64,000 nucleotides of DNA from NCBI GenBank assembly GCA_030141605.1, contig JAQGDQ010000390.1, forward strand, positions 79,501 through 143,500, in the 5' to 3' direction. Shown piece by piece: positions 1-64,000 of the stretch. The translations under genes were made by a program, and so were the position numbers. Position 1 is the first letter of the stretch, and each line of letters begins with the position of its first letter. This DNA is from Tubiluchus corallicola. Its lineage: Eukaryota; Priapulida; Priapulimorpha; Priapulimorphida; Tubiluchidae. The notes beneath the pieces are model-generated. The model had not been told where the DNA came from. It did no database searches and saw nothing but the letters and a program-made list of their open reading frames with translations.

Positions 1-278
1 CTGGTTATAAATAATCTCTACTCATAGCTAATTACCTGATTATAAATAATCTCTACTCATAGCTAATTACCTGATTATAAATAATCTCTACTCATAGCTA
101 ACTACCTGATTATAAATAATCTCTACTCATAGCTAACTACCTGATTATAAATAATCTCTACTCATAGCTAACTACCTGATTATAAACAATCTCTACTCAT
201 AGCTAATTACCTGATTATAAATAATCTCTACATAGCAAATTACCTGATTATAAATGATCTTTACTCATAGCCAATTAC
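1..278. repeat. 35-bp minisatellite that copies the CCDC39 exon-10 splice donor
   Basis: Eight head-to-tail units (seven of 35 bp, one of 33) run from the window edge to base 278 and abut the exon exactly. Read on the minus strand each unit holds the same bases as the exon end, GATTATTTATAATCAG, followed by a donor-like GTAATT. The array probably continues to the left of the window. Confidence 0.95.
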
Positions 279-3200
279 CTGATTATAAATAATCTCTTGC
301 TGCTTGAAAAGTTCTTTGTCCAATTTTTCAACTTTAGCTTTTAATTTTCTAGCCACAGCTTTGCTCCCCTGCACCTCGGCAATGATGTCGCCCTCTTTGT
401 GTTCCATGGTGCTCAGTTCCTGCTTCCTCTTAAACTGTTCCGTCTTTATGCGTGCAGCTATAGTCTGAAACAATGTAATTTTTGAAAGCATTGGTCTTTT
501 TTTGCTACTATTGTTGTTAATTTAACAAACAGACGTTTTGTGACAAGAAAGATACCGCTTGTAAGTAAATTTACATAACTTGAGGATTTTAGAATCCATG
601 AAATAATCATTAGCAAATAACAAATAACCTAACAAAGATATAAGTAGGCAGAATACGCATAAAATTTGCAAAAAATGAAACAATTTCTTGGTTTTAATTG
701 CGCCAAATTAAATGCGCTAACAAAGAATACAACATTATTAAGGTTGTCTTAGCAGCATTATGGGCCCCCAGCCAAAGCAGTGCACTGGGGCTTCTAATTA
801 CACAACCACTCACAGGAATAAAAATGGTCAATAAAATTAAACAAATATGTATTGTATTGGTGTTTAAATTAGTGTTTATACATTAAAAAGCATGCTGTAC
901 AGTAAATATTAATCAATACAAACGTTTGAACAGCATCACATGAGCCTTGAGAAAAAATGCAAAAATTTCAACACAAAAATGATACTCAATTAGTAAACCA
1001 TACAGATGGAGATGGCACAGTAAGAAAAGAAATTTTCAGTATAAACATTTACAGAGAATCGTTTTATAATTAAAGTCAATGGTCTTCAGGATGTCATTTT
1101 CCAATGTGCTACGAAGCTGATTTTTTATATAAGTTTCCGTCTGCAAAATGAACGTCATGTTCACAATTTTCTTCAAAATCCTTGTAGTGTTTGAAATTAT
1201 TTAAACACCAGTGCACATTTGTGTCATAATAACAAATATTTATACTTTGGTATAGTAGTGTATTTAATTATTGATAGCAAGTCATAACATCGATTAGCAT
1301 GGGCTCCTAAGCCTGTGGGGCCCCCGGACAACTGCCCAGAATGCCCATGCGTTAAGATAGCACTGACTGTTATGTGAAAAGTGAAGTCTGGTGTCCTGTG
1401 TAAAGTTTGAAGCAACAAGTATACGTATTCCAACACTACAATGCGGCTAAGACAGACAAAACAAACCAAGTAAATCGTGTTATTATTTCTACAATATTAT
1501 TTGGTATTTTAGTTTATGCCAAGGCTGTTTTCTTTGTTCTCACCTCAACTTTTCGTTGTTTGTTCTCCTCCTCTTCCAGCATTTGTTCCATCTGTCTAGC
1601 ATATTCTTCTGCTGATAAGTGAGATTCGTTTACTGACTTTAGTTTGTCTTCGAGAGCTTTCTTTGACTGTTCTGACTGCTCTAGCCTATAATTAAATGAT
1701 ATGAAAGACAAAACTACATTTTGGCCACATATAACTACATTTTCGGAAAAGGAAGTGAGTGGTCACAGCATGGGCTTATCAATCAAAATTAAGCAATGTT
1801 GACCCTGGTCAATAAATGCATTGGTGACTGCAAAATCTGCTTCTAGATGATGTTGCCTCTATTATTTGCTAAGGGATGTAATGGCTAATTAAAGCAATCC
1901 CGTAAGTTCAGTATCTGACTGTGTCAACTTGAGCTATGCTAATTTCTACTATGCATTTACATTTATGCAAAAATCAACTGTATTGTCAATTCCTTTTGCA
2001 AAAATCATGTCAAACATAAAACCATTAATTATCAATTCAATGAAAAAAAGTATGGTAGCAAAAAATAGTTAAAACACAATAGTCGCATACAAGTAAATGT
2101 CAATGAAATATTATAAACACATACAAACTTAAAAATTTATTGTGCATAACGCGGTGGACAAAACAAAACAAACATCGATTCATAGTCCTTTTAAGACTGC
2201 AAAGTAAAGAAGAAGAGAATATGATGCTGGCAGAGTTGTTACTGGGTCCAAAACAAACAAACAAACAGAAACTGGTTAACTCTGTACCCACCTAGCCTTT
2301 TTGTCTTGTATAACTTTCTTCATGCGAGCCACGTTGCTACGTAGTGATTCCAAGTCCATTCCAGCACGATCAACAGAGCGCTTCAGAGCTTGCAACTGCA
2401 ACAGATAAACTAACTAAACATCGAAAAGCAACATATGAATAAGCTACTGAAAAACCTCACCGGAGGAATGAAATTGTACACAAAGAAATACTTCTTAATT
2501 GTAACAATAAATACTGGAGGGCTCACACCACCAGAAGTTGGGTAGCAGATCAGCCAAGTTGGCTAGAATCCAGGCCTCCTGGAGGCAAGAGATCCTGGTT
2601 CAATATTGGAAATTCTGCTATCTTGTTGAAATTGTGAACTTCAATGAGTGTTTTGTAAAAAAGTAAACATCGACACAGAGAAATTAAGTTTAAAAAACTT
2701 GCCAGTAAATTATCTTGCATCTTCCATGTTAGTTGAACTACATTACAGGTGCTTAGAAGGTACACACACCTATCTGTTTGCCTGCTGAATCAACAAGACC
2801 ATTCCATATCAGGAGTTTTATACCTGATATGCAATGGCTTCATAACGGATCGAACCATCACAATGCAGAGGTAGGGGATGAAAATGGCATTTCGCCATTT
2901 TAAACCATGAAGCAATGGCTCGTAACTACAAATATTAACAACTTTAGTCTCCATGGCTGAAATTAATCTATTTTCGTTTACATCCCTCATCAATGATTTA
3001 TTAAGACTAGCATCTTCCACGAGAAAGGATTTCCTAATTTAAGTGGTCTTGATTGCCCTAAGTCAACAAGGTAGTATAAGCAAATCTAGTGCTATAGAAT
3101 TGTAAATGTAACAGAATGGAAAAAAACTTGAGGTGGACAGAGTTGAGTGAAGCCGCAATCTTCAACATCATTATCAATACAGCTCATCTACTTGAGGTGG

Positions 3201-6200
3201 ACAGAGTTGAGTGAAGCCACAATCTTCAACATCATTATCAATACAGGTCATCTACTTGAGGTGGACAGAGTTGAGTAAAGCCACAATCTTCAACATCATT
3301 ATCAATACAGGTCATCTACTTGAGGTGGACCGAGTTGAGTGAAGCCACAATCTTCAACATCATTACCAATACAGGTCATCTACTTGAGGTGGACAGAGTT
3401 GAGTGAAGCCACAATCTTCAACATCATTACCAATACAGGTCATCTACTTGAGGTGGACAGAGTTGAGTGAAGCCACAATCTTCAACATCATTACCAATAC
3501 AGGTCATCTACTTGAGGTGGACAGAGTTGAGTGAAGCCGCAATCTTCAACATCATTATCAATACAGCTCATCTACTTGAGGTGGACAGAGTTGAGTGAAG
3601 CCACAATCTTCAACATCATTATCAATACAGGTCATCTACTTGAGGTGGACAGAGTTGAGTAAAGCCACAATCTTCAACATCATTATCAATACAGGTCATC
3701 TACTTGAGGTGGACAGAGTTGAGTGAAGCCACAATCTTCAACATCATTATCAATACAGGTCATCTACTTGAGGTGGACAGAGTTGAGTAAAGCCACAATC
3801 TTCAACATCATTATCAATACAGGTCATCTACTTGAGGTGGACAGAGTTGAGTGAAGCCACAATCTTCAACATCATTACCAATACAGGTCATCTAGTCTAG
3901 AAAGTCTAACAAAGTGCTAATCTAACCAAGGAGCGACAGCATCGACTTTAGCGTCATACGACAATTGAAAATCTACTAAGGAAATAAATGAACTAAACAA
4001 AATTGCTGGATGCTTCACTTCCGGTAAAGTTAAAATAACATTTACTAGCTACTATGCAAGTTTTAGAAAAAAATCAACGAACCTCATCAAAAAACTGCGT
4101 TTTCTCCAGTTCATCTTCCTGTAATTCGGTCCGTAATTTAGTTGCCGTTCGTTCAAGCAGTGCCAGCTTCTTTTCCGCTTCCACGTTATTTCCGTGCTCC
4201 CGATCGAGAAAGTCCCTTTTTTCCCGCATTCCCTTTTCCAGTTCAGAACTGTCAAACTTTGCTCCTGATAACTCCTAGAGTATAAATTGACATAACACAA
4301 TGAAATAAAATGGAAAAAACTTTGTAACTTCATACGTCATTAGTCTGCATCAGCGAATTAACCTTAAAATTTGCAATCCATAAATGATCAAATGCTGCAA
4401 TTCTCTAGCAGAACAGAAATGTGCTGACGAGTATTTGATTAATGCGTTATTAAAAGACAATTAATAGGTCAGTCCCTTTAAATGGTTTTACTTCTGAACT
4501 GAACATCTTACTACTTAATCTTTAATTAACATATAATCAATAATCTCTAATAAATTGAGACCAAAAAATATGAGAAAAAAAACTGTCGTTATAATGCACT
4601 CTTTAAGCGAATTGTTCAATTAAGCTAATCACAAATAAACTACAATCACAATTTTTTTTTAAAAATCTTAAAAAAGTAATGTTAGCAATTGCATTAAAAA
4701 GATTTTTCTTTTTCTTAAGGCAGGTTTAGGTCGACCTTGCAACTCAATGCAACTGAAGACTCGGCAAATCGCGGCATATGATACGCAATTAATTCCAAGT
4801 ATATCCAATTGACATAAGTAAGCTTATTTTGCAACTCAACGCAAAGCAACTCAGTTCCAGCAAGTTGCTCGTGTTCTACTCATGACATGCATTTTAACCT
4901 GAGCATTGTTCGACGATGACTGTGGTCTGGTCAGAGTTATCTTTCATTCGCGCACGCTCAGTCATAGTCGACCTGAAGTGTTGCATCTCACAGAAACTAG
5001 TACTTTTCTTATTGCTGGACCTAAGCGTGTGCATACGACTGTTTCCTACTAGCTGAGTGGAGTTGTGTCATGCTGCAGGTTGACCTAAACTTGACATTAT
5101 GTTTTGGATTAGAATACTGTTAGCTGGTATTCAGCACTCAACAACAAGGTTTACTACCAAAGTTAAAGTACTAGTTCAATACAATGTTCTAAGACAAGAT
5201 TTTGAACAGGCAAACGTCATATTCGCATACATCCTCCTTCAATCAGGTAAATAGTCGGAAGGACAAACAAAACTGGCCAAATCAAATTTCTTGATGGTCA
5301 CCAATTCACTAACTAACCATATTCAACACTGCTTAACTATCAAGCAGCTATTAGCTATATTTTAATATATTTTAAAAGCCTCACAGTAGCATCCTCTCTG
5401 CAACAGTTATCGGTTTCAATTCCTATTTTAGGAAGATAGGAAGTTAACACAACAAAGTGGTAAAGAGGTCATTTGGCTATACTACTTACTCTAATTTATA
5501 GAACTTCATTATGTTAGAGCTATAAATTTTATAAAATATGAATGCCCATTAGTATAGTTGAAGTGGAATTAAGAAAATGGAATTTTAAAGTACATCTAAA
5601 AAAATTTCTATATACAAAGTTATATTAATTAGCATTATGCTAAACTGTTTGAAAGACTTATGTAACTGGATAAGAAAACTGTTAATAATTTAAAATATTC
5701 CAGCCAAAGTGGTAAAACAGTACTGCATTGCCATCCTTGCGCGCACCACTGCTTCACCAAAAAACACATTATTGATCTTATAGATTATATAAAGTAATTA
5801 AAACTTATGCTTAGTTAGCAAAGTGTAATAATAATAATAATAATCTTTATTTAAAGTCGGCTTTTGACTGCACAATTAACATTAGCTCAAACAGCTAGTA
5901 TCGCCGACTACATAACAGAGACTATTATTACCCCGCTTTTACCTTAAATACCACGCGCCAGTCAGGGCAATAGCAGGTAACATTTAAAAAGTCTTTGGTA
6001 TGACCCAGCCGTTCTGCATCGAACTCACGACCTCCCAGATGGTGAGTGCATGTATTACCTCTACGCTAAACCGTCTGCTTGAAAGGTGTCGTACAAATAC
6101 TCTGATTATTTTTTAAACTTGACGCAATGTCATTAGAACTTGTTTCAGTAGATTCACTGTTAAAATGGCTGTCCCTAACAGTCATCGCAGGACTTTATAT

Positions 6201-9200
6201 TTTTAAGTTTTATACAGCAGTCCTGCTAACGCAAGCCCTGTATGCAATAAGTGATACAAAATTTCAAGACGAATTTTTAAAGCCTTATTTATTTAAAGTT
6301 TTATTTATGAAGAGCGTTTTCTTGGGCTTTAAAGAAAAGCATTTAAGAAAGTATTCTAAACTTGGGAGAAAAAACATGGCAGTGTAAAAAACAGGTGGCC
6401 TACCTCAGTGACACGGTCGATATCGGAGTCCCTTTTCTGCATCTCGTCAATCGTCCGCTCCCACTGCTCAATCAGTTCCTTCCGTTCGATGTGAACCTTC
6501 CGAAATTCTTCTGCCACTTTATCCAACTCAACCTGTTAAGAAAACAATGGCATTGAGAGAACCTCAAGACAATGTAACAATGCCAGTCTACTGCAATGAA
6601 TCTATCCAATTCAACGTTTAAACAAGTGAACGCATCTTCGAAACAGCAAACAGTGTTAGAGCATGTGAGATTCCTCAACATGTTCAACACGAACAGTAAC
6701 ATGGATGTAAGTAGGTTGAACATCGACTTTCTTTACAGTCAAAAATACTCTAAAACTACTTGAACATAAGTTCATTTACTGCAGAAAATATCAATAAAGT
6801 ATTGTAAAACAATATTGAAAATAAGGACGAAGTTTAGGTATCGATTTGGTGTCGAATGGTAAAAAAGTACCCTTCACCAAAACGTTTACCTATCAGGAGG
6901 GCAAAAATTTGCAAATTTTTCCACCAAAAGGTTAAACTCCTAAAAGGGTAATGCATAACTAGAAAAAATGATCGGTAAACACTTTTGACGAGTAGCAAGC
7001 AGTGCAAAACCCTGTCATACATATGAGATAGGACTTAAATTGCTACATCTACACTAAATTCCTCGATGAGAGTTACATGTCATATACTTTAGTATCACGT
7101 AAAGCACAGCATCCTATTTAAAAAGTTTCGCCTTAATAACCAAAATGAAACTACTAAAATAAATCGATACTTGTGCACTCAAAGTTTCAGTTGTCTCCTG
7201 ATCCAAAGCTCTTCTCTTCTTCTGAGCTTCTTCTGTCATTTTTTGTAGCTGAAGTTCCAGGTCCTACAAAACAGAAAAAACAAAATGAAAAGGATTTTGC
7301 CAACCCGAGTGAAAAATCAGAATTAAACAATGAAAATACACTACAGCAAATTACATTCTTATTTATTATAAAGCAGCTTGCTGTTTGGGGATTAAGTTCC
7401 CTGCTGTTGACTTGGCAGGTAGTGAATGCTTAATATGTGCTTTTTTAGTTTTTCTTTATTGTACATTTGTGTCTAAACAAATAATATAATATGACCTGAC
7501 ATGACATGACATAGCATAACTTAACAATACAATATATGTTATATCAGTAAATATTAAAGCTGAAGCTGCTTTGCCAATTTTCCACATTTTTATTTTCAGT
7601 TAACATCATCAATATCAATTTTTATAATTTATTGATATCAAACCATCTGCAGCGCACAAACTGCACTTATATACACAAACCATATACTCGTATAAAACAC
7701 CCATCTTACGTCGTTGCACTTAATAAAAACCCATGAAGCTGTGGTAATCTTCATATTACGCTGCATGCTCAACTAATTAGCAACGTGTTACCTTCACTTT
7801 AGCTTCGTCCTGGCGAGCATACTTCTCCAGCGTGTAACTGTCCTCGTCCTTGCGTGCCGACTCCTCTAACCATGCCTCCAATGCCTGCTGGTCCCAGTTC
7901 AATTCTGCCTTCATGTGTCGCATCTTCTCCTGTTGTTTAAAAACGCCAGTCTACAAGAAAAAAGACAAAGTGTAATGGCCAGCATGCAAATAATCTTATT
8001 GGACGGTGCTGCCATCTAATGAAAGAATCGGTAGGCATTGTTGCACGGTCATGTTTTGCATTCACAATGTCTAGCGTGCTGGCTGGATGCCATCATATAC
8101 GTTTACTAGATTACTAGGATTTGTGAGATTTATAATGACAACTGCCGAATTAATTTGATAAATATTAGTCTTCTGATAAACAAAGGAAGTCAACACTTAT
8201 TTAAATATAAATCTAATATGTTGCAAAATTTAACTAATAGACCAATACTGTAATACTGTGTTGGGGTATCCATTTACATATGGTCAGCGAAAAGCAGGCA
8301 TAAAAAGTGCCATAGTTGTTTAAATATATCTTGCTTGTATATATCTGCATATTAATGATTTAATTACTATTCTCGTCAATAGATGGAATCGGAAGCAAGT
8401 AACTATAAGGAATGCCTAGGTCAACTTTTCAGTCTGCAAATTCCGAGGGTGCACAAAAAATGAATTGATAGTGCGCAAAATGTGTGTCCGATATACAATA
8501 ACCAGATCAGTGACTTTAATGAGAGCAACTATCTTTAGCAACGATTTCTAAAGCTAAGGCAGTTTGGAGAACTAAACTGTCAGGGGACACTGGACAGAGA
8601 GACTGGGCTGAGTGACCAGCTGAATTTGTTTTCGATCAAGACAATAAAAAAGCTACAATAAGTTGTCAGAAAGCTGAAATTTGTAAAATAATGGTTAAGA
8701 GATAGGTTGGTCAGCCAGGTCTGCAGCAGAAAGCCATACGTTATTGTTCCGAATCCTGTACAATAAAGTCCACAACTCCACAGACCTACACCATAATAAC
8801 ATTGAAAACTGCCAATGGTACTATCTGCCCCAATGATAAGTAGTTTTAAAACATTATTTATACTTGGAATTACCAACAAAAATATGCACCTCTTGCATTT
8901 TATTTTTTTCTCTCAGGTCATTCAGTTCATTGGTCAACCTGCGAACGTCCTGCTTCAGTCGGCCTTCGTCTCTAAGCGCCAGTTGCAGTAGATGCTCTTC
9001 TGTTGCAGCTTCCTTTTTCTTAGCAGCCTGTACATGCTGAAATATTGACAAGATTCAATATACGCTGCTGCCATCTATCTACGAACAAGCAAGATTCAAT
9101 ATAAACTACTGACGTTTATCTATAAACAAACATCAGAAATAATTTTAGAACAGTACTACTGAATAATTACTGTACACTCATATCTTGGTTTGTCAGACCT

Positions 9201-12200
9201 CGCTTTTATGGATATCGGAAGAATCGGACAAAATCTAGACAGTTAGTCCTGCATACTACAGACACAGTTCGTTGTTTCGCGAGCTGACCCCTAGTTGGTG
9301 GGCCTCACTTTGTAGTCTACCTAAACTGTGAATTCAGTTTTTATGTTTCTGAAATGGAAAGACTTGCTTTTACAAGATTTTGCTTGTTTCGCTTTAATTC
9401 ATATGATAGAAAGAGGGAGATGGAATAAGCAAATGAGGGAGAAGCACCTCGGTGTCGTTAAAACTGGACATTTGAGAGAACTTTATAATAATTTGGATTA
9501 CAGTCATTACACAACAGTACGAATCAACATAATCTGATGCATTTCATTTATGATTGTTTCAATATTTTCCAGTGATCACATTTTAACTAACCTAAATCTC
9601 ATGCAGTTTTTGAAATTAATTGTAACTGTCACCAGTCAATAAATTTACTACTACTAAAAAGTTTAATAATGCGTCATAATTTAAAAATATAGAGCCAATT
9701 ATGCAGAATTATTTGAGTCAATTGCCAACAGTTTTCATATACTTTTACATAGGATCGGCCTGTCCTGAACGTTTTTGAGATAATTAGGCAACTGATTCTA
9801 CATTACCATCAGTCTAATACACAGTATCGGTAAATATGGACAATCAGCAAATTCGGAACAATGATTTTAGTGTAGTGTACTATATTTTATTACGAGTTAA
9901 AACCTGTGTCTTCCAAGTAATAAAAGCCTAAAATAGAGAAAGGTAAAAAACAAAAAGAATGAGAATGAATTATATGCACAAAAACATTAAATTGTTGGTA
10001 AATGCATGAAAAGGAGAGAAACTAAAGTTAAAAATTTGTGTAGTGTGTAGTGTGACTAAAAGTGTGTATGCATAAAATTTTTCAATATACAAATGAAAAA
10101 AAGCAAAATGGTACGGCTAGTGCTGACTACACTATGAAATACATCAATAAGACATACCTGCAAATGGTCGAGCTCCTGCCGAACATTCTTCATGTGGTTC
10201 CTGTTGTAACTGATGTTGTCCTTGCATCTTTCTAATTCCACTTTTACTTCTGTAAGCTTGTTTGTGTCTTCATGTAACTAGTGAAAATGAAACATTTAAC
10301 GACTGGTAACAATAGATCCACAATCTTGTTCAGTTACAGTTACAGTAAGCTCACATAAAAACTATAATAGTGAGTCGTTGAAATTGTTCATTTTCAGTTC
10401 AACCAAAATTCATTCACTTTTCCAAGACGATACATGTGTGCTTGCAAATCAAAACCATCTTCTAGCTGGCATAGTTAAAACTCTGTTATGATGTTTCAAA
10501 GTAAAATGCATCAAAAATTGGTCAAATATCAATTTTTGTTTTTTACAAAAACAAATGATAAATGAATTGGACTTTTACATTTTAACATCAAAACATTAGG
10601 AACTTGTTTAGAAAATACTAAACTCCTTATCCAGTTCTCTGTCTAAAAACTAGTATCGCATTTGTCAAAAGCACATATTTTCAAACTGCGATACTAGCTC
10701 GTGGAAGCAGTCATTTGGCTTGGGCTTTTTGCTGCTGCCAAGCCCAGATCTTTGTTTAGAAGAACCATGTATAGGATTTAATCATAACTTTAATGTGTTT
10801 TTGCAAAGTCCATAGCAACCGCCTGTTTGTTTGGTTGCTAAATGTTTTCTAACAGCACTTTTCTGGAGATTATGTTTTTCAGAGTGCAGCCTACACCTCA
10901 ACTTCAACGTGGATTATCTCAAGTTAGAAATGACATAACGCCCTGAACTTGGTACTAACAAGATCCTTATGAAATTCAGCTAGGATATGTGAATAACTAA
11001 AAATGCTTAACTGCTGACTTCCAGACATTTTTGCTGTGCAAGCACACATACAGTAACTTTTAAGGCTGACGCTTAATGTAATGACACTAATTGATAATAG
11101 TTTAATTGCTAAATACATTAATGAAAATACTATGCAGTCTGCATTTAAGTAAAACTGCAATTAATAAAACATAAAAAACAGTAAAATTGTGGCCAGCTAA
11201 CAAAGATAAATATAACACGACAGCATCCACTGCTATGCACCCGATGTTGATCAAATTCCAAATGACTCACAATTGACTGGCAAGACAGCCAAGAGATGTG
11301 TCTGCCTATCAAATCACACCTGTGGTAAAATTTGACAATATCAGAGTATAATATGACAGCAATGACAGGCCAGATAAAGTTCGAATTTAATAAGCAAAGG
11401 CGTTAGGACAGGAGTTTCATTTCAAGCATTAATGCAGACTATTTGTGGCGTTATTAACTGGTGAGTATTGTTATTTATTAGTAATTGATATTAATACTAA
11501 TAACAAGTTAGTTCCCTTGTAAAACCATTTTATTCACACTGAAGTAATAGTAATTGTAATAGTATGAGGAAATAATCCACCACTGCCACAATGTAAAACA
11601 CAGAACACCATTTTACAAAAAAGGACGACATGTGCATTGGCACTGTGCAAGTCATTTAATGTTGGCAGCTATTAATACGTTATACGATTACAATGATATT
11701 TCAATATTTCCAACTCTTGCACTTTTTAATATTGGATGAAAAGACAACGGGTAGGAATCCACAGCACGATCTACTGTATCTTCCAAAAGAGTAGTACAGA
11801 ATGCACAGGCAGGCGATCAATCAAACATCTATACTATATAGCATAAATTATTAGTTCTGTAATAATACTATAATTATTAATACTAATAATTAATAATACT
11901 TTTATTAATAGCTTATCTGTAGTCTGTATACTTTCAAACTAATGAGTAATGTCGGTAACGATAAAAAAAATAAAACTTAGTAAAAAACTTAATTTAATAG
12001 TAGACTTTCTTTGATATTACTCGCTTTTTCACTAAGTTATTCTATCGAGTAATTTAAAAATACTCCATATAATAACAAAAAGACGAGATTATATATTAAT
12101 ATTAATTATAATATTATTAAGTATTGTAGTCCATACTACATACCTTTTTTTCAATAGTTTTATTGGCTGCATTTGCCGCTGGGATTCTCGGACCCATCCA

Positions 12201-12236
12201 ACTCATTTCACTCAACACGCTTTCCACTGTATCCAT
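1..12236 (-). CDS. CCDC39: CCDC39-like axonemal ruler protein, 5' part (10 exons; 3' end off window)
   Basis: CCDC39 forms with CCDC40 the coiled-coil ruler that sets the 96-nm repeat of motile cilia and anchors inner dynein arms and nexin links. Exons on the minus strand are 12144-12236, 10158-10277, 8890-9036, 7792-7950, 7171-7263, 6404-6532, 4083-4274, 2292-2395, 1544-1685 and 279-464. They join in frame to 455 residues, all predicted coiled coil. Family blocks seen are [14 protein letters not shown] (exon 4), [13 protein letters not shown] and [13 protein letters not shown] (exon 6), and KQQEIIYNQ (exon 10), at about the same residue numbers as I recall for the vertebrate protein. The family is usually about 940 aa, so roughly half is missing beyond position 1. 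Start chosen: M of [13 protein letters not shown], the first ATG of exon 1 that aligns with the family N terminus. Introns hold two minisatellites, a tRNA-derived SINE and a TIR element. Confidence 0.94.
279..464 (-). CDS. CCDC39: CCDC39 exon 10 (residues 394-455)
   Basis: CAG acceptor at 467-465 and GTAATT donor from 278; 62 codons, phase 0. Contains [16 protein letters not shown] and KQQEIIYNQ. The exon's last 19 bases and its donor are the source-like unit of the tandem repeat that follows at once in the intron (1-278). Confidence 0.94.
1544..1685 (-). CDS. CCDC39: CCDC39 exon 9 (residues 346-393)
   Basis: TAG acceptor and GTGAGA donor; 142 nt starting with the last base of the split Arg codon. 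Contains the acidic [16 protein letters not shown], equivalent to the family's LEDMLKEEEKD block. Confidence 0.93.
2292..2395 (-). CDS. CCDC39: CCDC39 exon 8 (residues 312-346)
   Basis: CAG acceptor and GTGGGT donor; 104 nt, ends in phase 2 inside an Arg codon completed by exon 9. Reads [20 protein letters not shown] and on through IQDKKA. Confidence 0.92.
3127..3894. repeat. 64-bp minisatellite, 12 copies
   Basis: Twelve consecutive 64-bp units beginning CTTGAGGTGGACAGAGTTGA fill exactly 768 bp of the intron between CCDC39 exons 7 and 8. Units differ by a few recurring substitutions (GTGAAGCC/GTAAAGCC, ATTATC/ATTACC, CAGGTC/CAGCTC). Variants at copies 1 and 7 and their followers recur in the same order, suggesting duplication of multi-unit blocks. 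Confidence 0.96.
4083..4274 (-). CDS. CCDC39: CCDC39 exon 7 (residues 248-311)
   Basis: TAG acceptor and GTTCGT donor; 64 codons, phase 0. Contains [20 protein letters not shown], matching the family's FLESEIGNN segment. Confidence 0.93.
4721..5093. mobile_element. Candidate short terminal-inverted-repeat element
   Basis: Left end CAGGTTTAGGTCGACCTTGC and the reverse complement of the right end, CAAGTTTAGGTCAACCTGCA, match over most of 20 bases. No coding capacity is seen, and no clear target-site duplication flanks it. It lies in the CCDC39 intron between exons 6 and 7. Likely an old non-autonomous DNA transposon. Confidence 0.55.
5826..6082 (-). mobile_element. tRNA-derived SINE
   Basis: On the minus strand a tRNA-like head carries a full A box TAGCGTAGAGG (6068-6058) and B box GTTCGATGC (6024-6016), followed by an unrelated body and a 3' tail GACTTTAAATAAAGATTATT with ATT repeats (ending near 5826). 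That is the architecture of a pol III-transcribed SINE. A decayed relative is at 60440-60590. Confidence 0.85.
6404..6532 (-). CDS. CCDC39: CCDC39 exon 6 (residues 205-247)
   Basis: CAG acceptor and GTAGGC donor; 43 codons, phase 0. Very well conserved block ([36 protein letters not shown]). Confidence 0.95.
7171..7263 (-). CDS. CCDC39: CCDC39 exon 5 (residues 174-204)
   Basis: TAG acceptor and GTATCG donor; 31 codons, phase 0. Reads [20 protein letters not shown] then [11 protein letters not shown], aligned with the family's LERLTLECNQKRKILDNELT region. Confidence 0.93.
7792..7950 (-). CDS. CCDC39: CCDC39 exon 4 (residues 121-173)
   Basis: TAG acceptor and GTAACA donor; 53 codons, phase 0. 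Contains the hallmark [14 protein letters not shown] followed by [13 protein letters not shown], the strongest single piece of evidence for CCDC39. Confidence 0.96.
8890..9036 (-). CDS. CCDC39: CCDC39 exon 3 (residues 72-120)
   Basis: CAG acceptor and GTGCAT donor; 49 codons, phase 0. Charged heptad pattern ([19 protein letters not shown]), coiled coil. Confidence 0.92.
10158..10277 (-). CDS. CCDC39: CCDC39 exon 2 (residues 32-71)
   Basis: TAG acceptor at 10280-10278 and GTATGT donor from 10157; 40 codons, phase 0 at both ends. Contains [13 protein letters not shown], matching the family's FKNVKQEL block. Confidence 0.92.
12144..12236 (-). CDS. CCDC39: CCDC39 exon 1 (residues 1-31)
   Basis: Start codon at 12236-12234; reads [20 protein letters not shown] and on to EKK. 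Donor GTATGT begins at 12143, phase 0. In-frame ATGs exist further upstream, but only this start matches the known N terminus of the family. Confidence 0.88.
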
Positions 12237-14212
12237 CTTTAATTCAATTACAAATTCGATTATTTTCACTAAAACGAAGATTAATAATTCAAAATGCCTC
12301 ACAAAATCACAGCAATAACTTGTTTGCGTCTGATTATTAGTGGTTGCTAGGTTTCTTGTTTTGCTGCCACCTATGAAGTGGCAAAGAAATGAAAATTCAT
12401 GAAGCCAGCCATGCCTTAATAAGTAAAACTGATTTAGTTGTAAATTTTTGTGTACGCACAGCTTGCTTAACTTACGCAATCTTTTGAGAAAAACAAAATA
12501 GGCCTTGATAACTTAATGCAATATCTCTAATTTTGGATTATGTAACAGTTTAAAAATTGCTTTCAAGTGAATAAAAAAACTGTATACACTATACAGTAAT
12601 GACTAATGCGATGTTCCTGAAAAAAGTTAAACACACTAAACTAACATGGTTTACAAAGCCACTATTATTATTATAATTATTTTTTAATTTTGCTTATAAT
12701 ATATGTGGGAGGTTGTAGTGCATTATTCTATTTCTGGTTTTTACAGAGATGCAGCAATCATGCCCAATTAAATTACAAAGCCATTCTGCAGCAATCATGC
12801 AGTAGATTCAGAATTTTTTACACTGTTAATTAAAATAAGTAAATTTAATAGCTTTTTAGTACGTTTGACAGTATGACATAAATTGGAATTAACTTAAAAT
12901 AAAACCTTGCTTCCGTATTGCTTCATAATTGTATAGAAACAGAGAAAAAGTAAAAGAACAAAATGCAAACATAAAATTTAATAACAGCATAAATAACTAG
13001 TTTATATTTTTGATTCTGTGCAAAGCACACAAGAAAGCATCACTTTCTATCATCAAATCAAATGCAATATCAAATTTTATCAAGTATTTTGCATTCATTA
13101 AAATTTGTAGCATGATACTATTAGACTATGTAGACTGTGGAACTATACAAAAATGTTAGTTAATCCAGTGCAACTCACATCTCTGGATATCGAGGGTACA
13201 AAGGTGTTTAAATGCAATAGAATGCATTCGGTCTTCTCTCTTAAGATACAATCTCAATAGATCTTAATACGATATCTCTCTTAAGATCGAATTTAGGATT
13301 TCTGGCTATATAATTATGCAATACAGTGCTGTGAAATTTAAGCAATCAATCAATATACACAATTTGCAAAAACTCACAGATAAGAATATCTTTGTGAAGT
13401 TCCTCTATAAAATACTTTTATAATGCGAGGCATTTATATACATTATAAACCTTAAACTTTGTGATTTTTAAAAATTCATTTATAATCTGTAACTATAATA
13501 ATTAGTCGCAATGGGGCATATAGCTATGCAGGACTATTTACAAACACATGTTCCTGATGGACAATTGTTTATAAAATCTCCGATATAAAATTATACATTC
13601 CATGTAGTAACTTTTATAAAGATATTCCTCTGTGTGATTAAAATTCAGCAATCGTTTCCTGCACAACTGTTTTTATTTTAAGATAGCAAGTCACTGTGCA
13701 AAACAACATTAAAAAATGCCCAAAAATGCTAGGTGAATATTAAGGGCAAGTTAAATATCTACTGCATGTATAGCACAATCTAACAAGCTAATTTCCTTTT
13801 TAGTTTACAATTTTAAAATAAAATTATTTTAAGAACATTAAAAAACAATGATAAAAAACATTGATGTAAAATCTAGAAGTAACTAACAAACAAAAAACAT
13901 AAATGCATAACCTTTCATTGTGCATTCATGTTTTTTACAATTGTATTATTTTAGAAGTCATCCTATTAGAGTGCTACAAAGTATAGTATCCAATATACAT
14001 TGTTTCCAAACAATGATAAACTAAGACTTTTATTTTTACAATCAAATGTAATCAAATCAAAAAAATTCAAAAGCAAAAGTCACATCTACATATAAGTATA
14101 TGACATACTATATAGCTCGTAGTCCTGAATTAATGCAACAATTACTGAAAATCATAGGCGAAGTGATACTAAGCTATCGTTGCAAAAAATAACAGTGTGA
14201 TAGTAAATGAAA
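12237..14212. other. Intergenic region between CCDC39 and CDAN1
   Basis: AT-rich, no convincing exon or RNA gene on either strand. It must hold the CCDC39 promoter (right next to 12237) and the CDAN1 3' UTR (near 14212). Confidence 0.6.
14028..14033 (-). terminator. Possible CDAN1 polyadenylation signal
   Basis: AATAAA on the minus strand, about 180 bases after the CDAN1 stop codon. Position is right, but the surroundings are AT-rich so chance occurrence is likely too. Confidence 0.35.
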
Positions 14213-17200
14213 TTAATTTGATAATACTTTATCAACATTATTATTGGAAAACTGATTAACAATCTGCCGAACCATACAGTCAAACTCAGTAAGTACATTT
14301 GGGTCCCAGTCAACTTCTCGGATTTTTGCACAATAGTTTTCAAACGACTCTAAATGCAACAATTTGTTGTTCAACAACAAAACAACTAAAAATCCCAACT
14401 TTTGCAATGACAGCTTTAGGTGTCGTTTTTGCAGCACCTGATGCAACAGAGTAACCGACATCATTTCCTCAACATACTGGGTTACACCAAAATGGTTGAG
14501 CCACAAATTAACAAACTGCAGTTGAAGCATTTCTGAAACACATTCCGGTTGTGTGACAATCAGCGCTACATTCAAGTCAACTGTCACAGTTCCGATGGTC
14601 TTTTTTACAGCAGGCATAAGGTCCTGTCTGCGGAGAACAGTTTCCTCTGCAATTTTTAAGAGTGATATAACCTCATCAGTAGTCACAAGGTTATGCTGCA
14701 ATAAAAGGCACTTCAAAAAACGTTTTACTGCCATGATTACCTCTGATGGGGCAAAAGCATTATCAGAATGTACAAGAGCTGATGTCTCTATGATTTCATC
14801 ACTGGTTTCCTGGGACAATTCTCTGGCTTTTATGGTCTTTGCTATAGCAGCAGTCAGCTCTGACTGCAAAGCACTTTCTGTTACATGTGCTCTACACCAT
14901 GCCATAACTTTCTCTACTGCTATATGCACAGCTACTGAAAAGCATGTAGAGATAATACGAGTACTTGAATCATATGACAAAACAGATGGAATAACCGTGA
15001 TAAGTCTTTCGTGGCACAGTTTATAGGCTGTTTCCTGCACAGCATTATAAAGAAATAATTTAACATTTGTAGCTTCTGTGCAAATCTTCTCAGTCATTTG
15101 CTCATCAGATAAATCCTTAATAGTACACTCCTTCACAAATGTGTTCAATTTATCCAAAGCAGTTGCTTTAGCATCAGACACCAATGTCTTCTGGAATTTT
15201 TCAATGACACAAGAAGATACTCGGTCAGCAGTAAACTCTACAGACCTTTTAATATTAGGATTTTGATTATTAAAGAAATTTTCCTCTAGGTGTGATTTCA
15301 GCTGCTTGGACGATGGTGGGACAGACTCGGGTTTTGTCGATTTAGGTGTAATTTTCCTAGCAACACATTTACTGTTTTTACCCGTAACAAATTCACCCAA
15401 CAGCTGTTTTAGCTCAGCCAAGTATGGACAACAACTATACAAAATGGAGTGGTCAACAAGACCAAGGACACAATCTACCTGTTGACGTTTTAACAGAAGT
15501 TGCACTGGAAGGTCATTTTCACCATTACTCACAATTTCTAAGAAAAGCGTATTGGGAAAGATCGGCAGTTCAAACAGCCACCCAAGCATTGTCACACATA
15601 GTAAGGCGTTTAGGTTAAAAGACGATGAACCCATTTTTAATTCATCAGATAGATAAATCCTCAGCAAGAATTTAAGTACATTGAGGTAGTAAGGCAGACG
15701 AGGGGATACTTCATCCATCATGCTCAAATATTCAATAACCCAAGGAAGCGTAATAACTAATCGATGTGATTCGTAAGCCTGTTGTATGTGACACACAATG
15801 TCAATCGGTGGCAGAACACAGCTCCGTACATCAATTTCCGCATTTTGCACACTTTCGGGTAAACGTGTGGAGTTTCTATATGGCAGAAAAACAAGAAAAC
15901 CCAAGAACTTTGCAAGCAATCGAAGACTTTCTAGTGTGCTTGCATAGCTATTTCTCTCATCTTTGCCTAATTCTGTGGTGCAAGCATCACTTTCAGATAG
16001 TGTCACAGTCATGTCATTCAGTTCTGTGATCTGCGAAACTAAGCTGTCAATCAAATGCTGGTTAAATGCAACATCATTTGCAATTAAGATAAAATCGCGA
16101 AAAAATTCTTGCATCCCAGAGAAAGATGGTGAAGGGCAAGGTCCTAGCAATGTTGACGGAATAACAAATCTCTCTTGGAGACGCTTGAATTTCAGTGGAT
16201 CAACTTTTTTCAATTCTCCCAATAATCCAAGTGAATTTCCATCTGAAGTAATATTACATATATTGACCTTGTCTTTACACATTGCTAATAACTGAGCTAA
16301 AAATAGCCTAGCAAAGTGCAGATAATTTGTGATTTCTCCCTTCGCTGAGAATATGTAGCGAATCTTGCGGTATAATTTTGTGCCCAAGGACCAACCCGAC
16401 ACCGTGCGATTGCTTTCCCACTCCCTTATTACCTCATAGAACTCATCCCGTTGCTTCCGAAAAAGATGAAAAGACTTATCACTAGGGAAATTCCTTCTGT
16501 TATCAGTGTCAGCATGAAAAAATACACTACTAGCGGATGCCTCTTCAAATGATGGTACGCAACTATAATCATCCTTGCAAACCAAATCAATGTATTCTTT
16601 CAGATTTGCATTAAACAAGACTACCCTGGGATTATCAGATAATAAACGCAGCACTTTCTTGTCTAGTAAACCTACCAATGCTTTAAGGTTGTCTAAAACC
16701 TTTACTGAAAAATACACACAATTGTGAATGGAATTCAGGTATTGGTTAGGTTCTACTGCATGTAGCTCTGTGACAACTTCATTTTTGCACACTAAAAGTT
16801 GCATTATAAAATATAATTCTAGTGCTATGTTAGGCACCAGATTTTCTCCAATTATGCCAGAATAGACCTCTGCAAGTATATTCAGCTGTTCAACGTTAGT
16901 CACTTGTGACAGGTCAACAGCAACATTTTCATAAATTTTATCAAGCCGATGAGGTCTTGTTTTTTTGGGTGTGACAAATAACTGTTCTGCATTTTTGTAG
17001 CTGGAAGGTGACACTGAAACAGTCAAACAGTCTAAAGATTGGTTGCTTAACAGTTCAGAACTATTTTTCTTACTAGCACTGGAACTCGATTCCGATTCCT
17101 TAAACAAATTTTTCTTCGCAGATAAATTAGTGGAGTCATCCAAATATAGATTTTGAAACTTTTCACTGTAACTGGGTTTCAAAGCTTCATATGAACTATT

Positions 17201-17935
17201 CCCTGACAAAATAAATCGTTCACTTTCTGCCACATCTTCACTTTTGATAAGCATTGGCGTAATACGTCTGCTTTTCTTCTCACTTGAACCAATCGCTGAC
17301 ACAGGAAGTGGTGGAAAATCATCTGAACTCAAATTAAAACTAGCACAATTTGTCGGTGCACGTTGACCTTCAACTTCAAACTTCCTGTATAGTTCTTTTG
17401 ACTTGTTAGAATTGCGACGATTTCTACTGCATGGTCTTCTCTTTGATTTCTTACTTGGACTAGATAACGTGTCGCTCACGTTTTTCCCAAGTGAAATCTC
17501 TGAAGAACAGTCATCATTTATAAGACATGTCTCCCATTTACTTCGAGCACTAGATTCCTTTCCTTTGTTAAATGGCGTTAAGTGAGGCGAGTCCGGCAAA
17601 GTTGCAGGTGATACAAAAGATGATCCTCCATTAATTGGCGACGAGGTAAAAAGCTGCGCGCGACTTGATCCAGTTCCCTTCTTGTTACACAATTTTCCAG
17701 TTTTCATACTAACGGGCGTTTTTACGGGAGTTTGTTGATACTGAGTTTGCAAGACATTGTACGACTGGTCACGTAAAAAATTCACAAAGAACGGAATAAA
17801 ATCCTGCTTTATTTCATTTAACTGTTCTAGCTCCTTTGGTATTGCGCATGTTGGATCAGCAACATCACGGATCCACTGCAACAAGAATGTTGTTTTGATT
17901 TGACCACTAAAAAGTAAATCTAAAACAACCGCCAT
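14213..17935 (-). CDS. CDAN1: Codanin-1, intronless 1240-aa ORF
   Basis: Codanin-1 binds the histone chaperone ASF1, limits its delivery of histones to chromatin, and works with CDIN1; human mutations cause congenital dyserythropoietic anaemia type I. The N terminus WIRDVADPTC...FIPFFVNFLRDQSYNVL matches the family. Residues 203-210 (SSDDFPPL) and KKSRRITP (220-227) correspond to the ASF1-binding B-domain-like motif (SRRINPTP in human). TDNRRNFPSDKSFHLFRKQR, FYEVIREWE, GPCPSPSF, FFRDFIL, FNQHLIDSL and LAKFLGF are diagnostic, as is the Codanin-1 C-terminal region (ARKITPKS, KRSVEFTADRV). Length is close to the human protein (about 1230 aa). Start is the first ATG (MAVVLDLLFSGQI), which aligns with the family start. 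No stop, frameshift or intron interrupts the frame, whereas vertebrate CDAN1 has many introns. Confidence 0.97.
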   Translation of the reverse strand: MAVVLDLLFSGQIKTTFLLQWIRDVADPTCAIPKELEQLNEIKQDFIPFFVNFLRDQSYNVLQTQYQQTPVKTPVSMKTGKLCNKKGTGSSRAQLFTSSPINGGSSFVSPATLPDSPHLTPFNKGKESSARSKWETCLINDDCSSEISLGKNVSDTLSSPSKKSKRRPCSRNRRNSNKSKELYRKFEVEGQRAPTNCASFNLSSDDFPPLPVSAIGSSEKKSRRITPMLIKSEDVAESERFILSGNSSYEALKPSYSEKFQNLYLDDSTNLSAKKNLFKESESSSSASKKNSSELLSNQSLDCLTVSVSPSSYKNAEQLFVTPKKTRPHRLDKIYENVAVDLSQVTNVEQLNILAEVYSGIIGENLVPNIALELYFIMQLLVCKNEVVTELHAVEPNQYLNSIHNCVYFSVKVLDNLKALVGLLDKKVLRLLSDNPRVVLFNANLKEYIDLVCKDDYSCVPSFEEASASSVFFHADTDNRRNFPSDKSFHLFRKQRDEFYEVIREWESNRTVSGWSLGTKLYRKIRYIFSAKGEITNYLHFARLFLAQLLAMCKDKVNICNITSDGNSLGLLGELKKVDPLKFKRLQERFVIPSTLLGPCPSPSFSGMQEFFRDFILIANDVAFNQHLIDSLVSQITELNDMTVTLSESDACTTELGKDERNSYASTLESLRLLAKFLGFLVFLPYRNSTRLPESVQNAEIDVRSCVLPPIDIVCHIQQAYESHRLVITLPWVIEYLSMMDEVSPRLPYYLNVLKFLLRIYLSDELKMGSSSFNLNALLCVTMLGWLFELPIFPNTLFLEIVSNGENDLPVQLLLKRQQVDCVLGLVDHSILYSCCPYLAELKQLLGEFVTGKNSKCVARKITPKSTKPESVPPSSKQLKSHLEENFFNNQNPNIKRSVEFTADRVSSCVIEKFQKTLVSDAKATALDKLNTFVKECTIKDLSDEQMTEKICTEATNVKLFLYNAVQETAYKLCHERLITVIPSVLSYDSSTRIISTCFSVAVHIAVEKVMAWCRAHVTESALQSELTAAIAKTIKARELSQETSDEIIETSALVHSDNAFAPSEVIMAVKRFLKCLLLQHNLVTTDEVISLLKIAEETVLRRQDLMPAVKKTIGTVTVDLNVALIVTQPECVSEMLQLQFVNLWLNHFGVTQYVEEMMSVTLLHQVLQKRHLKLSLQKLGFLVVLLLNNKLLHLESFENYCAKIREVDWDPNVLTEFDCMVRQIVNQFSNNNVDKVLSN

Positions 17936-18438
17936 GCTTCTTTCGCAAGAATATGAATGATCGTCATTTCTTGGACTCGCGAAGAGTCATTGACTTGGTA
18001 CCCAAACAGGATGTCGAGTTTTTTTAATGAATAATTTTTAATAATTGAGTTATTTATTACAGTGTTTAAAAGCCCTTGCAAACGATTCCTTCACTTGTCC
18101 ACACCAGTTGAGCGGAACAAGACAAAGAATATTTGAAGAATCAAGAGAAATCAGAATGGGAAAACTAAAAAAAAAATCAAAATAAAATCTGCATTTTAAC
18201 ACGCATGCAATAATAAAGTTTAGCACAAAATTAAGATTTTGGAAAACAATCATGGCCACGGAAGAAGTGTCGCACGAAATTCTAGCATGCAGCATTAAAG
18301 GCATTTTTAATGTTAAGCTCAAATTATGACTTAAATATTTGTCCACACCATGGTTCTCATAGCACATGCTGCTATTATTAGTACAACACAATTGGTTTTT
18401 CACAAATTCTTCCTAACCCAACTGTCATATTAATATAA
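17936..18438. other. CDAN1 upstream flank
   Basis: About 500 bases between the CDAN1 start and the retroelement relic. No gene seen; presumably contains the CDAN1 promoter. Confidence 0.5.
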
Positions 18439-19965
18439 TTATCTTTTAATCTTTTCTACATCTTTAATTCTAATGGTTGTAGCATACTGCTTGGCTCTGA
18501 ATTGCAAGTCTACAAGTGTCTTTATGAAAATAAAGCCAGCAGAGCATGAAGCTACCATATACTTGTTTCGGCTGGTATGCTTGGAGCCATCGTTTTTGAC
18601 ATGCACATGGTCACCAGGGCGAAATTCACCGCTGTGAGGGTGGACTAGCTGTTTTAGGTGTTTTTGCAATAGCACTTGACAAATGATTCTGGGAGTGATT
18701 GTGCTGCAGTTGTTGAGCTAAAAACTCATGTGACATGGTAATTAAGTTGAGCAAAAGTGTCACTATCATGCTGATGTAAAATTTCTTTGACAGACAGACC
18801 ACCTTTGATGATTTCTAATTGTGGAGTTTAGAATGAATACAGTTACAGCTAAAGTTGCATCTGTAAGAGGGCCACCATCGGGGCACGTTTTTTATTTCAA
18901 CTTCCAATTTTTGAATAGTTTTTTCATTTTGGGGTTTTTGGTTAATGTTTTTGAGCCTCCTTACTTCCAAAGTAATACCATGACATTTGAGGCGGAAATT
19001 CCCTGTAAGGGATTGCCAGGGTGGCTCTATCAACACGAATGACAGCACATGAAGAAACTTAAATCTCCTGTAATTTTAACAAATGCATCTCATAAGCATA
19101 TTGCATTCTCATTAAGTATAAGTTTAGCCTGTGTAAAGGCAGAGAATGAATCTCTCACCACGAGTATTTTCTGCCTGGTTCGGCAAAGAATATCGGCTGA
19201 AAATTTACCCAATGGGGTAAGAGGAGGATCAGTTGTGTGAGTTGTAATCCGAGAGGAAGTGTAGCCAGTGCACTACCATGAGCAGAGGAAGCAGTAACTG
19301 AATGGATGTAATGATCGACATTAAAGGCATAGTAGACTCAAGAAAGACTTTCTAAAGTTGAGATTTAGTTGGATGATATAAAAGTAGTATCTTTTTGCTG
19401 TTACAAATTACATAAGAACTGAACAAATGCTGCCACAGCTGACAGCTCCATCATAAGTTACAATAAGTTGATTGATAGTGTGTGGGATGGTGACAGTTTC
19501 AGGATTATTAAGGATAGTTTAGGCATGAGTAAAAGCTTGTGATAGATTGCCTGTCCACTCAACATGCTGATGCGAATCTTTGCCAGTAACTGCATTCGAT
19601 GGGTGAGAGCAAGGCCGAGCATTGAGATGTGCATGTTTTGACATGGTAATCTGCACTAAACTATGAACACAAGCCTTTAACCATGGTTTATTGCATGTAG
19701 TGACGGGGCTGATCTCATAGAAACTGGGAAACTCTAATAGATTCAAGAGACCATGTCAATGCTGCGAGCAATGGCATTGCCCCTAACACATAAATCATCT
19801 GCTAGCTTCCCAATTGAACCTTGCTTTCATGTCACCTAAAACTCTTGCCATTAAATAATCTAGATGTTCACTTGAACGGCGCATACCCATAGCTGCTTTG
19901 TATGACCTCATAGACATTTAAAGGGTGTCATAATTAACATCCAGATATTTCAAAGAAGATCATAT
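18439..19965 (-). pseudogene. Decayed Ty3/Gypsy-like pol fragment (RNase H to integrase tail)
   Basis: Read on the minus strand, fragments in shifting frames follow pol order. EWTGNLSQAFTHA then a stop then LNNPETVTIPH and IVTYDGAV (about 19560-19437) resemble the RT/RNase H junction. GKFSADILCRTRQKILVVRD and AFTQAKLILNENA (19210-19090) resemble an integrase core. Next comes a segment like LEVRRLKNINQKPQNEKTIQ (about 18970-18880). Last is FRPGDHVHVKNDGSKHTSRN (in 18439-18675), an integrase C-terminal tail. Several stops and frame changes show it is dead. No LTRs or gag were recognised. Family assignment rests on remembered motif patterns. Confidence 0.65.
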
Positions 19966-21763
19966 AAAACCCAAGACCTCCCAAAACAATCAAAGATGTC
20001 TAACAATGACATTATACATTAACTATGACTATGGGTGAGAATTCTCTGCCAGAAAGCAAATTTGAAACAAATCAAACGTGTGGCTTTTGAATTTGAATCA
20101 AACTGAATTCGAACTAAAAAAACTCGAGCATTCGATGCTCATCCCTAAATATTACCTGGTGGTGAAATTATCCAAAAACAAAATACAGTTATTTTTCGAA
20201 TAGTTTCATCAACCGACTAATAATGGGTTAATTGTAGTTGAGTCTTTTACTTTTTCATTTACATTCAGTATACATCGCTGTGTAATTGAAAAATTAACAA
20301 ACTTAAAATCGAAAGGATTATAGACTGAGAAAATTAGCATCGAGCCAAATATAATGTATAATGGGTTAACGTAGAGTGTTGACTAATGGTGTAGTCACAG
20401 AAAACACTGTAATCAGAGGTTAATACCACTGACTGCTTTATTAACATAATCAGTATGTCCAATATAACATAAATGTCCAACAGCTCCCATAAAGTGGATT
20501 AACCTGACTGTTCAGAGCACAGGTGTATAATAACAGACAGGTGACTAGCAGGAAACAAACAGAAAAGCTGGCCAAAACCAAAAGCTTTACATTCACGTCA
20601 CAGATGGCGCCTCGTGCACGATAAGTAAGATTAACAAAAAACAAATAAAAGCTAAGTCTGCTACAAATGGATTTATACGCTACTAAATAGATACATGTAT
20701 TAGTTCGCGTTGGAAAATGCTTATTGGATAACTTGCTAACAGCCAGGACGACAAACACTTGTGGGTGTGCAGTTCGTGCAAAATGCGCATGTAAGCGAAC
20801 CGCATGTTGCACCTGTAACATTCATGCGCGTGCTAAAGACATATAGTACCAAGTCGCAGTCGGCCAGCAGCAATTGTAATTTGTGAATCTAAAAGGTTAT
20901 TAAGTTAATTATTATTAAAACAAGTAAAATAGACTGCAACAAGCAAAGCTACTTAATATAGCTGCTTGTTTTAACTAGTTTTTACAACTTATTTGGTATA
21001 ATCACAGTGGGTTAATTTCTGTAAACAATATTTAGAAATGTGTAAAAACTATCGTTTCTGTAATTTATGTATCGCACTTGGCACGGGCCTTACTTGCCCG
21101 CATGTAGTTGAAGCAGTCTGCCAAACATTTTGACCTTCGCTGAAATGACTGTCGGTAAAACTTGCAATACTAATACTAATAAAGAAAGGCAATGGTTTAA
21201 GATTTGCTTGTATGTGCTCTGAACTGGTGGCTTGCCTGTAGAAACGTCACACTCACAACTAGCACAAGGGGCCCCGTTCGAAAACAAATTTCAACGACCT
21301 TTCTCAGGCCCAATGCTATCCAAACAGAATTTTTCAAATATGTTCGAAAAATGCTAATTTTTTCTGTTATCTTCTTTGCCGGTCAGAATTTGATAGAATG
21401 GTGGTAGTCATTGTTAGAAAAACATAAATGAATTGAAGATTTAACATTGTTTTCGAATATCATTGGTCAGTTAGCAAACTCTTGAAAAATGTCCACAATT
21501 CATGTGGCTGCACATAATTTAGACAAACTTGAAAACTGTAAGTTAAACCGCATTTGTTTCGTAACTGAGTAACTAGTATTTTTATTTGTGTTAATTTTGT
21601 CTCAAATTTATAGTAATTCTTAAAAATAAGTTTCACAGTATTTCTACATGTAATATCTATGTACCGGTATTTAAATGTCGTATTTGATATATTATGCAAC
21701 CCGAAACATATTAATTATTGTTTCATTATGTCATCCCTTTTTAGTGTTGCGTTGCAGCTGAGG
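19966..21763. other. Intergenic, no gene recognised
   Basis: A 123-codon minus-strand ORF (20450-20821) shows no recognisable domain. The stretch 20040-20150 includes AT-rich repeats of an ATTCGAA-like motif and may be another element remnant. Confidence 0.5.
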
Positions 21764-21771
21764 TTACTGAC

Positions 21772-22369
21772 TAGGGCTGAGACGGTTAGGTTTTTCAACT
21801 AATTATTAAACATTATTAATTGCATTCGGTTAACCCCATTATATAATCATAGAAATTCGTTCAACATTGTATTTTGTCAGTATGTGAATAAATTATGAAC
21901 TTTTTTGAATATTTGAAGAATTTTTTGAACAATAAAATTAAGTTTATAAAGAAATATTTGCAATCCAGTTACCCCTCCAAATCATGCCACATTCACTCTT
22001 ACATCGGGAAATCACCACGTGTGCAAATTCAACCCCAAGTAAGCGGTGCAGATTAAATCTAGCGTGTGCCAGTGAGAATGTCCAACATGGCGGCATCCTC
22101 GTAATATACGCGATCGAAAAACTTGCAATTTACTTTTTAGATGCTTCTTAGGCAACTAGATTAATTGAAACAATATTGTAAACAGTACAATTTTATGTAA
22201 GCGGGATATTACTAAGTGCATTCGCCAACTCAGAAAATATACAAGGTTCCATTAATGTGGATACGTAGAAAACTTGGTTAAGTAATGGTTAAATGGTTAG
22301 TGATTCTCTAAATGGTTTCACTAGTTAGCGGTCAGTTAAATGTTTAAACGGCTAACTGTCTCAACATTA
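21772..22369. mobile_element. hAT-like non-autonomous DNA element next to FSP1 promoter
   Basis: Left end TAGGGCTGAGACGGTTAGG and the reverse complement of the right end, TAATGTTGAGACAGTTAGC, are inverted repeats. The flanks are TTACTGAC (21764-21771) and TTACTAAC (22370-22377), an 8-bp duplication with one mismatch, as hAT transposases make. No coding sequence inside. It ends about 110 bases before the FSP1 start codon. Confidence 0.6.
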
Positions 22370-22480
22370 TTACTAACTAGCTCGTTTGAGCTCTGACTAT
22401 TGTCCTGTTTTTCTGTTAATATTGTTTACTTGTTAAACCGCTGTTACGTAAAAGTTTGTTTTTCTGACAGGTTCTCAATC

Positions 22481-22559
22481 ATGTTGTCTTCAAAAATGTT
22501 TCGGTATGCCGCTGGCACAGTGGCTGCAGCTGGGACAGCGTACTTGGTGTACACCTGTG
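22481..22559 (+). CDS. AIFM2: FSP1 exon 1 (residues 1-26)
   Basis: ATG at 22481, donor GTAAGA at 22560, phase 1. A second in-frame ATG is at codon 6. Upstream TTTTTCTGACAG (ending 22470) looks like a splice acceptor, so a 5' UTR exon may exist. Encodes the hydrophobic N-terminal segment. Confidence 0.82.
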
Positions 22560-25500
22560 GTAAGAATTTGCTGCATTGCTAAGTGTTGTGCTAAGAGGAT
22601 TATTAGTTATTAGATTAAATTAGATTAAGAAATCAGCACATGTATTAAGTTATGTATGGCACAAACAATGTGAAATCTGTCTGCAATAACTTGTCTAACA
22701 CAGAGCTATAATCACCTGCAGGCTCAGTAAATGCTGTTTTACAAACTTTGTTATACATGGATTTTTATTAAACATGTTTGATTTTCTGACTTAAAGTAAA
22801 CCCATCCTGCTCACATGTGCAGGTTTGGTCCAAAAATTTGTATCAGATCAACAGAAAGCAGTCATTTTGTCACGTTTCAACTAATAGTTTACTGAGGTTA
22901 TCCATGAGACAGTTTGCTTCATACAAATATTGCCACGTGCGGGCAGTTTTTGTCTTAGATGTTTTTTTGCATCTGATAATTTGTTACAGACAGATTTTTT
23001 TATTATGCGGAGCTAGTGGGTTATTAGGGTTGCATTTTCTGCTAGTGTTTATTGATGCAATTTCAACATTACATGTGAAACTGACTCAAATAAAACCCGT
23101 AAAAGATTTGCCTATAAATCTAACAAGTTCTTCAGCATCCATTTTTTGCAGAAATCTTATCTTTCTTTAGTTGTTTAATCAACTTTCACAGTATGAAACT
23201 CCATGGGAATTTAAATGTACTTTACACGTTAAATGATGGATCAGATGGATCTTGTTACTTGTTAACTGGTATTCAATATTCAAAATGTGTTTTGGTGTTG
23301 CATGTTACACTTTATAACTAAATGCATACTGCAAAAGTTTTATTCTGAAATTTGACCTTCTGAATTTTAGCAAAAGTGACAAGAGAGTTTGTGACATTTC
23401 AGTATATTGTTAGCCATCTAACAAACATCCCAATATCAATAATGAGTGGTTTTTCTCACTTTTTGAAGATAAGCCAAATATCCTAAAGACTTGCAAATTG
23501 TGATGGGCTGATCAAAATTTTGTATCGAGCCGATCAACTTTGCTGTTCACTGATATCGATCGATAACAAGTCAGATAAAATATGTAGATCTATATTGCTG
23601 TTATAAAAATTATATTTAAACTACGTTGTCTTATCAGTTATTTTACATGTCAAATACCCACAAGACTCCAATAATGAAATTTCGTTTTTTAACTGTAATC
23701 AGTTATTTGATTTTAGGGCTTTATTAACTTTATCAATAAAGTAAAATAAAAGCCAAAATGTTAATGGAACTTTGAAGTCTTGCCGAACTACCTGAATTAA
23801 TAATTTCTATGTTAGGGGGCAACAATTTTCACCTCCTGGCCAAAGAATCAGAGTACATTCACAGATCCATAAAGCATACCTGAGTCATAAAAAAATTAAT
23901 AAGTTTTCATTCATCTTCACTGCAAACCAGCACGTTGTCTGAACACAAAATTTAGCAAGGTGGTGTGAAATAAGCAGCTCAGCAAAAGCAGTTGAATGAT
24001 CCAATCTCTTTTTAACAAAAATTCGCTGCATGTGTCTTTAAGCATGGTGAAATTTCACCAGGAAGGCAATTGAACGAAGTATGGTTGCCACCTGCAAATA
24101 ATTTTGCCATAACAGTACGATAAAGTTGTCATTTTACATTTTCTTATGAATTCAGCAATTTTTATGACGTGATCGGTTCAATTGTTTATTGAACTGATCA
24201 GTGTTTTCAAGCTGAGCCAACGAGAACTTGATCACTGACCACTGATTGGCTTGATTCATCACTGCAGTATTTTTTAACCATTGGACTGTAATAAGCCAGA
24301 ATTGACAAACCTTTGTAAACAGCTAATTAACTGAAGGAAGAAGGTTTCGAAACCTTGTGCTGTCAATTAGGATTTGAACCAAGAACCTTCGGGTATCAGG
24401 TCTCGTGCTTTACCATCGAGCTGTCAACCCACATGGCTTTACTACTCTCATACTAGTGTTAATAGAGTTCCCTCTCATACGAAGGGGGAATTCTCATACT
24501 AGTATTACATCATCTGTCAGAGCCACCTATCCACAATAAGGTGAAACTAACTAATTGATCAATGTGATCAGACATTTACAATTTCCTGCTGCATACACGA
24601 TATTGAAACTTGGTGAATGGACAAAGTAAATAATCACGTCATATCAAGTTTTATCATCGCAAGTAAACATCACAGTTTTTCATATCTGGCACAACGTTAA
24701 ATGATGGTGACGACTAAAAATATAAAAATGTTGCTCAATTCGAAACGTAGTCATTCCAGTACTTTTCCATTACCTCATACCATTAGCAATATTACATTCG
24801 GGCAGAGGACATTCGAGTTACATAGTAATTGATCAGCTACAGACTTGTGTCTCAGGGACATTTTGCCAAGAGTTCTTTCTTTGTACATTAAAATTATGTG
24901 CGTATCAACATTAACATCTTATGAACTGATAAGGTGAATTGTAAAAAGGTGCTCAAAAAGTAATTTGAGGTAACTTGAGTAATTTAAGTAAAAACATTAT
25001 GTACAGTAGACTGAGCTTTCAACTATTTGCCAATTCATCGTCTTCCTTTCTGGTCTTTATATATTGTTCGCAACTGAAAACCTGTAATTGAAATTAAAGT
25101 CTTATTCTACTACAGTAGTATATGTGCACATTAGTACCATTCATATATAATTTTTTTTCTTCCTATAAAATATAGTCCTGTCTCATTACACCCTCTCTCC
25201 AGATTTTTAGAAGTGGGTTTCCTGTTTACGAAAATGGGTTCAAAGCCGGCCAAGAACTTCTCAATTACCAAGAGTGATATGCGAATAGGGTGAAGACTAA
25301 ATGAACCCAAGACGCAGTCGCCCTCTTGTGGAGTTTGATACCATCGTTCATGCCAAATGAGCGTACCGTTGTCTTTCAATGACTTATAAATGTTTTGAAG
25401 ATATTCTAAGGCGTCGTGCACATGTTCTATAACATTTATGCTAACAAGAGAATCGAACGTTCCGGGTTTGGAAAAGGCTTCACCAGAAGAAGAAACAATG

Positions 25501-28500
25501 GTGGTGGAATAATTGAGAATTCGTCCATTTTTGTACGCGCATTCTTTTACACTTTTCATATATTCATCTGCCATGGGTTCAACTAACGTTATGTGTCTTA
25601 AGCTTGAAGTGGGCTTTGTCTGGATCATATATAAAATTTGCGTAAATGGTCCTGCACCAATTTCCGCTAAGTTGCCAAGATTCAGTGGCACGTGCTTGTA
25701 ATTTGAGAAGCCTTCCTGGTGCTCATCTGCCCGATCATTGTGTTGACCTTTACTGTTTTTCCACAGTAGAAATTCTTTCTCCTGCGCTTTTTTCCAGAGC
25801 ATCATCGGAATTTGGACAATTCCTGTTGCTGGATGTGCAAAACAAACTGGGGAGACTGACGTTTCTGCCATGAATTTGTCAAAAGTCAAAGTTTCACCTA
25901 AATTTGGACACTGGATCTGTATTTTTTGTCTTACGGATATTTTCTCACAACAGTGTTCACCTGTATATCCAGGATTACAAAAGCAGTAATTGAAGTACCA
26001 CCTACCACGTGGACAGGTGCACAGTGATTTGTTATCTAGATGCAACTGAGCATCCACACTGCAGCTTGAAGCAGGTCTGTAGGTTGCCCATTGATACATC
26101 TTACTCATGCCAAATATTCCAAAGCAAATCAGCATGCAAGCAGAAAAACCATGTGGTTTTAACAAAGCTATCGCTTGTGCTCTCATTATTTATCACTTAC
26201 AAAACTTTGTTGCAATGACGTTCTGGTATTACTGCCACATACTCTTCACGATGTAGGTCTTCAAAAGTGTTGTAACGAATGGTTTCTTATTTCAACAAAG
26301 GAAAGCTATACCTAGGAGACCATAGAACCTGCACTGTTATAAATCAGTTATGAACTGCCCATATGTGCTAATTACTAAAGCAAAGAAAACGAAGGTATTG
26401 ACCATAATTATCAATTATTTATTATGACAGAATATTCATGAATTACTCTGTCTAATAATGTTTTTCAGAGACATTTTTGTTGCTTCTTATATCCATATGC
26501 GAAGTACATACCAAAGTACATACCTTGCACATACCAGATCCATCTTTAAAAACCTTTGTCTACTTAAACGGCAGCATTTTGTAACTGTGAGGCAATTAAA
26601 ATTTTATTTTGATTTATGTAATTATTTACTCCCTACTTACTTTTACTTTGTACCTATTACAAGAGGTACAGATTTCCACTCGTATAATACTCGTTATAAA
26701 TATATAATATGTCCACCTGTTCAAGAACATATGACTTAAGTATATTATTTATGCATTAGTGTCCAATACTCCACAGCTAATCATTAGTAAGGTTTTTACT
26801 CAGTATTACCATGGATTAAAAAAGCATAGTAAAAATTTCTTTTTGGACACATATTTCTTCTCTTCTAATATTATTAATTGTAACTGTAATCATTTTTAGC
26901 TTAGTTAGCAGTATACATGACTGCTGAACTGACATGTTTTTTCTTTGTTTAATAATGCATCTAAAATAGTACCGTTTCATTGTTATCTGCATTTACTACG
27001 TAACCCTGTAATTGGTTCACTGTACTTTGGGTGGCCTGTACGTTATGTGGTGGTCTGTTCACCTTGTACAGGACTCCCTGGTCAATTTATTCTGTTGTAT
27101 CTTTGCTTTTGTTATTGTGTTAATTTGTTGTTATGGTTAAAATAAATGAATAAATATCATATGCTATAATGGCATCCTTTTATGTGTGTGTTTGCTTTCC
27201 TGTTCTTTCATTTGATAGTCACCTGTTTATGTACCATTATCTATTTGTTCATTTATTCATTTATTTGTACTTTAAGCAAGCCTGTGGCCTGTTACGATTA
27301 CTGTCGTAATTGATTGCAAAATTTGCGCCAATTGTAATTGAAATCGGTTTTGTATCTAGTCTTGTAATCAATGTAATCGTTTTCTGTAATCATTTTAAAA
27401 AGAATAATCCCACATTTTTTAAATTTATGCTAATAAAATAGTGTTTACCAGCTTTAGTTTTATTCTTCACATATTTTTCTTTTTTCCGCATACCAAGGAT
27501 GCCTTTCACTAGTATGCTCACTTCTTAGGCATCCTACTTGCATACTTGTTTTTCTTTTTTAACCTTTGATACTGTTTTTCACTGTTATAACTGTTTTTCA
27601 ACATGTATGTGACATGTAGATCTAATAAACTATGAACTGAACTATGACTTTGAAATCGTAACTCTCGGTTTATAACATTCTGACATGTCTGTCGACAGTA
27701 GGTGTACTATATTTGTCAAATTAAAATTGCTACTAAGCTACTTTCTGAAACATGTTTCGTCTGTTTTAGTGCGTGGGCGTCGGCTAGCTCTGCAAGCAGC
27801 AGAACTGCCTAATAAGCACGTCATAATTGTTGGAGGAGGTTATGCAGGAGCCAACTGTGCTATGGGCTTGAAAGGCAAGATGAAGGTTAGTAAGCACTCT
27901 CTTACACTTATTAATTTTTTTACTTTTGTCCAGCATTGATTCTAAGAAAGGTGTTTTAAAGGAAAAGGGGCCATCCAGATATAACGATATCAAGCGCTAG
28001 TGCCTGTCTAACTAGAGAATCGTGAAATGCGTACAACAGAAAAGAATTAGCCATGCAAATGTGAAAATACGTTTATGTGATAATAATTCTTTCACGTAAG
28101 TCATTCTTGAAAAAATTGTATATTCCCTTTCAATATTTTGTAAGAGTAAGTTGTATTGAGCATTAGTATGAGATTGTGTCCGGTTTTCCTTTTAACTGGT
28201 CTGTGTTTAAAATTTTTACATGGTTTGCTGTTTACCAGTATAATGAACTTACAGGCATTTATATTGTCTTAGGTATTTAAAAATATGTTTAACAGTTTAA
28301 ACTGAACCTGGATTTTAATTTTTGCACTCGTAACCCAAAGGTCCCGGTTCAAGTCCAAGCTCAGATCTGACTTTTTCATATTTACTTATTTTCGTTCAAG
28401 TCTAAATTTTGTTGTAATTATTGGTGCATTCCATTATTATAAGTAATGTAAATAATTAATTTACCTTTCTGCAATATTGATTTTTATTTCTAGTACACGT

Positions 28501-31500
28501 TAGTTGATGCCAAAGATAAATTTCATCACAACTGGGCAGCTATGAGATCCTGTACAGAAGCAGGTAGTCACTTTTATTTTCATTTTCTGTGAATTGTTTA
28601 AAAACTAGTAAAGATGTACGAAAAACACCATAAACAGGGAGCCTGCATGCATAATCTGTGTAACTGCGAGCATGAACTTTTGATGTGATGCAGTGTTGGG
28701 CTTGATTAGTAAATGGGTGGATGATTGTTTTTGGACAGTTTTAACAGCAATACTGCATCCGGCTATCTATATCATTGAGAGAGGATGTCCTTCCACAACC
28801 ATCAACATAGTAATAAATAGTCCTGTTGTTTCACAGCGCTGAACTTTACAAAAATTGTGCTCTCAAATTTGTCACTGGAATTGTTTAATGTGTAGTATTA
28901 TTAATTATGTACTTGGTCACATTACTATAAGTAGACCTGCATGATACTCTTTTTTGCATTATGCCATTCCTTATGGCGCATTCAGATTAGACAGTTTTCT
29001 CTCGCAAGTTCTATCTGAGAGTAAACTTGCAAGTGTGAACGGTTTGGCAAGTTCTCTCTGAGAGTAAACTTGCAAGTGTGAACGGTTTTGCAAGTTTTCT
29101 CTGAGAGTAAACTTGCAAGTGTGAACGGTTTGGTAAGTTCTCTCTGAGAATAAACTTGCAAGTGTGAACGGTTTGGCAAGTTCTGTCTGAGAGTAAACTT
29201 GCAAGTGTGAACGGTTTGGCAAGTTCTCTCTGAGAGTAAACTTGCAAGTGTGAACGGTTTGGCAAGTTCTGTCTGAGAGTAAACTTGCAAGTGTGAACGG
29301 TTTTGCAAGTTCTCTCTGAGAGTAAACTTACAAGCACAAGAATTTGTGAGAGAACTTCCAAAGCTGTTCACACTTGCGAGTTTACTGATTGAAAGAACTT
29401 GCACAAGAACTTGCGAGAAAACTCTCTATAATGAACGTTCCATTAAAGTCATTGTACACATTAGAGTTTTTTATGCAATTGTTATAATCAATCACTTTAT
29501 TGTAAATTTGCTTTAGATTTGTTAGAGATGTTTCTGATTGATATCTAAATATCTTATCAAATTTTATCAGTCTTTTGATTCTTTACATTGCATTCAAGGT
29601 TTTGCGCAGAAAACGTTCATACCTTACGAACCTTTGTTCAGTGATGATTTTCTACGTGCAAAAATCGTAAACATTGACACAGAAAACAGGACAGTAAAGG
29701 TAACATGATTAGTCTTGCATGTAGCTTCTCAGTTGTGTTGCTTTAGTCTAGGTTAGACTTCGTTTTAGTTTGTCTAAACATTTGTTGGCATGCTAGTTTA
29801 ATTATTGAAAATACTTTGTGAACAACAAAGATATGTGCCTTGAAATTACCATTCGTGTGAAAAATTCATTGTGTTCCTGATCAAATCAAATGTTCCAGAT
29901 GCATTAATCATTATTAGATAAAGTAAACATGTTTTGACATTAATGGCTTTTCTCTACATTAATTTCTTTAAAAACTTGAGAAGTATATGTATTCTTTCTG
30001 CTTGCAACATGCATATGAAACATTACTTGTTGTTCTGTTTTTTGCAAAAATAAATGATCATTGTGCTCAAAAATGGCTAAAGCACGATTTACCTGGCATC
30101 CGGAATATGTATGCAATATGCAGATGTGGAATAGATAAAATTGGTTTATATTGTTTTCAATGCACCTGTTTGTCAGACTGCGTTTTTTTTCTGCAGCCTT
30201 TTCCTATTGATTTTTTATATATGCAGCTATTCCGCAAGTAGGTAACGCATTCCGGATGCGAGGTGAACGCCACTTAAAGGGTAAACTTGGCATCATCTGA
30301 GATAGTCAAATTGTTGGACACTGTTTTTAGAGTTTTAAGTCTAATCTGTGCCATCAAGATGTATTTGAATGTGATTGTTATCTTGCTTAGCCATTCTTTT
30401 AACTTTTATGTGCTTTTATGGTTATCAAGAATATTTTGAGCATTTTTAAAGCTACGGAAATTACAATGTCTTTTAGTTTTTTCTGAACATTCATTACTAG
30501 TGGTTTAACCTTTTTGAGTGATGTGTGGATTTTCCTGGATATAACCTGTGCAAGGTTATACCAGGAGACCACGTAGCAGCACAGCACCGCCTGATGGTTA
30601 TGGATCTCACCATAGCTGTTACACGTAGGCAGAAAAGGAAAGTCATGACGGAGAAAAGGATTAAATGGTTCAAACTAAAAGAGCAGAGACTTAAACAACT
30701 CTTTAAAGACAGATTGCTCAGAGAGGTGGACTACGAAATGGAAGAAATAAACGAATGGTGGAACAGGCTGAGTGAAAATATTATAAGGACTGGAAAAGAA
30801 ATTCTCGGGGAAAGTAGTGGTAAAATATGGGAGAACAGAGAAACATGGTGGTTTGGAGAAGAGGTGCAGCGGAAAGTAAAAGAGAAGAAAATGGCAAAGA
30901 AAAGATGGGAAGAAACCAAGTTGGACAGGGACAGAGAGTATTACAAACAGTGTTGCAAGGAGACGAAAAGAACTGTAGCTGTAGCAAAAGCGGAGGCGTA
31001 TGACAACCTTTATGAAGAAATAGACACCAAGGAAGGACAGGGGAGAGTTTTCAAGTTGGCGAAGCTGAGAAATAAGAGTACAAAGGACATTAGGCATATA
31101 AGGCAGATCAAAGATGAAAGGGGGCAAGTAATACGAAAAGAAAGCGATGTCCTGAGGAGGTGGAAGGAATACTACGAGAAGCTGCTGAACGAGGAAAATG
31201 AAAGACTGGTTAGGGATGATGGAGAACCGAATGAACTGGAGGTAACAGAGGTGACAAGACAGGAGGTGGAATTAGCATTAAAGAAAATGAAAAATGGCAA
31301 ATCTACGGGACCTGACGGAATACCGGTGGAAGTTTGGAAAGTCTTAGGAGAAGAAGGGATTGACATACTGCACCAACTGATGAGAGAAATAGTGGAGAGA
31401 GAGGTAATCCCGGAAAAATGGAGAGAAAGTACTCTGATACCGATTTTTAAGGAGAAGGGAGACATCCAGGACTGCGGAAATTATCGGAGGACTTGGAACG

Positions 31501-34500
31501 GTTGACGGTATATTCACACTTCGACAGAATATAGAGAAACACCAGGAAAAGCAAAGGGCACTACATATAGCTTTCATAGATCTAGAGAAAGCATATGATA
31601 GGGTACCACGGCAAGAAGTGTGGAGAGGTCTGAGGGAGAGAGGAGTGCTAGAAAAATATGTAAGAATAGTCCAAGAATGCTACAAGAACGTGACAACTAA
31701 AGTCCGGAGTACAGTTGGTATAACAGACAGTTTCCAAGTAAAAGTCGGCTTACATCAAGGATCGGCACTAAGCCCCCTACTGTTCAACATAGTGTTTGAT
31801 GTCATCACAGAGAGTGTAAGGGGAAATCCACCATGGTGTGTTTTGTATGCGGATGACATCGCTATAGTGGCTGAGAGTAGAGAAACACTGGAAGGAAAAT
31901 TAGAAGCATGGAGAGCCGCTTTGGAGAGCAGAGGAATGAGGATAAGTAGATCCAAAACGGAGTATCTTACGACAGACATGAATGGGGATCAACGAGAAAC
32001 AATAAGATTGAACGGGGCAGAGTTGAAAAGAGTAAAGACCTTTAAGTATCTGGGTTCAATGATAGATGAGACTGCAGGAATGGAAAAGGAGGTGAATTTC
32101 AGGATTCAGTGTGGTTGGAATAACTGGCGAAAAGTTTCGGGTGTGATATGCGATAAGAGGATTCCAGCGAGACTTAAAGGTAAAGTTCACAAAGCAGTGG
32201 TCAGACCCGCCCTAATATATGGGCTGGAAGCAGCACCTCTAAAGAAGACCGAAGAGAAGAAAATGGATGTGGCAGAGATGAGGATGTTGAGATGGATGGT
32301 GGGAGTAACAAGAAGGGATAAAATCAGGAATAGTAATATTAGAGGAACAGTGAAAGTAGTGGAAGCCTCGAAAAAGATACAAGAGGCAAGATTGCGATGG
32401 TATGGGCACCTGAGAAGGAGAGTCGGGGAAGATCACGTGGGAAGGGAGGCCATGGAAATGGAAGTGCTGGGAAACAGAAAAAGAGGACGACCCAAGCTGA
32501 GATGGTTTGAATGCATAAACGGAGACCTTAGAGAGAAGAACATAAATGAAGAGATGGTCAACAACAGGAATGCATGGAGAAAACTTATTCACAACGGCGA
32601 CCCCGCATAGGGAAAAGCTGAGAAGAAGAAAAGAAGAGTGATGTGTGGATTATTAATTGAGTGTTCAACATTTTTCTTTCATTTTGTAATTGCAGTTTGG
32701 CAATGCATTAATTTCTATTGAGGTTTCTTTTCAATCATAACCACTTATTTTGTGTGATGCATACTTCTAACATTTGATTTCATTATTTTGTGACTTCATG
32801 GACAAGAAAGTTGGTTATGTTATTAACTGTTTGCTCTTAAGTGACAATTTTTGTTTGATTTCTTCCAAATGCTTTACTCAGCAATTCACCAATTTCAATT
32901 AAGAATTTTGTTATGATTTTACTTGCATATTTCTTTCAATTATAGTTTATTGCACTTTTTCATTTACTTTAAATAAAGATTTCCCATCACACAAATGTTG
33001 TCTTTCTAAATAAAGTTTTTGAACCTACACATCTTAGTGCTCTGCGCAGTACTTAGATTGTATCACTTCTTAGTTGGAAGATGGCAAAGAGTTAAAATAC
33101 GACTACCTGGTGGTTGCTACGGGAACAGGAGGACCATTTCCGGGGAAACTTCCTCTGGGAGTAGATTCAGAAATGGCTGTGAAATCATACACTGCGATAC
33201 ATGAGAAGGTAAAACAATGTTTCGGCTAACAGCAATGGAATCATCCATTTTTATTTTTTATTTTCTCAGGAATGAAAGACGTTACCAGGTGACATTTTTC
33301 CGTGTGGTTGGGTAGTGCGTGTTTAGTCGCTAATGTATTCTCTTCATGCATACTAAAGATTTGTGTGCAGAAGTTATTCAGTTGGGAGAAGAGGACCACG
33401 ATACAAAGCCCCCAAAAACTTAGCTTGAAATTTTACATCGTGTCCATTTAATCTCGCTGCTACAAAAGTCGCATTTCTAGAAGCACCAAATTTAAATTCC
33501 AGTGGTAACTATTAACACGGTCCTTATTGGGTAAGATACTGAAGTGGTTGTTGTTAGTACATTTACATTCTGAAAAAACTAGTGAAACAACTGTGAATGT
33601 GCAAATTATTGTGTTAAAATTTGTGAATAAGCTTAACAAAAACTATTTTTCCGAGTTACTGATGCATGCTGGGATTGTGGATTTCTGATGTCTTGGTCAC
33701 TGACATGACGTCAGTTGTCGTGAATGCTAACTTGACTACGATTCATGTAAAATTGTAAATAACTAGAAATATTTTCTGTTAACCTGAGTTTCAGCAATTT
33801 TTCGAGACTGTAAAACAGATCTTTTAAATTTTCTTCGCATTATTCTAATTGTCGAATAGCAGCAGAGTGCATACAGGGTCTTTCAACCCATAAGAGTCAT
33901 GTGTGAGAGTGTATGCAGAGATAATTGTTACCTGCCTGCATGTCTGTGTGTTATTTCTTCTTTTAACCTTGAGATTTGATAATTCTTGGCTTTAGCATGC
34001 TAATCCCACGTTGATAGTATCTAAATTTTGAAAATTATGAAGATATTATTCTCATCAACAACTTTCATCCATTTTCGCATTTTTGTGTTTTCATCACCAT
34101 TTTTTTCTTTCTTTAAAGTATGTTTTTTGTGTTCATTTTTGCCATTTGTTAAGTTAACACTGACAAGTTTTCTTGTAGGGTTGACTTGATGTGTCTTCAT
34201 GTGCTGATGATTTATAAATTTTGTATGTTACATGTTACATATTATTCAGCATGTACACATTGGCATTGTATATAATAAACCTAGTCTAATGTAACATACT
34301 GCAATTAATTTTACTCTGTAGTACAAATATACCTGTATTGTATGCTACTATATTTTTATTGTGTGTTGTATCTCTAATGCGAAATGAAGAGAAAAAATAA
34401 GATTTTCACTAGCTCATCTTATAAAGTTTTGTCTGTTTACTAGTTGTGTAAAATTTTAGTGAAATGATTCTTGAGCCAAATAGATGCTTGGAAATTTGTT

Positions 34501-37500
34501 TGTGATAATTAAATTCCTGTTTCAGCAACGAAATGTTCTGTATTCGTTAGTTTGTCTGATTATTGTAATTGATGTAAACCTTCTTGTAGATAAAGGCTGC
34601 ATCCAAGATAGTTTGTGTGGGTGGTGGTGCAGTGGGAGTTGAGTTAGCTGGTGACATAAAGGAGGACTTCAGTGACAAGGAAGTAACGTTAATCCATCCG
34701 CGTCAGGAACTGTTGAATTATCCAATCGTGTCGAAGAAATTACATGACAAGGCAAAGACTCGTCTAGAAAGCTTGGGAGTCAAATTGCTATTAGGTAATG
34801 GCATCGTACATGAGACATTTCCATGTTATTTTTTGCTAATTTTTAGGAAGTGATATTTTTTGAAAATCGAAAGCGAGATTCTTAATCCAAAACCAGTTTT
34901 AGTGAATACTCTAGAGAAATATGTGTACTTATAATGCACCGTTTTGACGTAAACATAGTACAATAAGTCCTCGCTTAATTTGTTTCAATGACGCTTGACA
35001 TTTTGATACCTTTTTTCACTTTAACAATGCACGTTTCTTTTAACGATGATTTTTTTACTTTGCTTAAAGCCGATTTTTATTTTATCACCAACAATGTTGC
35101 CTAATTTGAAGCATTAAAGCAGTACATATTGCTTTATTCTGTTCTAAAAATGCACTAGTAATTAAAACAGTGCAATTATATGTGTATGTTTTTGCTTCCT
35201 GGCTGATTACTAAACGCCAGCCAATAGTATCAAGTGAGATCTATTTGCAGTTTATACACCTCCAATTTATAGCCACCTGGGTGCAAACTTTATGGGAAGG
35301 AATTTTGCCTGCAAGCTGCTGCTATAGCAACCAGACTAAGCATCTAGATAAAATTGCTCTAAGGCAGCCCCAGGTTTGGTATGACTATGCAGTGTTTATT
35401 GTTTATCAGCTACTTAGGCTTGATAAACAATTACGAAAGTTAAATACAATTAGAATTACAAAGGTTAACGAAAGAGAAACCGCTACCTAGGTATTGATAA
35501 GAAAGATAGGTGATTTCAAAGAAGCAGAAAAAATCAAGCAGGTAGAAAAATGAATAAAACTCATAAAATATTTAATTTATATAATTTAAGCAGCATTGAT
35601 TTTAGAACTTGGATGAACTGCCTTTAGAACGTATCTCTCTATGTTCGCATTATTTTAGGAAATTTTACATTATTTTCTATGGAAGTCTTGGTTTCGTTTA
35701 ACGATATTTCGCTTACCGTCACGTTTTGCCAGAATGCCTCCACTAACTTGTTTCAAATCCGCGATCCATCCTGATCCGCGAGGTTTCCGACCCGCATCCT
35801 GCTTGCATGGCTATTTTTAATTCAGATCAACATAATAATCTGTATTTTTAGTTATCCTTGGTTTAAATATACTAAAATATTTTAAATCAGTAGAAATTGC
35901 ACCCTGTTGTAGTGTGTCCACTGGGTGGTTTGATTTTCATTGATTAATTGCAACTGTAAGAGGGAATATTTGAATATTCTCTATCTGATATTATTGTATT
36001 ATTTTAATAGTAAATAAAAGATTTTACTACTCTTGCTGCTGCTACTATTACTAGTACAGTAGTACGTTCGTTTAATGATTAATGAAGCTAATTATTATTA
36101 TTTTCATTTCATTGTTATTCATGCTGGTAGCTTGTGATGAGTGTCATTCCAGATGTTATTTTCATCCCGCAATGTGCATATTATTATTTGTCGCGTATTA
36201 ACATTAATGAAAATTAAAATCCGCAGAGATCCGATCCGCCAAACTTTTGATCTGCATCTTGTCCGCAAAATTCCTGATGTTCAATAGTAGATCCACAGAA
36301 AATCCTGCAGATCTTGGTCCGATCCTGTCAGCAGGATCGTTGTCCGCTCATCACTGATTTACAGTCACTTTTTGTAAAACACGAAGATAGACAAAAATGA
36401 TTTTTGAATGGAGCCGTTGGCATTTAGCTTATCTATAGGCTGTAAGCTGCAGCCTAGGACCCCTCAAGCTTTGATAACATTTGGTGAAAATTCTGTTTTT
36501 CCACTATAGTTATGTTGAAATATGTGCTAATTTGGTTTGCAATAAATAGTAACATAGTGGTATTTCTTAAAGGATATTTTTATTGACATACAAAAGATAG
36601 TTATTCTAGTTTATTTAAAGCATTTGCAATAAGTTTATGTAAATTTCACTAAAATGTATCACTAGTAAAAAATATTTAACATGGATGTAGTTGAGTTAGA
36701 GAGTGGCTTTGCCTGAGGGTCCCTGTAGTTTCATTAGCCTAGGGGTTCTCTGAGATCATAATCCGGTCCATTGGTGTTTTTTATCGAGCTTTTTGCATAT
36801 AGGGGAGCGTGTGCTGAATATGAAGGAAGTCCAGGCTAATGGAGGAGTTGTGTGCACCGATAAGAACAGCCAGATTCCAGCTGAGCTAGTGTTGCCATGC
36901 ACCGGTCTGCGCGTGCACACGGTTGCTTATGATAACAGTCCATTAAGTATGTATTGTATATTTTTCATATTCATACAAATTGCTCCAAACAAGGCCATTG
37001 GCCACTCAAAGTAAGTGGCTATAGATAAAAAATATAAATACGGCCCCAGAACTAGTGTAGCATTCATTAGAGTGCAGATTTACAATTTTTCTGCAGGGCT
37101 GTATCGTGATGCCAGGTAATGGTTTTCCGTACAATCAATAAAAATTCTAATTCTTTCACAATTTTTAATCACTCATTGCTAAAATTTAGTGAGTTCTTCC
37201 TTGTGACTCACCCTCCACAAATCAATTGAGTATTTTTTTGCATAATCTTGTTCAAAGGCACAATCAAAAACATTAAAAACTTAACCACCTTGGATTAAAC
37301 AAAAATGGAATTGTTAGGATTTCTCTGGAATAAGTGTAAGTATCTTCTAATGTTCTTCTTGAAAAAGTAAAATTGTAGTTGAAAAACTGGGAAACTTGTT
37401 GTATAATTATTTGTACATAATTGTATAATAATGTGCAATATTGTATAATTATTACAGATGCAAAGACTAACAAGCAGGGACAGTTGAAAGTGAACGAATA

Positions 37501-38592
37501 TCTCCAAGTTGATGGGTATGAAGAGGTCTTCGCTGTCGGCGATTGCAACGATGTCCCAGAGACGAAACTGGGCATGTTGGCAACTCAGCAAGGAACCTGT
37601 GCTGCAACAAACATTCAGAATCTTGTTAACGACAAACCATTGAAGAAATATTCAGGTACTGAGAATGGTTGCTTTTACCGCAAAGATTAACTCGTAGTAA
37701 GTGGACAAGTCATTTGACAGAGGTAGCTAGAAAAGGAGTAAACTTGCAGTACTCTATACCAATTGATAAGCAAACATACCGTATTTTTTGGCATGTAAGA
37801 CTTACCTTTTTCCAGCATCATAAAAAACATCCTGCATCATATATGTTGAATGTAGAGGCCTAATGAAGGCCACAGCTTTTATTACTACACATGTAATATG
37901 CAAACATAGTATGGCCAAATATGGTAAGGTTAATAACCGTTTGCACCAAGCCAGATCTATTTGTGATTTATATGCATCCAGACACCTGGGTGTGAACTTT
38001 ATGGGAAGGAATTTTACCTGCACCCTATTCCTGTAGCAACCAGACTGGGTATGTACATGAAATTGTCCCAGAGCTTAGGTTTCAGTGTTGCTAACTGCCT
38101 AGTGTTTCAGCGTTAACGAAAGAGAAACTGCCTGCTAGGTATTGGTAAGAAAAGTCAGTGGTTTCAAACGTGCAGAAAGAAATTAATCAGTAGAAATTTG
38201 AATAAAACTCATAAACGTTTAATTTATGACTTTAAAGCAGCATTGATTTTGCCTCTGAAACGTATCTTAATTCCTTTACATTACTTTCTGTGGAGGTCTT
38301 GGCTTCATTTAGCTGCGTTTCGCTTAACGCCGCATTAACATCATTAAGCACGAACTTGCTGTACTGTTGAATTGAGATTGATGCTCAATCTCTTTTAGGT
38401 GTTGCTCCATTCTGCTTATCGATCGGTCGTTCAGGCGGAGTGTTGCGTATGCCATTTTTTGGCGGTGTTGTTTTACCTGGAAATTTCCCAGCCAAGATGT
38501 TAAAAGGAAAGGATGGTATGGTAGCCCAAACCTGGAAGATCATGGGGCAGAAATGTCCACCGGATAGCGAGTGGAAATCTGAAGCTAAATAA
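22481..38592 (+). CDS. AIFM2: FSP1/AIFM2-type NAD(P)H:quinone oxidoreductase, 9 exons, 413 aa
   Basis: FSP1 (AIFM2) is an FAD flavoprotein that reduces ubiquinone and vitamin K with NAD(P)H and suppresses lipid peroxidation and ferroptosis. Exons are 22481-22559, 27770-27885, 28494-28563, 29599-29699, 33074-33208, 34590-34794, 36803-36946, 37458-37655 and 38399-38592; all junctions keep frame. Motifs: FAD dinucleotide fold VIIVGGGYAGANCA (G48-G53), DKFHHNWAAMRS, ATGTGGPFPGK (about 137-147), the second NAD(P)H Rossmann fold CVGGGAVGVELAGDI (G178-G183), EVTLIHPR, LPCTGL, FAVGDC (308-313). The length exceeds the human 373 aa because of about 40 extra N-terminal residues that include a hydrophobic stretch AAGTVAAAGTAYLVYT (10-25). 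There is no N-terminal MG myristoylation site. Intron 1 (5.2 kb) carries a nested gene on the other strand; intron 4 carries a LINE. Confidence 0.95.
23498..24264. mobile_element. Possible DNA-element remnant with inverted ends
   Basis: Left end TTGTGATGGGCTGATC and the reverse complement of the right end CAGTGATGAATCAAGCC are roughly similar, and both ends are rich in GATCA/TGATC motifs. No target duplication found and no coding capacity. In FSP1 intron 1. Confidence 0.3.
24366..24432 (-). mobile_element. tRNA-like SINE head or tRNA relic
   Basis: On the minus strand CAGCTCGATGGTAAAGC resembles a tRNA D-arm/A box, and 40 bases on GGTTCAAATCC is a good B box. The acceptor and anticodon stems do not pair, so this is not a working tRNA gene. 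A related fragment GGTCCCGGTTCAAGTCC is on the plus strand near 28341-28357. Confidence 0.5.
25131..26186 (-). CDS. Intronless gene: membrane anchor, EGF-like module and SAM methyltransferase (351 aa)
   Basis: Nested on the opposite strand in FSP1 intron 1. Residues 14-32 are hydrophobic with basic residues before them (type II signal anchor likely). C42 and C56-C80 contain CTCPRGRWYFNYCFCNPGYT then GEHCC, an EGF-like pattern. From about 165 on there is a class I methyltransferase fold: motif I LAEIGAGPFTQ (173-183), acidic LVEP (E203), SLVSINVIEHVHDALEYL (246-263) and the post-motif strand NGTLIWHERWYQ (273-284). By topology the catalytic domain would face the ER/Golgi lumen, so a glycan or secreted-protein substrate is possible, but the substrate is unknown. 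I do not recognise a named orthologue. An uninterrupted 351-codon frame with ordered motifs in AT-rich DNA argues it is a real gene. Confidence 0.78.
   Translation of the reverse strand: MRAQAIALLKPHGFSACMLICFGIFGMSKMYQWATYRPASSCSVDAQLHLDNKSLCTCPRGRWYFNYCFCNPGYTGEHCCEKISVRQKIQIQCPNLGETLTFDKFMAETSVSPVCFAHPATGIVQIPMMLWKKAQEKEFLLWKNSKGQHNDRADEHQEGFSNYKHVPLNLGNLAEIGAGPFTQILYMIQTKPTSSLRHITLVEPMADEYMKSVKECAYKNGRILNYSTTIVSSSGEAFSKPGTFDSLVSINVIEHVHDALEYLQNIYKSLKDNGTLIWHERWYQTPQEGDCVLGSFSLHPIRISLLVIEKFLAGFEPIFVNRKPTSKNLERGCNETGLYFIGRKKIIYEWY
27770..27885 (+). CDS. AIFM2: FSP1 exon 2 (residues 27-65)
   Basis: TTTTAG acceptor and GTTAGT donor. Completes the split Val codon and encodes the FAD-binding strand-turn-helix HVIIVGGGYAGANCAMGLKG. 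Confidence 0.95.
28494..28563 (+). CDS. AIFM2: FSP1 exon 3 (residues 66-88, plus first base of 89)
   Basis: CTAG acceptor, GTAGTC donor, ends in phase 1. Encodes YTLVDAKDKFHHNWAAMRSC, matching the family's LVDMKDSFHHNVAALR. Confidence 0.95.
28977..29436. mobile_element. Foldback-like element with internal 43-bp minisatellite
   Basis: Outer ends are inverted copies: AGTTTTCTCTCGCAAGTTC on the left and, reversed, AGTTTTCTCGCAAGTTC on the right. Between them are about seven 43-bp direct units containing AAACTTGCAAGTGTGAACGG (about 29006-29335), then one unit in the opposite orientation (29345-29390). It lies in FSP1 intron 3. Confidence 0.75.
29006..29335. repeat. 43-bp minisatellite, about 7 copies
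   Basis: Direct units of 43 bp inside the foldback element. Because 43 is not a multiple of 3 and the unit lacks minus-strand stops, long repetitive ORFs occur in all three minus frames; none is a gene. Confidence 0.92.
29599..29699 (+). CDS. AIFM2: FSP1 exon 4 (residues 89-122)
   Basis: AAG acceptor, GTAACA donor, phase 0 at the end. Encodes GFAQKTFIPYEPLFSDDFLR and on to ENRTVK. Confidence 0.94.
30532..31490 (+). pseudogene. LINE ORF fragment 1: endonuclease tail and RT N-terminal part
   Basis: Open frame up to a stop at 31505. Contains KMKNGKSTGPDGIPVEVWKV (RT block before the palm) and WRESTLIPIFKEKGD. The frame ends at the deletion junction. Confidence 0.88.
31497..32610 (+). pseudogene. 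LINE ORF fragment 2: RT palm/thumb and C-terminal region
   Basis: Open frame from the junction through an ATG at 31618 to a stop at 32610. Holds the palm aspartates (FIDLEKAYD, YADD) and the C-terminal zinc-less GRPKLRW block typical of this LINE group. Confidence 0.9.
33074..33208 (+). CDS. AIFM2: FSP1 exon 5 (residues 123-167)
   Basis: TTAG acceptor, GTAAAA donor, 45 codons. Encodes YDYLVVATGTGGPFPGK, the family's conserved ATG-PFPGK loop. Confidence 0.96.
34590..34794 (+). CDS. AIFM2: FSP1 exon 6 (residues 168-235)
   Basis: GTAG acceptor, GTAATG donor, phase 1 at the end. Encodes the NAD(P)H-binding fold IVCVGGGAVGVELAGDIKED and EVTLIHPRQELL. Confidence 0.96.
35237..35723 (+). repeat. 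Dispersed repeat, copy A
   Basis: Shares with 37952-38334 the ordered blocks AACTTTATGGGAAGGAATTT, TAGCAACCAGACT, GTTAACGAAAGAGAAAC, ATGAATAAAACTCATAAA and TCGCTTA. Same orientation, FSP1 intron 6. Family not recognised. Confidence 0.75.
35745..36360. mobile_element. Possible DNA-element remnant rich in GATCCG motifs
   Basis: Clusters of ATCCGCGATCC-like motifs at 35755-35805 and of GATCCG / GTCCGC motifs at 36220-36355, ending in GTCCGCTCATCACTG. The two clusters are inverted with respect to each other in part. No flanking duplication found. Confidence 0.3.
36803..36946 (+). CDS. AIFM2: FSP1 exon 7 (residues 236-283)
   Basis: ATAG acceptor, GTATGT donor, phase 1 at both ends. Encodes GERVLNMKEV and ELVLPCTGLRVHTVAYDN. 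Confidence 0.93.
37458..37655 (+). CDS. AIFM2: FSP1 exon 8 (residues 284-349)
   Basis: ACAG acceptor, GTACTG donor. Encodes LKVNEYLQVDGYEEVFAVGD and C313, the FAD-contacting GD motif, and a helix that continues to PLKKYS. Confidence 0.96.
37952..38334 (+). repeat. Dispersed repeat, copy B
   Basis: Second copy of the element at 35237-35723, about 100 bases shorter, in FSP1 intron 8. Ends only 65 bases before the last exon. Confidence 0.75.
38399..38592 (+). CDS. AIFM2: FSP1 exon 9 (residues 350-413, stop)
   Basis: TTAG acceptor; stop TAA at 38590-38592. Encodes GVAPFCLSIGRSGGVLRMPF and the C-terminal TWKIMGQKCPPDSEWKSEAK, aligned with the family's TSWKTMRQSPP end. Confidence 0.95.
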
Positions 38593-41500
38593 ATTTGGCA
38601 GTAAGATTAAAAACATTATAATGAACATGACGATTCCTTCATCATTAATCATGGTAATAAAATTAGATATTGTTTTTCTTTGTGATATTAGCATGTAATA
38701 CTTCTTATTAACTAAATGGAGACTAGTGTAATTAAGTTTTCTTGTGGCTGGTAGTGTCTATTGCATCTTATCTTGTATAGTACAATACAAGAAATCCATC
38801 ACAAACCCTATTGATATTTGAGCCGTATTAGCTGTGTTCAGTGCATTAGATTGTGCATTAGTTGTATATTCTAATTTTGTTTCTCAAATAGATTATCCTA
38901 TACTGTCTAGTCAATATTAGTTAAATAGAGTTTCTACAGTCTGTATGTAGGTTCTTGGATGGCATGACTTACAGCAGTTAAGGTTTTTAGTGTATCGTTA
39001 TTCCGGCATTTGCATAGGTTGGTATTACAATGTATTTTTCCCATGAGTATTTTGCTGTTTCGTTGTTATGTAATGCTTCGTTTTGACTACCCAGCAATCT
39101 TAGTGATATCCTTAAATATCCTAATATTTTTAACTAATTTGAAAGTTGTCCCACTTTTTATGTATAGACTCTATGTTAATTGAGTTCTCCACTATTATTA
39201 CAGGGATGTATTTTAGGGTACAACCACAAATTCTCTTATGGCCTCTATCCCCCACTTTGTTGCCATTTTACAACAAATGATTGACCATTTAAAATTTTTT
39301 CGTTCATTTTGTTAAATATTATATAATAATTGATTTACTTTTTTGTACACTGATGTTTGTGGCTGGACCAGTACCCAACTTATTATCAACTATAAGCCTC
39401 AAACTTGTGCCACTGAACTGACTGAGGTGTTTAGCTGCATTCAAATATACCTACATCCTCCTGCAAGGTAAAGAACCAGAATCAGCATGGCAAACAAAAC
39501 TGCTACAACCAAACATCAAACCTAGGCATATCCAGTCGGCATTGAAGCTAATATTTTGGAATGTTGTTTCTTTCATTTCTGGCATTTTCCAAGTTGGTGT
39601 CAGGTCTCAGCTACTTTTGGTCAAAGTCTGTTTCAGGCGATTTTTGCATCTTATTAACTTTACATATTTTCTGTCTGATTTGCAGATGTCTCTGTCATAG
39701 CATATTGTATTTGTAAAATGTAGGATTCCTGTTTAGTGGAACCCACATATTTTACTTGCAAACTGGAGTCAGTCCATTTATTAAGTGATCGTAAAAGTAG
39801 TTGAACTTGAAATCAAGTTATTCCTAAATTAAATATAATGTCTGTGTATAATGGAGTTGTAGTCTTTCCTTCCTGTGACTTTAAACTACTACCTCAAGCC
39901 CATAAAAATCTCGAGGAATGACTAATGAATACCAATTAAAGTGTCTAAATGTCTTACAGAAAATCCTACATTCGGTGACCATATCAGCATCTTTTACCCG
40001 ATTTATCAGGTGCAGAACTCTTATACTAAACTCTGTTGATGTCACTCCTATTTTGTGCGCAAGAAGCACTGGCTTGTGACTTCTTCTTCGTGATAATAAC
40101 TTCATCAAATTGAAGGCTCTAACACATGGCTCTGTGCTGTCAGCTTGTGAATGTCGTGCTAGCGTGAAACTTCACCCAGTACAAATCAAACATTTTACAG
40201 TGCTACATAATAAAAGGGGTAGAAATATCTCCAAGCTCCTCAAGGTAGGGGTGCCACACGCTACACTGCATGTGATATGCGGTAAGGTAGTTTAGTCCAG
40301 TTTAGATTGAATGTTTTGTCACTCCTGAACAGGTTGAAAGTGCTGAACTGAACTGTGACATTGTTTTGTTGAGACCTGTCTGAATACAGTCAAACAGATT
40401 AACAAATGTTTCTTAACAGGTCGTGTTCAAAACCTGTGTTGTCTTCAAAAATTTACCCCCTCGGGTTCAGCTAACCATTCTGCGTGAGCCGAAGACGTCC
40501 CATTTCTGTGGCCAGTAATTTTCTAATGTCTCAGATACAGTAAATGAAATTTAGCTCTTGCACGCGTACTAAATGAGAAGTCAATTGACGTTTGCATAGC
40601 ATTTAGTGCTTTTATCGTTGCCGTTAGTCAAATCCTGGAATTTTATGGGCATTTCGTGTTGTGCAAGTATAGGTGGATATTAATGTGACACCAGTTATTA
40701 TATGTGTTTGTTGCAAACTGTAAACCGGAATAATCGTTTTACAGGAAAAGACAAGTCACTTAGCACGTTGGGTTTATTTTACTGTTATCACTTAAACTTA
40801 GAAAAATGAAACAAACAAATTTATAAAAAAAACTGGGTTAAAGCTTGCAATTCCCCATAAAGAAGAAATTAGTCGAGAAGCAGATTAGGATTAGGATTAG
40901 TATTACGGTTGGGTTAGGATTAGGGGCGAGTTAGGGTGGGGAATTTGTGTGGGGAATTGTAAACTCCTTCCAAAAACTGTTATAAAGCATAAAGTTGATT
41001 TTTACTACAGCTGTACTTATCATGTAATTGATGGACATTTTTTGTGAGTGCATCATGGCTGTCCCTAAGTACGTGCTGCTTAACCTAATTCAAACTTCTG
41101 CAGCATACCACATGTGCATGCAAAAATATCACAAAATTAGCTACCTAATTTTTTTTTGTGAAAATTTATTATACTTTTGAAGCAAATTGACAGCGTGCTG
41201 CTGTCGTCCAGCTGATAAATGACATCATTGGTGGAAGAATTGATGTTCAAAATTGGCTTTCAAGTGCTTTTTGCACTTTTATTTCTAAATCCTTCTTACA
41301 TTTTCATGAATTTTGAAATAAGTCTAACTTCCCAGAAAATGTGGCCTTTCCTTTAAGCTCATGATTTCGCATCCTTCAGCAAGCTTTACAAGTATAGGCA
41401 AGAGTTAATGCGCATTTTAGTTAAGGGGACGTTATCAGTTCCCATCGTCAGAGCAAGCCAAACCTATTAACATAGACCTTGTTAACTTTAGAAAGTCTGA

Positions 41501-43820
41501 AACCTCTGTGAGTAGCTGTAATTTGTATCTTTTTTGTCCACTTGTACTATTTGTCGATTTTCGTTACTCAGGGGCATGTAGTTCAATATTTCTGTTCGCT
41601 TTCTAGAAATTTTCCTCTTTTTTGCCCTTAGTATAGTTATCATGTTTTCAAAAATGCTTGATTGTTTAGAAGCATTTATTTCATTAGTCTGTATGTGTAT
41701 TGTGAAATAAGAATTAACCTTTTAGAAAATCACAACACATTTTTTCTATAGCCGATGAGCTAAAAGTATTACATGTATGGTCATATATCTTTTCATACTC
41801 ACATCTCAGTTTTTTTCCCATGATAGGTGTTTCCAACTTTCCATTGATCTCTTTTGGCAAATGTCAACGCTGTTTTTTGCCCCAGTATAACGTAGATATT
41901 AACCACATACCATTCGTCTTTGCCTCAGAAACGCACCACAAAATGTTGACATATTATCCGTGCCATCTTGTTTATAAATTTTCATGACTGTGCCTTTGTC
42001 TTCTAAATTTATTGTAACCCACTCACCATTTTGTATTGTACTCCCTATGCCACACTTTCTAGTTAGCTTCTGTTCTGATGATGATGTGAACAAAATTGAG
42101 TACGGTCATTGAAAGGTAATTTACATCAAGTGTTTGTACAGGTGATTGGTTTGTAAATACTTGTACCAGAATTTCCGGTGAATTTTTTACTATAAGATCT
42201 GTTTGAAGATTATAGTATACCTATGATGTAAAAGTTTGGAACTATATGCTTGTAAACGCACGAGTACATGACTCATGGCAGTTTCTGTTATTAATCTACA
42301 ATAGGTTCTGTTTTGCTTATTCCTTGGCTTGAAGATGTGTACATAAAACCTTTTAGTAATCGCAGTTATGCTAAAAATATTCACAGCGTTAGCTCTCAAT
42401 TACGATGACGATAGTAAAGTAAAAAGGGATGTGTGTTTTGTAGCAAAACTGTTTGTTGCATTTTCCAGATTTGCAATCTGTGAAGGGCTTGATGTTAAGT
42501 GTTTTAGTATTATTGTCCTTCAGCACATATTAATAATTCTCATTCAAAATCTGCTAGGCCTCGCAATTACAATGGAAATTACCCACTGTCTTTATAGATT
42601 CATGCAATTATATACCATATACAGTAACAAAATTAGCGTATCTGCATTCAGCAAAGTAAAAATGAGAGATTAGAGATTACATAAAATTTATTCATAAATT
42701 ACCTCAAAAAATTTACCTAATATCACAAAAGAGACGTTGGCAAACATAGCATACTTTTAATTGGTGTGGATAACCAAATTAAATTATATTTACACTGATA
42801 TTAATAGAGCATCTGTGACACAATTTTACTATTTACATAAGGTTTACCCTCACAAGAACGAAAATGTGTATGAAAGCTAATATAATCTTGTTATTAATGT
42901 TAAGCTGAAAAAGCACACAATGTATGCTTAGGTACATTCTAAAAATTTGCTTGAATTTGCAGTAATTGCATGCAGTAAAGTCAAAAGTCAGCATGGTAAT
43001 TATGAAGAAATTATACAGGAACGGAAGTTAGATATTTTTTTGTATAGCTTTACCATCAATGACCAACTATGACAAAAGCTAGAATTAGCTTTAGTGAAGA
43101 AGTCCCAAAATCTTTACACTAAATTGGCATGTGCGCAAACTGTACACCGAAAAACAACAGTTAATTCCATACTCAAATATACATTTAAAGTAGAGGCGAC
43201 TATACTATTGTTTTACTGTAGTTATATGATGAAGTAACATTACTGAATCAAGATTGATTTTAGCACTATTACAGGCCCTCAAGTGCATGTCTTTGGTTTT
43301 TTAAAAACAAAGATATCCTGGCTATTGCATTTCAAAATAAAAAATCATTATTGTCAAATCATAGTCGCTTAAAATAAGCACAAGGTATGACGTTACTGTA
43401 TTAAAATGATGGCTTCACAGATATAATATCGTTAAAACACAATTAGAAGGTTTTTAACTCTTTCCGACTGACCTGCAGCCGGGGAAATTCTATCCACTTT
43501 TTACAAAGACGTACATCACGTACACCGGGAGATATAACATAGTTTACACTATTAAATATACGTATAGCTTAGTATAGAATTTAAAATACTTACAAATTTA
43601 AAGTTAATTCCCTTGCTGTTCTTGCTATGGAATAATAAGTAGAAAACATTGTAAGCATGTAGAAGTCCCATTAACAGTATGGAAAATCTTACAGTTGATC
43701 ACTCTTTTATCGTTGGTATGGTGTAGCACGCTGTAGTAATTATTTGAACCAACATAATATGATAGTTTTGTGACATATAAGAATAATAGTAATTTACTGC
43801 TAAGCAAGGTGAATGAGAAT
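38593..43820. other. Gene-poor region downstream of FSP1
   Basis: No exon with family similarity on either strand. A short tract of TTAGG/TTAGGG-like words occurs at 40888-40940. ORFs of 60-100 codons here look random. Confidence 0.55.
38656..38661 (+). terminator. Possible FSP1 polyadenylation signal
   Basis: AATAAA 64 bases after the stop codon; another AATAAA overlaps the stop itself (38588-38593). Confidence 0.45.
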
Positions 43821-43828
43821 GAACGTAG

Positions 43829-44865
43829 AAAAGTTTGGTACAGATAAATTTGATACCAGGAAAGTATGGTACACTCAAAATGTGGTACCAAATACCAAAG
43901 TGTGGTACTGACATGGAACGTTTAGTACATGGAAATTTTGGTACAGGTAAATTTTGTACTGTGATCTTCAGGTTCAAGGAATTTTTTGGTTTAGGAAAAT
44001 CTATTAGAGAGAAAGTTTGATGATGGGAAATATGATGCCAGGGATGTTTAGTACTAAAAGATTGTGCTATTAGAAAGTTTTGGTACTAAGAAAATATGGT
44101 ATCAGGAAAATTTCACACTAGGAAAGTTTGGTACTGGAAAATTTAGTAAACATAAAGCAGGGCATTTGTATATCTTATTACAACAGCAACAGACAGTAAA
44201 TGTAACAATGATGACAGGAACGATGACGACTTTAATCATAGAAATATCAAGCAAGAAACAAATGTTGACGACGAAAACAGCAACAACAACAATGGCAGCA
44301 AAAACCATAATGATGAGATCGACAATGACAACAGCAAAAGAAAACAAAAATAATGGTAATGGCAACAGCAAGTAACAATGATCACAGTAATGATGATTAT
44401 GATGATCACAACAAAGGAGCAAAGCAAGAAACAGTCAGGCAACAACAACAACGACACTGAATGAAATAACAAACAAAAAACCAAGTGAAAAAATGAAGAA
44501 AAATACAACACTATGAAGCTCTATAACTTTTTTTAATTGGCTACAGAAAAGATATTTTCATAGTACCAAACTCCACGTGGAAAACTCTTTCTGTATCAAA
44601 TTTTCTTAGTGCCAAACTTTTTCAGTACTAAACTATCCTAGCACCAAATCCGTTCCGCACCATCTTTACTCTGTATCAGGTTTACTTGTACCAAAAATGT
44701 TTGACAAAAAGTTGCCAGTACCACATTTTCCCTGTACGCATTTTTTAGTGCTAAAATTTCCCTATACCAAAAATTCCTAATAGCAAATTTTCCCAGTACC
44801 AAAGTTTCCTCGTACCAAAATTACCGCGACCAAGTTTACCTGTACCAAATTTACTGCACACCGCA
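43829..44865. repeat. Two-armed palindromic array of degenerate GGTAC units
   Basis: Left arm (about 43829-44150): about 20 degenerate 15-17-bp units of the form TTTGGTACnnGGAAAA. Right arm (about 44550-44865): the reverse complement form, CCnGTACCAAA. Between the arms (44175-44490) is a different low-complexity tract of CAA and GAT triplets. No conserved ORF. Confidence 0.85.
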
Positions 44866-45641
44866 TAATATTGTTATGTATTTACGACCAACAGACAGAG
44901 TTTAGTAAACATGTGCCAGATACGACTTTATACAGGCTTGAGCGCCGATAACAAGGTTACGTAGATAAGAGTAATAAGTTTTCACTTAACTATGCAATGC
45001 TTTATTTGTTTACTACGCCGATCGTGTAAACACACCTGTAAGGCACGCTAAATGCATTCATTCGTATTCCATCACATTTAAATAATCACATTTAACCGTA
45101 ATTTTCAAACATTAGTCAACATTACCTATAAATAACCGTTTAACATTCTAGAGATTGGTCATGCCATCGTTTCGTCTGCGCAGGCTAAGTAATTCATATA
45201 ATATATTACATCATTTAAGAACTTGCCCTGAGCCATGTGCTTTGGTTTATCATTGTGCAAAAAATTCCATTGACTTGAAAATATATCATATAATGTCTTT
45301 ATACAACAAGGAAACCTAAAAATGCATTTACAACAATACAATGGCACAAGTACATGTCAAACTCCCACATGCAGTGCTAGCGCTTATATTAGACTAGTAT
45401 CACAGCAGACAAGACTAACATGTTTTTGCGAAAAAATATTTTCTGAGGGTGATCGATTAGTTGACGGCCGTCACGAAGTCATTTTTTCACCATAGAATCA
45501 TAGTGTCATACAAAAGTTAGTTCTTCACAAACTTCTTGATTGATCTGTCTGATTAAAAGTCCATTTCATTCATAATGTCAGGAAGTACTATGTGTCTCCA
45601 CTAAATTGGAGAGTTTTGTTTCTTAGTGTTCTTAACAATGC

Positions 45642-45647
45642 TTTATT
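45642..45647 (-). terminator. Possible SLCO polyadenylation signal
   Basis: AATAAA on the minus strand, 180 bases after the stop codon of the SLCO gene. Confidence 0.4.
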
Positions 45648-45826
45648 AGCCTTTAGGCAAAAACAAGAAGTCAGTTCATGATTACATCTTCTTGGATTCT
45701 TCGTGTAAATCTGGATCTCATAACAGCGAATCAGCTGCTAGTTTTTTTCTAGCACAAAAAAGTCACATGTGACACATCACAGTCTGGCACACATGAACTG
45801 CATTTTAGCTACACAAGGATCTCAGA

Positions 45827-46134
45827 TCAAAATTTTGTCTGTTCTACATTTTGATCCACCTCACTCTGCTGGTAGCCATAGTTCTCGTAACATTCACTCG
45901 ATGATTCACTGTCGGGCAGGTCTTCGAAGAGCGGTCCCTTTTGTATGCAGTAAGCTGTGCTGTAAAAAACTGCAGATAATAGCAAGGTGATAATCGACAA
46001 TCCATGAATCACAAAACGAAACTTTTCCTTGTCATAGATCCAGCACGCTCCAGTTTTTCCACATTCATCTTCTTGCCACAGAATGCAGGTGCTGTCAACG
46101 AGGGCACCGGAGATTAGTGGACCAGGAATATATG
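45827..46134 (-). CDS. SLCO exon 9 (residues 706-807, stop)
   Basis: CAG acceptor; stop TGA at 45829-45827. Encodes YIPGPLISGALVDSTC, then CWIYDKEKFRFVIHGLSIIT (TM12) and an acidic C-terminal tail. Confidence 0.95.
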
Positions 46135-49100
46135 CTGAAAGTGCAAAACTGCTTAAAAATTTCAGTCTTAGAGCTTGTTTAACTCGAATTGATTTTAATT
46201 CTAATTTTAACACTGCATTGTGTGAAATCTAGTATTTGGGCAAAAGGCCTTCTGAAAGAAATCTAAAAATTGGACGAAAAGGTCTTCTGAAAGAAATCTA
46301 AAAATTGGACAAAAGACCTTCTGAGAGAAATCTAAAAATTGGACAAAAGGCCTTCTGAAAGAAATCTAAAAATTGGACAAATGGCCTTCTGAAAGAAATC
46401 TAAAAATTGGACAAAAAGGTCTTCTGAAAGAAATCTAAAAATTGGACAAAAAGGTCTTCTGAAAGAAATCTAAAAATTGGACAAAAAGGTCTTCTGAAAG
46501 AAATCTAAAAATTGGACAAAAAGGTCTTCTGAAAGAAATCTAAAAATTGGACAAAAGACCTTCTGAAAGAAATCTAAAAATTGGACAAAAGGCCTTCTGA
46601 AAGAAATCTAAAAATTGGACAAATGGCCTTCTGAAAGAAATCTAAAAATTGGACAAAAAGGTCTTCTGAAAGAAATCTAAAAATTGGACAAAAGACCTTC
46701 TGAAAGAAATCTACTAATTGGACAAAAGGCCTTCTGAAATAAATCTAAAAATTGGACAAAAGGCCTTCTGAAAGAAATGTAAAAATTGGACGAAAAGGTC
46801 TTCTGAAAGAAATCTAAAAATTTGACGAAAAGGTCTTCTGAAAGAAATCTAAAAATTGGACAAAAGGTCTTCTGAAAGAAATCTAAAAATTGGACAAAAG
46901 GCTTTCTGAAAGAAATCTAAAAATTGGACAAAAAGATCTTCTGAAAGAAATCTAAAAATTGGACGAAAAGGTCTTTTGAAAGAAATCTAAAAATTGGACA
47001 AAAGGCCTTCTGAAAGAAATCTACAAATTGGACAAAAGGCCTTCTGAAAGAAATCTAAAAATTGGACGAAAAGGTCTTCTGAAAGAAATCTAAAAATTGG
47101 ACAAAAGGCCTTCTGAAAGAAATCTAAAAATTGGACAAAAGGCCTTCTGAAAGAAATCTGGACGAAAAGGTCTTCTGAAAGAAATCTAAAAATTGGACGA
47201 AAAGGTCTTCTGAAAGAAATCTAAAAATTTGACAAAAGGCCTTCTGAAAGAAATCTAAAAATTGGACAAAAGGCCTTCTGAATGAAATCTAAAAATTGGA
47301 CTAAAGGCCTTCTGAAAGAAATCTAAAAATTGGACAAAAGGCCTTCTGAAAGAAATCTAAAAATTGGACAAAAGGCCTTCTGAAAGAAATCTAAAAATTG
47401 GACGAAAAGGTCTTCTGAAAGAAATCTAAAAATTGGACGAAAAGGTCTTCTGAAAGAAATCTAAAAATTGGACAAAAAGGTCTTCTGAAAGAAATCTAAA
47501 AATTGGACGAAAAGGTCTTCTGAAAGAAATCTAAAAATTGGACAGAGAGTCCTTGTGAAAGAACTTTGAAAATGTAATTAAAAGTACACAAATGCAAAGT
47601 ACAGTTCTTGTTTAATCAAAGTTTCATGTTACTGAGATACAACCAAAGGAACTCTTCTGCAGTGGCATTTTCGATAATTTTGTTTAATTCATCAAGGATT
47701 TACAACTAGATCTACAGTTATCAAAATTAAATAGTAATGTATTAATACTTACTAAGAACACAAATAAGAACTCCCGAAAGAGCCAATGCTAGTGGCTTGT
47801 TGTCTTTTTCCACACTCCTAAAACCAAACAAGTTTGATGAATTTATATCCAAATCCAAGAACATGTATCACTTGACTATGCCTGGACCAGCACAATTTAC
47901 TCATGTGTGACTGAACAGTTTACCCAAGCTTTCACGTTTTGGCTCATATATTGGATCCTTAAACGATCCTAGCATTTTAACTGTACTGTTGTCTGCGGCC
48001 CTATCCTAGATGTATGCCCTGCAAGTTTCATGAATTTATGTGCTCTCAATGCCTCAAATTCAATGAGTAACATAATGACTAAATCACTGTGTATGTGGGT
48101 TCTTTCTTCCACAAAACCAGAAAAATATTCTAGATAATATTATAAACATTAGAAATGTACTCATCTTGAAAACCTGTACCTGAACTGAATGACAACGCCA
48201 GCCACCTCCGCAGGTGTCCCAACCATGGAACTGACCATCATCAAGATAATGTACAAGACTAATTCTAAGTTACATGACACATTGCAGCGTTTCTCCTGGG
48301 CAGTTCCTGTTATATTTGGATCATCCGGGTCAGTGATGCACGCACAGTTATTGTATATCTGCAATTTACATGTGAGAACACATATTTGCTGTTTACAAAA
48401 GCACAAATAAAAATAATGACTTGAGGTTACAAGTGTAAAATTAGTTCCGTACTGTTAAAATGTATTGAGACGGTTTACAAGTTACCAGCCTTAAAGGAAA
48501 GCCGGATGATTGTGTAAACATTAGTTCAGAATAAAGAACGCTCTAAAATATTGAAAACTACAATAGCTTTTTTGAAATCAAAGCTTAGATTAAATAATAA
48601 TTACCTCGGATACTCGAATTTCAGTAAACTTTCAAAGATACGCGCAGCTCAGTGAATCTACTAAGATTGGCAATGGTGCCTTTTTGTCAATTCGAGTGGT
48701 CGACAAATAGGAGGCGGTACCGTGATAACCATGATCATGAACTGCTGTGTTAGTTTCATGACGTCATATGACGTAGAGCCAATTTTTCGTGACATTACGT
48801 GTTTAAGCAGTAACACTTACGCAAACACGCTTGACGCGCAAGGGAAGATGCCTGCCATTGCACAAACTGTGGTTAGTTTGTGACGTAAGCAATAGCTGTG
48901 TTCAGTTACCGTTAATTAACTTTCTAAGCTAATTATTCAAATATAAGAAACAATTGCTAACTTTTATAGGCAAGAAAGTGTACATTTTGGACAGCAAATT
49001 AAAATGAGATTGAGTCTAAACAATCATCCAGTTTTCTTTAATGTTCCCAAAATGCAATTTCTTTTTCATTATAGCTCATTCACGTTTTGACTAAATATGA

Positions 49101-52100
49101 GAAAACTCTTTGGACCCATGCAGACATGCAATTTTAAATTGCGCAACTGTTGGTATTGAGTTTGAAGGAAGACGTTGTTTGTATTTGCGCATTATTAATT
49201 GACAAAAAGACAAAGAAATTCTGGAAATATTGATCGCACCTAATAATTAGCCAGTGATTAATGAAAGGACAATTCTCAAGCTCTATAATATTATAACGAC
49301 TTACGGGCTCACTCTAGTAATTCCTTAGTTATTATCGGATAAGTCCAAATAGTTTTGACGAACTTTTGAGTATTGGACAATATTGGACAATTTATCACTT
49401 ATAGGAACATTAGCTGGAGAACACTCTGGAAGAGGAGCATCCCTCAGTAATTTATGGTACTACATCATCGTTAGGGTTAGGGCAGCAGCGTGCTTAAAAT
49501 TTTCTCGCTAAAACCAATAAAATTTGCTACATTCCATTAAAGCCCTGATGCACTAACAAGCAGTGGGCAATAGAAACGTGTTCATTGCACCGAGTTGTGT
49601 TTGCTTTTCGATTTAAAAATTTGCATTTTGATCTAAATTTTCTGAATTTGTCACTGATTTTCTTGAAAGATAGTAGCAGAGATGGTAACAATGATTTATG
49701 TTCATTAATTTGCATTTCTTTTCTCTTTTTTGTGTGTTTTGCAGTGCCTTTCCAAAAGATTCTGCTTTTATCTCATGTTTAATTATTGTGTTCTGATTAA
49801 AAGTTGCACAATTAAAAACTTTGTCTGAGCGCTCTCATTAAAAACAGTACATTACAAAACAGTTGCACAACTAAAGTGTTTCAGCCCAGATTGCAATAAT
49901 TTTTAATTGCACGATTTTTAGTTGCATATTTCTGTCCACTTTCATGGGCTTTAGTTATTTAAAGATTCTGCAATTTTTAATTTTGCAACTGAAAATTGCA
50001 TGTCTGCTCTGGGCCTTACAGTTCAGAGTGAGTTCAAACAAATTTCAGTACCAGTTATATCATATTTAACATTACTGGTCGTTTTACACTTACCAGAGTA
50101 TCATCTAATGATATGCTGCTTGTACAGCCTGCATGACAACTGCTAAAATATGTCTTATTGTCGATGCCGCAAACTGGTGAATACGAGAGCTTGTTGCAAA
50201 GGCAGTTGACATTACAATCCATTGTTACGTTCAGCCTGTTTAAAACAACAAAAACCACTGAATCACACATTATTACTCACTGCCAATAGTAGGCATTTAA
50301 TTTAAGCATTTGCAGCTGACAATGCTGATGCCACTTCTCCTTTCTGTGTTCATACCCTTGACATGTGTGGAGTGGACAAGACTGAATGAATTCAGATCCA
50401 AATCTGCGGGGGCGATCGTGTTTATCACTTGACTGTGACTGGTTCAGTTTGTCAAAAACTGTAGATTATTATGCTTCATCTGTGACTGACCAGTTATGCA
50501 TGAGCTTGTAGCTAATTATCACCTGCCTGGTGCAGTTTACTCACAATTTCTGTAACTAGATAGTTTGTAATAATTTTCACATTTTGATTCCCGTCTTGGG
50601 CCTTTAGTGATCTGTTTAGCCATACTATTGTCTAAGCCCTTACCTCCGGGTTCTACCCCAAAAGCTTCATGACTCTAAGAACAGTAGTTTAATAGTTATT
50701 AAGGTTCGTATTATATAATAATCGATACCTAACGCAATAATAAAATGAAAAATCAAAGTAGGAGCTTCTGTAAACTCCAGTGCACATAGATTAGGAATGT
50801 TGTTTGGAAAATATGGGGCATACAATTGTAAATCAGAGGTTGTCATTACGACAGTGCCGCTATTCATCAACTTTCCCATTTTTGCAACTTCCACTCCAAT
50901 TAACTTTACTTAACTAGTAAAAAATAGCTCTCTAGAGATTCTCAGTCTTCCCACTTGCTGTGCTAAATTATTGTTTTGTAGAGTCTTTCTGTTGAAGAAA
51001 CTTGACCAACTGGAGAACACATGAACAGAAATTTGAGGTTCCTGATTTTTACTTACATGCCGGTATCGGGGTCCTGTTCTCCTGCATAGTCGAGTTCTGT
51101 ACAGCCAATCAGCATCATTGGAACATACATCAAGAGAACACTTAGAACACAGATGAGGATCATAGTCAGTCCGCCTTTTGGTAGCATTCGATATCTGCGC
51201 ATGATGAAACCCCCGAGTAGTAAACCAACACACATGAATACTCCCCATGCTCCTGAAAAAAATGATAGAGGAATCAGTATGGTATCGGGTTTAGAGGGTT
51301 GTAAAAGTTACCCAGTTTTAGGAACTAGTTCCACTTCCTGGCTATCTGGCAAGAATAGGAACTAATTTCAGATTCAAGTTCCTCAGTGGAAAAGGGAACT
51401 AATTCAAGTTCCTAGTTTCTTCAACTTCTTGGAAAAGGAACTAGTTCCAGTTCCAAAAAATGGCTACTGTTTCGTGGCTAATTATGAACAGCGACATCCA
51501 AAGCTGATGATCATCCCTGTATTTACAAAAGATTACAAAGATCAGTCATGTAAGGTGAAAGGAGATCTGACAGCTAAATCATAATTTTATAAATGCTCAT
51601 ATGAACTTAGATGTTACTGTAACACTATAAATGCAAGTTTTCAAAAACGAATGCATAACTCGTGATACAAAAGTAGAAACAACAAAATAAGGCTGAACGC
51701 CTTTGACTACTCCCATCAGGACAGGGTGAGATATATTTAACCACGCGCAGACATGATTTTAGAATTCTACTCTGGATATGTCTATGCCCAGCCGAAGTAA
51801 GATCATTCCGGAAGTCAAGGAAGATCAGTAATTACAATTAATTATTAATCTTCAATTCAATTCAAATTCGTTTCTTTAATGGATTGCTGATTAATAGTAG
51901 CTGACTTGATAACCAATTACTGGTTTTTCACTACCCTTTGGTCCTGCACCCCCGAACACTTTCCTTTATGCATAATTTATCCTGGTTAATTATTAATTAT
52001 AGCAATTATAGTCTATTTGTATTCTGGTGTAAATGAGGAGATAAATAAAAAATGTCTCTATGTCTGTGTATATAGATATTGGATACTAGATCAATTATAA

Positions 52101-55100
52101 CTCTGTTCTCAGTTATAGTCACCCGATTTTCTGAATTAATAACTTTTTGTGTTGTCACCAAGTAAAGTGTCAACAAGAGCACATCAGGCTGTCAGGCTGA
52201 AATCAAGAGTCTTACCTGCAGCTGCTGAAGCGGCTGAAGCTGTCAAATGAAATTGAACCTCAAGATACTTCGGTAGGAAGAGAAAGTAAGCGACTAGCGT
52301 GTAAACTTTGAAACAGATTCCTAACGTAACACACATGTAGACCACATTGGTGAACAGCTTGCATAATCTTCTAGCTAATTCTGAAAAAAAACAGAAGTGA
52401 AAAGATTGGCAAAGCGAGTTCGTTAAACCCGAAACATGTTGTACACACGACAAAAAAGATTGTAACCAGTCTTCGCTCTCGCGAAAACCTGTTTTTTGGT
52501 TCAGAAGTATGTTCCAGTGATGAAAGAAGGAGCATGGATCTTATCTTGAATTTGTAATGCACTGATCAGCAACATGTGACCTTTCTAATTAGAAGGTTTG
52601 GTTGAACACTCTTAAGTTCAATTTTGTTTCAGAAGTTAGAACCGAGAAGAAACCAAAGTATTCATAAAGTAGTTGGCAAAAACTTAGTTGAAATTTGCAT
52701 TAAGCTACAATAATTGGTGGCAAAATTAATGATAATAATCACATTAATAGCAATGGCAATAATCATGGCACTGTTCATGAGAAGGTAATGATGATCAAAA
52801 TGACTGTGGGGTGAATTGCCATGGAGTGCAATAGCAAGGGTATTAGTAGCTAGCAGTAGGTAAAATGAGGTGGCACCCATCAGATAATCTTTTTTTGCCC
52901 TAACGTTTGTACTGTTTTGGATTTTTTCACAAGTGAAGGGATAACTGAAAACAAACTAGTAGTTTAGTTAGATTTATAGTTAAATTATGCTGCCCTATCT
53001 TTACCTTTTGGATGTGATTTAAGATACTCTAGCATGTTTATTGTGTCATTCTCTTCAGTTGGTGACGTTTCGGCAGTCTGTGAGGGTAAAGTTCCATTAA
53101 GTTCTTCACCTGAAGAAATATTCTTCTTAGATAGTTTTGGTGACAATGTTGCTAACTTGTCAGTCGCAGCAGCAGCTGCATCTGCTGCTTTGCTTTCAAC
53201 CCCAGTCGGACCATAATTTGTTGATTCATATTGAACTACTTGCTTGTGCTGTTCTGGTGCAAAACCCAAAATGTCGGACTTTTGTTTTGGCACAACATAG
53301 ATGTCCGTCGCTCTGCTGTCAACACCAATTAGACCATTGCATGTCGGTTCATCATATTGCACTTCTTGCTTCTCTCCTTCTGATGTAATACCTGGAATAT
53401 CTGATTTTTCTTTGGGTACAATGTAGACATCTGTAGCAGGACCTTCATCATTCTTGATGCTAGCTGTGCATTTGGCTTCTTCCACATCATCTAGACGGCG
53501 TTTTCCTGGTAGGTGAACAGGAAACGAGGCAGCAAGTGGGAATGTTAGAAAGGTAATGATAAAGAACACAATTGGCCCGAACCACCATGCTCCTATCCAT
53601 TTGGGATCTGACGGATCAAGATCTGTGTCCGCTGAAAAAATAAAATTAGGATAATCATAAAAATGGCACAAAAAAGAAACTGCAGCATGCCAACATCTCA
53701 TTATACAACAAGAAATCAACCTTGCTTCATCTAGCCAAGACCACTTAATGCAAATGGTCTTGCTATACTAGATGATGACCAGGGCCTATTTCAAGGGGGG
53801 GAAGTGGGGATACTTCCCTGGGGCCTCACCCTCCAGGGGGGCCTCGCGCCAAGGTAACATTATTTTTTTTGCTTTATGCGAACATACTGCATAACTCCTT
53901 ATTTTCTCTTCGAAAATGCTTCTCCGGCGTTCTAGCACTTCAAAAATTTTCTGGGTGCCAACCATGGGCCCTGATGATGACTGCCACATAATTTTTTACA
54001 GCTTAGACAATTTAGTGCAAACGGTCTTGGATTTGATAAAAGATGTTATCTGTCACACTGTTACTCAAGTCACTATGTTACATCTATGAGTTTCATGCTA
54101 TGTATTTGACCTGGATCATAACGTAAATTAAAGCAGTAAGGTGAACTAGCATTTTTGCAGGAAGTGAGGCCAAGCTTGGTCAATGGTCAACTTGCAGTTT
54201 ACTGTCTCACAGTATTTATTTGAGTGTATAACTGAGTGTATTTTAGAAATGAAACGTTACTCTTAAACTATAATTTCTAGAACAGTGGTACATTTTGCTC
54301 TGTATCTTTTTTGCGCACGTGTAAGGAAAATTAAACAGACTACGTATGCTTCTTTGACTTCTTTCCCTGTTGTTACAGGTAGATCATTAAAAATTACAGT
54401 GAACACTACTCTTAAAACACATTACAGGTCAAATCAGATATTATTATAGGGCCCGTATCTCCTTCGTTTACATAAGAGTGCACTAGCACTTACGTACAAG
54501 TACTGTTTGTGTTAAAACTGAAAACATTAAGCTTACTATCTACTTTAACTTTGCCATACAACTGAACCTAAGATAAGCAAGTTACTATTATGATTCTATC
54601 ATGAAATGAAAAAAGTTTATGTAAACAAAATGGAGGATAAGTGATAGGGTATTACGAGTCACTAACCGGAAGGTGCTGTTTGATGCACGAGTCTTATTGG
54701 CGCAATTTTTCCATGTCGCGCAGCCTTTGTTTCCTTTTTTGCCTACTCAATGATTCAATGCACTCTTTGACTCAATAAACTGAGCAGCTTAGATGAAAGA
54801 TTTAAAATGACTTGAATTTGCACTATGGTGACTAATATTGTATTTTCAAGTGGAAGGTACATAAATTATAAACCATTAAGACGCAATCATAAGCTCTCCC
54901 GTCTTTAGTAGATTTGACTTGGCGGCCTTCCATCCGCAATTCCATGCATGGAGTGTCATGCACACAAATTAAAATAGATGTAATTGGATGTAAGATGTGA
55001 GTGTACATATGAACACATACAGATACATAAGACTGCTCTGTACGTGTTTCTATGTACACTGCCAGAAGCTATAAGCCAGAAGCGTCTCCGAAAACGTCGG

Positions 55101-58100
55101 TTCGTTTTCTTTCCTTAAACTTGTACAAAATTTAAAACGTCCACGTATCCATTAATTATTTTAAAAATTATAATCTCTCCTGGATGAGAATGACTAAGCA
55201 TAAGCTGTTGTTTCTTTCTTTTTACTTGTGACGAGAACTTTAATAATTGGCCATTCAGCTTTTTACAGATATCGTGTCCTATTTGGGAAATTACCATCAC
55301 ATTGTTCACAGAACTGCATGATAAATTATTGTGGTGAAACCAGAATGTAATTAGTTATCAAGAATTATTTTCTGAGCCGAGATACTAGTTTTCTGCATGG
55401 TAGAGATGTTTTAATCACATGCAATTGTGACAGATAAAATAGCATTGCGAAGGTCACTCATCCAGTTACTAACTAATCTGCATTCCTTAATTTTGCAGCC
55501 AAAGACACTGCAGCTGCTCAGTTATTCGCTTAACCCTTGTATCTACTCAGCTACTCCCTGCGTGTTAACTCGTGAACGGCCTCTAATCCGTCTAGATCTT
55601 TGCTCAAAATTATGTCGTTCTAATAAGAAATGAGCTACGTCATCCCACATTTTTGTAAATGAAAACAGGATGATTTTTCATATCCTGCTCTGATCTGAAG
55701 TATGGTAGAAAGTGTACCATTTTAACACCTATAATAATGCCAAAGTATAACGGGCAACAAGTGAAACAAACTATGACGTCAGAAGGAACATATATTTTAA
55801 TGGCAGAAACCACGAGCGTGTTGGACATAAGTGTGGGAAAGCGAAACTTGAAGTACGATTCTACTGTGTATCATTGACTAAGATACATAAAAATTGAACA
55901 AATTTATGTTTAAAAATGCAAATTCCACGCTTGCCGCTGATTTCACCACGAAAGTGTGCTACCTTAGAAACGAACTGATAAGTACAGCGCGTGTTTTTGT
56001 GAAAGGCAATTCCGAGATGTAAGCGCTGTGTCCATCAACTAGCGAATGGCGCAATGCATATAACAGGGCGCGAATTTGAAGCAAAACTTCAGAGATGACA
56101 GTTCACGTAAGCCACTCTTAAAAACAATTATTCTCTTTCAGTGTTTTGTGCAAACATCCAAAAAAGTAGAGGTGAATTTGACCTAATTAATCTTTTAGAA
56201 CATCACTTTTCCTCTAGTTACAAAGGCTGTCCTGCCCAACAATGTAGAAGAAATTTCAGGCGGTTCGACGTTAGTTGATCATAGCTGTTAGAACAAGAAG
56301 GCAGTGATTTTATTCACTCTTGCAATGGAATAAAAATTGATATTCAGTAGCCGATTGCACTCTATGCCTACAAACATCTCAAGTAGTAAGTAATCGTTAA
56401 TCAAAGGGTTAACTTTTTTATCATAAGATGTTTACTATTTTATCATAGCGTGTGCCAGAACCAGTCTAACACCGCAAACAACGTTGGCAAATAAAACAGC
56501 ACTACGTAGAGTACATCCGCTAGGTTGCTGTGTTCAGAATTGGCAGTTCGCGAGGTGAAGATTATTGACATGAACTTTAATAGAACTTCAGAGAGCAACA
56601 TAACAAAGAGGGAGTCACCGCGCGGTTTCGTGAAGTTGCATCATCTCCTTGCATGAAAAAATGAAGCCCCGAATCTCGCTGCGTTTTGAAGAATTAAATT
56701 TCACACACGCGTAAAGGAAAAGGCTAATTGTAGTACGCTGTTTTAAGCCACTTAGACTTAAACGCCGCGCGTAGGCACACTATTTTAAGAACCAATTACG
56801 CACGCGCTGTGAACGAATTAGATTCTATGAAGGAGTTTTACGCGGCACACGCTTTTCTTTGCGTTAGACGTGTGAACGAAAATTTCGAATACGTAGCGAC
56901 AAGTTTCGATTAAACACAAGCTATTATTTAGCAAGCAAGAGATCGAGTTGCCTCTTTTAGATGTAACTTATTCTTCTTTAATTCTGTCGTAAAACCTATG
57001 TTCAGTCAGTAAGTTCTACAATTGTTCAGTGAAAAATGACAAGTCAGCGATTTGACATCCTAATGACTGTCTAATGACAAATTAAAATTTTACTGCTTCC
57101 TATAATAAATGAATGTAATATGTCCCAATTTTATCGTAACGCTAACGATGATAATTAGTTTAAACATAATTTATAACAGAATTGGATCAGGCAGTTGCAA
57201 AACATGATTTAAGATCCTCACCATAGCAAACTGTATACATTATTTACGAAACATTTACACAACATAATTAGCCTATGAGGCGATGACAGCACTCCTATCC
57301 TATTTGTCTGGTTGAAAGGAAAGAACTAAAGATGAGGACTTAAGGAGCAAGGAAAAAGGAAAACGCACAAAAAAGAAGAAGAGAAGAGCAAATCGAAGGA
57401 AGAAGAAAAATCGAGAGAAAAAATTTAACTAAGAAGTAAAATAATAACCAAACGAAGAAATGGAAAAAAATGATTAATAGATAATAATTTATAAGCAAAT
57501 GAAAAAACAAATAATTTTTTGTTACTTTTTAAAAGAAAAAATAATGTTCTCGTGAAACTGGCATTTGTCATCATTTCTTGTGATAGTTATAACAGCATTA
57601 ATTATTTTTATCAATTAATGCTAGTGTATTTTTTCGAAATAAGCATTTTTTTGAAATTTCGTTTGTTCGAACTTTTAAAGAAAGTAACGGTCTTTCCAGA
57701 GTCATGATGATATGCAGGAGTGTAACCAGGTTCTAGGTTAGGGGAAGCAACTATAAAAAATACGCCGTGACATATGAAGCAATTGTTTGTCTATGCCACA
57801 GCAGACAGTACGTATATATTACTGCGACAGGAATATATTATGATACATGTAATTAGATATGGGGAAATTTGATCATTGATTCAATCAAGGCAGGTTTATC
57901 AAATAAAGTAATGAATCAAGAAAATTCTTCCAAAGCCACGCGATTAAAGGAAATAAAAAAGGATTCGACTTTTGTCACCCAGATAAACGAAAGGGTTAGA
58001 AAAATTGCTGAAAAGGCACCAATTTTGAAAAATGCGCTCGGGAGAAGCGGTTGCTCCCCTTGCTCCCTTATTAGCTACGCCACTTATGATATGCCTTCAT

Positions 58101-61100
58101 TTCCCTATTCCTTATTGATCTTTATAACTTATTCCCTATTTCTTATTGATCTTTATAACTTTTTGTTTAATAAAAATTGTTTTTTCTAATTTGTCTCTTT
58201 TGTAATACCATCGCAAAAGGTAACTTGACCGTTCAACCCTCCACCCAAGCACGTACCGCACGTCGCGGTTAACAGTGTTTAGACTTTGGTCAGTTTTCGT
58301 AAACAACCAACATGATCATATAATTGCAGTAATGTTATAAAATCCACTAACATTCAAAGTGCAAAAGCATATGCGGCCCACTGTGAATGTGAACAACGTG
58401 CCGCCCTGCTGGATCCACCACGCCGCTTGGTCGCTGCGGTCGCTGCAATCATTATGTAAACGTGTGCGGTTACACCTTAGGGTGTATAGACTGACACTTT
58501 TGTGCCTAGAAAATGCAGTATCATACATAACGTGTGGTGATGTGGGTATTCTATAGCAAAGCGACGATAAATCTGGAATATTCAAAATATGCAGTATCAT
58601 CCGTTGGCATTCGCGTCCATGTGCATGCGCCCTTAGGAAGTTTCAATACGCTTTTCGCATGTTGTAGATCTTTGACTTTCCTTTGTTAATAACATGACTG
58701 ACGTGTTTACATGTACTTTAAACTCTTATCTTAATTCCGTGTGGGCGTTACCAGATTGTAACGTTAGCGATCGTTTTTAACATTAACTAATTTGATTGCT
58801 TATATTAATATAATTATGTTAATAGCAATACATTAATTAATTAAAATATTGTAAGCTTTGTTGATAATTTCCTGATTCTCAAGCAAAAGAACCCTGAATT
58901 TTAAACAATACATCGAAATAACTTTGAAACACTTTAAGACGAAATTTTTCGTCATAGTCTAGCGACGAACTTGAATTTAAAATGTAAATTTAAAATTTGC
59001 CGCGATTTTGCATATGAATGTCACTGTTATACAAAAATCTTCACTATAGGAAACACGTGCTAGTCAATTGGGAACATTCCTGCAAATGAAAAATTTTCCC
59101 CAAGGTGACGTTACCACTATCTCGGAAGTGGTGCTGACAAGAAACTGGCAAAATTGTGTCTAGTTTTTTGCTGGGTTACTGCTGTGTTTCTAAGTCTTGA
59201 GGACTGATTTCGTTCATTTTATAATTCTGCCCACCCAGGGTTATAATAGATGTAACGGGTATATGGTGATGGTGATGGTGATGATGATGATGATCACGAC
59301 GACGATGGCGGTGACGACGATGATGATGATGATGATGAAGAAGAAGAAGATGATGATGATGATGAAGAAGAAGAAGAAGATGACGATGATGATGATGGTG
59401 ATGATGGTGAAGTACTGGAGAATTATTAATTTTCAAGTTTCTAAGCTAAATTTAATTATAAGATATATTCTTGTCAATATTATAAGCACTAAAATGTACA
59501 TTTTAGATCATACGTCAAGATAGGGCACACAGTCCAAAAAACTGTTCTCTTTTCCTTTAATGAAACAGCTTAGTTTAATAAATCACATAAATACGAGAAA
59601 CGTGCTGTTATACCAGATATATTCTATTCACTGTGCCAGTGGTTTGTCAGCATGCTTCCGATAATAACAGTGGACCAGTGGTAACGTCATCTTGGGCACA
59701 ATTTTCCAATGGCAGGAATCTTCCTCACTGACAAGCACACGTTTCGTTAAGCGAAGATTTTTGTATGACAATGACAAAGCGAAGTTGAGAATATAATGTG
59801 TTTCACAGTGTTGATATATTTCGGCTTTGCAAATCAGACAACAGTTATAACAAACCTATATAATGTAAGGCCCTTAAATACGTCAGTTAGTTTAGAATAT
59901 AACTATTATTATATTACGGTTTTTATGGAAAGCTACACCTGTACTTACTGAATGGTTCTACGTAGATGCTCAGGGAGAATGAAGAAAGGAGAAGACCAAA
60001 CGCTGGACCAATCGGCCGCGCAGTAGACAGGATTCCTGAAAAACACGTAAACACACATTACAACAAATTAGGATTTGAAGAAAAGTGTGAGAATCGCATT
60101 GATGCCCACCACAAACTAAATTCTCTGTTTATACTCAGCGTGTCAGGTTAAACCTTGGATTGTAGTTATGCCAACAGGAGCTTCTTACAAGCAACAATAA
60201 CAAACTCTGCAAAGATTTGCAGGTGCCACGTTTTAGATTTTTATGGTTTTCCCCAGTTTTGTAATTGTGGAATCATTGTACATTCTTCATTGTTGTTTGG
60301 CCGACTTTAAATAAAGATTATTATTATATTGAATAATTATGTATTATAGGGGCTAGAGTAAACTGCTAACCAGTTGTACAGCTCAAAAAGCTCAAAAAGC
60401 TTTTTGCCGACTATCAATACAAAATAAAAATTCTATACTACATAACAGACACTACTATTACAGCGGTTTTACCCTAAATATCACGCGCCAGCAGAATAAC
60501 AACCATTTTTAAGCAGCATCGAAGTCGCGACCTCCCAGACGGAAAGCGGACAGCTAGTGAACAAGTTATCTATACTGTCTGGTCGATATCACTGGCTTTG
60601 ATCGCTTTTTCCCGCTTAGAATACTTCTCAGATAACTTGTGTCAGGTATTTCTAATTCCACGTTAAATTGCTCACAATAAATAGTTTGACGTTTTGGTTA
60701 TGTCTTTGCTAAACGTTTATATCATTGGTGACGACCAATAAGAACCAATACCGCATTTCCTGTATTGAGGCCCTCGATGGGGTCCACAGAAAAATACAAT
60801 GTAACAGATACGGGATAAATTCAGTGACACAAAAATTGTGGTAATATTAGTTGGTAATTTCCTGTGCCGATATCTCAATATCTTGTGAAACTATTTTCGT
60901 TCTGTTTTGCAGTAGTAATGTCTTGACTGTAATGTATGTAGGAATGGCATTATTCATGGCTAAGCTAAACTAGGTAACGCTTTATTAAATTCACTCTTCT
61001 AATTTATGAACATAGTACTCGTTAGTGTGAAAAGATCGTCACGTCATAGGTACACCAGTACATTTGTAATGACGTCATAATGGGTACTATTTTATACTCA

Positions 61101-61756
61101 CCTACGTACCACGGTGCATCACTGCTTCGCTTCAGGTTATCATCGACATATGACAACCCCAAGGTGAAGAACGTAGTGCAGCCCACCTGTTGCAATGATA
61201 TACCTGCCAGTATAAGCAAATAAGCAATAACGTTCGATCTATCTCCGTCATTACAACTACCCGGATCTGACGTAGGATTGTTCTCTGAACAGAATTCCGC
61301 TTTATTCTGCAGTTCGTCTCCAAACTCGAGGTCCAGATTAGGAGCGGCAAAAAGACTTCTTGACGTCACGATTCGGCTTGCGTATTCCGACGAGTCGCCC
61401 GCGCCGTAAATGAAGTGAGGCAGCGCAGTGAGAAACATGCCGCATCCAGACAGAAACATGCCTGCCGCGATGCTCCTGGGTTTGTTTCCACGTCCATAGT
61501 GTGCGGCAAATATGACGAATATCGTGTACATGACGGTACCAGCTGACATGAGAAACCCCGATTTGCTGCTGGAGAACTGAAAACGTTTTTCTATTGTGGT
61601 AATACATCCTACCATATAACCAGCAAAACCGTCTGAGGCAAAAAATATGAAACACAGCACCGCAATGAAGTATTTGATTTTTGCGTATTTTTGCAAGTAA
61701 TTTGGTCTGAAAGAGAGAACTCCGCATCTTGTCCTGTCTGTGCCGTCTTCTTCCAT
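45827..61756 (-). CDS. SLCO/OATP family organic anion transporter, 9 exons, 807 aa
   Basis: OATPs are 12-TM plasma-membrane carriers that exchange amphipathic organic anions. Exons (minus): 61102-61756, 59949-60035, 53005-53631, 52216-52380, 51057-51252, 50094-50235, 48180-48358, 47753-47817 and 45827-46134, with all phases consistent. Diagnostic features: the signature DPKWIGAWWFG (256-266), SYVDDNL before TM4/5, FLPKYLEVQFHLTAS, a Kazal-like Cys-rich outer loop (CNVNCLCN, YSPVCGIDNKTYFSSC, about 583-610, and CACI, C-N-V-S-C), and IPGPLISGALVDSTC near the C terminus. Usual length is 640-720 aa; the excess is an enlarged cytoplasmic loop between TM6 and TM7 (about 286-456) containing two related 42-residue units. 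I cannot choose among SLCO subfamilies. Start: first ATG, MEEDGTDRTRCG. Confidence 0.95.
46221..47560. repeat. 33-35-bp minisatellite, about 39 copies
   Basis: Units built on GAAAGAAATCTAAAAATTGG followed by ACAAAAGGCCTTCT or AC(G/A)AAAAGGTCTTCT fill most of the last SLCO intron, ending about 90 bases before the final exon. Two subtypes (GGCCT and AGGTCT) are interspersed in blocks. Confidence 0.96.
47753..47817 (-). CDS. SLCO exon 8 (residues 684-705)
   Basis: TAG acceptor, GTAAGT donor; 65 nt, a very small exon too short to stand out alone. Reads RSVEKDNKPLALALSGVLIC then VL; phase matches both neighbours. Confidence 0.92.
48180..48358 (-). CDS. SLCO exon 7 (residues 625-683)
   Basis: CAG acceptor, GTACAG donor, phase 2 at the end. 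Finishes the Cys-rich loop (NNCACIT, CNVSC) and enters TM10 (LVLYIILMMVSSMVGTPAEV). Confidence 0.94.
49112..50018. mobile_element. Candidate TIR element in SLCO intron 6
   Basis: GCAGACATGCAATTTT at 49120-49135 has an exact inverted copy at 49992-50007, and the outer bases (GGACCC / GGGCC) also pair. Internal sequence repeats TTGCA/AATTGCA motifs. No target duplication was identified. Confidence 0.6.
50094..50235 (-). CDS. SLCO exon 6, Kazal-like loop (residues 577-624)
   Basis: CAG acceptor, GTAAGT donor. Encodes CNVNCLCNKLSYSPVCGIDN and KTYFSSCHAGC: the extracellular Kazal-like disulphide loop typical of OATPs. Confidence 0.95.
51057..51252 (-). CDS. SLCO exon 5 (residues 512-576)
   Basis: CAG acceptor, GTAAGT donor, phase 2 at the end. 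Encodes GAWGVFMCVGLLLGGFIMRR (TM8/9), then LTMILICVLSVLLMYVPMML. Confidence 0.94.
51320..51460. repeat. Cluster of GGAACTAGTTCC-like motifs
   Basis: At least seven occurrences of GGAACTA or AGTTCC(A/T) in about 140 bases, several combined as the palindrome GGAACTAGTTCC. In SLCO intron 4. Confidence 0.65.
52216..52380 (-). CDS. SLCO exon 4 (residues 457-511)
   Basis: CAG acceptor, GTAAGA donor. Encodes ELARRLCKLFTNVVYMCVTL and FLPKYLEVQFHLTASAAS, TM7-TM8. Confidence 0.95.
53005..53631 (-). CDS. SLCO exon 3 (residues 248-456), with expanded loop
   Basis: CAG acceptor, GTAAAG donor. Starts with the OATP signature and TM6, then a 170-residue hydrophilic loop with two related units (see 53189-53437) and a Ala-rich and Ser/Thr-rich tail. 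Corresponding loops in the family are usually several times shorter. Confidence 0.94.
53189..53437 (-). repeat. Coding tandem duplication in the OATP cytoplasmic loop
   Basis: Residues 313-354 (ATDVYIVPKEKSDIPG..., ending VQYDEPTCNGLIGVDSR) are followed directly by 355-395 (ATDIYVVPKQKSDILG..., ending VQYESTNYGPTGVESK). About half of the positions are identical, with conservative changes elsewhere. Each unit holds YxVPKxKSDIxG and VQY(D/E) motifs. Confidence 0.92.
53780..53973. mobile_element. 194-bp hAT-type MITE
   Basis: Ends CAGGGCCTAT and (reversed) CAGGGCCCAT, flanked by an exact 8-bp duplication ATGATGAC (53772-53779 and 53974-53981). In SLCO intron 2. Contains a G/C-rich stretch unlike the surrounding intron. 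Confidence 0.85.
54000..57700. other. SLCO intron 2, no recognised content
   Basis: No exon or RNA gene seen. The part at 55900-56900 is somewhat richer in CG dinucleotides than the rest. Confidence 0.5.
57715..58085. mobile_element. 371-bp hAT-type MITE
   Basis: Left end CAGGAGTGTAACCAGG and reversed right end AAGTGGCGTAGCTA match the CAGTGGCGTA-type hAT end, with AGGGGAAGCAAC / AGGGGAGCAAC as second inverted block. Flanked by 8 bp ATGATATG on both sides (57707-57714 and 58086-58093). Confidence 0.8.
59262..59412. repeat. GAT/GAA/GAC trinucleotide tract
   Basis: Imperfect (GATGGT), (GAT), (GAC) and (GAA) triplet runs in SLCO intron 2. Opposite-frame ORFs read as poly-His or poly-Met/Lys and are not genes. 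Confidence 0.93.
59949..60035 (-). CDS. SLCO exon 2 (residues 219-247)
   Basis: CAG acceptor, GTAAGT donor. Encodes GILSTARPIGPAFGLLLSSF (TM5) and YVEPF. Confidence 0.94.
60298..60330 (+). mobile_element. SINE 3'-tail fragment
   Basis: GCCGACTTTAAATAAAGATT followed by ATT repeats equals the 3' tail of the SINE at 5826-6082, here on the plus strand. Confidence 0.6.
60440..60590 (-). mobile_element. Second, decayed copy of the tRNA-derived SINE
   Basis: CTACATAACAGA, TTTTACC(C/T)TAAATA, CACGCGCCAG and CGACCTCCCAGA(C/T)GG occur in the same order as in the copy at 5826-6082. The B box survives partly (CTTCGATGC); the A box is lost. In SLCO intron 1. Confidence 0.75.
61102..61756 (-). CDS. SLCO exon 1 (residues 1-218)
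   Basis: ATG at 61756; donor GTGAGT from 61101, phase 1. Encodes the cytoplasmic N terminus, TM1-TM4 (YFIAVLCFIFFASDGFAGYM; SGFLMSAGTVMYTIFVIFAA) and the family block LSYVDDNLKR. Confidence 0.95.
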
Positions 61757-64000
61757 GCTGTTATAAATATCTGAATCAGCTGAGGGTTTAAGTACAAGCG
61801 CGAAATTCGGTAATTTGAAAACCGAAGTTTTTTAACCTTTTCATTAAACGATGAAAAACAGCTGCTTGCTCAACTTCTCCGCACGATATGTCACGCACAA
61901 AAAGACCTTTCTGTTCTTGGTACTGAAACAATTTTCATACAGTAAGGTAATTTATCTTTCCTCATATTAGGCTAATAGTAGCTTCAAATAAATCTAGATT
62001 ACTCAAATCTCTAAAGCACAACAAAGGCTTGGATGAATCAACTAATGTTATATGCTTAGCTGCACCAAAGCACTGACATTTCAACACTGTATTTACCACA
62101 CTTTTTATGCAATAGTGCATCGCGTCAAACCTTTTGTCAATATGTGATAGTACAAAGGTTGACTTCGAAGACTTCCAATTTACTGGGCGCCATCATTATT
62201 CAAACGCAGGGGTGTCGTCACCTTGGCGTAGGATGAGCACTATATGTACAATATCGCTGTACAACTGACTATAACAGTGACACAGTTTTTCCGTTGTTGA
62301 GCGATAAACACTATAATTATTAAGTGAAAGTGAAAGTAGGTTTTCTACGCACACTGTACAAGATTTAAACTCTAGCTGACATGCCACAGACAAAGAGATG
62401 CGCTGCCTGAATGAGAACTCAGGAGTGAATTTGAGGTCATGCGTATTGCTGAGTACTAGGGGTGGCCTCGGCTCAAGACGTGGAGAATTAAATAAACCAA
62501 TCGACCTTATGATCACATATCAGATATTATCACAGTCAGAATCGAATTTACTTTCTCTTGTGAAATGGAACAATGCATTGGCTGTTATCCGTAATTCAGA
62601 TGAATTTTAGGCATAAAGTTTGATTCACACGAACGGTACTTTTAAGCGATAATTTCCCAGCAGAACTAATGATGAAGTTTCTTCACTCGTGTACATGGTA
62701 AGCGCGTAGCGCTAATCAGGCAAACGAATAGTTGATTAGTCCAAACAAAAATTGCACTGCAGCATTAGTATGCGGTGAACTTTAACTATGCATAACAACT
62801 CGAAGATTTTTTCTACATAATTAAAAGACCCATCAAAAAGTATAATTATGTCGCAGTCTGTTTGTATTATGTCTTAATGTCCACAAGCCAATGCTTCTCT
62901 TGTCGTCAAGAGCGAAAACCGTTCAAAAGCATTATTGATATACGCTTCTCACGATACGATGCTTACTGCACTGGTGCTTGGTAACCTATTGTCGTAAAGT
63001 TCGATTCATAAATGCACACATTAAAACACGTTTAATGTCGTATAACACAAGCAGCGGTTGTCCAGGTTACTATTGTCCAAGTTACAGTAGATAGAGGGCG
63101 GTAATTCTGTGCTTCTTTTCCAACATAATTTCCGGGTTTTGAAAGGCTGTTCCCAATAGTCAGGAAAGGCTGTTTTGCAACGGAAGTACGATCTTCAGAC
63201 TAGGACGTCGCTACAACTACTTGGAAGGATATAGACGTAGCACTGTCACTTCAAATAGAGTACATGTACCTTCATCAGCATAAATTTAGTGTACGCTACA
63301 GTACTCAAACATTCTACTCACCCGGTGAAATTTAAACTCACCAAATGTTGTTGGTGATTTAATAAATTCTCAAGTTTAATTCTGTAGGAAACTTCCTCTC
63401 TTGTGAAGTTTTTGCATCAACAAAGATCGTAGGCCTATTTGCACCCTGGACACACGTGCACTTAACATATGATTCATGTTAGGCTTATGATGCTGACAGT
63501 TAGGAGGGTAATTTCAGTGAAGTGAACAGGAAACCCTTCTGACAGTTTCACCTAGAGGCAGCGTTCTCAAGTGCAAGCATATTTTTGTTAGTAGTTTGTT
63601 TATTAGCGTGTATAAAGCGCAGTTCGTTACACTCGTAAACATGCACCAATGCGGCCATAAACTTTTAGGCGTGCTAAAAAGCTGGAGAGATGAATCTATA
63701 GAGGTGCAGCGATACAAAATCCTCATGTGCGACAGCGGTTATACGCGCGGTTGATCAACGCTGAGGGTAGTAACGCGCAGTATACGCTTTGCATGCGTTC
63801 ATACGAGCAGGCAAAAATCAATAAAAGCCCTCCCTACCGACGCCGCATATTTTGTCTGCTACTGGCTCACCATTACCGAATTTACCGCAGTTACCGGATC
63901 ATCACACATTTCGGATGGATACATGTGAACACAGCCTGTGGAGGTGCACATTAAGGTGAACCCACATAGTGACCACCGAACTAGGAAGTATCCGTTAACC
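61757..64000. other. Upstream flank of the SLCO gene
   Basis: No gene recognised on either strand. The SLCO promoter should lie near 61760-62000; I see no clear TATA or initiator to name. Confidence 0.5.

Follow-up and report, generated by a model that had tools for sequence, protein, structure and literature searches.

The 64,000-nucleotide stretch of Tubiluchus corallicola DNA analysed here (the window) contains a minus-strand open reading frame whose predicted product joins a membrane anchor, a cysteine-rich module and a methyltransferase domain. To our knowledge, few of the animal enzymes that methylate proteins or sugars within the secretory pathway have been identified. The locus raises the question of whether this frame is a genuine gene, how it arose, and in which compartment and on what substrate its product might act.

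A complete gene lies antisense within an intron of an FSP1/AIFM2-like gene

The frame opens with an ATG, preceded one codon upstream by an in-frame TAA, and encodes 351 amino acids before a TAA stop (Table 1). Because its 352 stop-free codons exceed the longest run found by chance, 223 codons, in 60 simulated windows (second-order Markov sequences of the window's composition, with maxima averaging 151 codons), we conclude that it is a real gene. On the opposite strand, tblastn with human AIFM2/FSP1 matched exons from 27817 to 38559 that mark the host as the gene of an FSP1/AIFM2-like oxidoreductase, and a first exon upstream of these joins exon 2 in frame across a GT..AG intron. The nested frame therefore lies antisense within intron 1 of the host gene, as the first-pass annotation had proposed. 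That annotation had also called the gene intronless, which holds for the coding part, a single open frame; the 5' UTR may still contain an intron.

Table 1. Coordinates of the nested gene, its predicted protein segments, its host gene and the galactosyltransferase frames near two paralogues (window positions unless a locus is named; aa, amino acids)
Feature	Position	Strand	Basis
Host FSP1/AIFM2-like gene, exon 1	22481..22559	+	In-frame join to exon 2
Host gene, intron 1, holding the nested gene	22560..27769	+	GT..AG, in-frame join
Host gene, exon 2, VIIVGGGYAG FAD-binding motif	27770..27885	+	tblastn, join; 3' end read from donor GTTAGT
Nested ORF, complete, single open frame	25131..26186	-	ORF list, chance simulation, 11 paralogues
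Predicted signal anchor/transmembrane helix, aa ~12-35	26082..26153	-	Hydropathy peak in 12/12; model helix 12-35
Stem, aa 36-55, length varies among paralogues	26022..26081	-	Alignment, hydropathy
EGF-like Cys module, aa 56-80, C-x-C-x9-C-x-C-x8-C-C (C56 C58 C68 C70 C79 C80)	25947..26021	-	Alignment, model
Linker and N-terminal helices of the enzyme, aa 81-165, invariant C93 and C115	25692..25946	-	Alignment, model
Predicted class I SAM methyltransferase domain, aa 166-346	25149..25691	-	Pfam above cut-off; 12/12 members; fold match
Motif I, E175-I-G-A-G-P-F-T-Q183, putative SAM-binding loop	25638..25664	-	Invariant residues
GT31 ORFs flanking two family members	L049:1271-2248; L050:766-1488; L050:6698-7363		PF01762

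The FSP1 gene region also carries non-LTR-type reverse transcriptase frames (30522-32610, plus strand; PF00078, E 5e-27). Elsewhere in the window we observed, on the minus strand, a Codanin-1-like gene (14213-17986; PF15296, E 1.9e-27) with an unusually long stop-free exon of 1257 codons, apparently intron-poor, and exons of OATP-type organic anion transporter genes (45827-61831; PF03137), one of which adjoins a tandem repeat of 39 copies of a 34-bp unit (46224-47563). Two further arrays occupy 3126-3894 (12 copies of 64 bp) and 29004-29334 (8 copies of 43 bp), the latter resembling sequence downstream of paralogue L005.

The gene belongs to a constrained family of twelve

Searched with the protein, the 343.5-Mb assembly from which the window comes yielded 12 full-length loci on 11 contigs, the window gene included, and two divergent members used as queries recovered the same 12 loci and, beyond them, only noise. 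Each member is one open frame with no internal stop, and translation and alignment revealed a layout common to all of them, comprising a short N-terminus, a hydrophobic anchor, a variable stem, the Cys module and the methyltransferase. The domain order originally described from a single frame (anchor, EGF-like module, class I SAM methyltransferase) is thus corroborated by homologues, 12 in this genome. Close pairs have dN/dS ratios of 0.07-0.30, and the sequence comparisons show strong purifying selection on the family. Against its paralogues the window gene has a dN of 0.26-0.50; since dS is saturated in each of these comparisons while replacement change is low, the window gene is old and constrained. 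It groups in the tree with L002 (65% identity) with moderate support.

The proposal that the gene is a retrocopy or a recent acquisition fared less well. We found no intron-bearing parent among matches in the window's assembly, which may be incomplete, and no poly(A) tract 3' of the window gene's stop; recent retrocopying was rejected on these grounds, with no intron-bearing parent of high synonymous identity, and on saturated dS. The recent pairs were instead duplicated with kilobases of flank: L003/L006 and L011/L012 each have several kilobases of flanking DNA in common and L008 and L009 lie 12 kb apart, as expected from DNA-level duplication. The alignment of L005 with L003 is confined to the coding region, and L003 and L006, at a dS of 0.08, could be uncollapsed alleles instead of paralogues. 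A foreign origin was rejected as well, with no sign of a donor within the prokaryotic, viral, phage and plasmid collections: profile-derived scans of viral contigs and 84,980 prokaryotic species gave no convincing relative, the matches of a motif-I DNA pattern in the same contigs and species were unrelated proteins, and no convincing relative came from tblastn of phage and plasmid sequences.

The putative catalytic domain is predicted to adopt a class I methyltransferase fold

The window protein exceeds the Pfam cut-offs of both Methyltransf_11 and Methyltransf_23, and all 12 members match both models. A structural model that covers the Cys module and enzyme of L003 and draws on the alignment of all 12 members (pLDDT 80.3, pTM 0.82) has class I methyltransferases as its nearest solved structures (Foldseek E 2e-9), the best match reaching Z 15.7 over 197 aligned residues with an rmsd of 3.4, and the window protein, modelled on its own, gave the same fold at lower confidence. 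The SAM-binding fold, initially suggested from the letters of the window, is therefore predicted with confidence, as the seven-stranded, Rossmann-like kind, and membership of the class I SAM-dependent methyltransferase superfamily is well supported at the level of modelled fold. Motif I reads E-[IVL]-[GA]-A-G-P-[FR]-T-Q in all members, with E175, A178, G179, P180, T182 and Q183 invariant and proline replacing the third glycine of GxGxG, and the acidic ribose-binding position at the end of strand 2 (E203) is likewise kept in all 12. Candidate active-site elements are H279, which is invariant, and the H299-P-I motif.

In fold, strand order, motif I and acidic strand-2 end the family resembles the Methyltransf_11/12/23 group (UbiG, NodS, NTMT1, phosphoethanolamine methyltransferases). 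Whereas the enzymes of the UbiG/NodS/NTMT1 group are soluble, the family described here adds an anchor, a stem and an EGF-like module, and identity is about 11-15%. NodS, NTMT1/2 and phosphobase enzymes are near the top of the fold matches, and toxoflavin, protein N-terminal, Nod-factor amine and phosphoethanolamine enzymes are tied or nearly so in Z; with neighbours of such different substrates, the fold does not choose the substrate. Since amine and peptide N-methyltransferases are among them, the modelled fold is no pointer to sugar O-methylation. A viral fold library returned generic methyltransferases only.

The cysteine module is EGF-like

Five cysteines of the module (C58, C68, C70, C79 and C80) are invariant across the family. 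The signature C-x-C-x-P-G-[YF]-x-G-x2-C occurs in most members, and short PROSITE-style EGF patterns matched 12/12 (EGF_1-type) and 10/12 (EGF_2-type), the window protein passing both. A beta hairpin (residues 61-64 and 67-70 in the window-protein model) is present in the L003 model too, and EGF-type chains are the best, though weak, PDB matches of the module. Of the earlier assignment to EGF, the C-terminal signature and the hairpin stand, but the canonical six-cysteine order, with its 1-3, 2-4, 5-6 pairing, and the Pfam cut-offs do not: five of the six cysteines align (C56, C58, C68, C70, C79), and no Pfam EGF model scores above cut-off, the lowest E being 0.008 across the family and 0.5 with the window protein. 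The EGF-like domains of heregulin, Notch and epiregulin share with the module the C-terminal signature C-x-C-x2-G-[YF]-x-G-x2-C and the hairpin, whereas the family lacks the canonical Cys1, has C-x-C in place of C-x3-5-C, and adds the adjacent Cys80. Because of the missing Cys1, the extra cysteine, the loss of C56 in one member (L009) and the sub-threshold Pfam scores, the sequence is best described as EGF-like, not as an EGF domain. We found no EGF-methyltransferase fusion in the open-access literature, and the family counts as novel when set against PDB, Pfam, NCBIfam and the open literature searched.

Anchor, cysteines and sequons favour a lumenal location

The anchor and stem are present in all 12 members, with stems of about 11-30 residues. 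Across the family nine cysteines are conserved (C56 with the one exception given above). A further two, C291 and C333, are both present in 7 members and both absent in 5, a co-occurrence as for a disulfide, although a single clade is concerned and the pattern possibly reflects one event. N-glycosylation sequons recur at three aligned positions, in 9, 7 and 7 of the 12 members. As read from sequence, the conserved cysteines, the co-occurring pair and the recurrent sequons, together with the signal anchor and stem, favour a lumenal location, which is likely rather than demonstrated because the charge bias flanking the anchor is weak; the hydrophobic segment may instead be a signal peptide that is cleaved off, or the topology may be reversed.

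Plant lumenal methyltransferases are supplied by MFS_5-type Golgi SAM transporters (PMC9946043). Three MFS_5 genes are found in this genome; the frames of two of them, L087 (C1988:157346-158284) and L088, look intronless and the third, on C1461, is multi-exon. Linkage of L087 to family member L002 was considered and rejected, as the two are on the same contig but 58 kb apart, too far. MFS_5 is a generic and widespread family, which weakens its support for lumenal SAM supply.

The same arrangement of short N-terminus, signal anchor, stem of about 20 residues and SAM methyltransferase is described for zebrafish Tomt, a Golgi-enriched protein (PMC5462536). TOMT/LRTOMT thus matches the family in layout but differs in its COMT-like catalytic domain, without a described Cys module; no COMT-type Pfam model is among the family's matches up to E 1, and membership of the COMT/TOMT type, lacking Pfam support, was provisionally set aside. 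Plant Golgi pectin and xylan methyltransferases of the QUA2 type, which presumably belong to another family than the window gene, have no EGF-like module and act on the plant cell wall.

Glycans are the leading candidate substrate

The only substrate lead that the genome offers is the adjacency of galactosyltransferase genes. Members L011 and L012 each have a single-exon GT31 frame about 2-3 kb away (PF01762, E 1.3e-39), and L012 has a second, shorter one on its opposite side. With about 50 GT31 matches genome-wide (343.5 Mb), we calculate that about 0.01 chance neighbours would be expected, in a test chosen after looking. As L011 and L012 are segmental duplicates, the adjacency counts as one ancestral observation, and no GT31 frame was seen beside the window gene or in the flanking DNA read for other members. 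O-methyl sugars occur on the glycans of invertebrates (PMC6272458, PMC6935376), and the enzymes that methylate nematode N-glycans were stated to be unknown (PMC6422873), still so in 2023 (PMC7614267). The glycan O-methyltransferases of molluscs, nematodes and planarians and the sialate 8-O-methyltransferase of starfish are alike in proposed reaction and compartment.

Combining these observations, we chart a model of a protein held in the Golgi or ER membrane by its short N-terminus and its signal anchor. Its lumenal part would comprise the stem, the EGF-like disulfide module and the class I domain, which, with SAM supplied by a lumenal importer, would act on secretory cargo and most likely methylate glycan hydroxyls. 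We assign a probability of roughly 0.45 to the family being type II, Golgi-type lumenal SAM methyltransferases that act most likely on glycan hydroxyls. The narrower proposition, in which this multigene family consists of animal Golgi glycan O-methyltransferases and its combination of anchor, EGF-like module and class I methyltransferase is new, is more doubtful, with odds well short of even. Sequence or computation shows the frame and its nesting, the family with its common architecture, purifying selection, the predicted fold, the conservation of cysteines and sequons, and one locus flanked by GT31 genes. We infer the orientation of the anchor, the Golgi location, the catalytic activity, the glycan substrate and the SAM supply. 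Lumenal methylation of glycans or proteins is the best reading, albeit unproven, with glycan O-methylation leading and protein methylation second.

Among the alternatives, the one that survives best, though still improbable, holds that these enzymes methylate side chains or N-termini of secreted proteins in the lumen, with the EGF-like module as a cargo adaptor. The protein N-terminal methyltransferases NTMT1 and NTMT2 are among the top structural neighbours (Z 15.3-15.7), and a fungal ER-resident methyltransferase modifies the N-terminal histidine of secreted LPMOs (PMC10349129); yet Z does not separate the neighbours' many substrate classes, and galactosyltransferases are the only genes to which the neighbourhood offers a link. 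Somewhat less probable is a membrane-anchored enzyme that methylates a lipid or a small molecule, be it a natural product, a phosphobase or an isoprenoid, a reading to which phosphoethanolamine and prenyl-diphosphate methyltransferases point as fold neighbours, although these matches are generic, and an EGF-like module with many conserved cysteines would be unexpected in a metabolic enzyme. If the enzyme were instead ER-anchored and faced the cytosol, its CxC...CxC...CC cluster might bind zinc without disulfides; two CxC pairs could make a zinc knuckle and the positive-inside bias is weak, but the EGF signature within most members' cluster, the EGF-type chains among its weak PDB matches, the loss of C56 in L009, the paired C291/C333 and the recurrent sequons make this distinctly unlikely. 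The intronless coding part, the dispersed loci and the unusual proline in motif I might suggest a family that is decaying or has lost catalysis, or a recent functionless retrocopy, a reading rendered very improbable by twelve frames without a stop, strong purifying selection, saturated dS and conservation of motif I and E203.

The family is conserved and membrane-anchored, bears lumenal hallmarks and has one locus amid galactosyltransferase genes, which makes it a directly testable candidate. Should its substrate be protein, it would still be one of the rare animal examples of lumenal methylation; if the glycan reading is true, the family would supply some of the first enzymes to be identified molecularly behind the methylated glycans of invertebrates.
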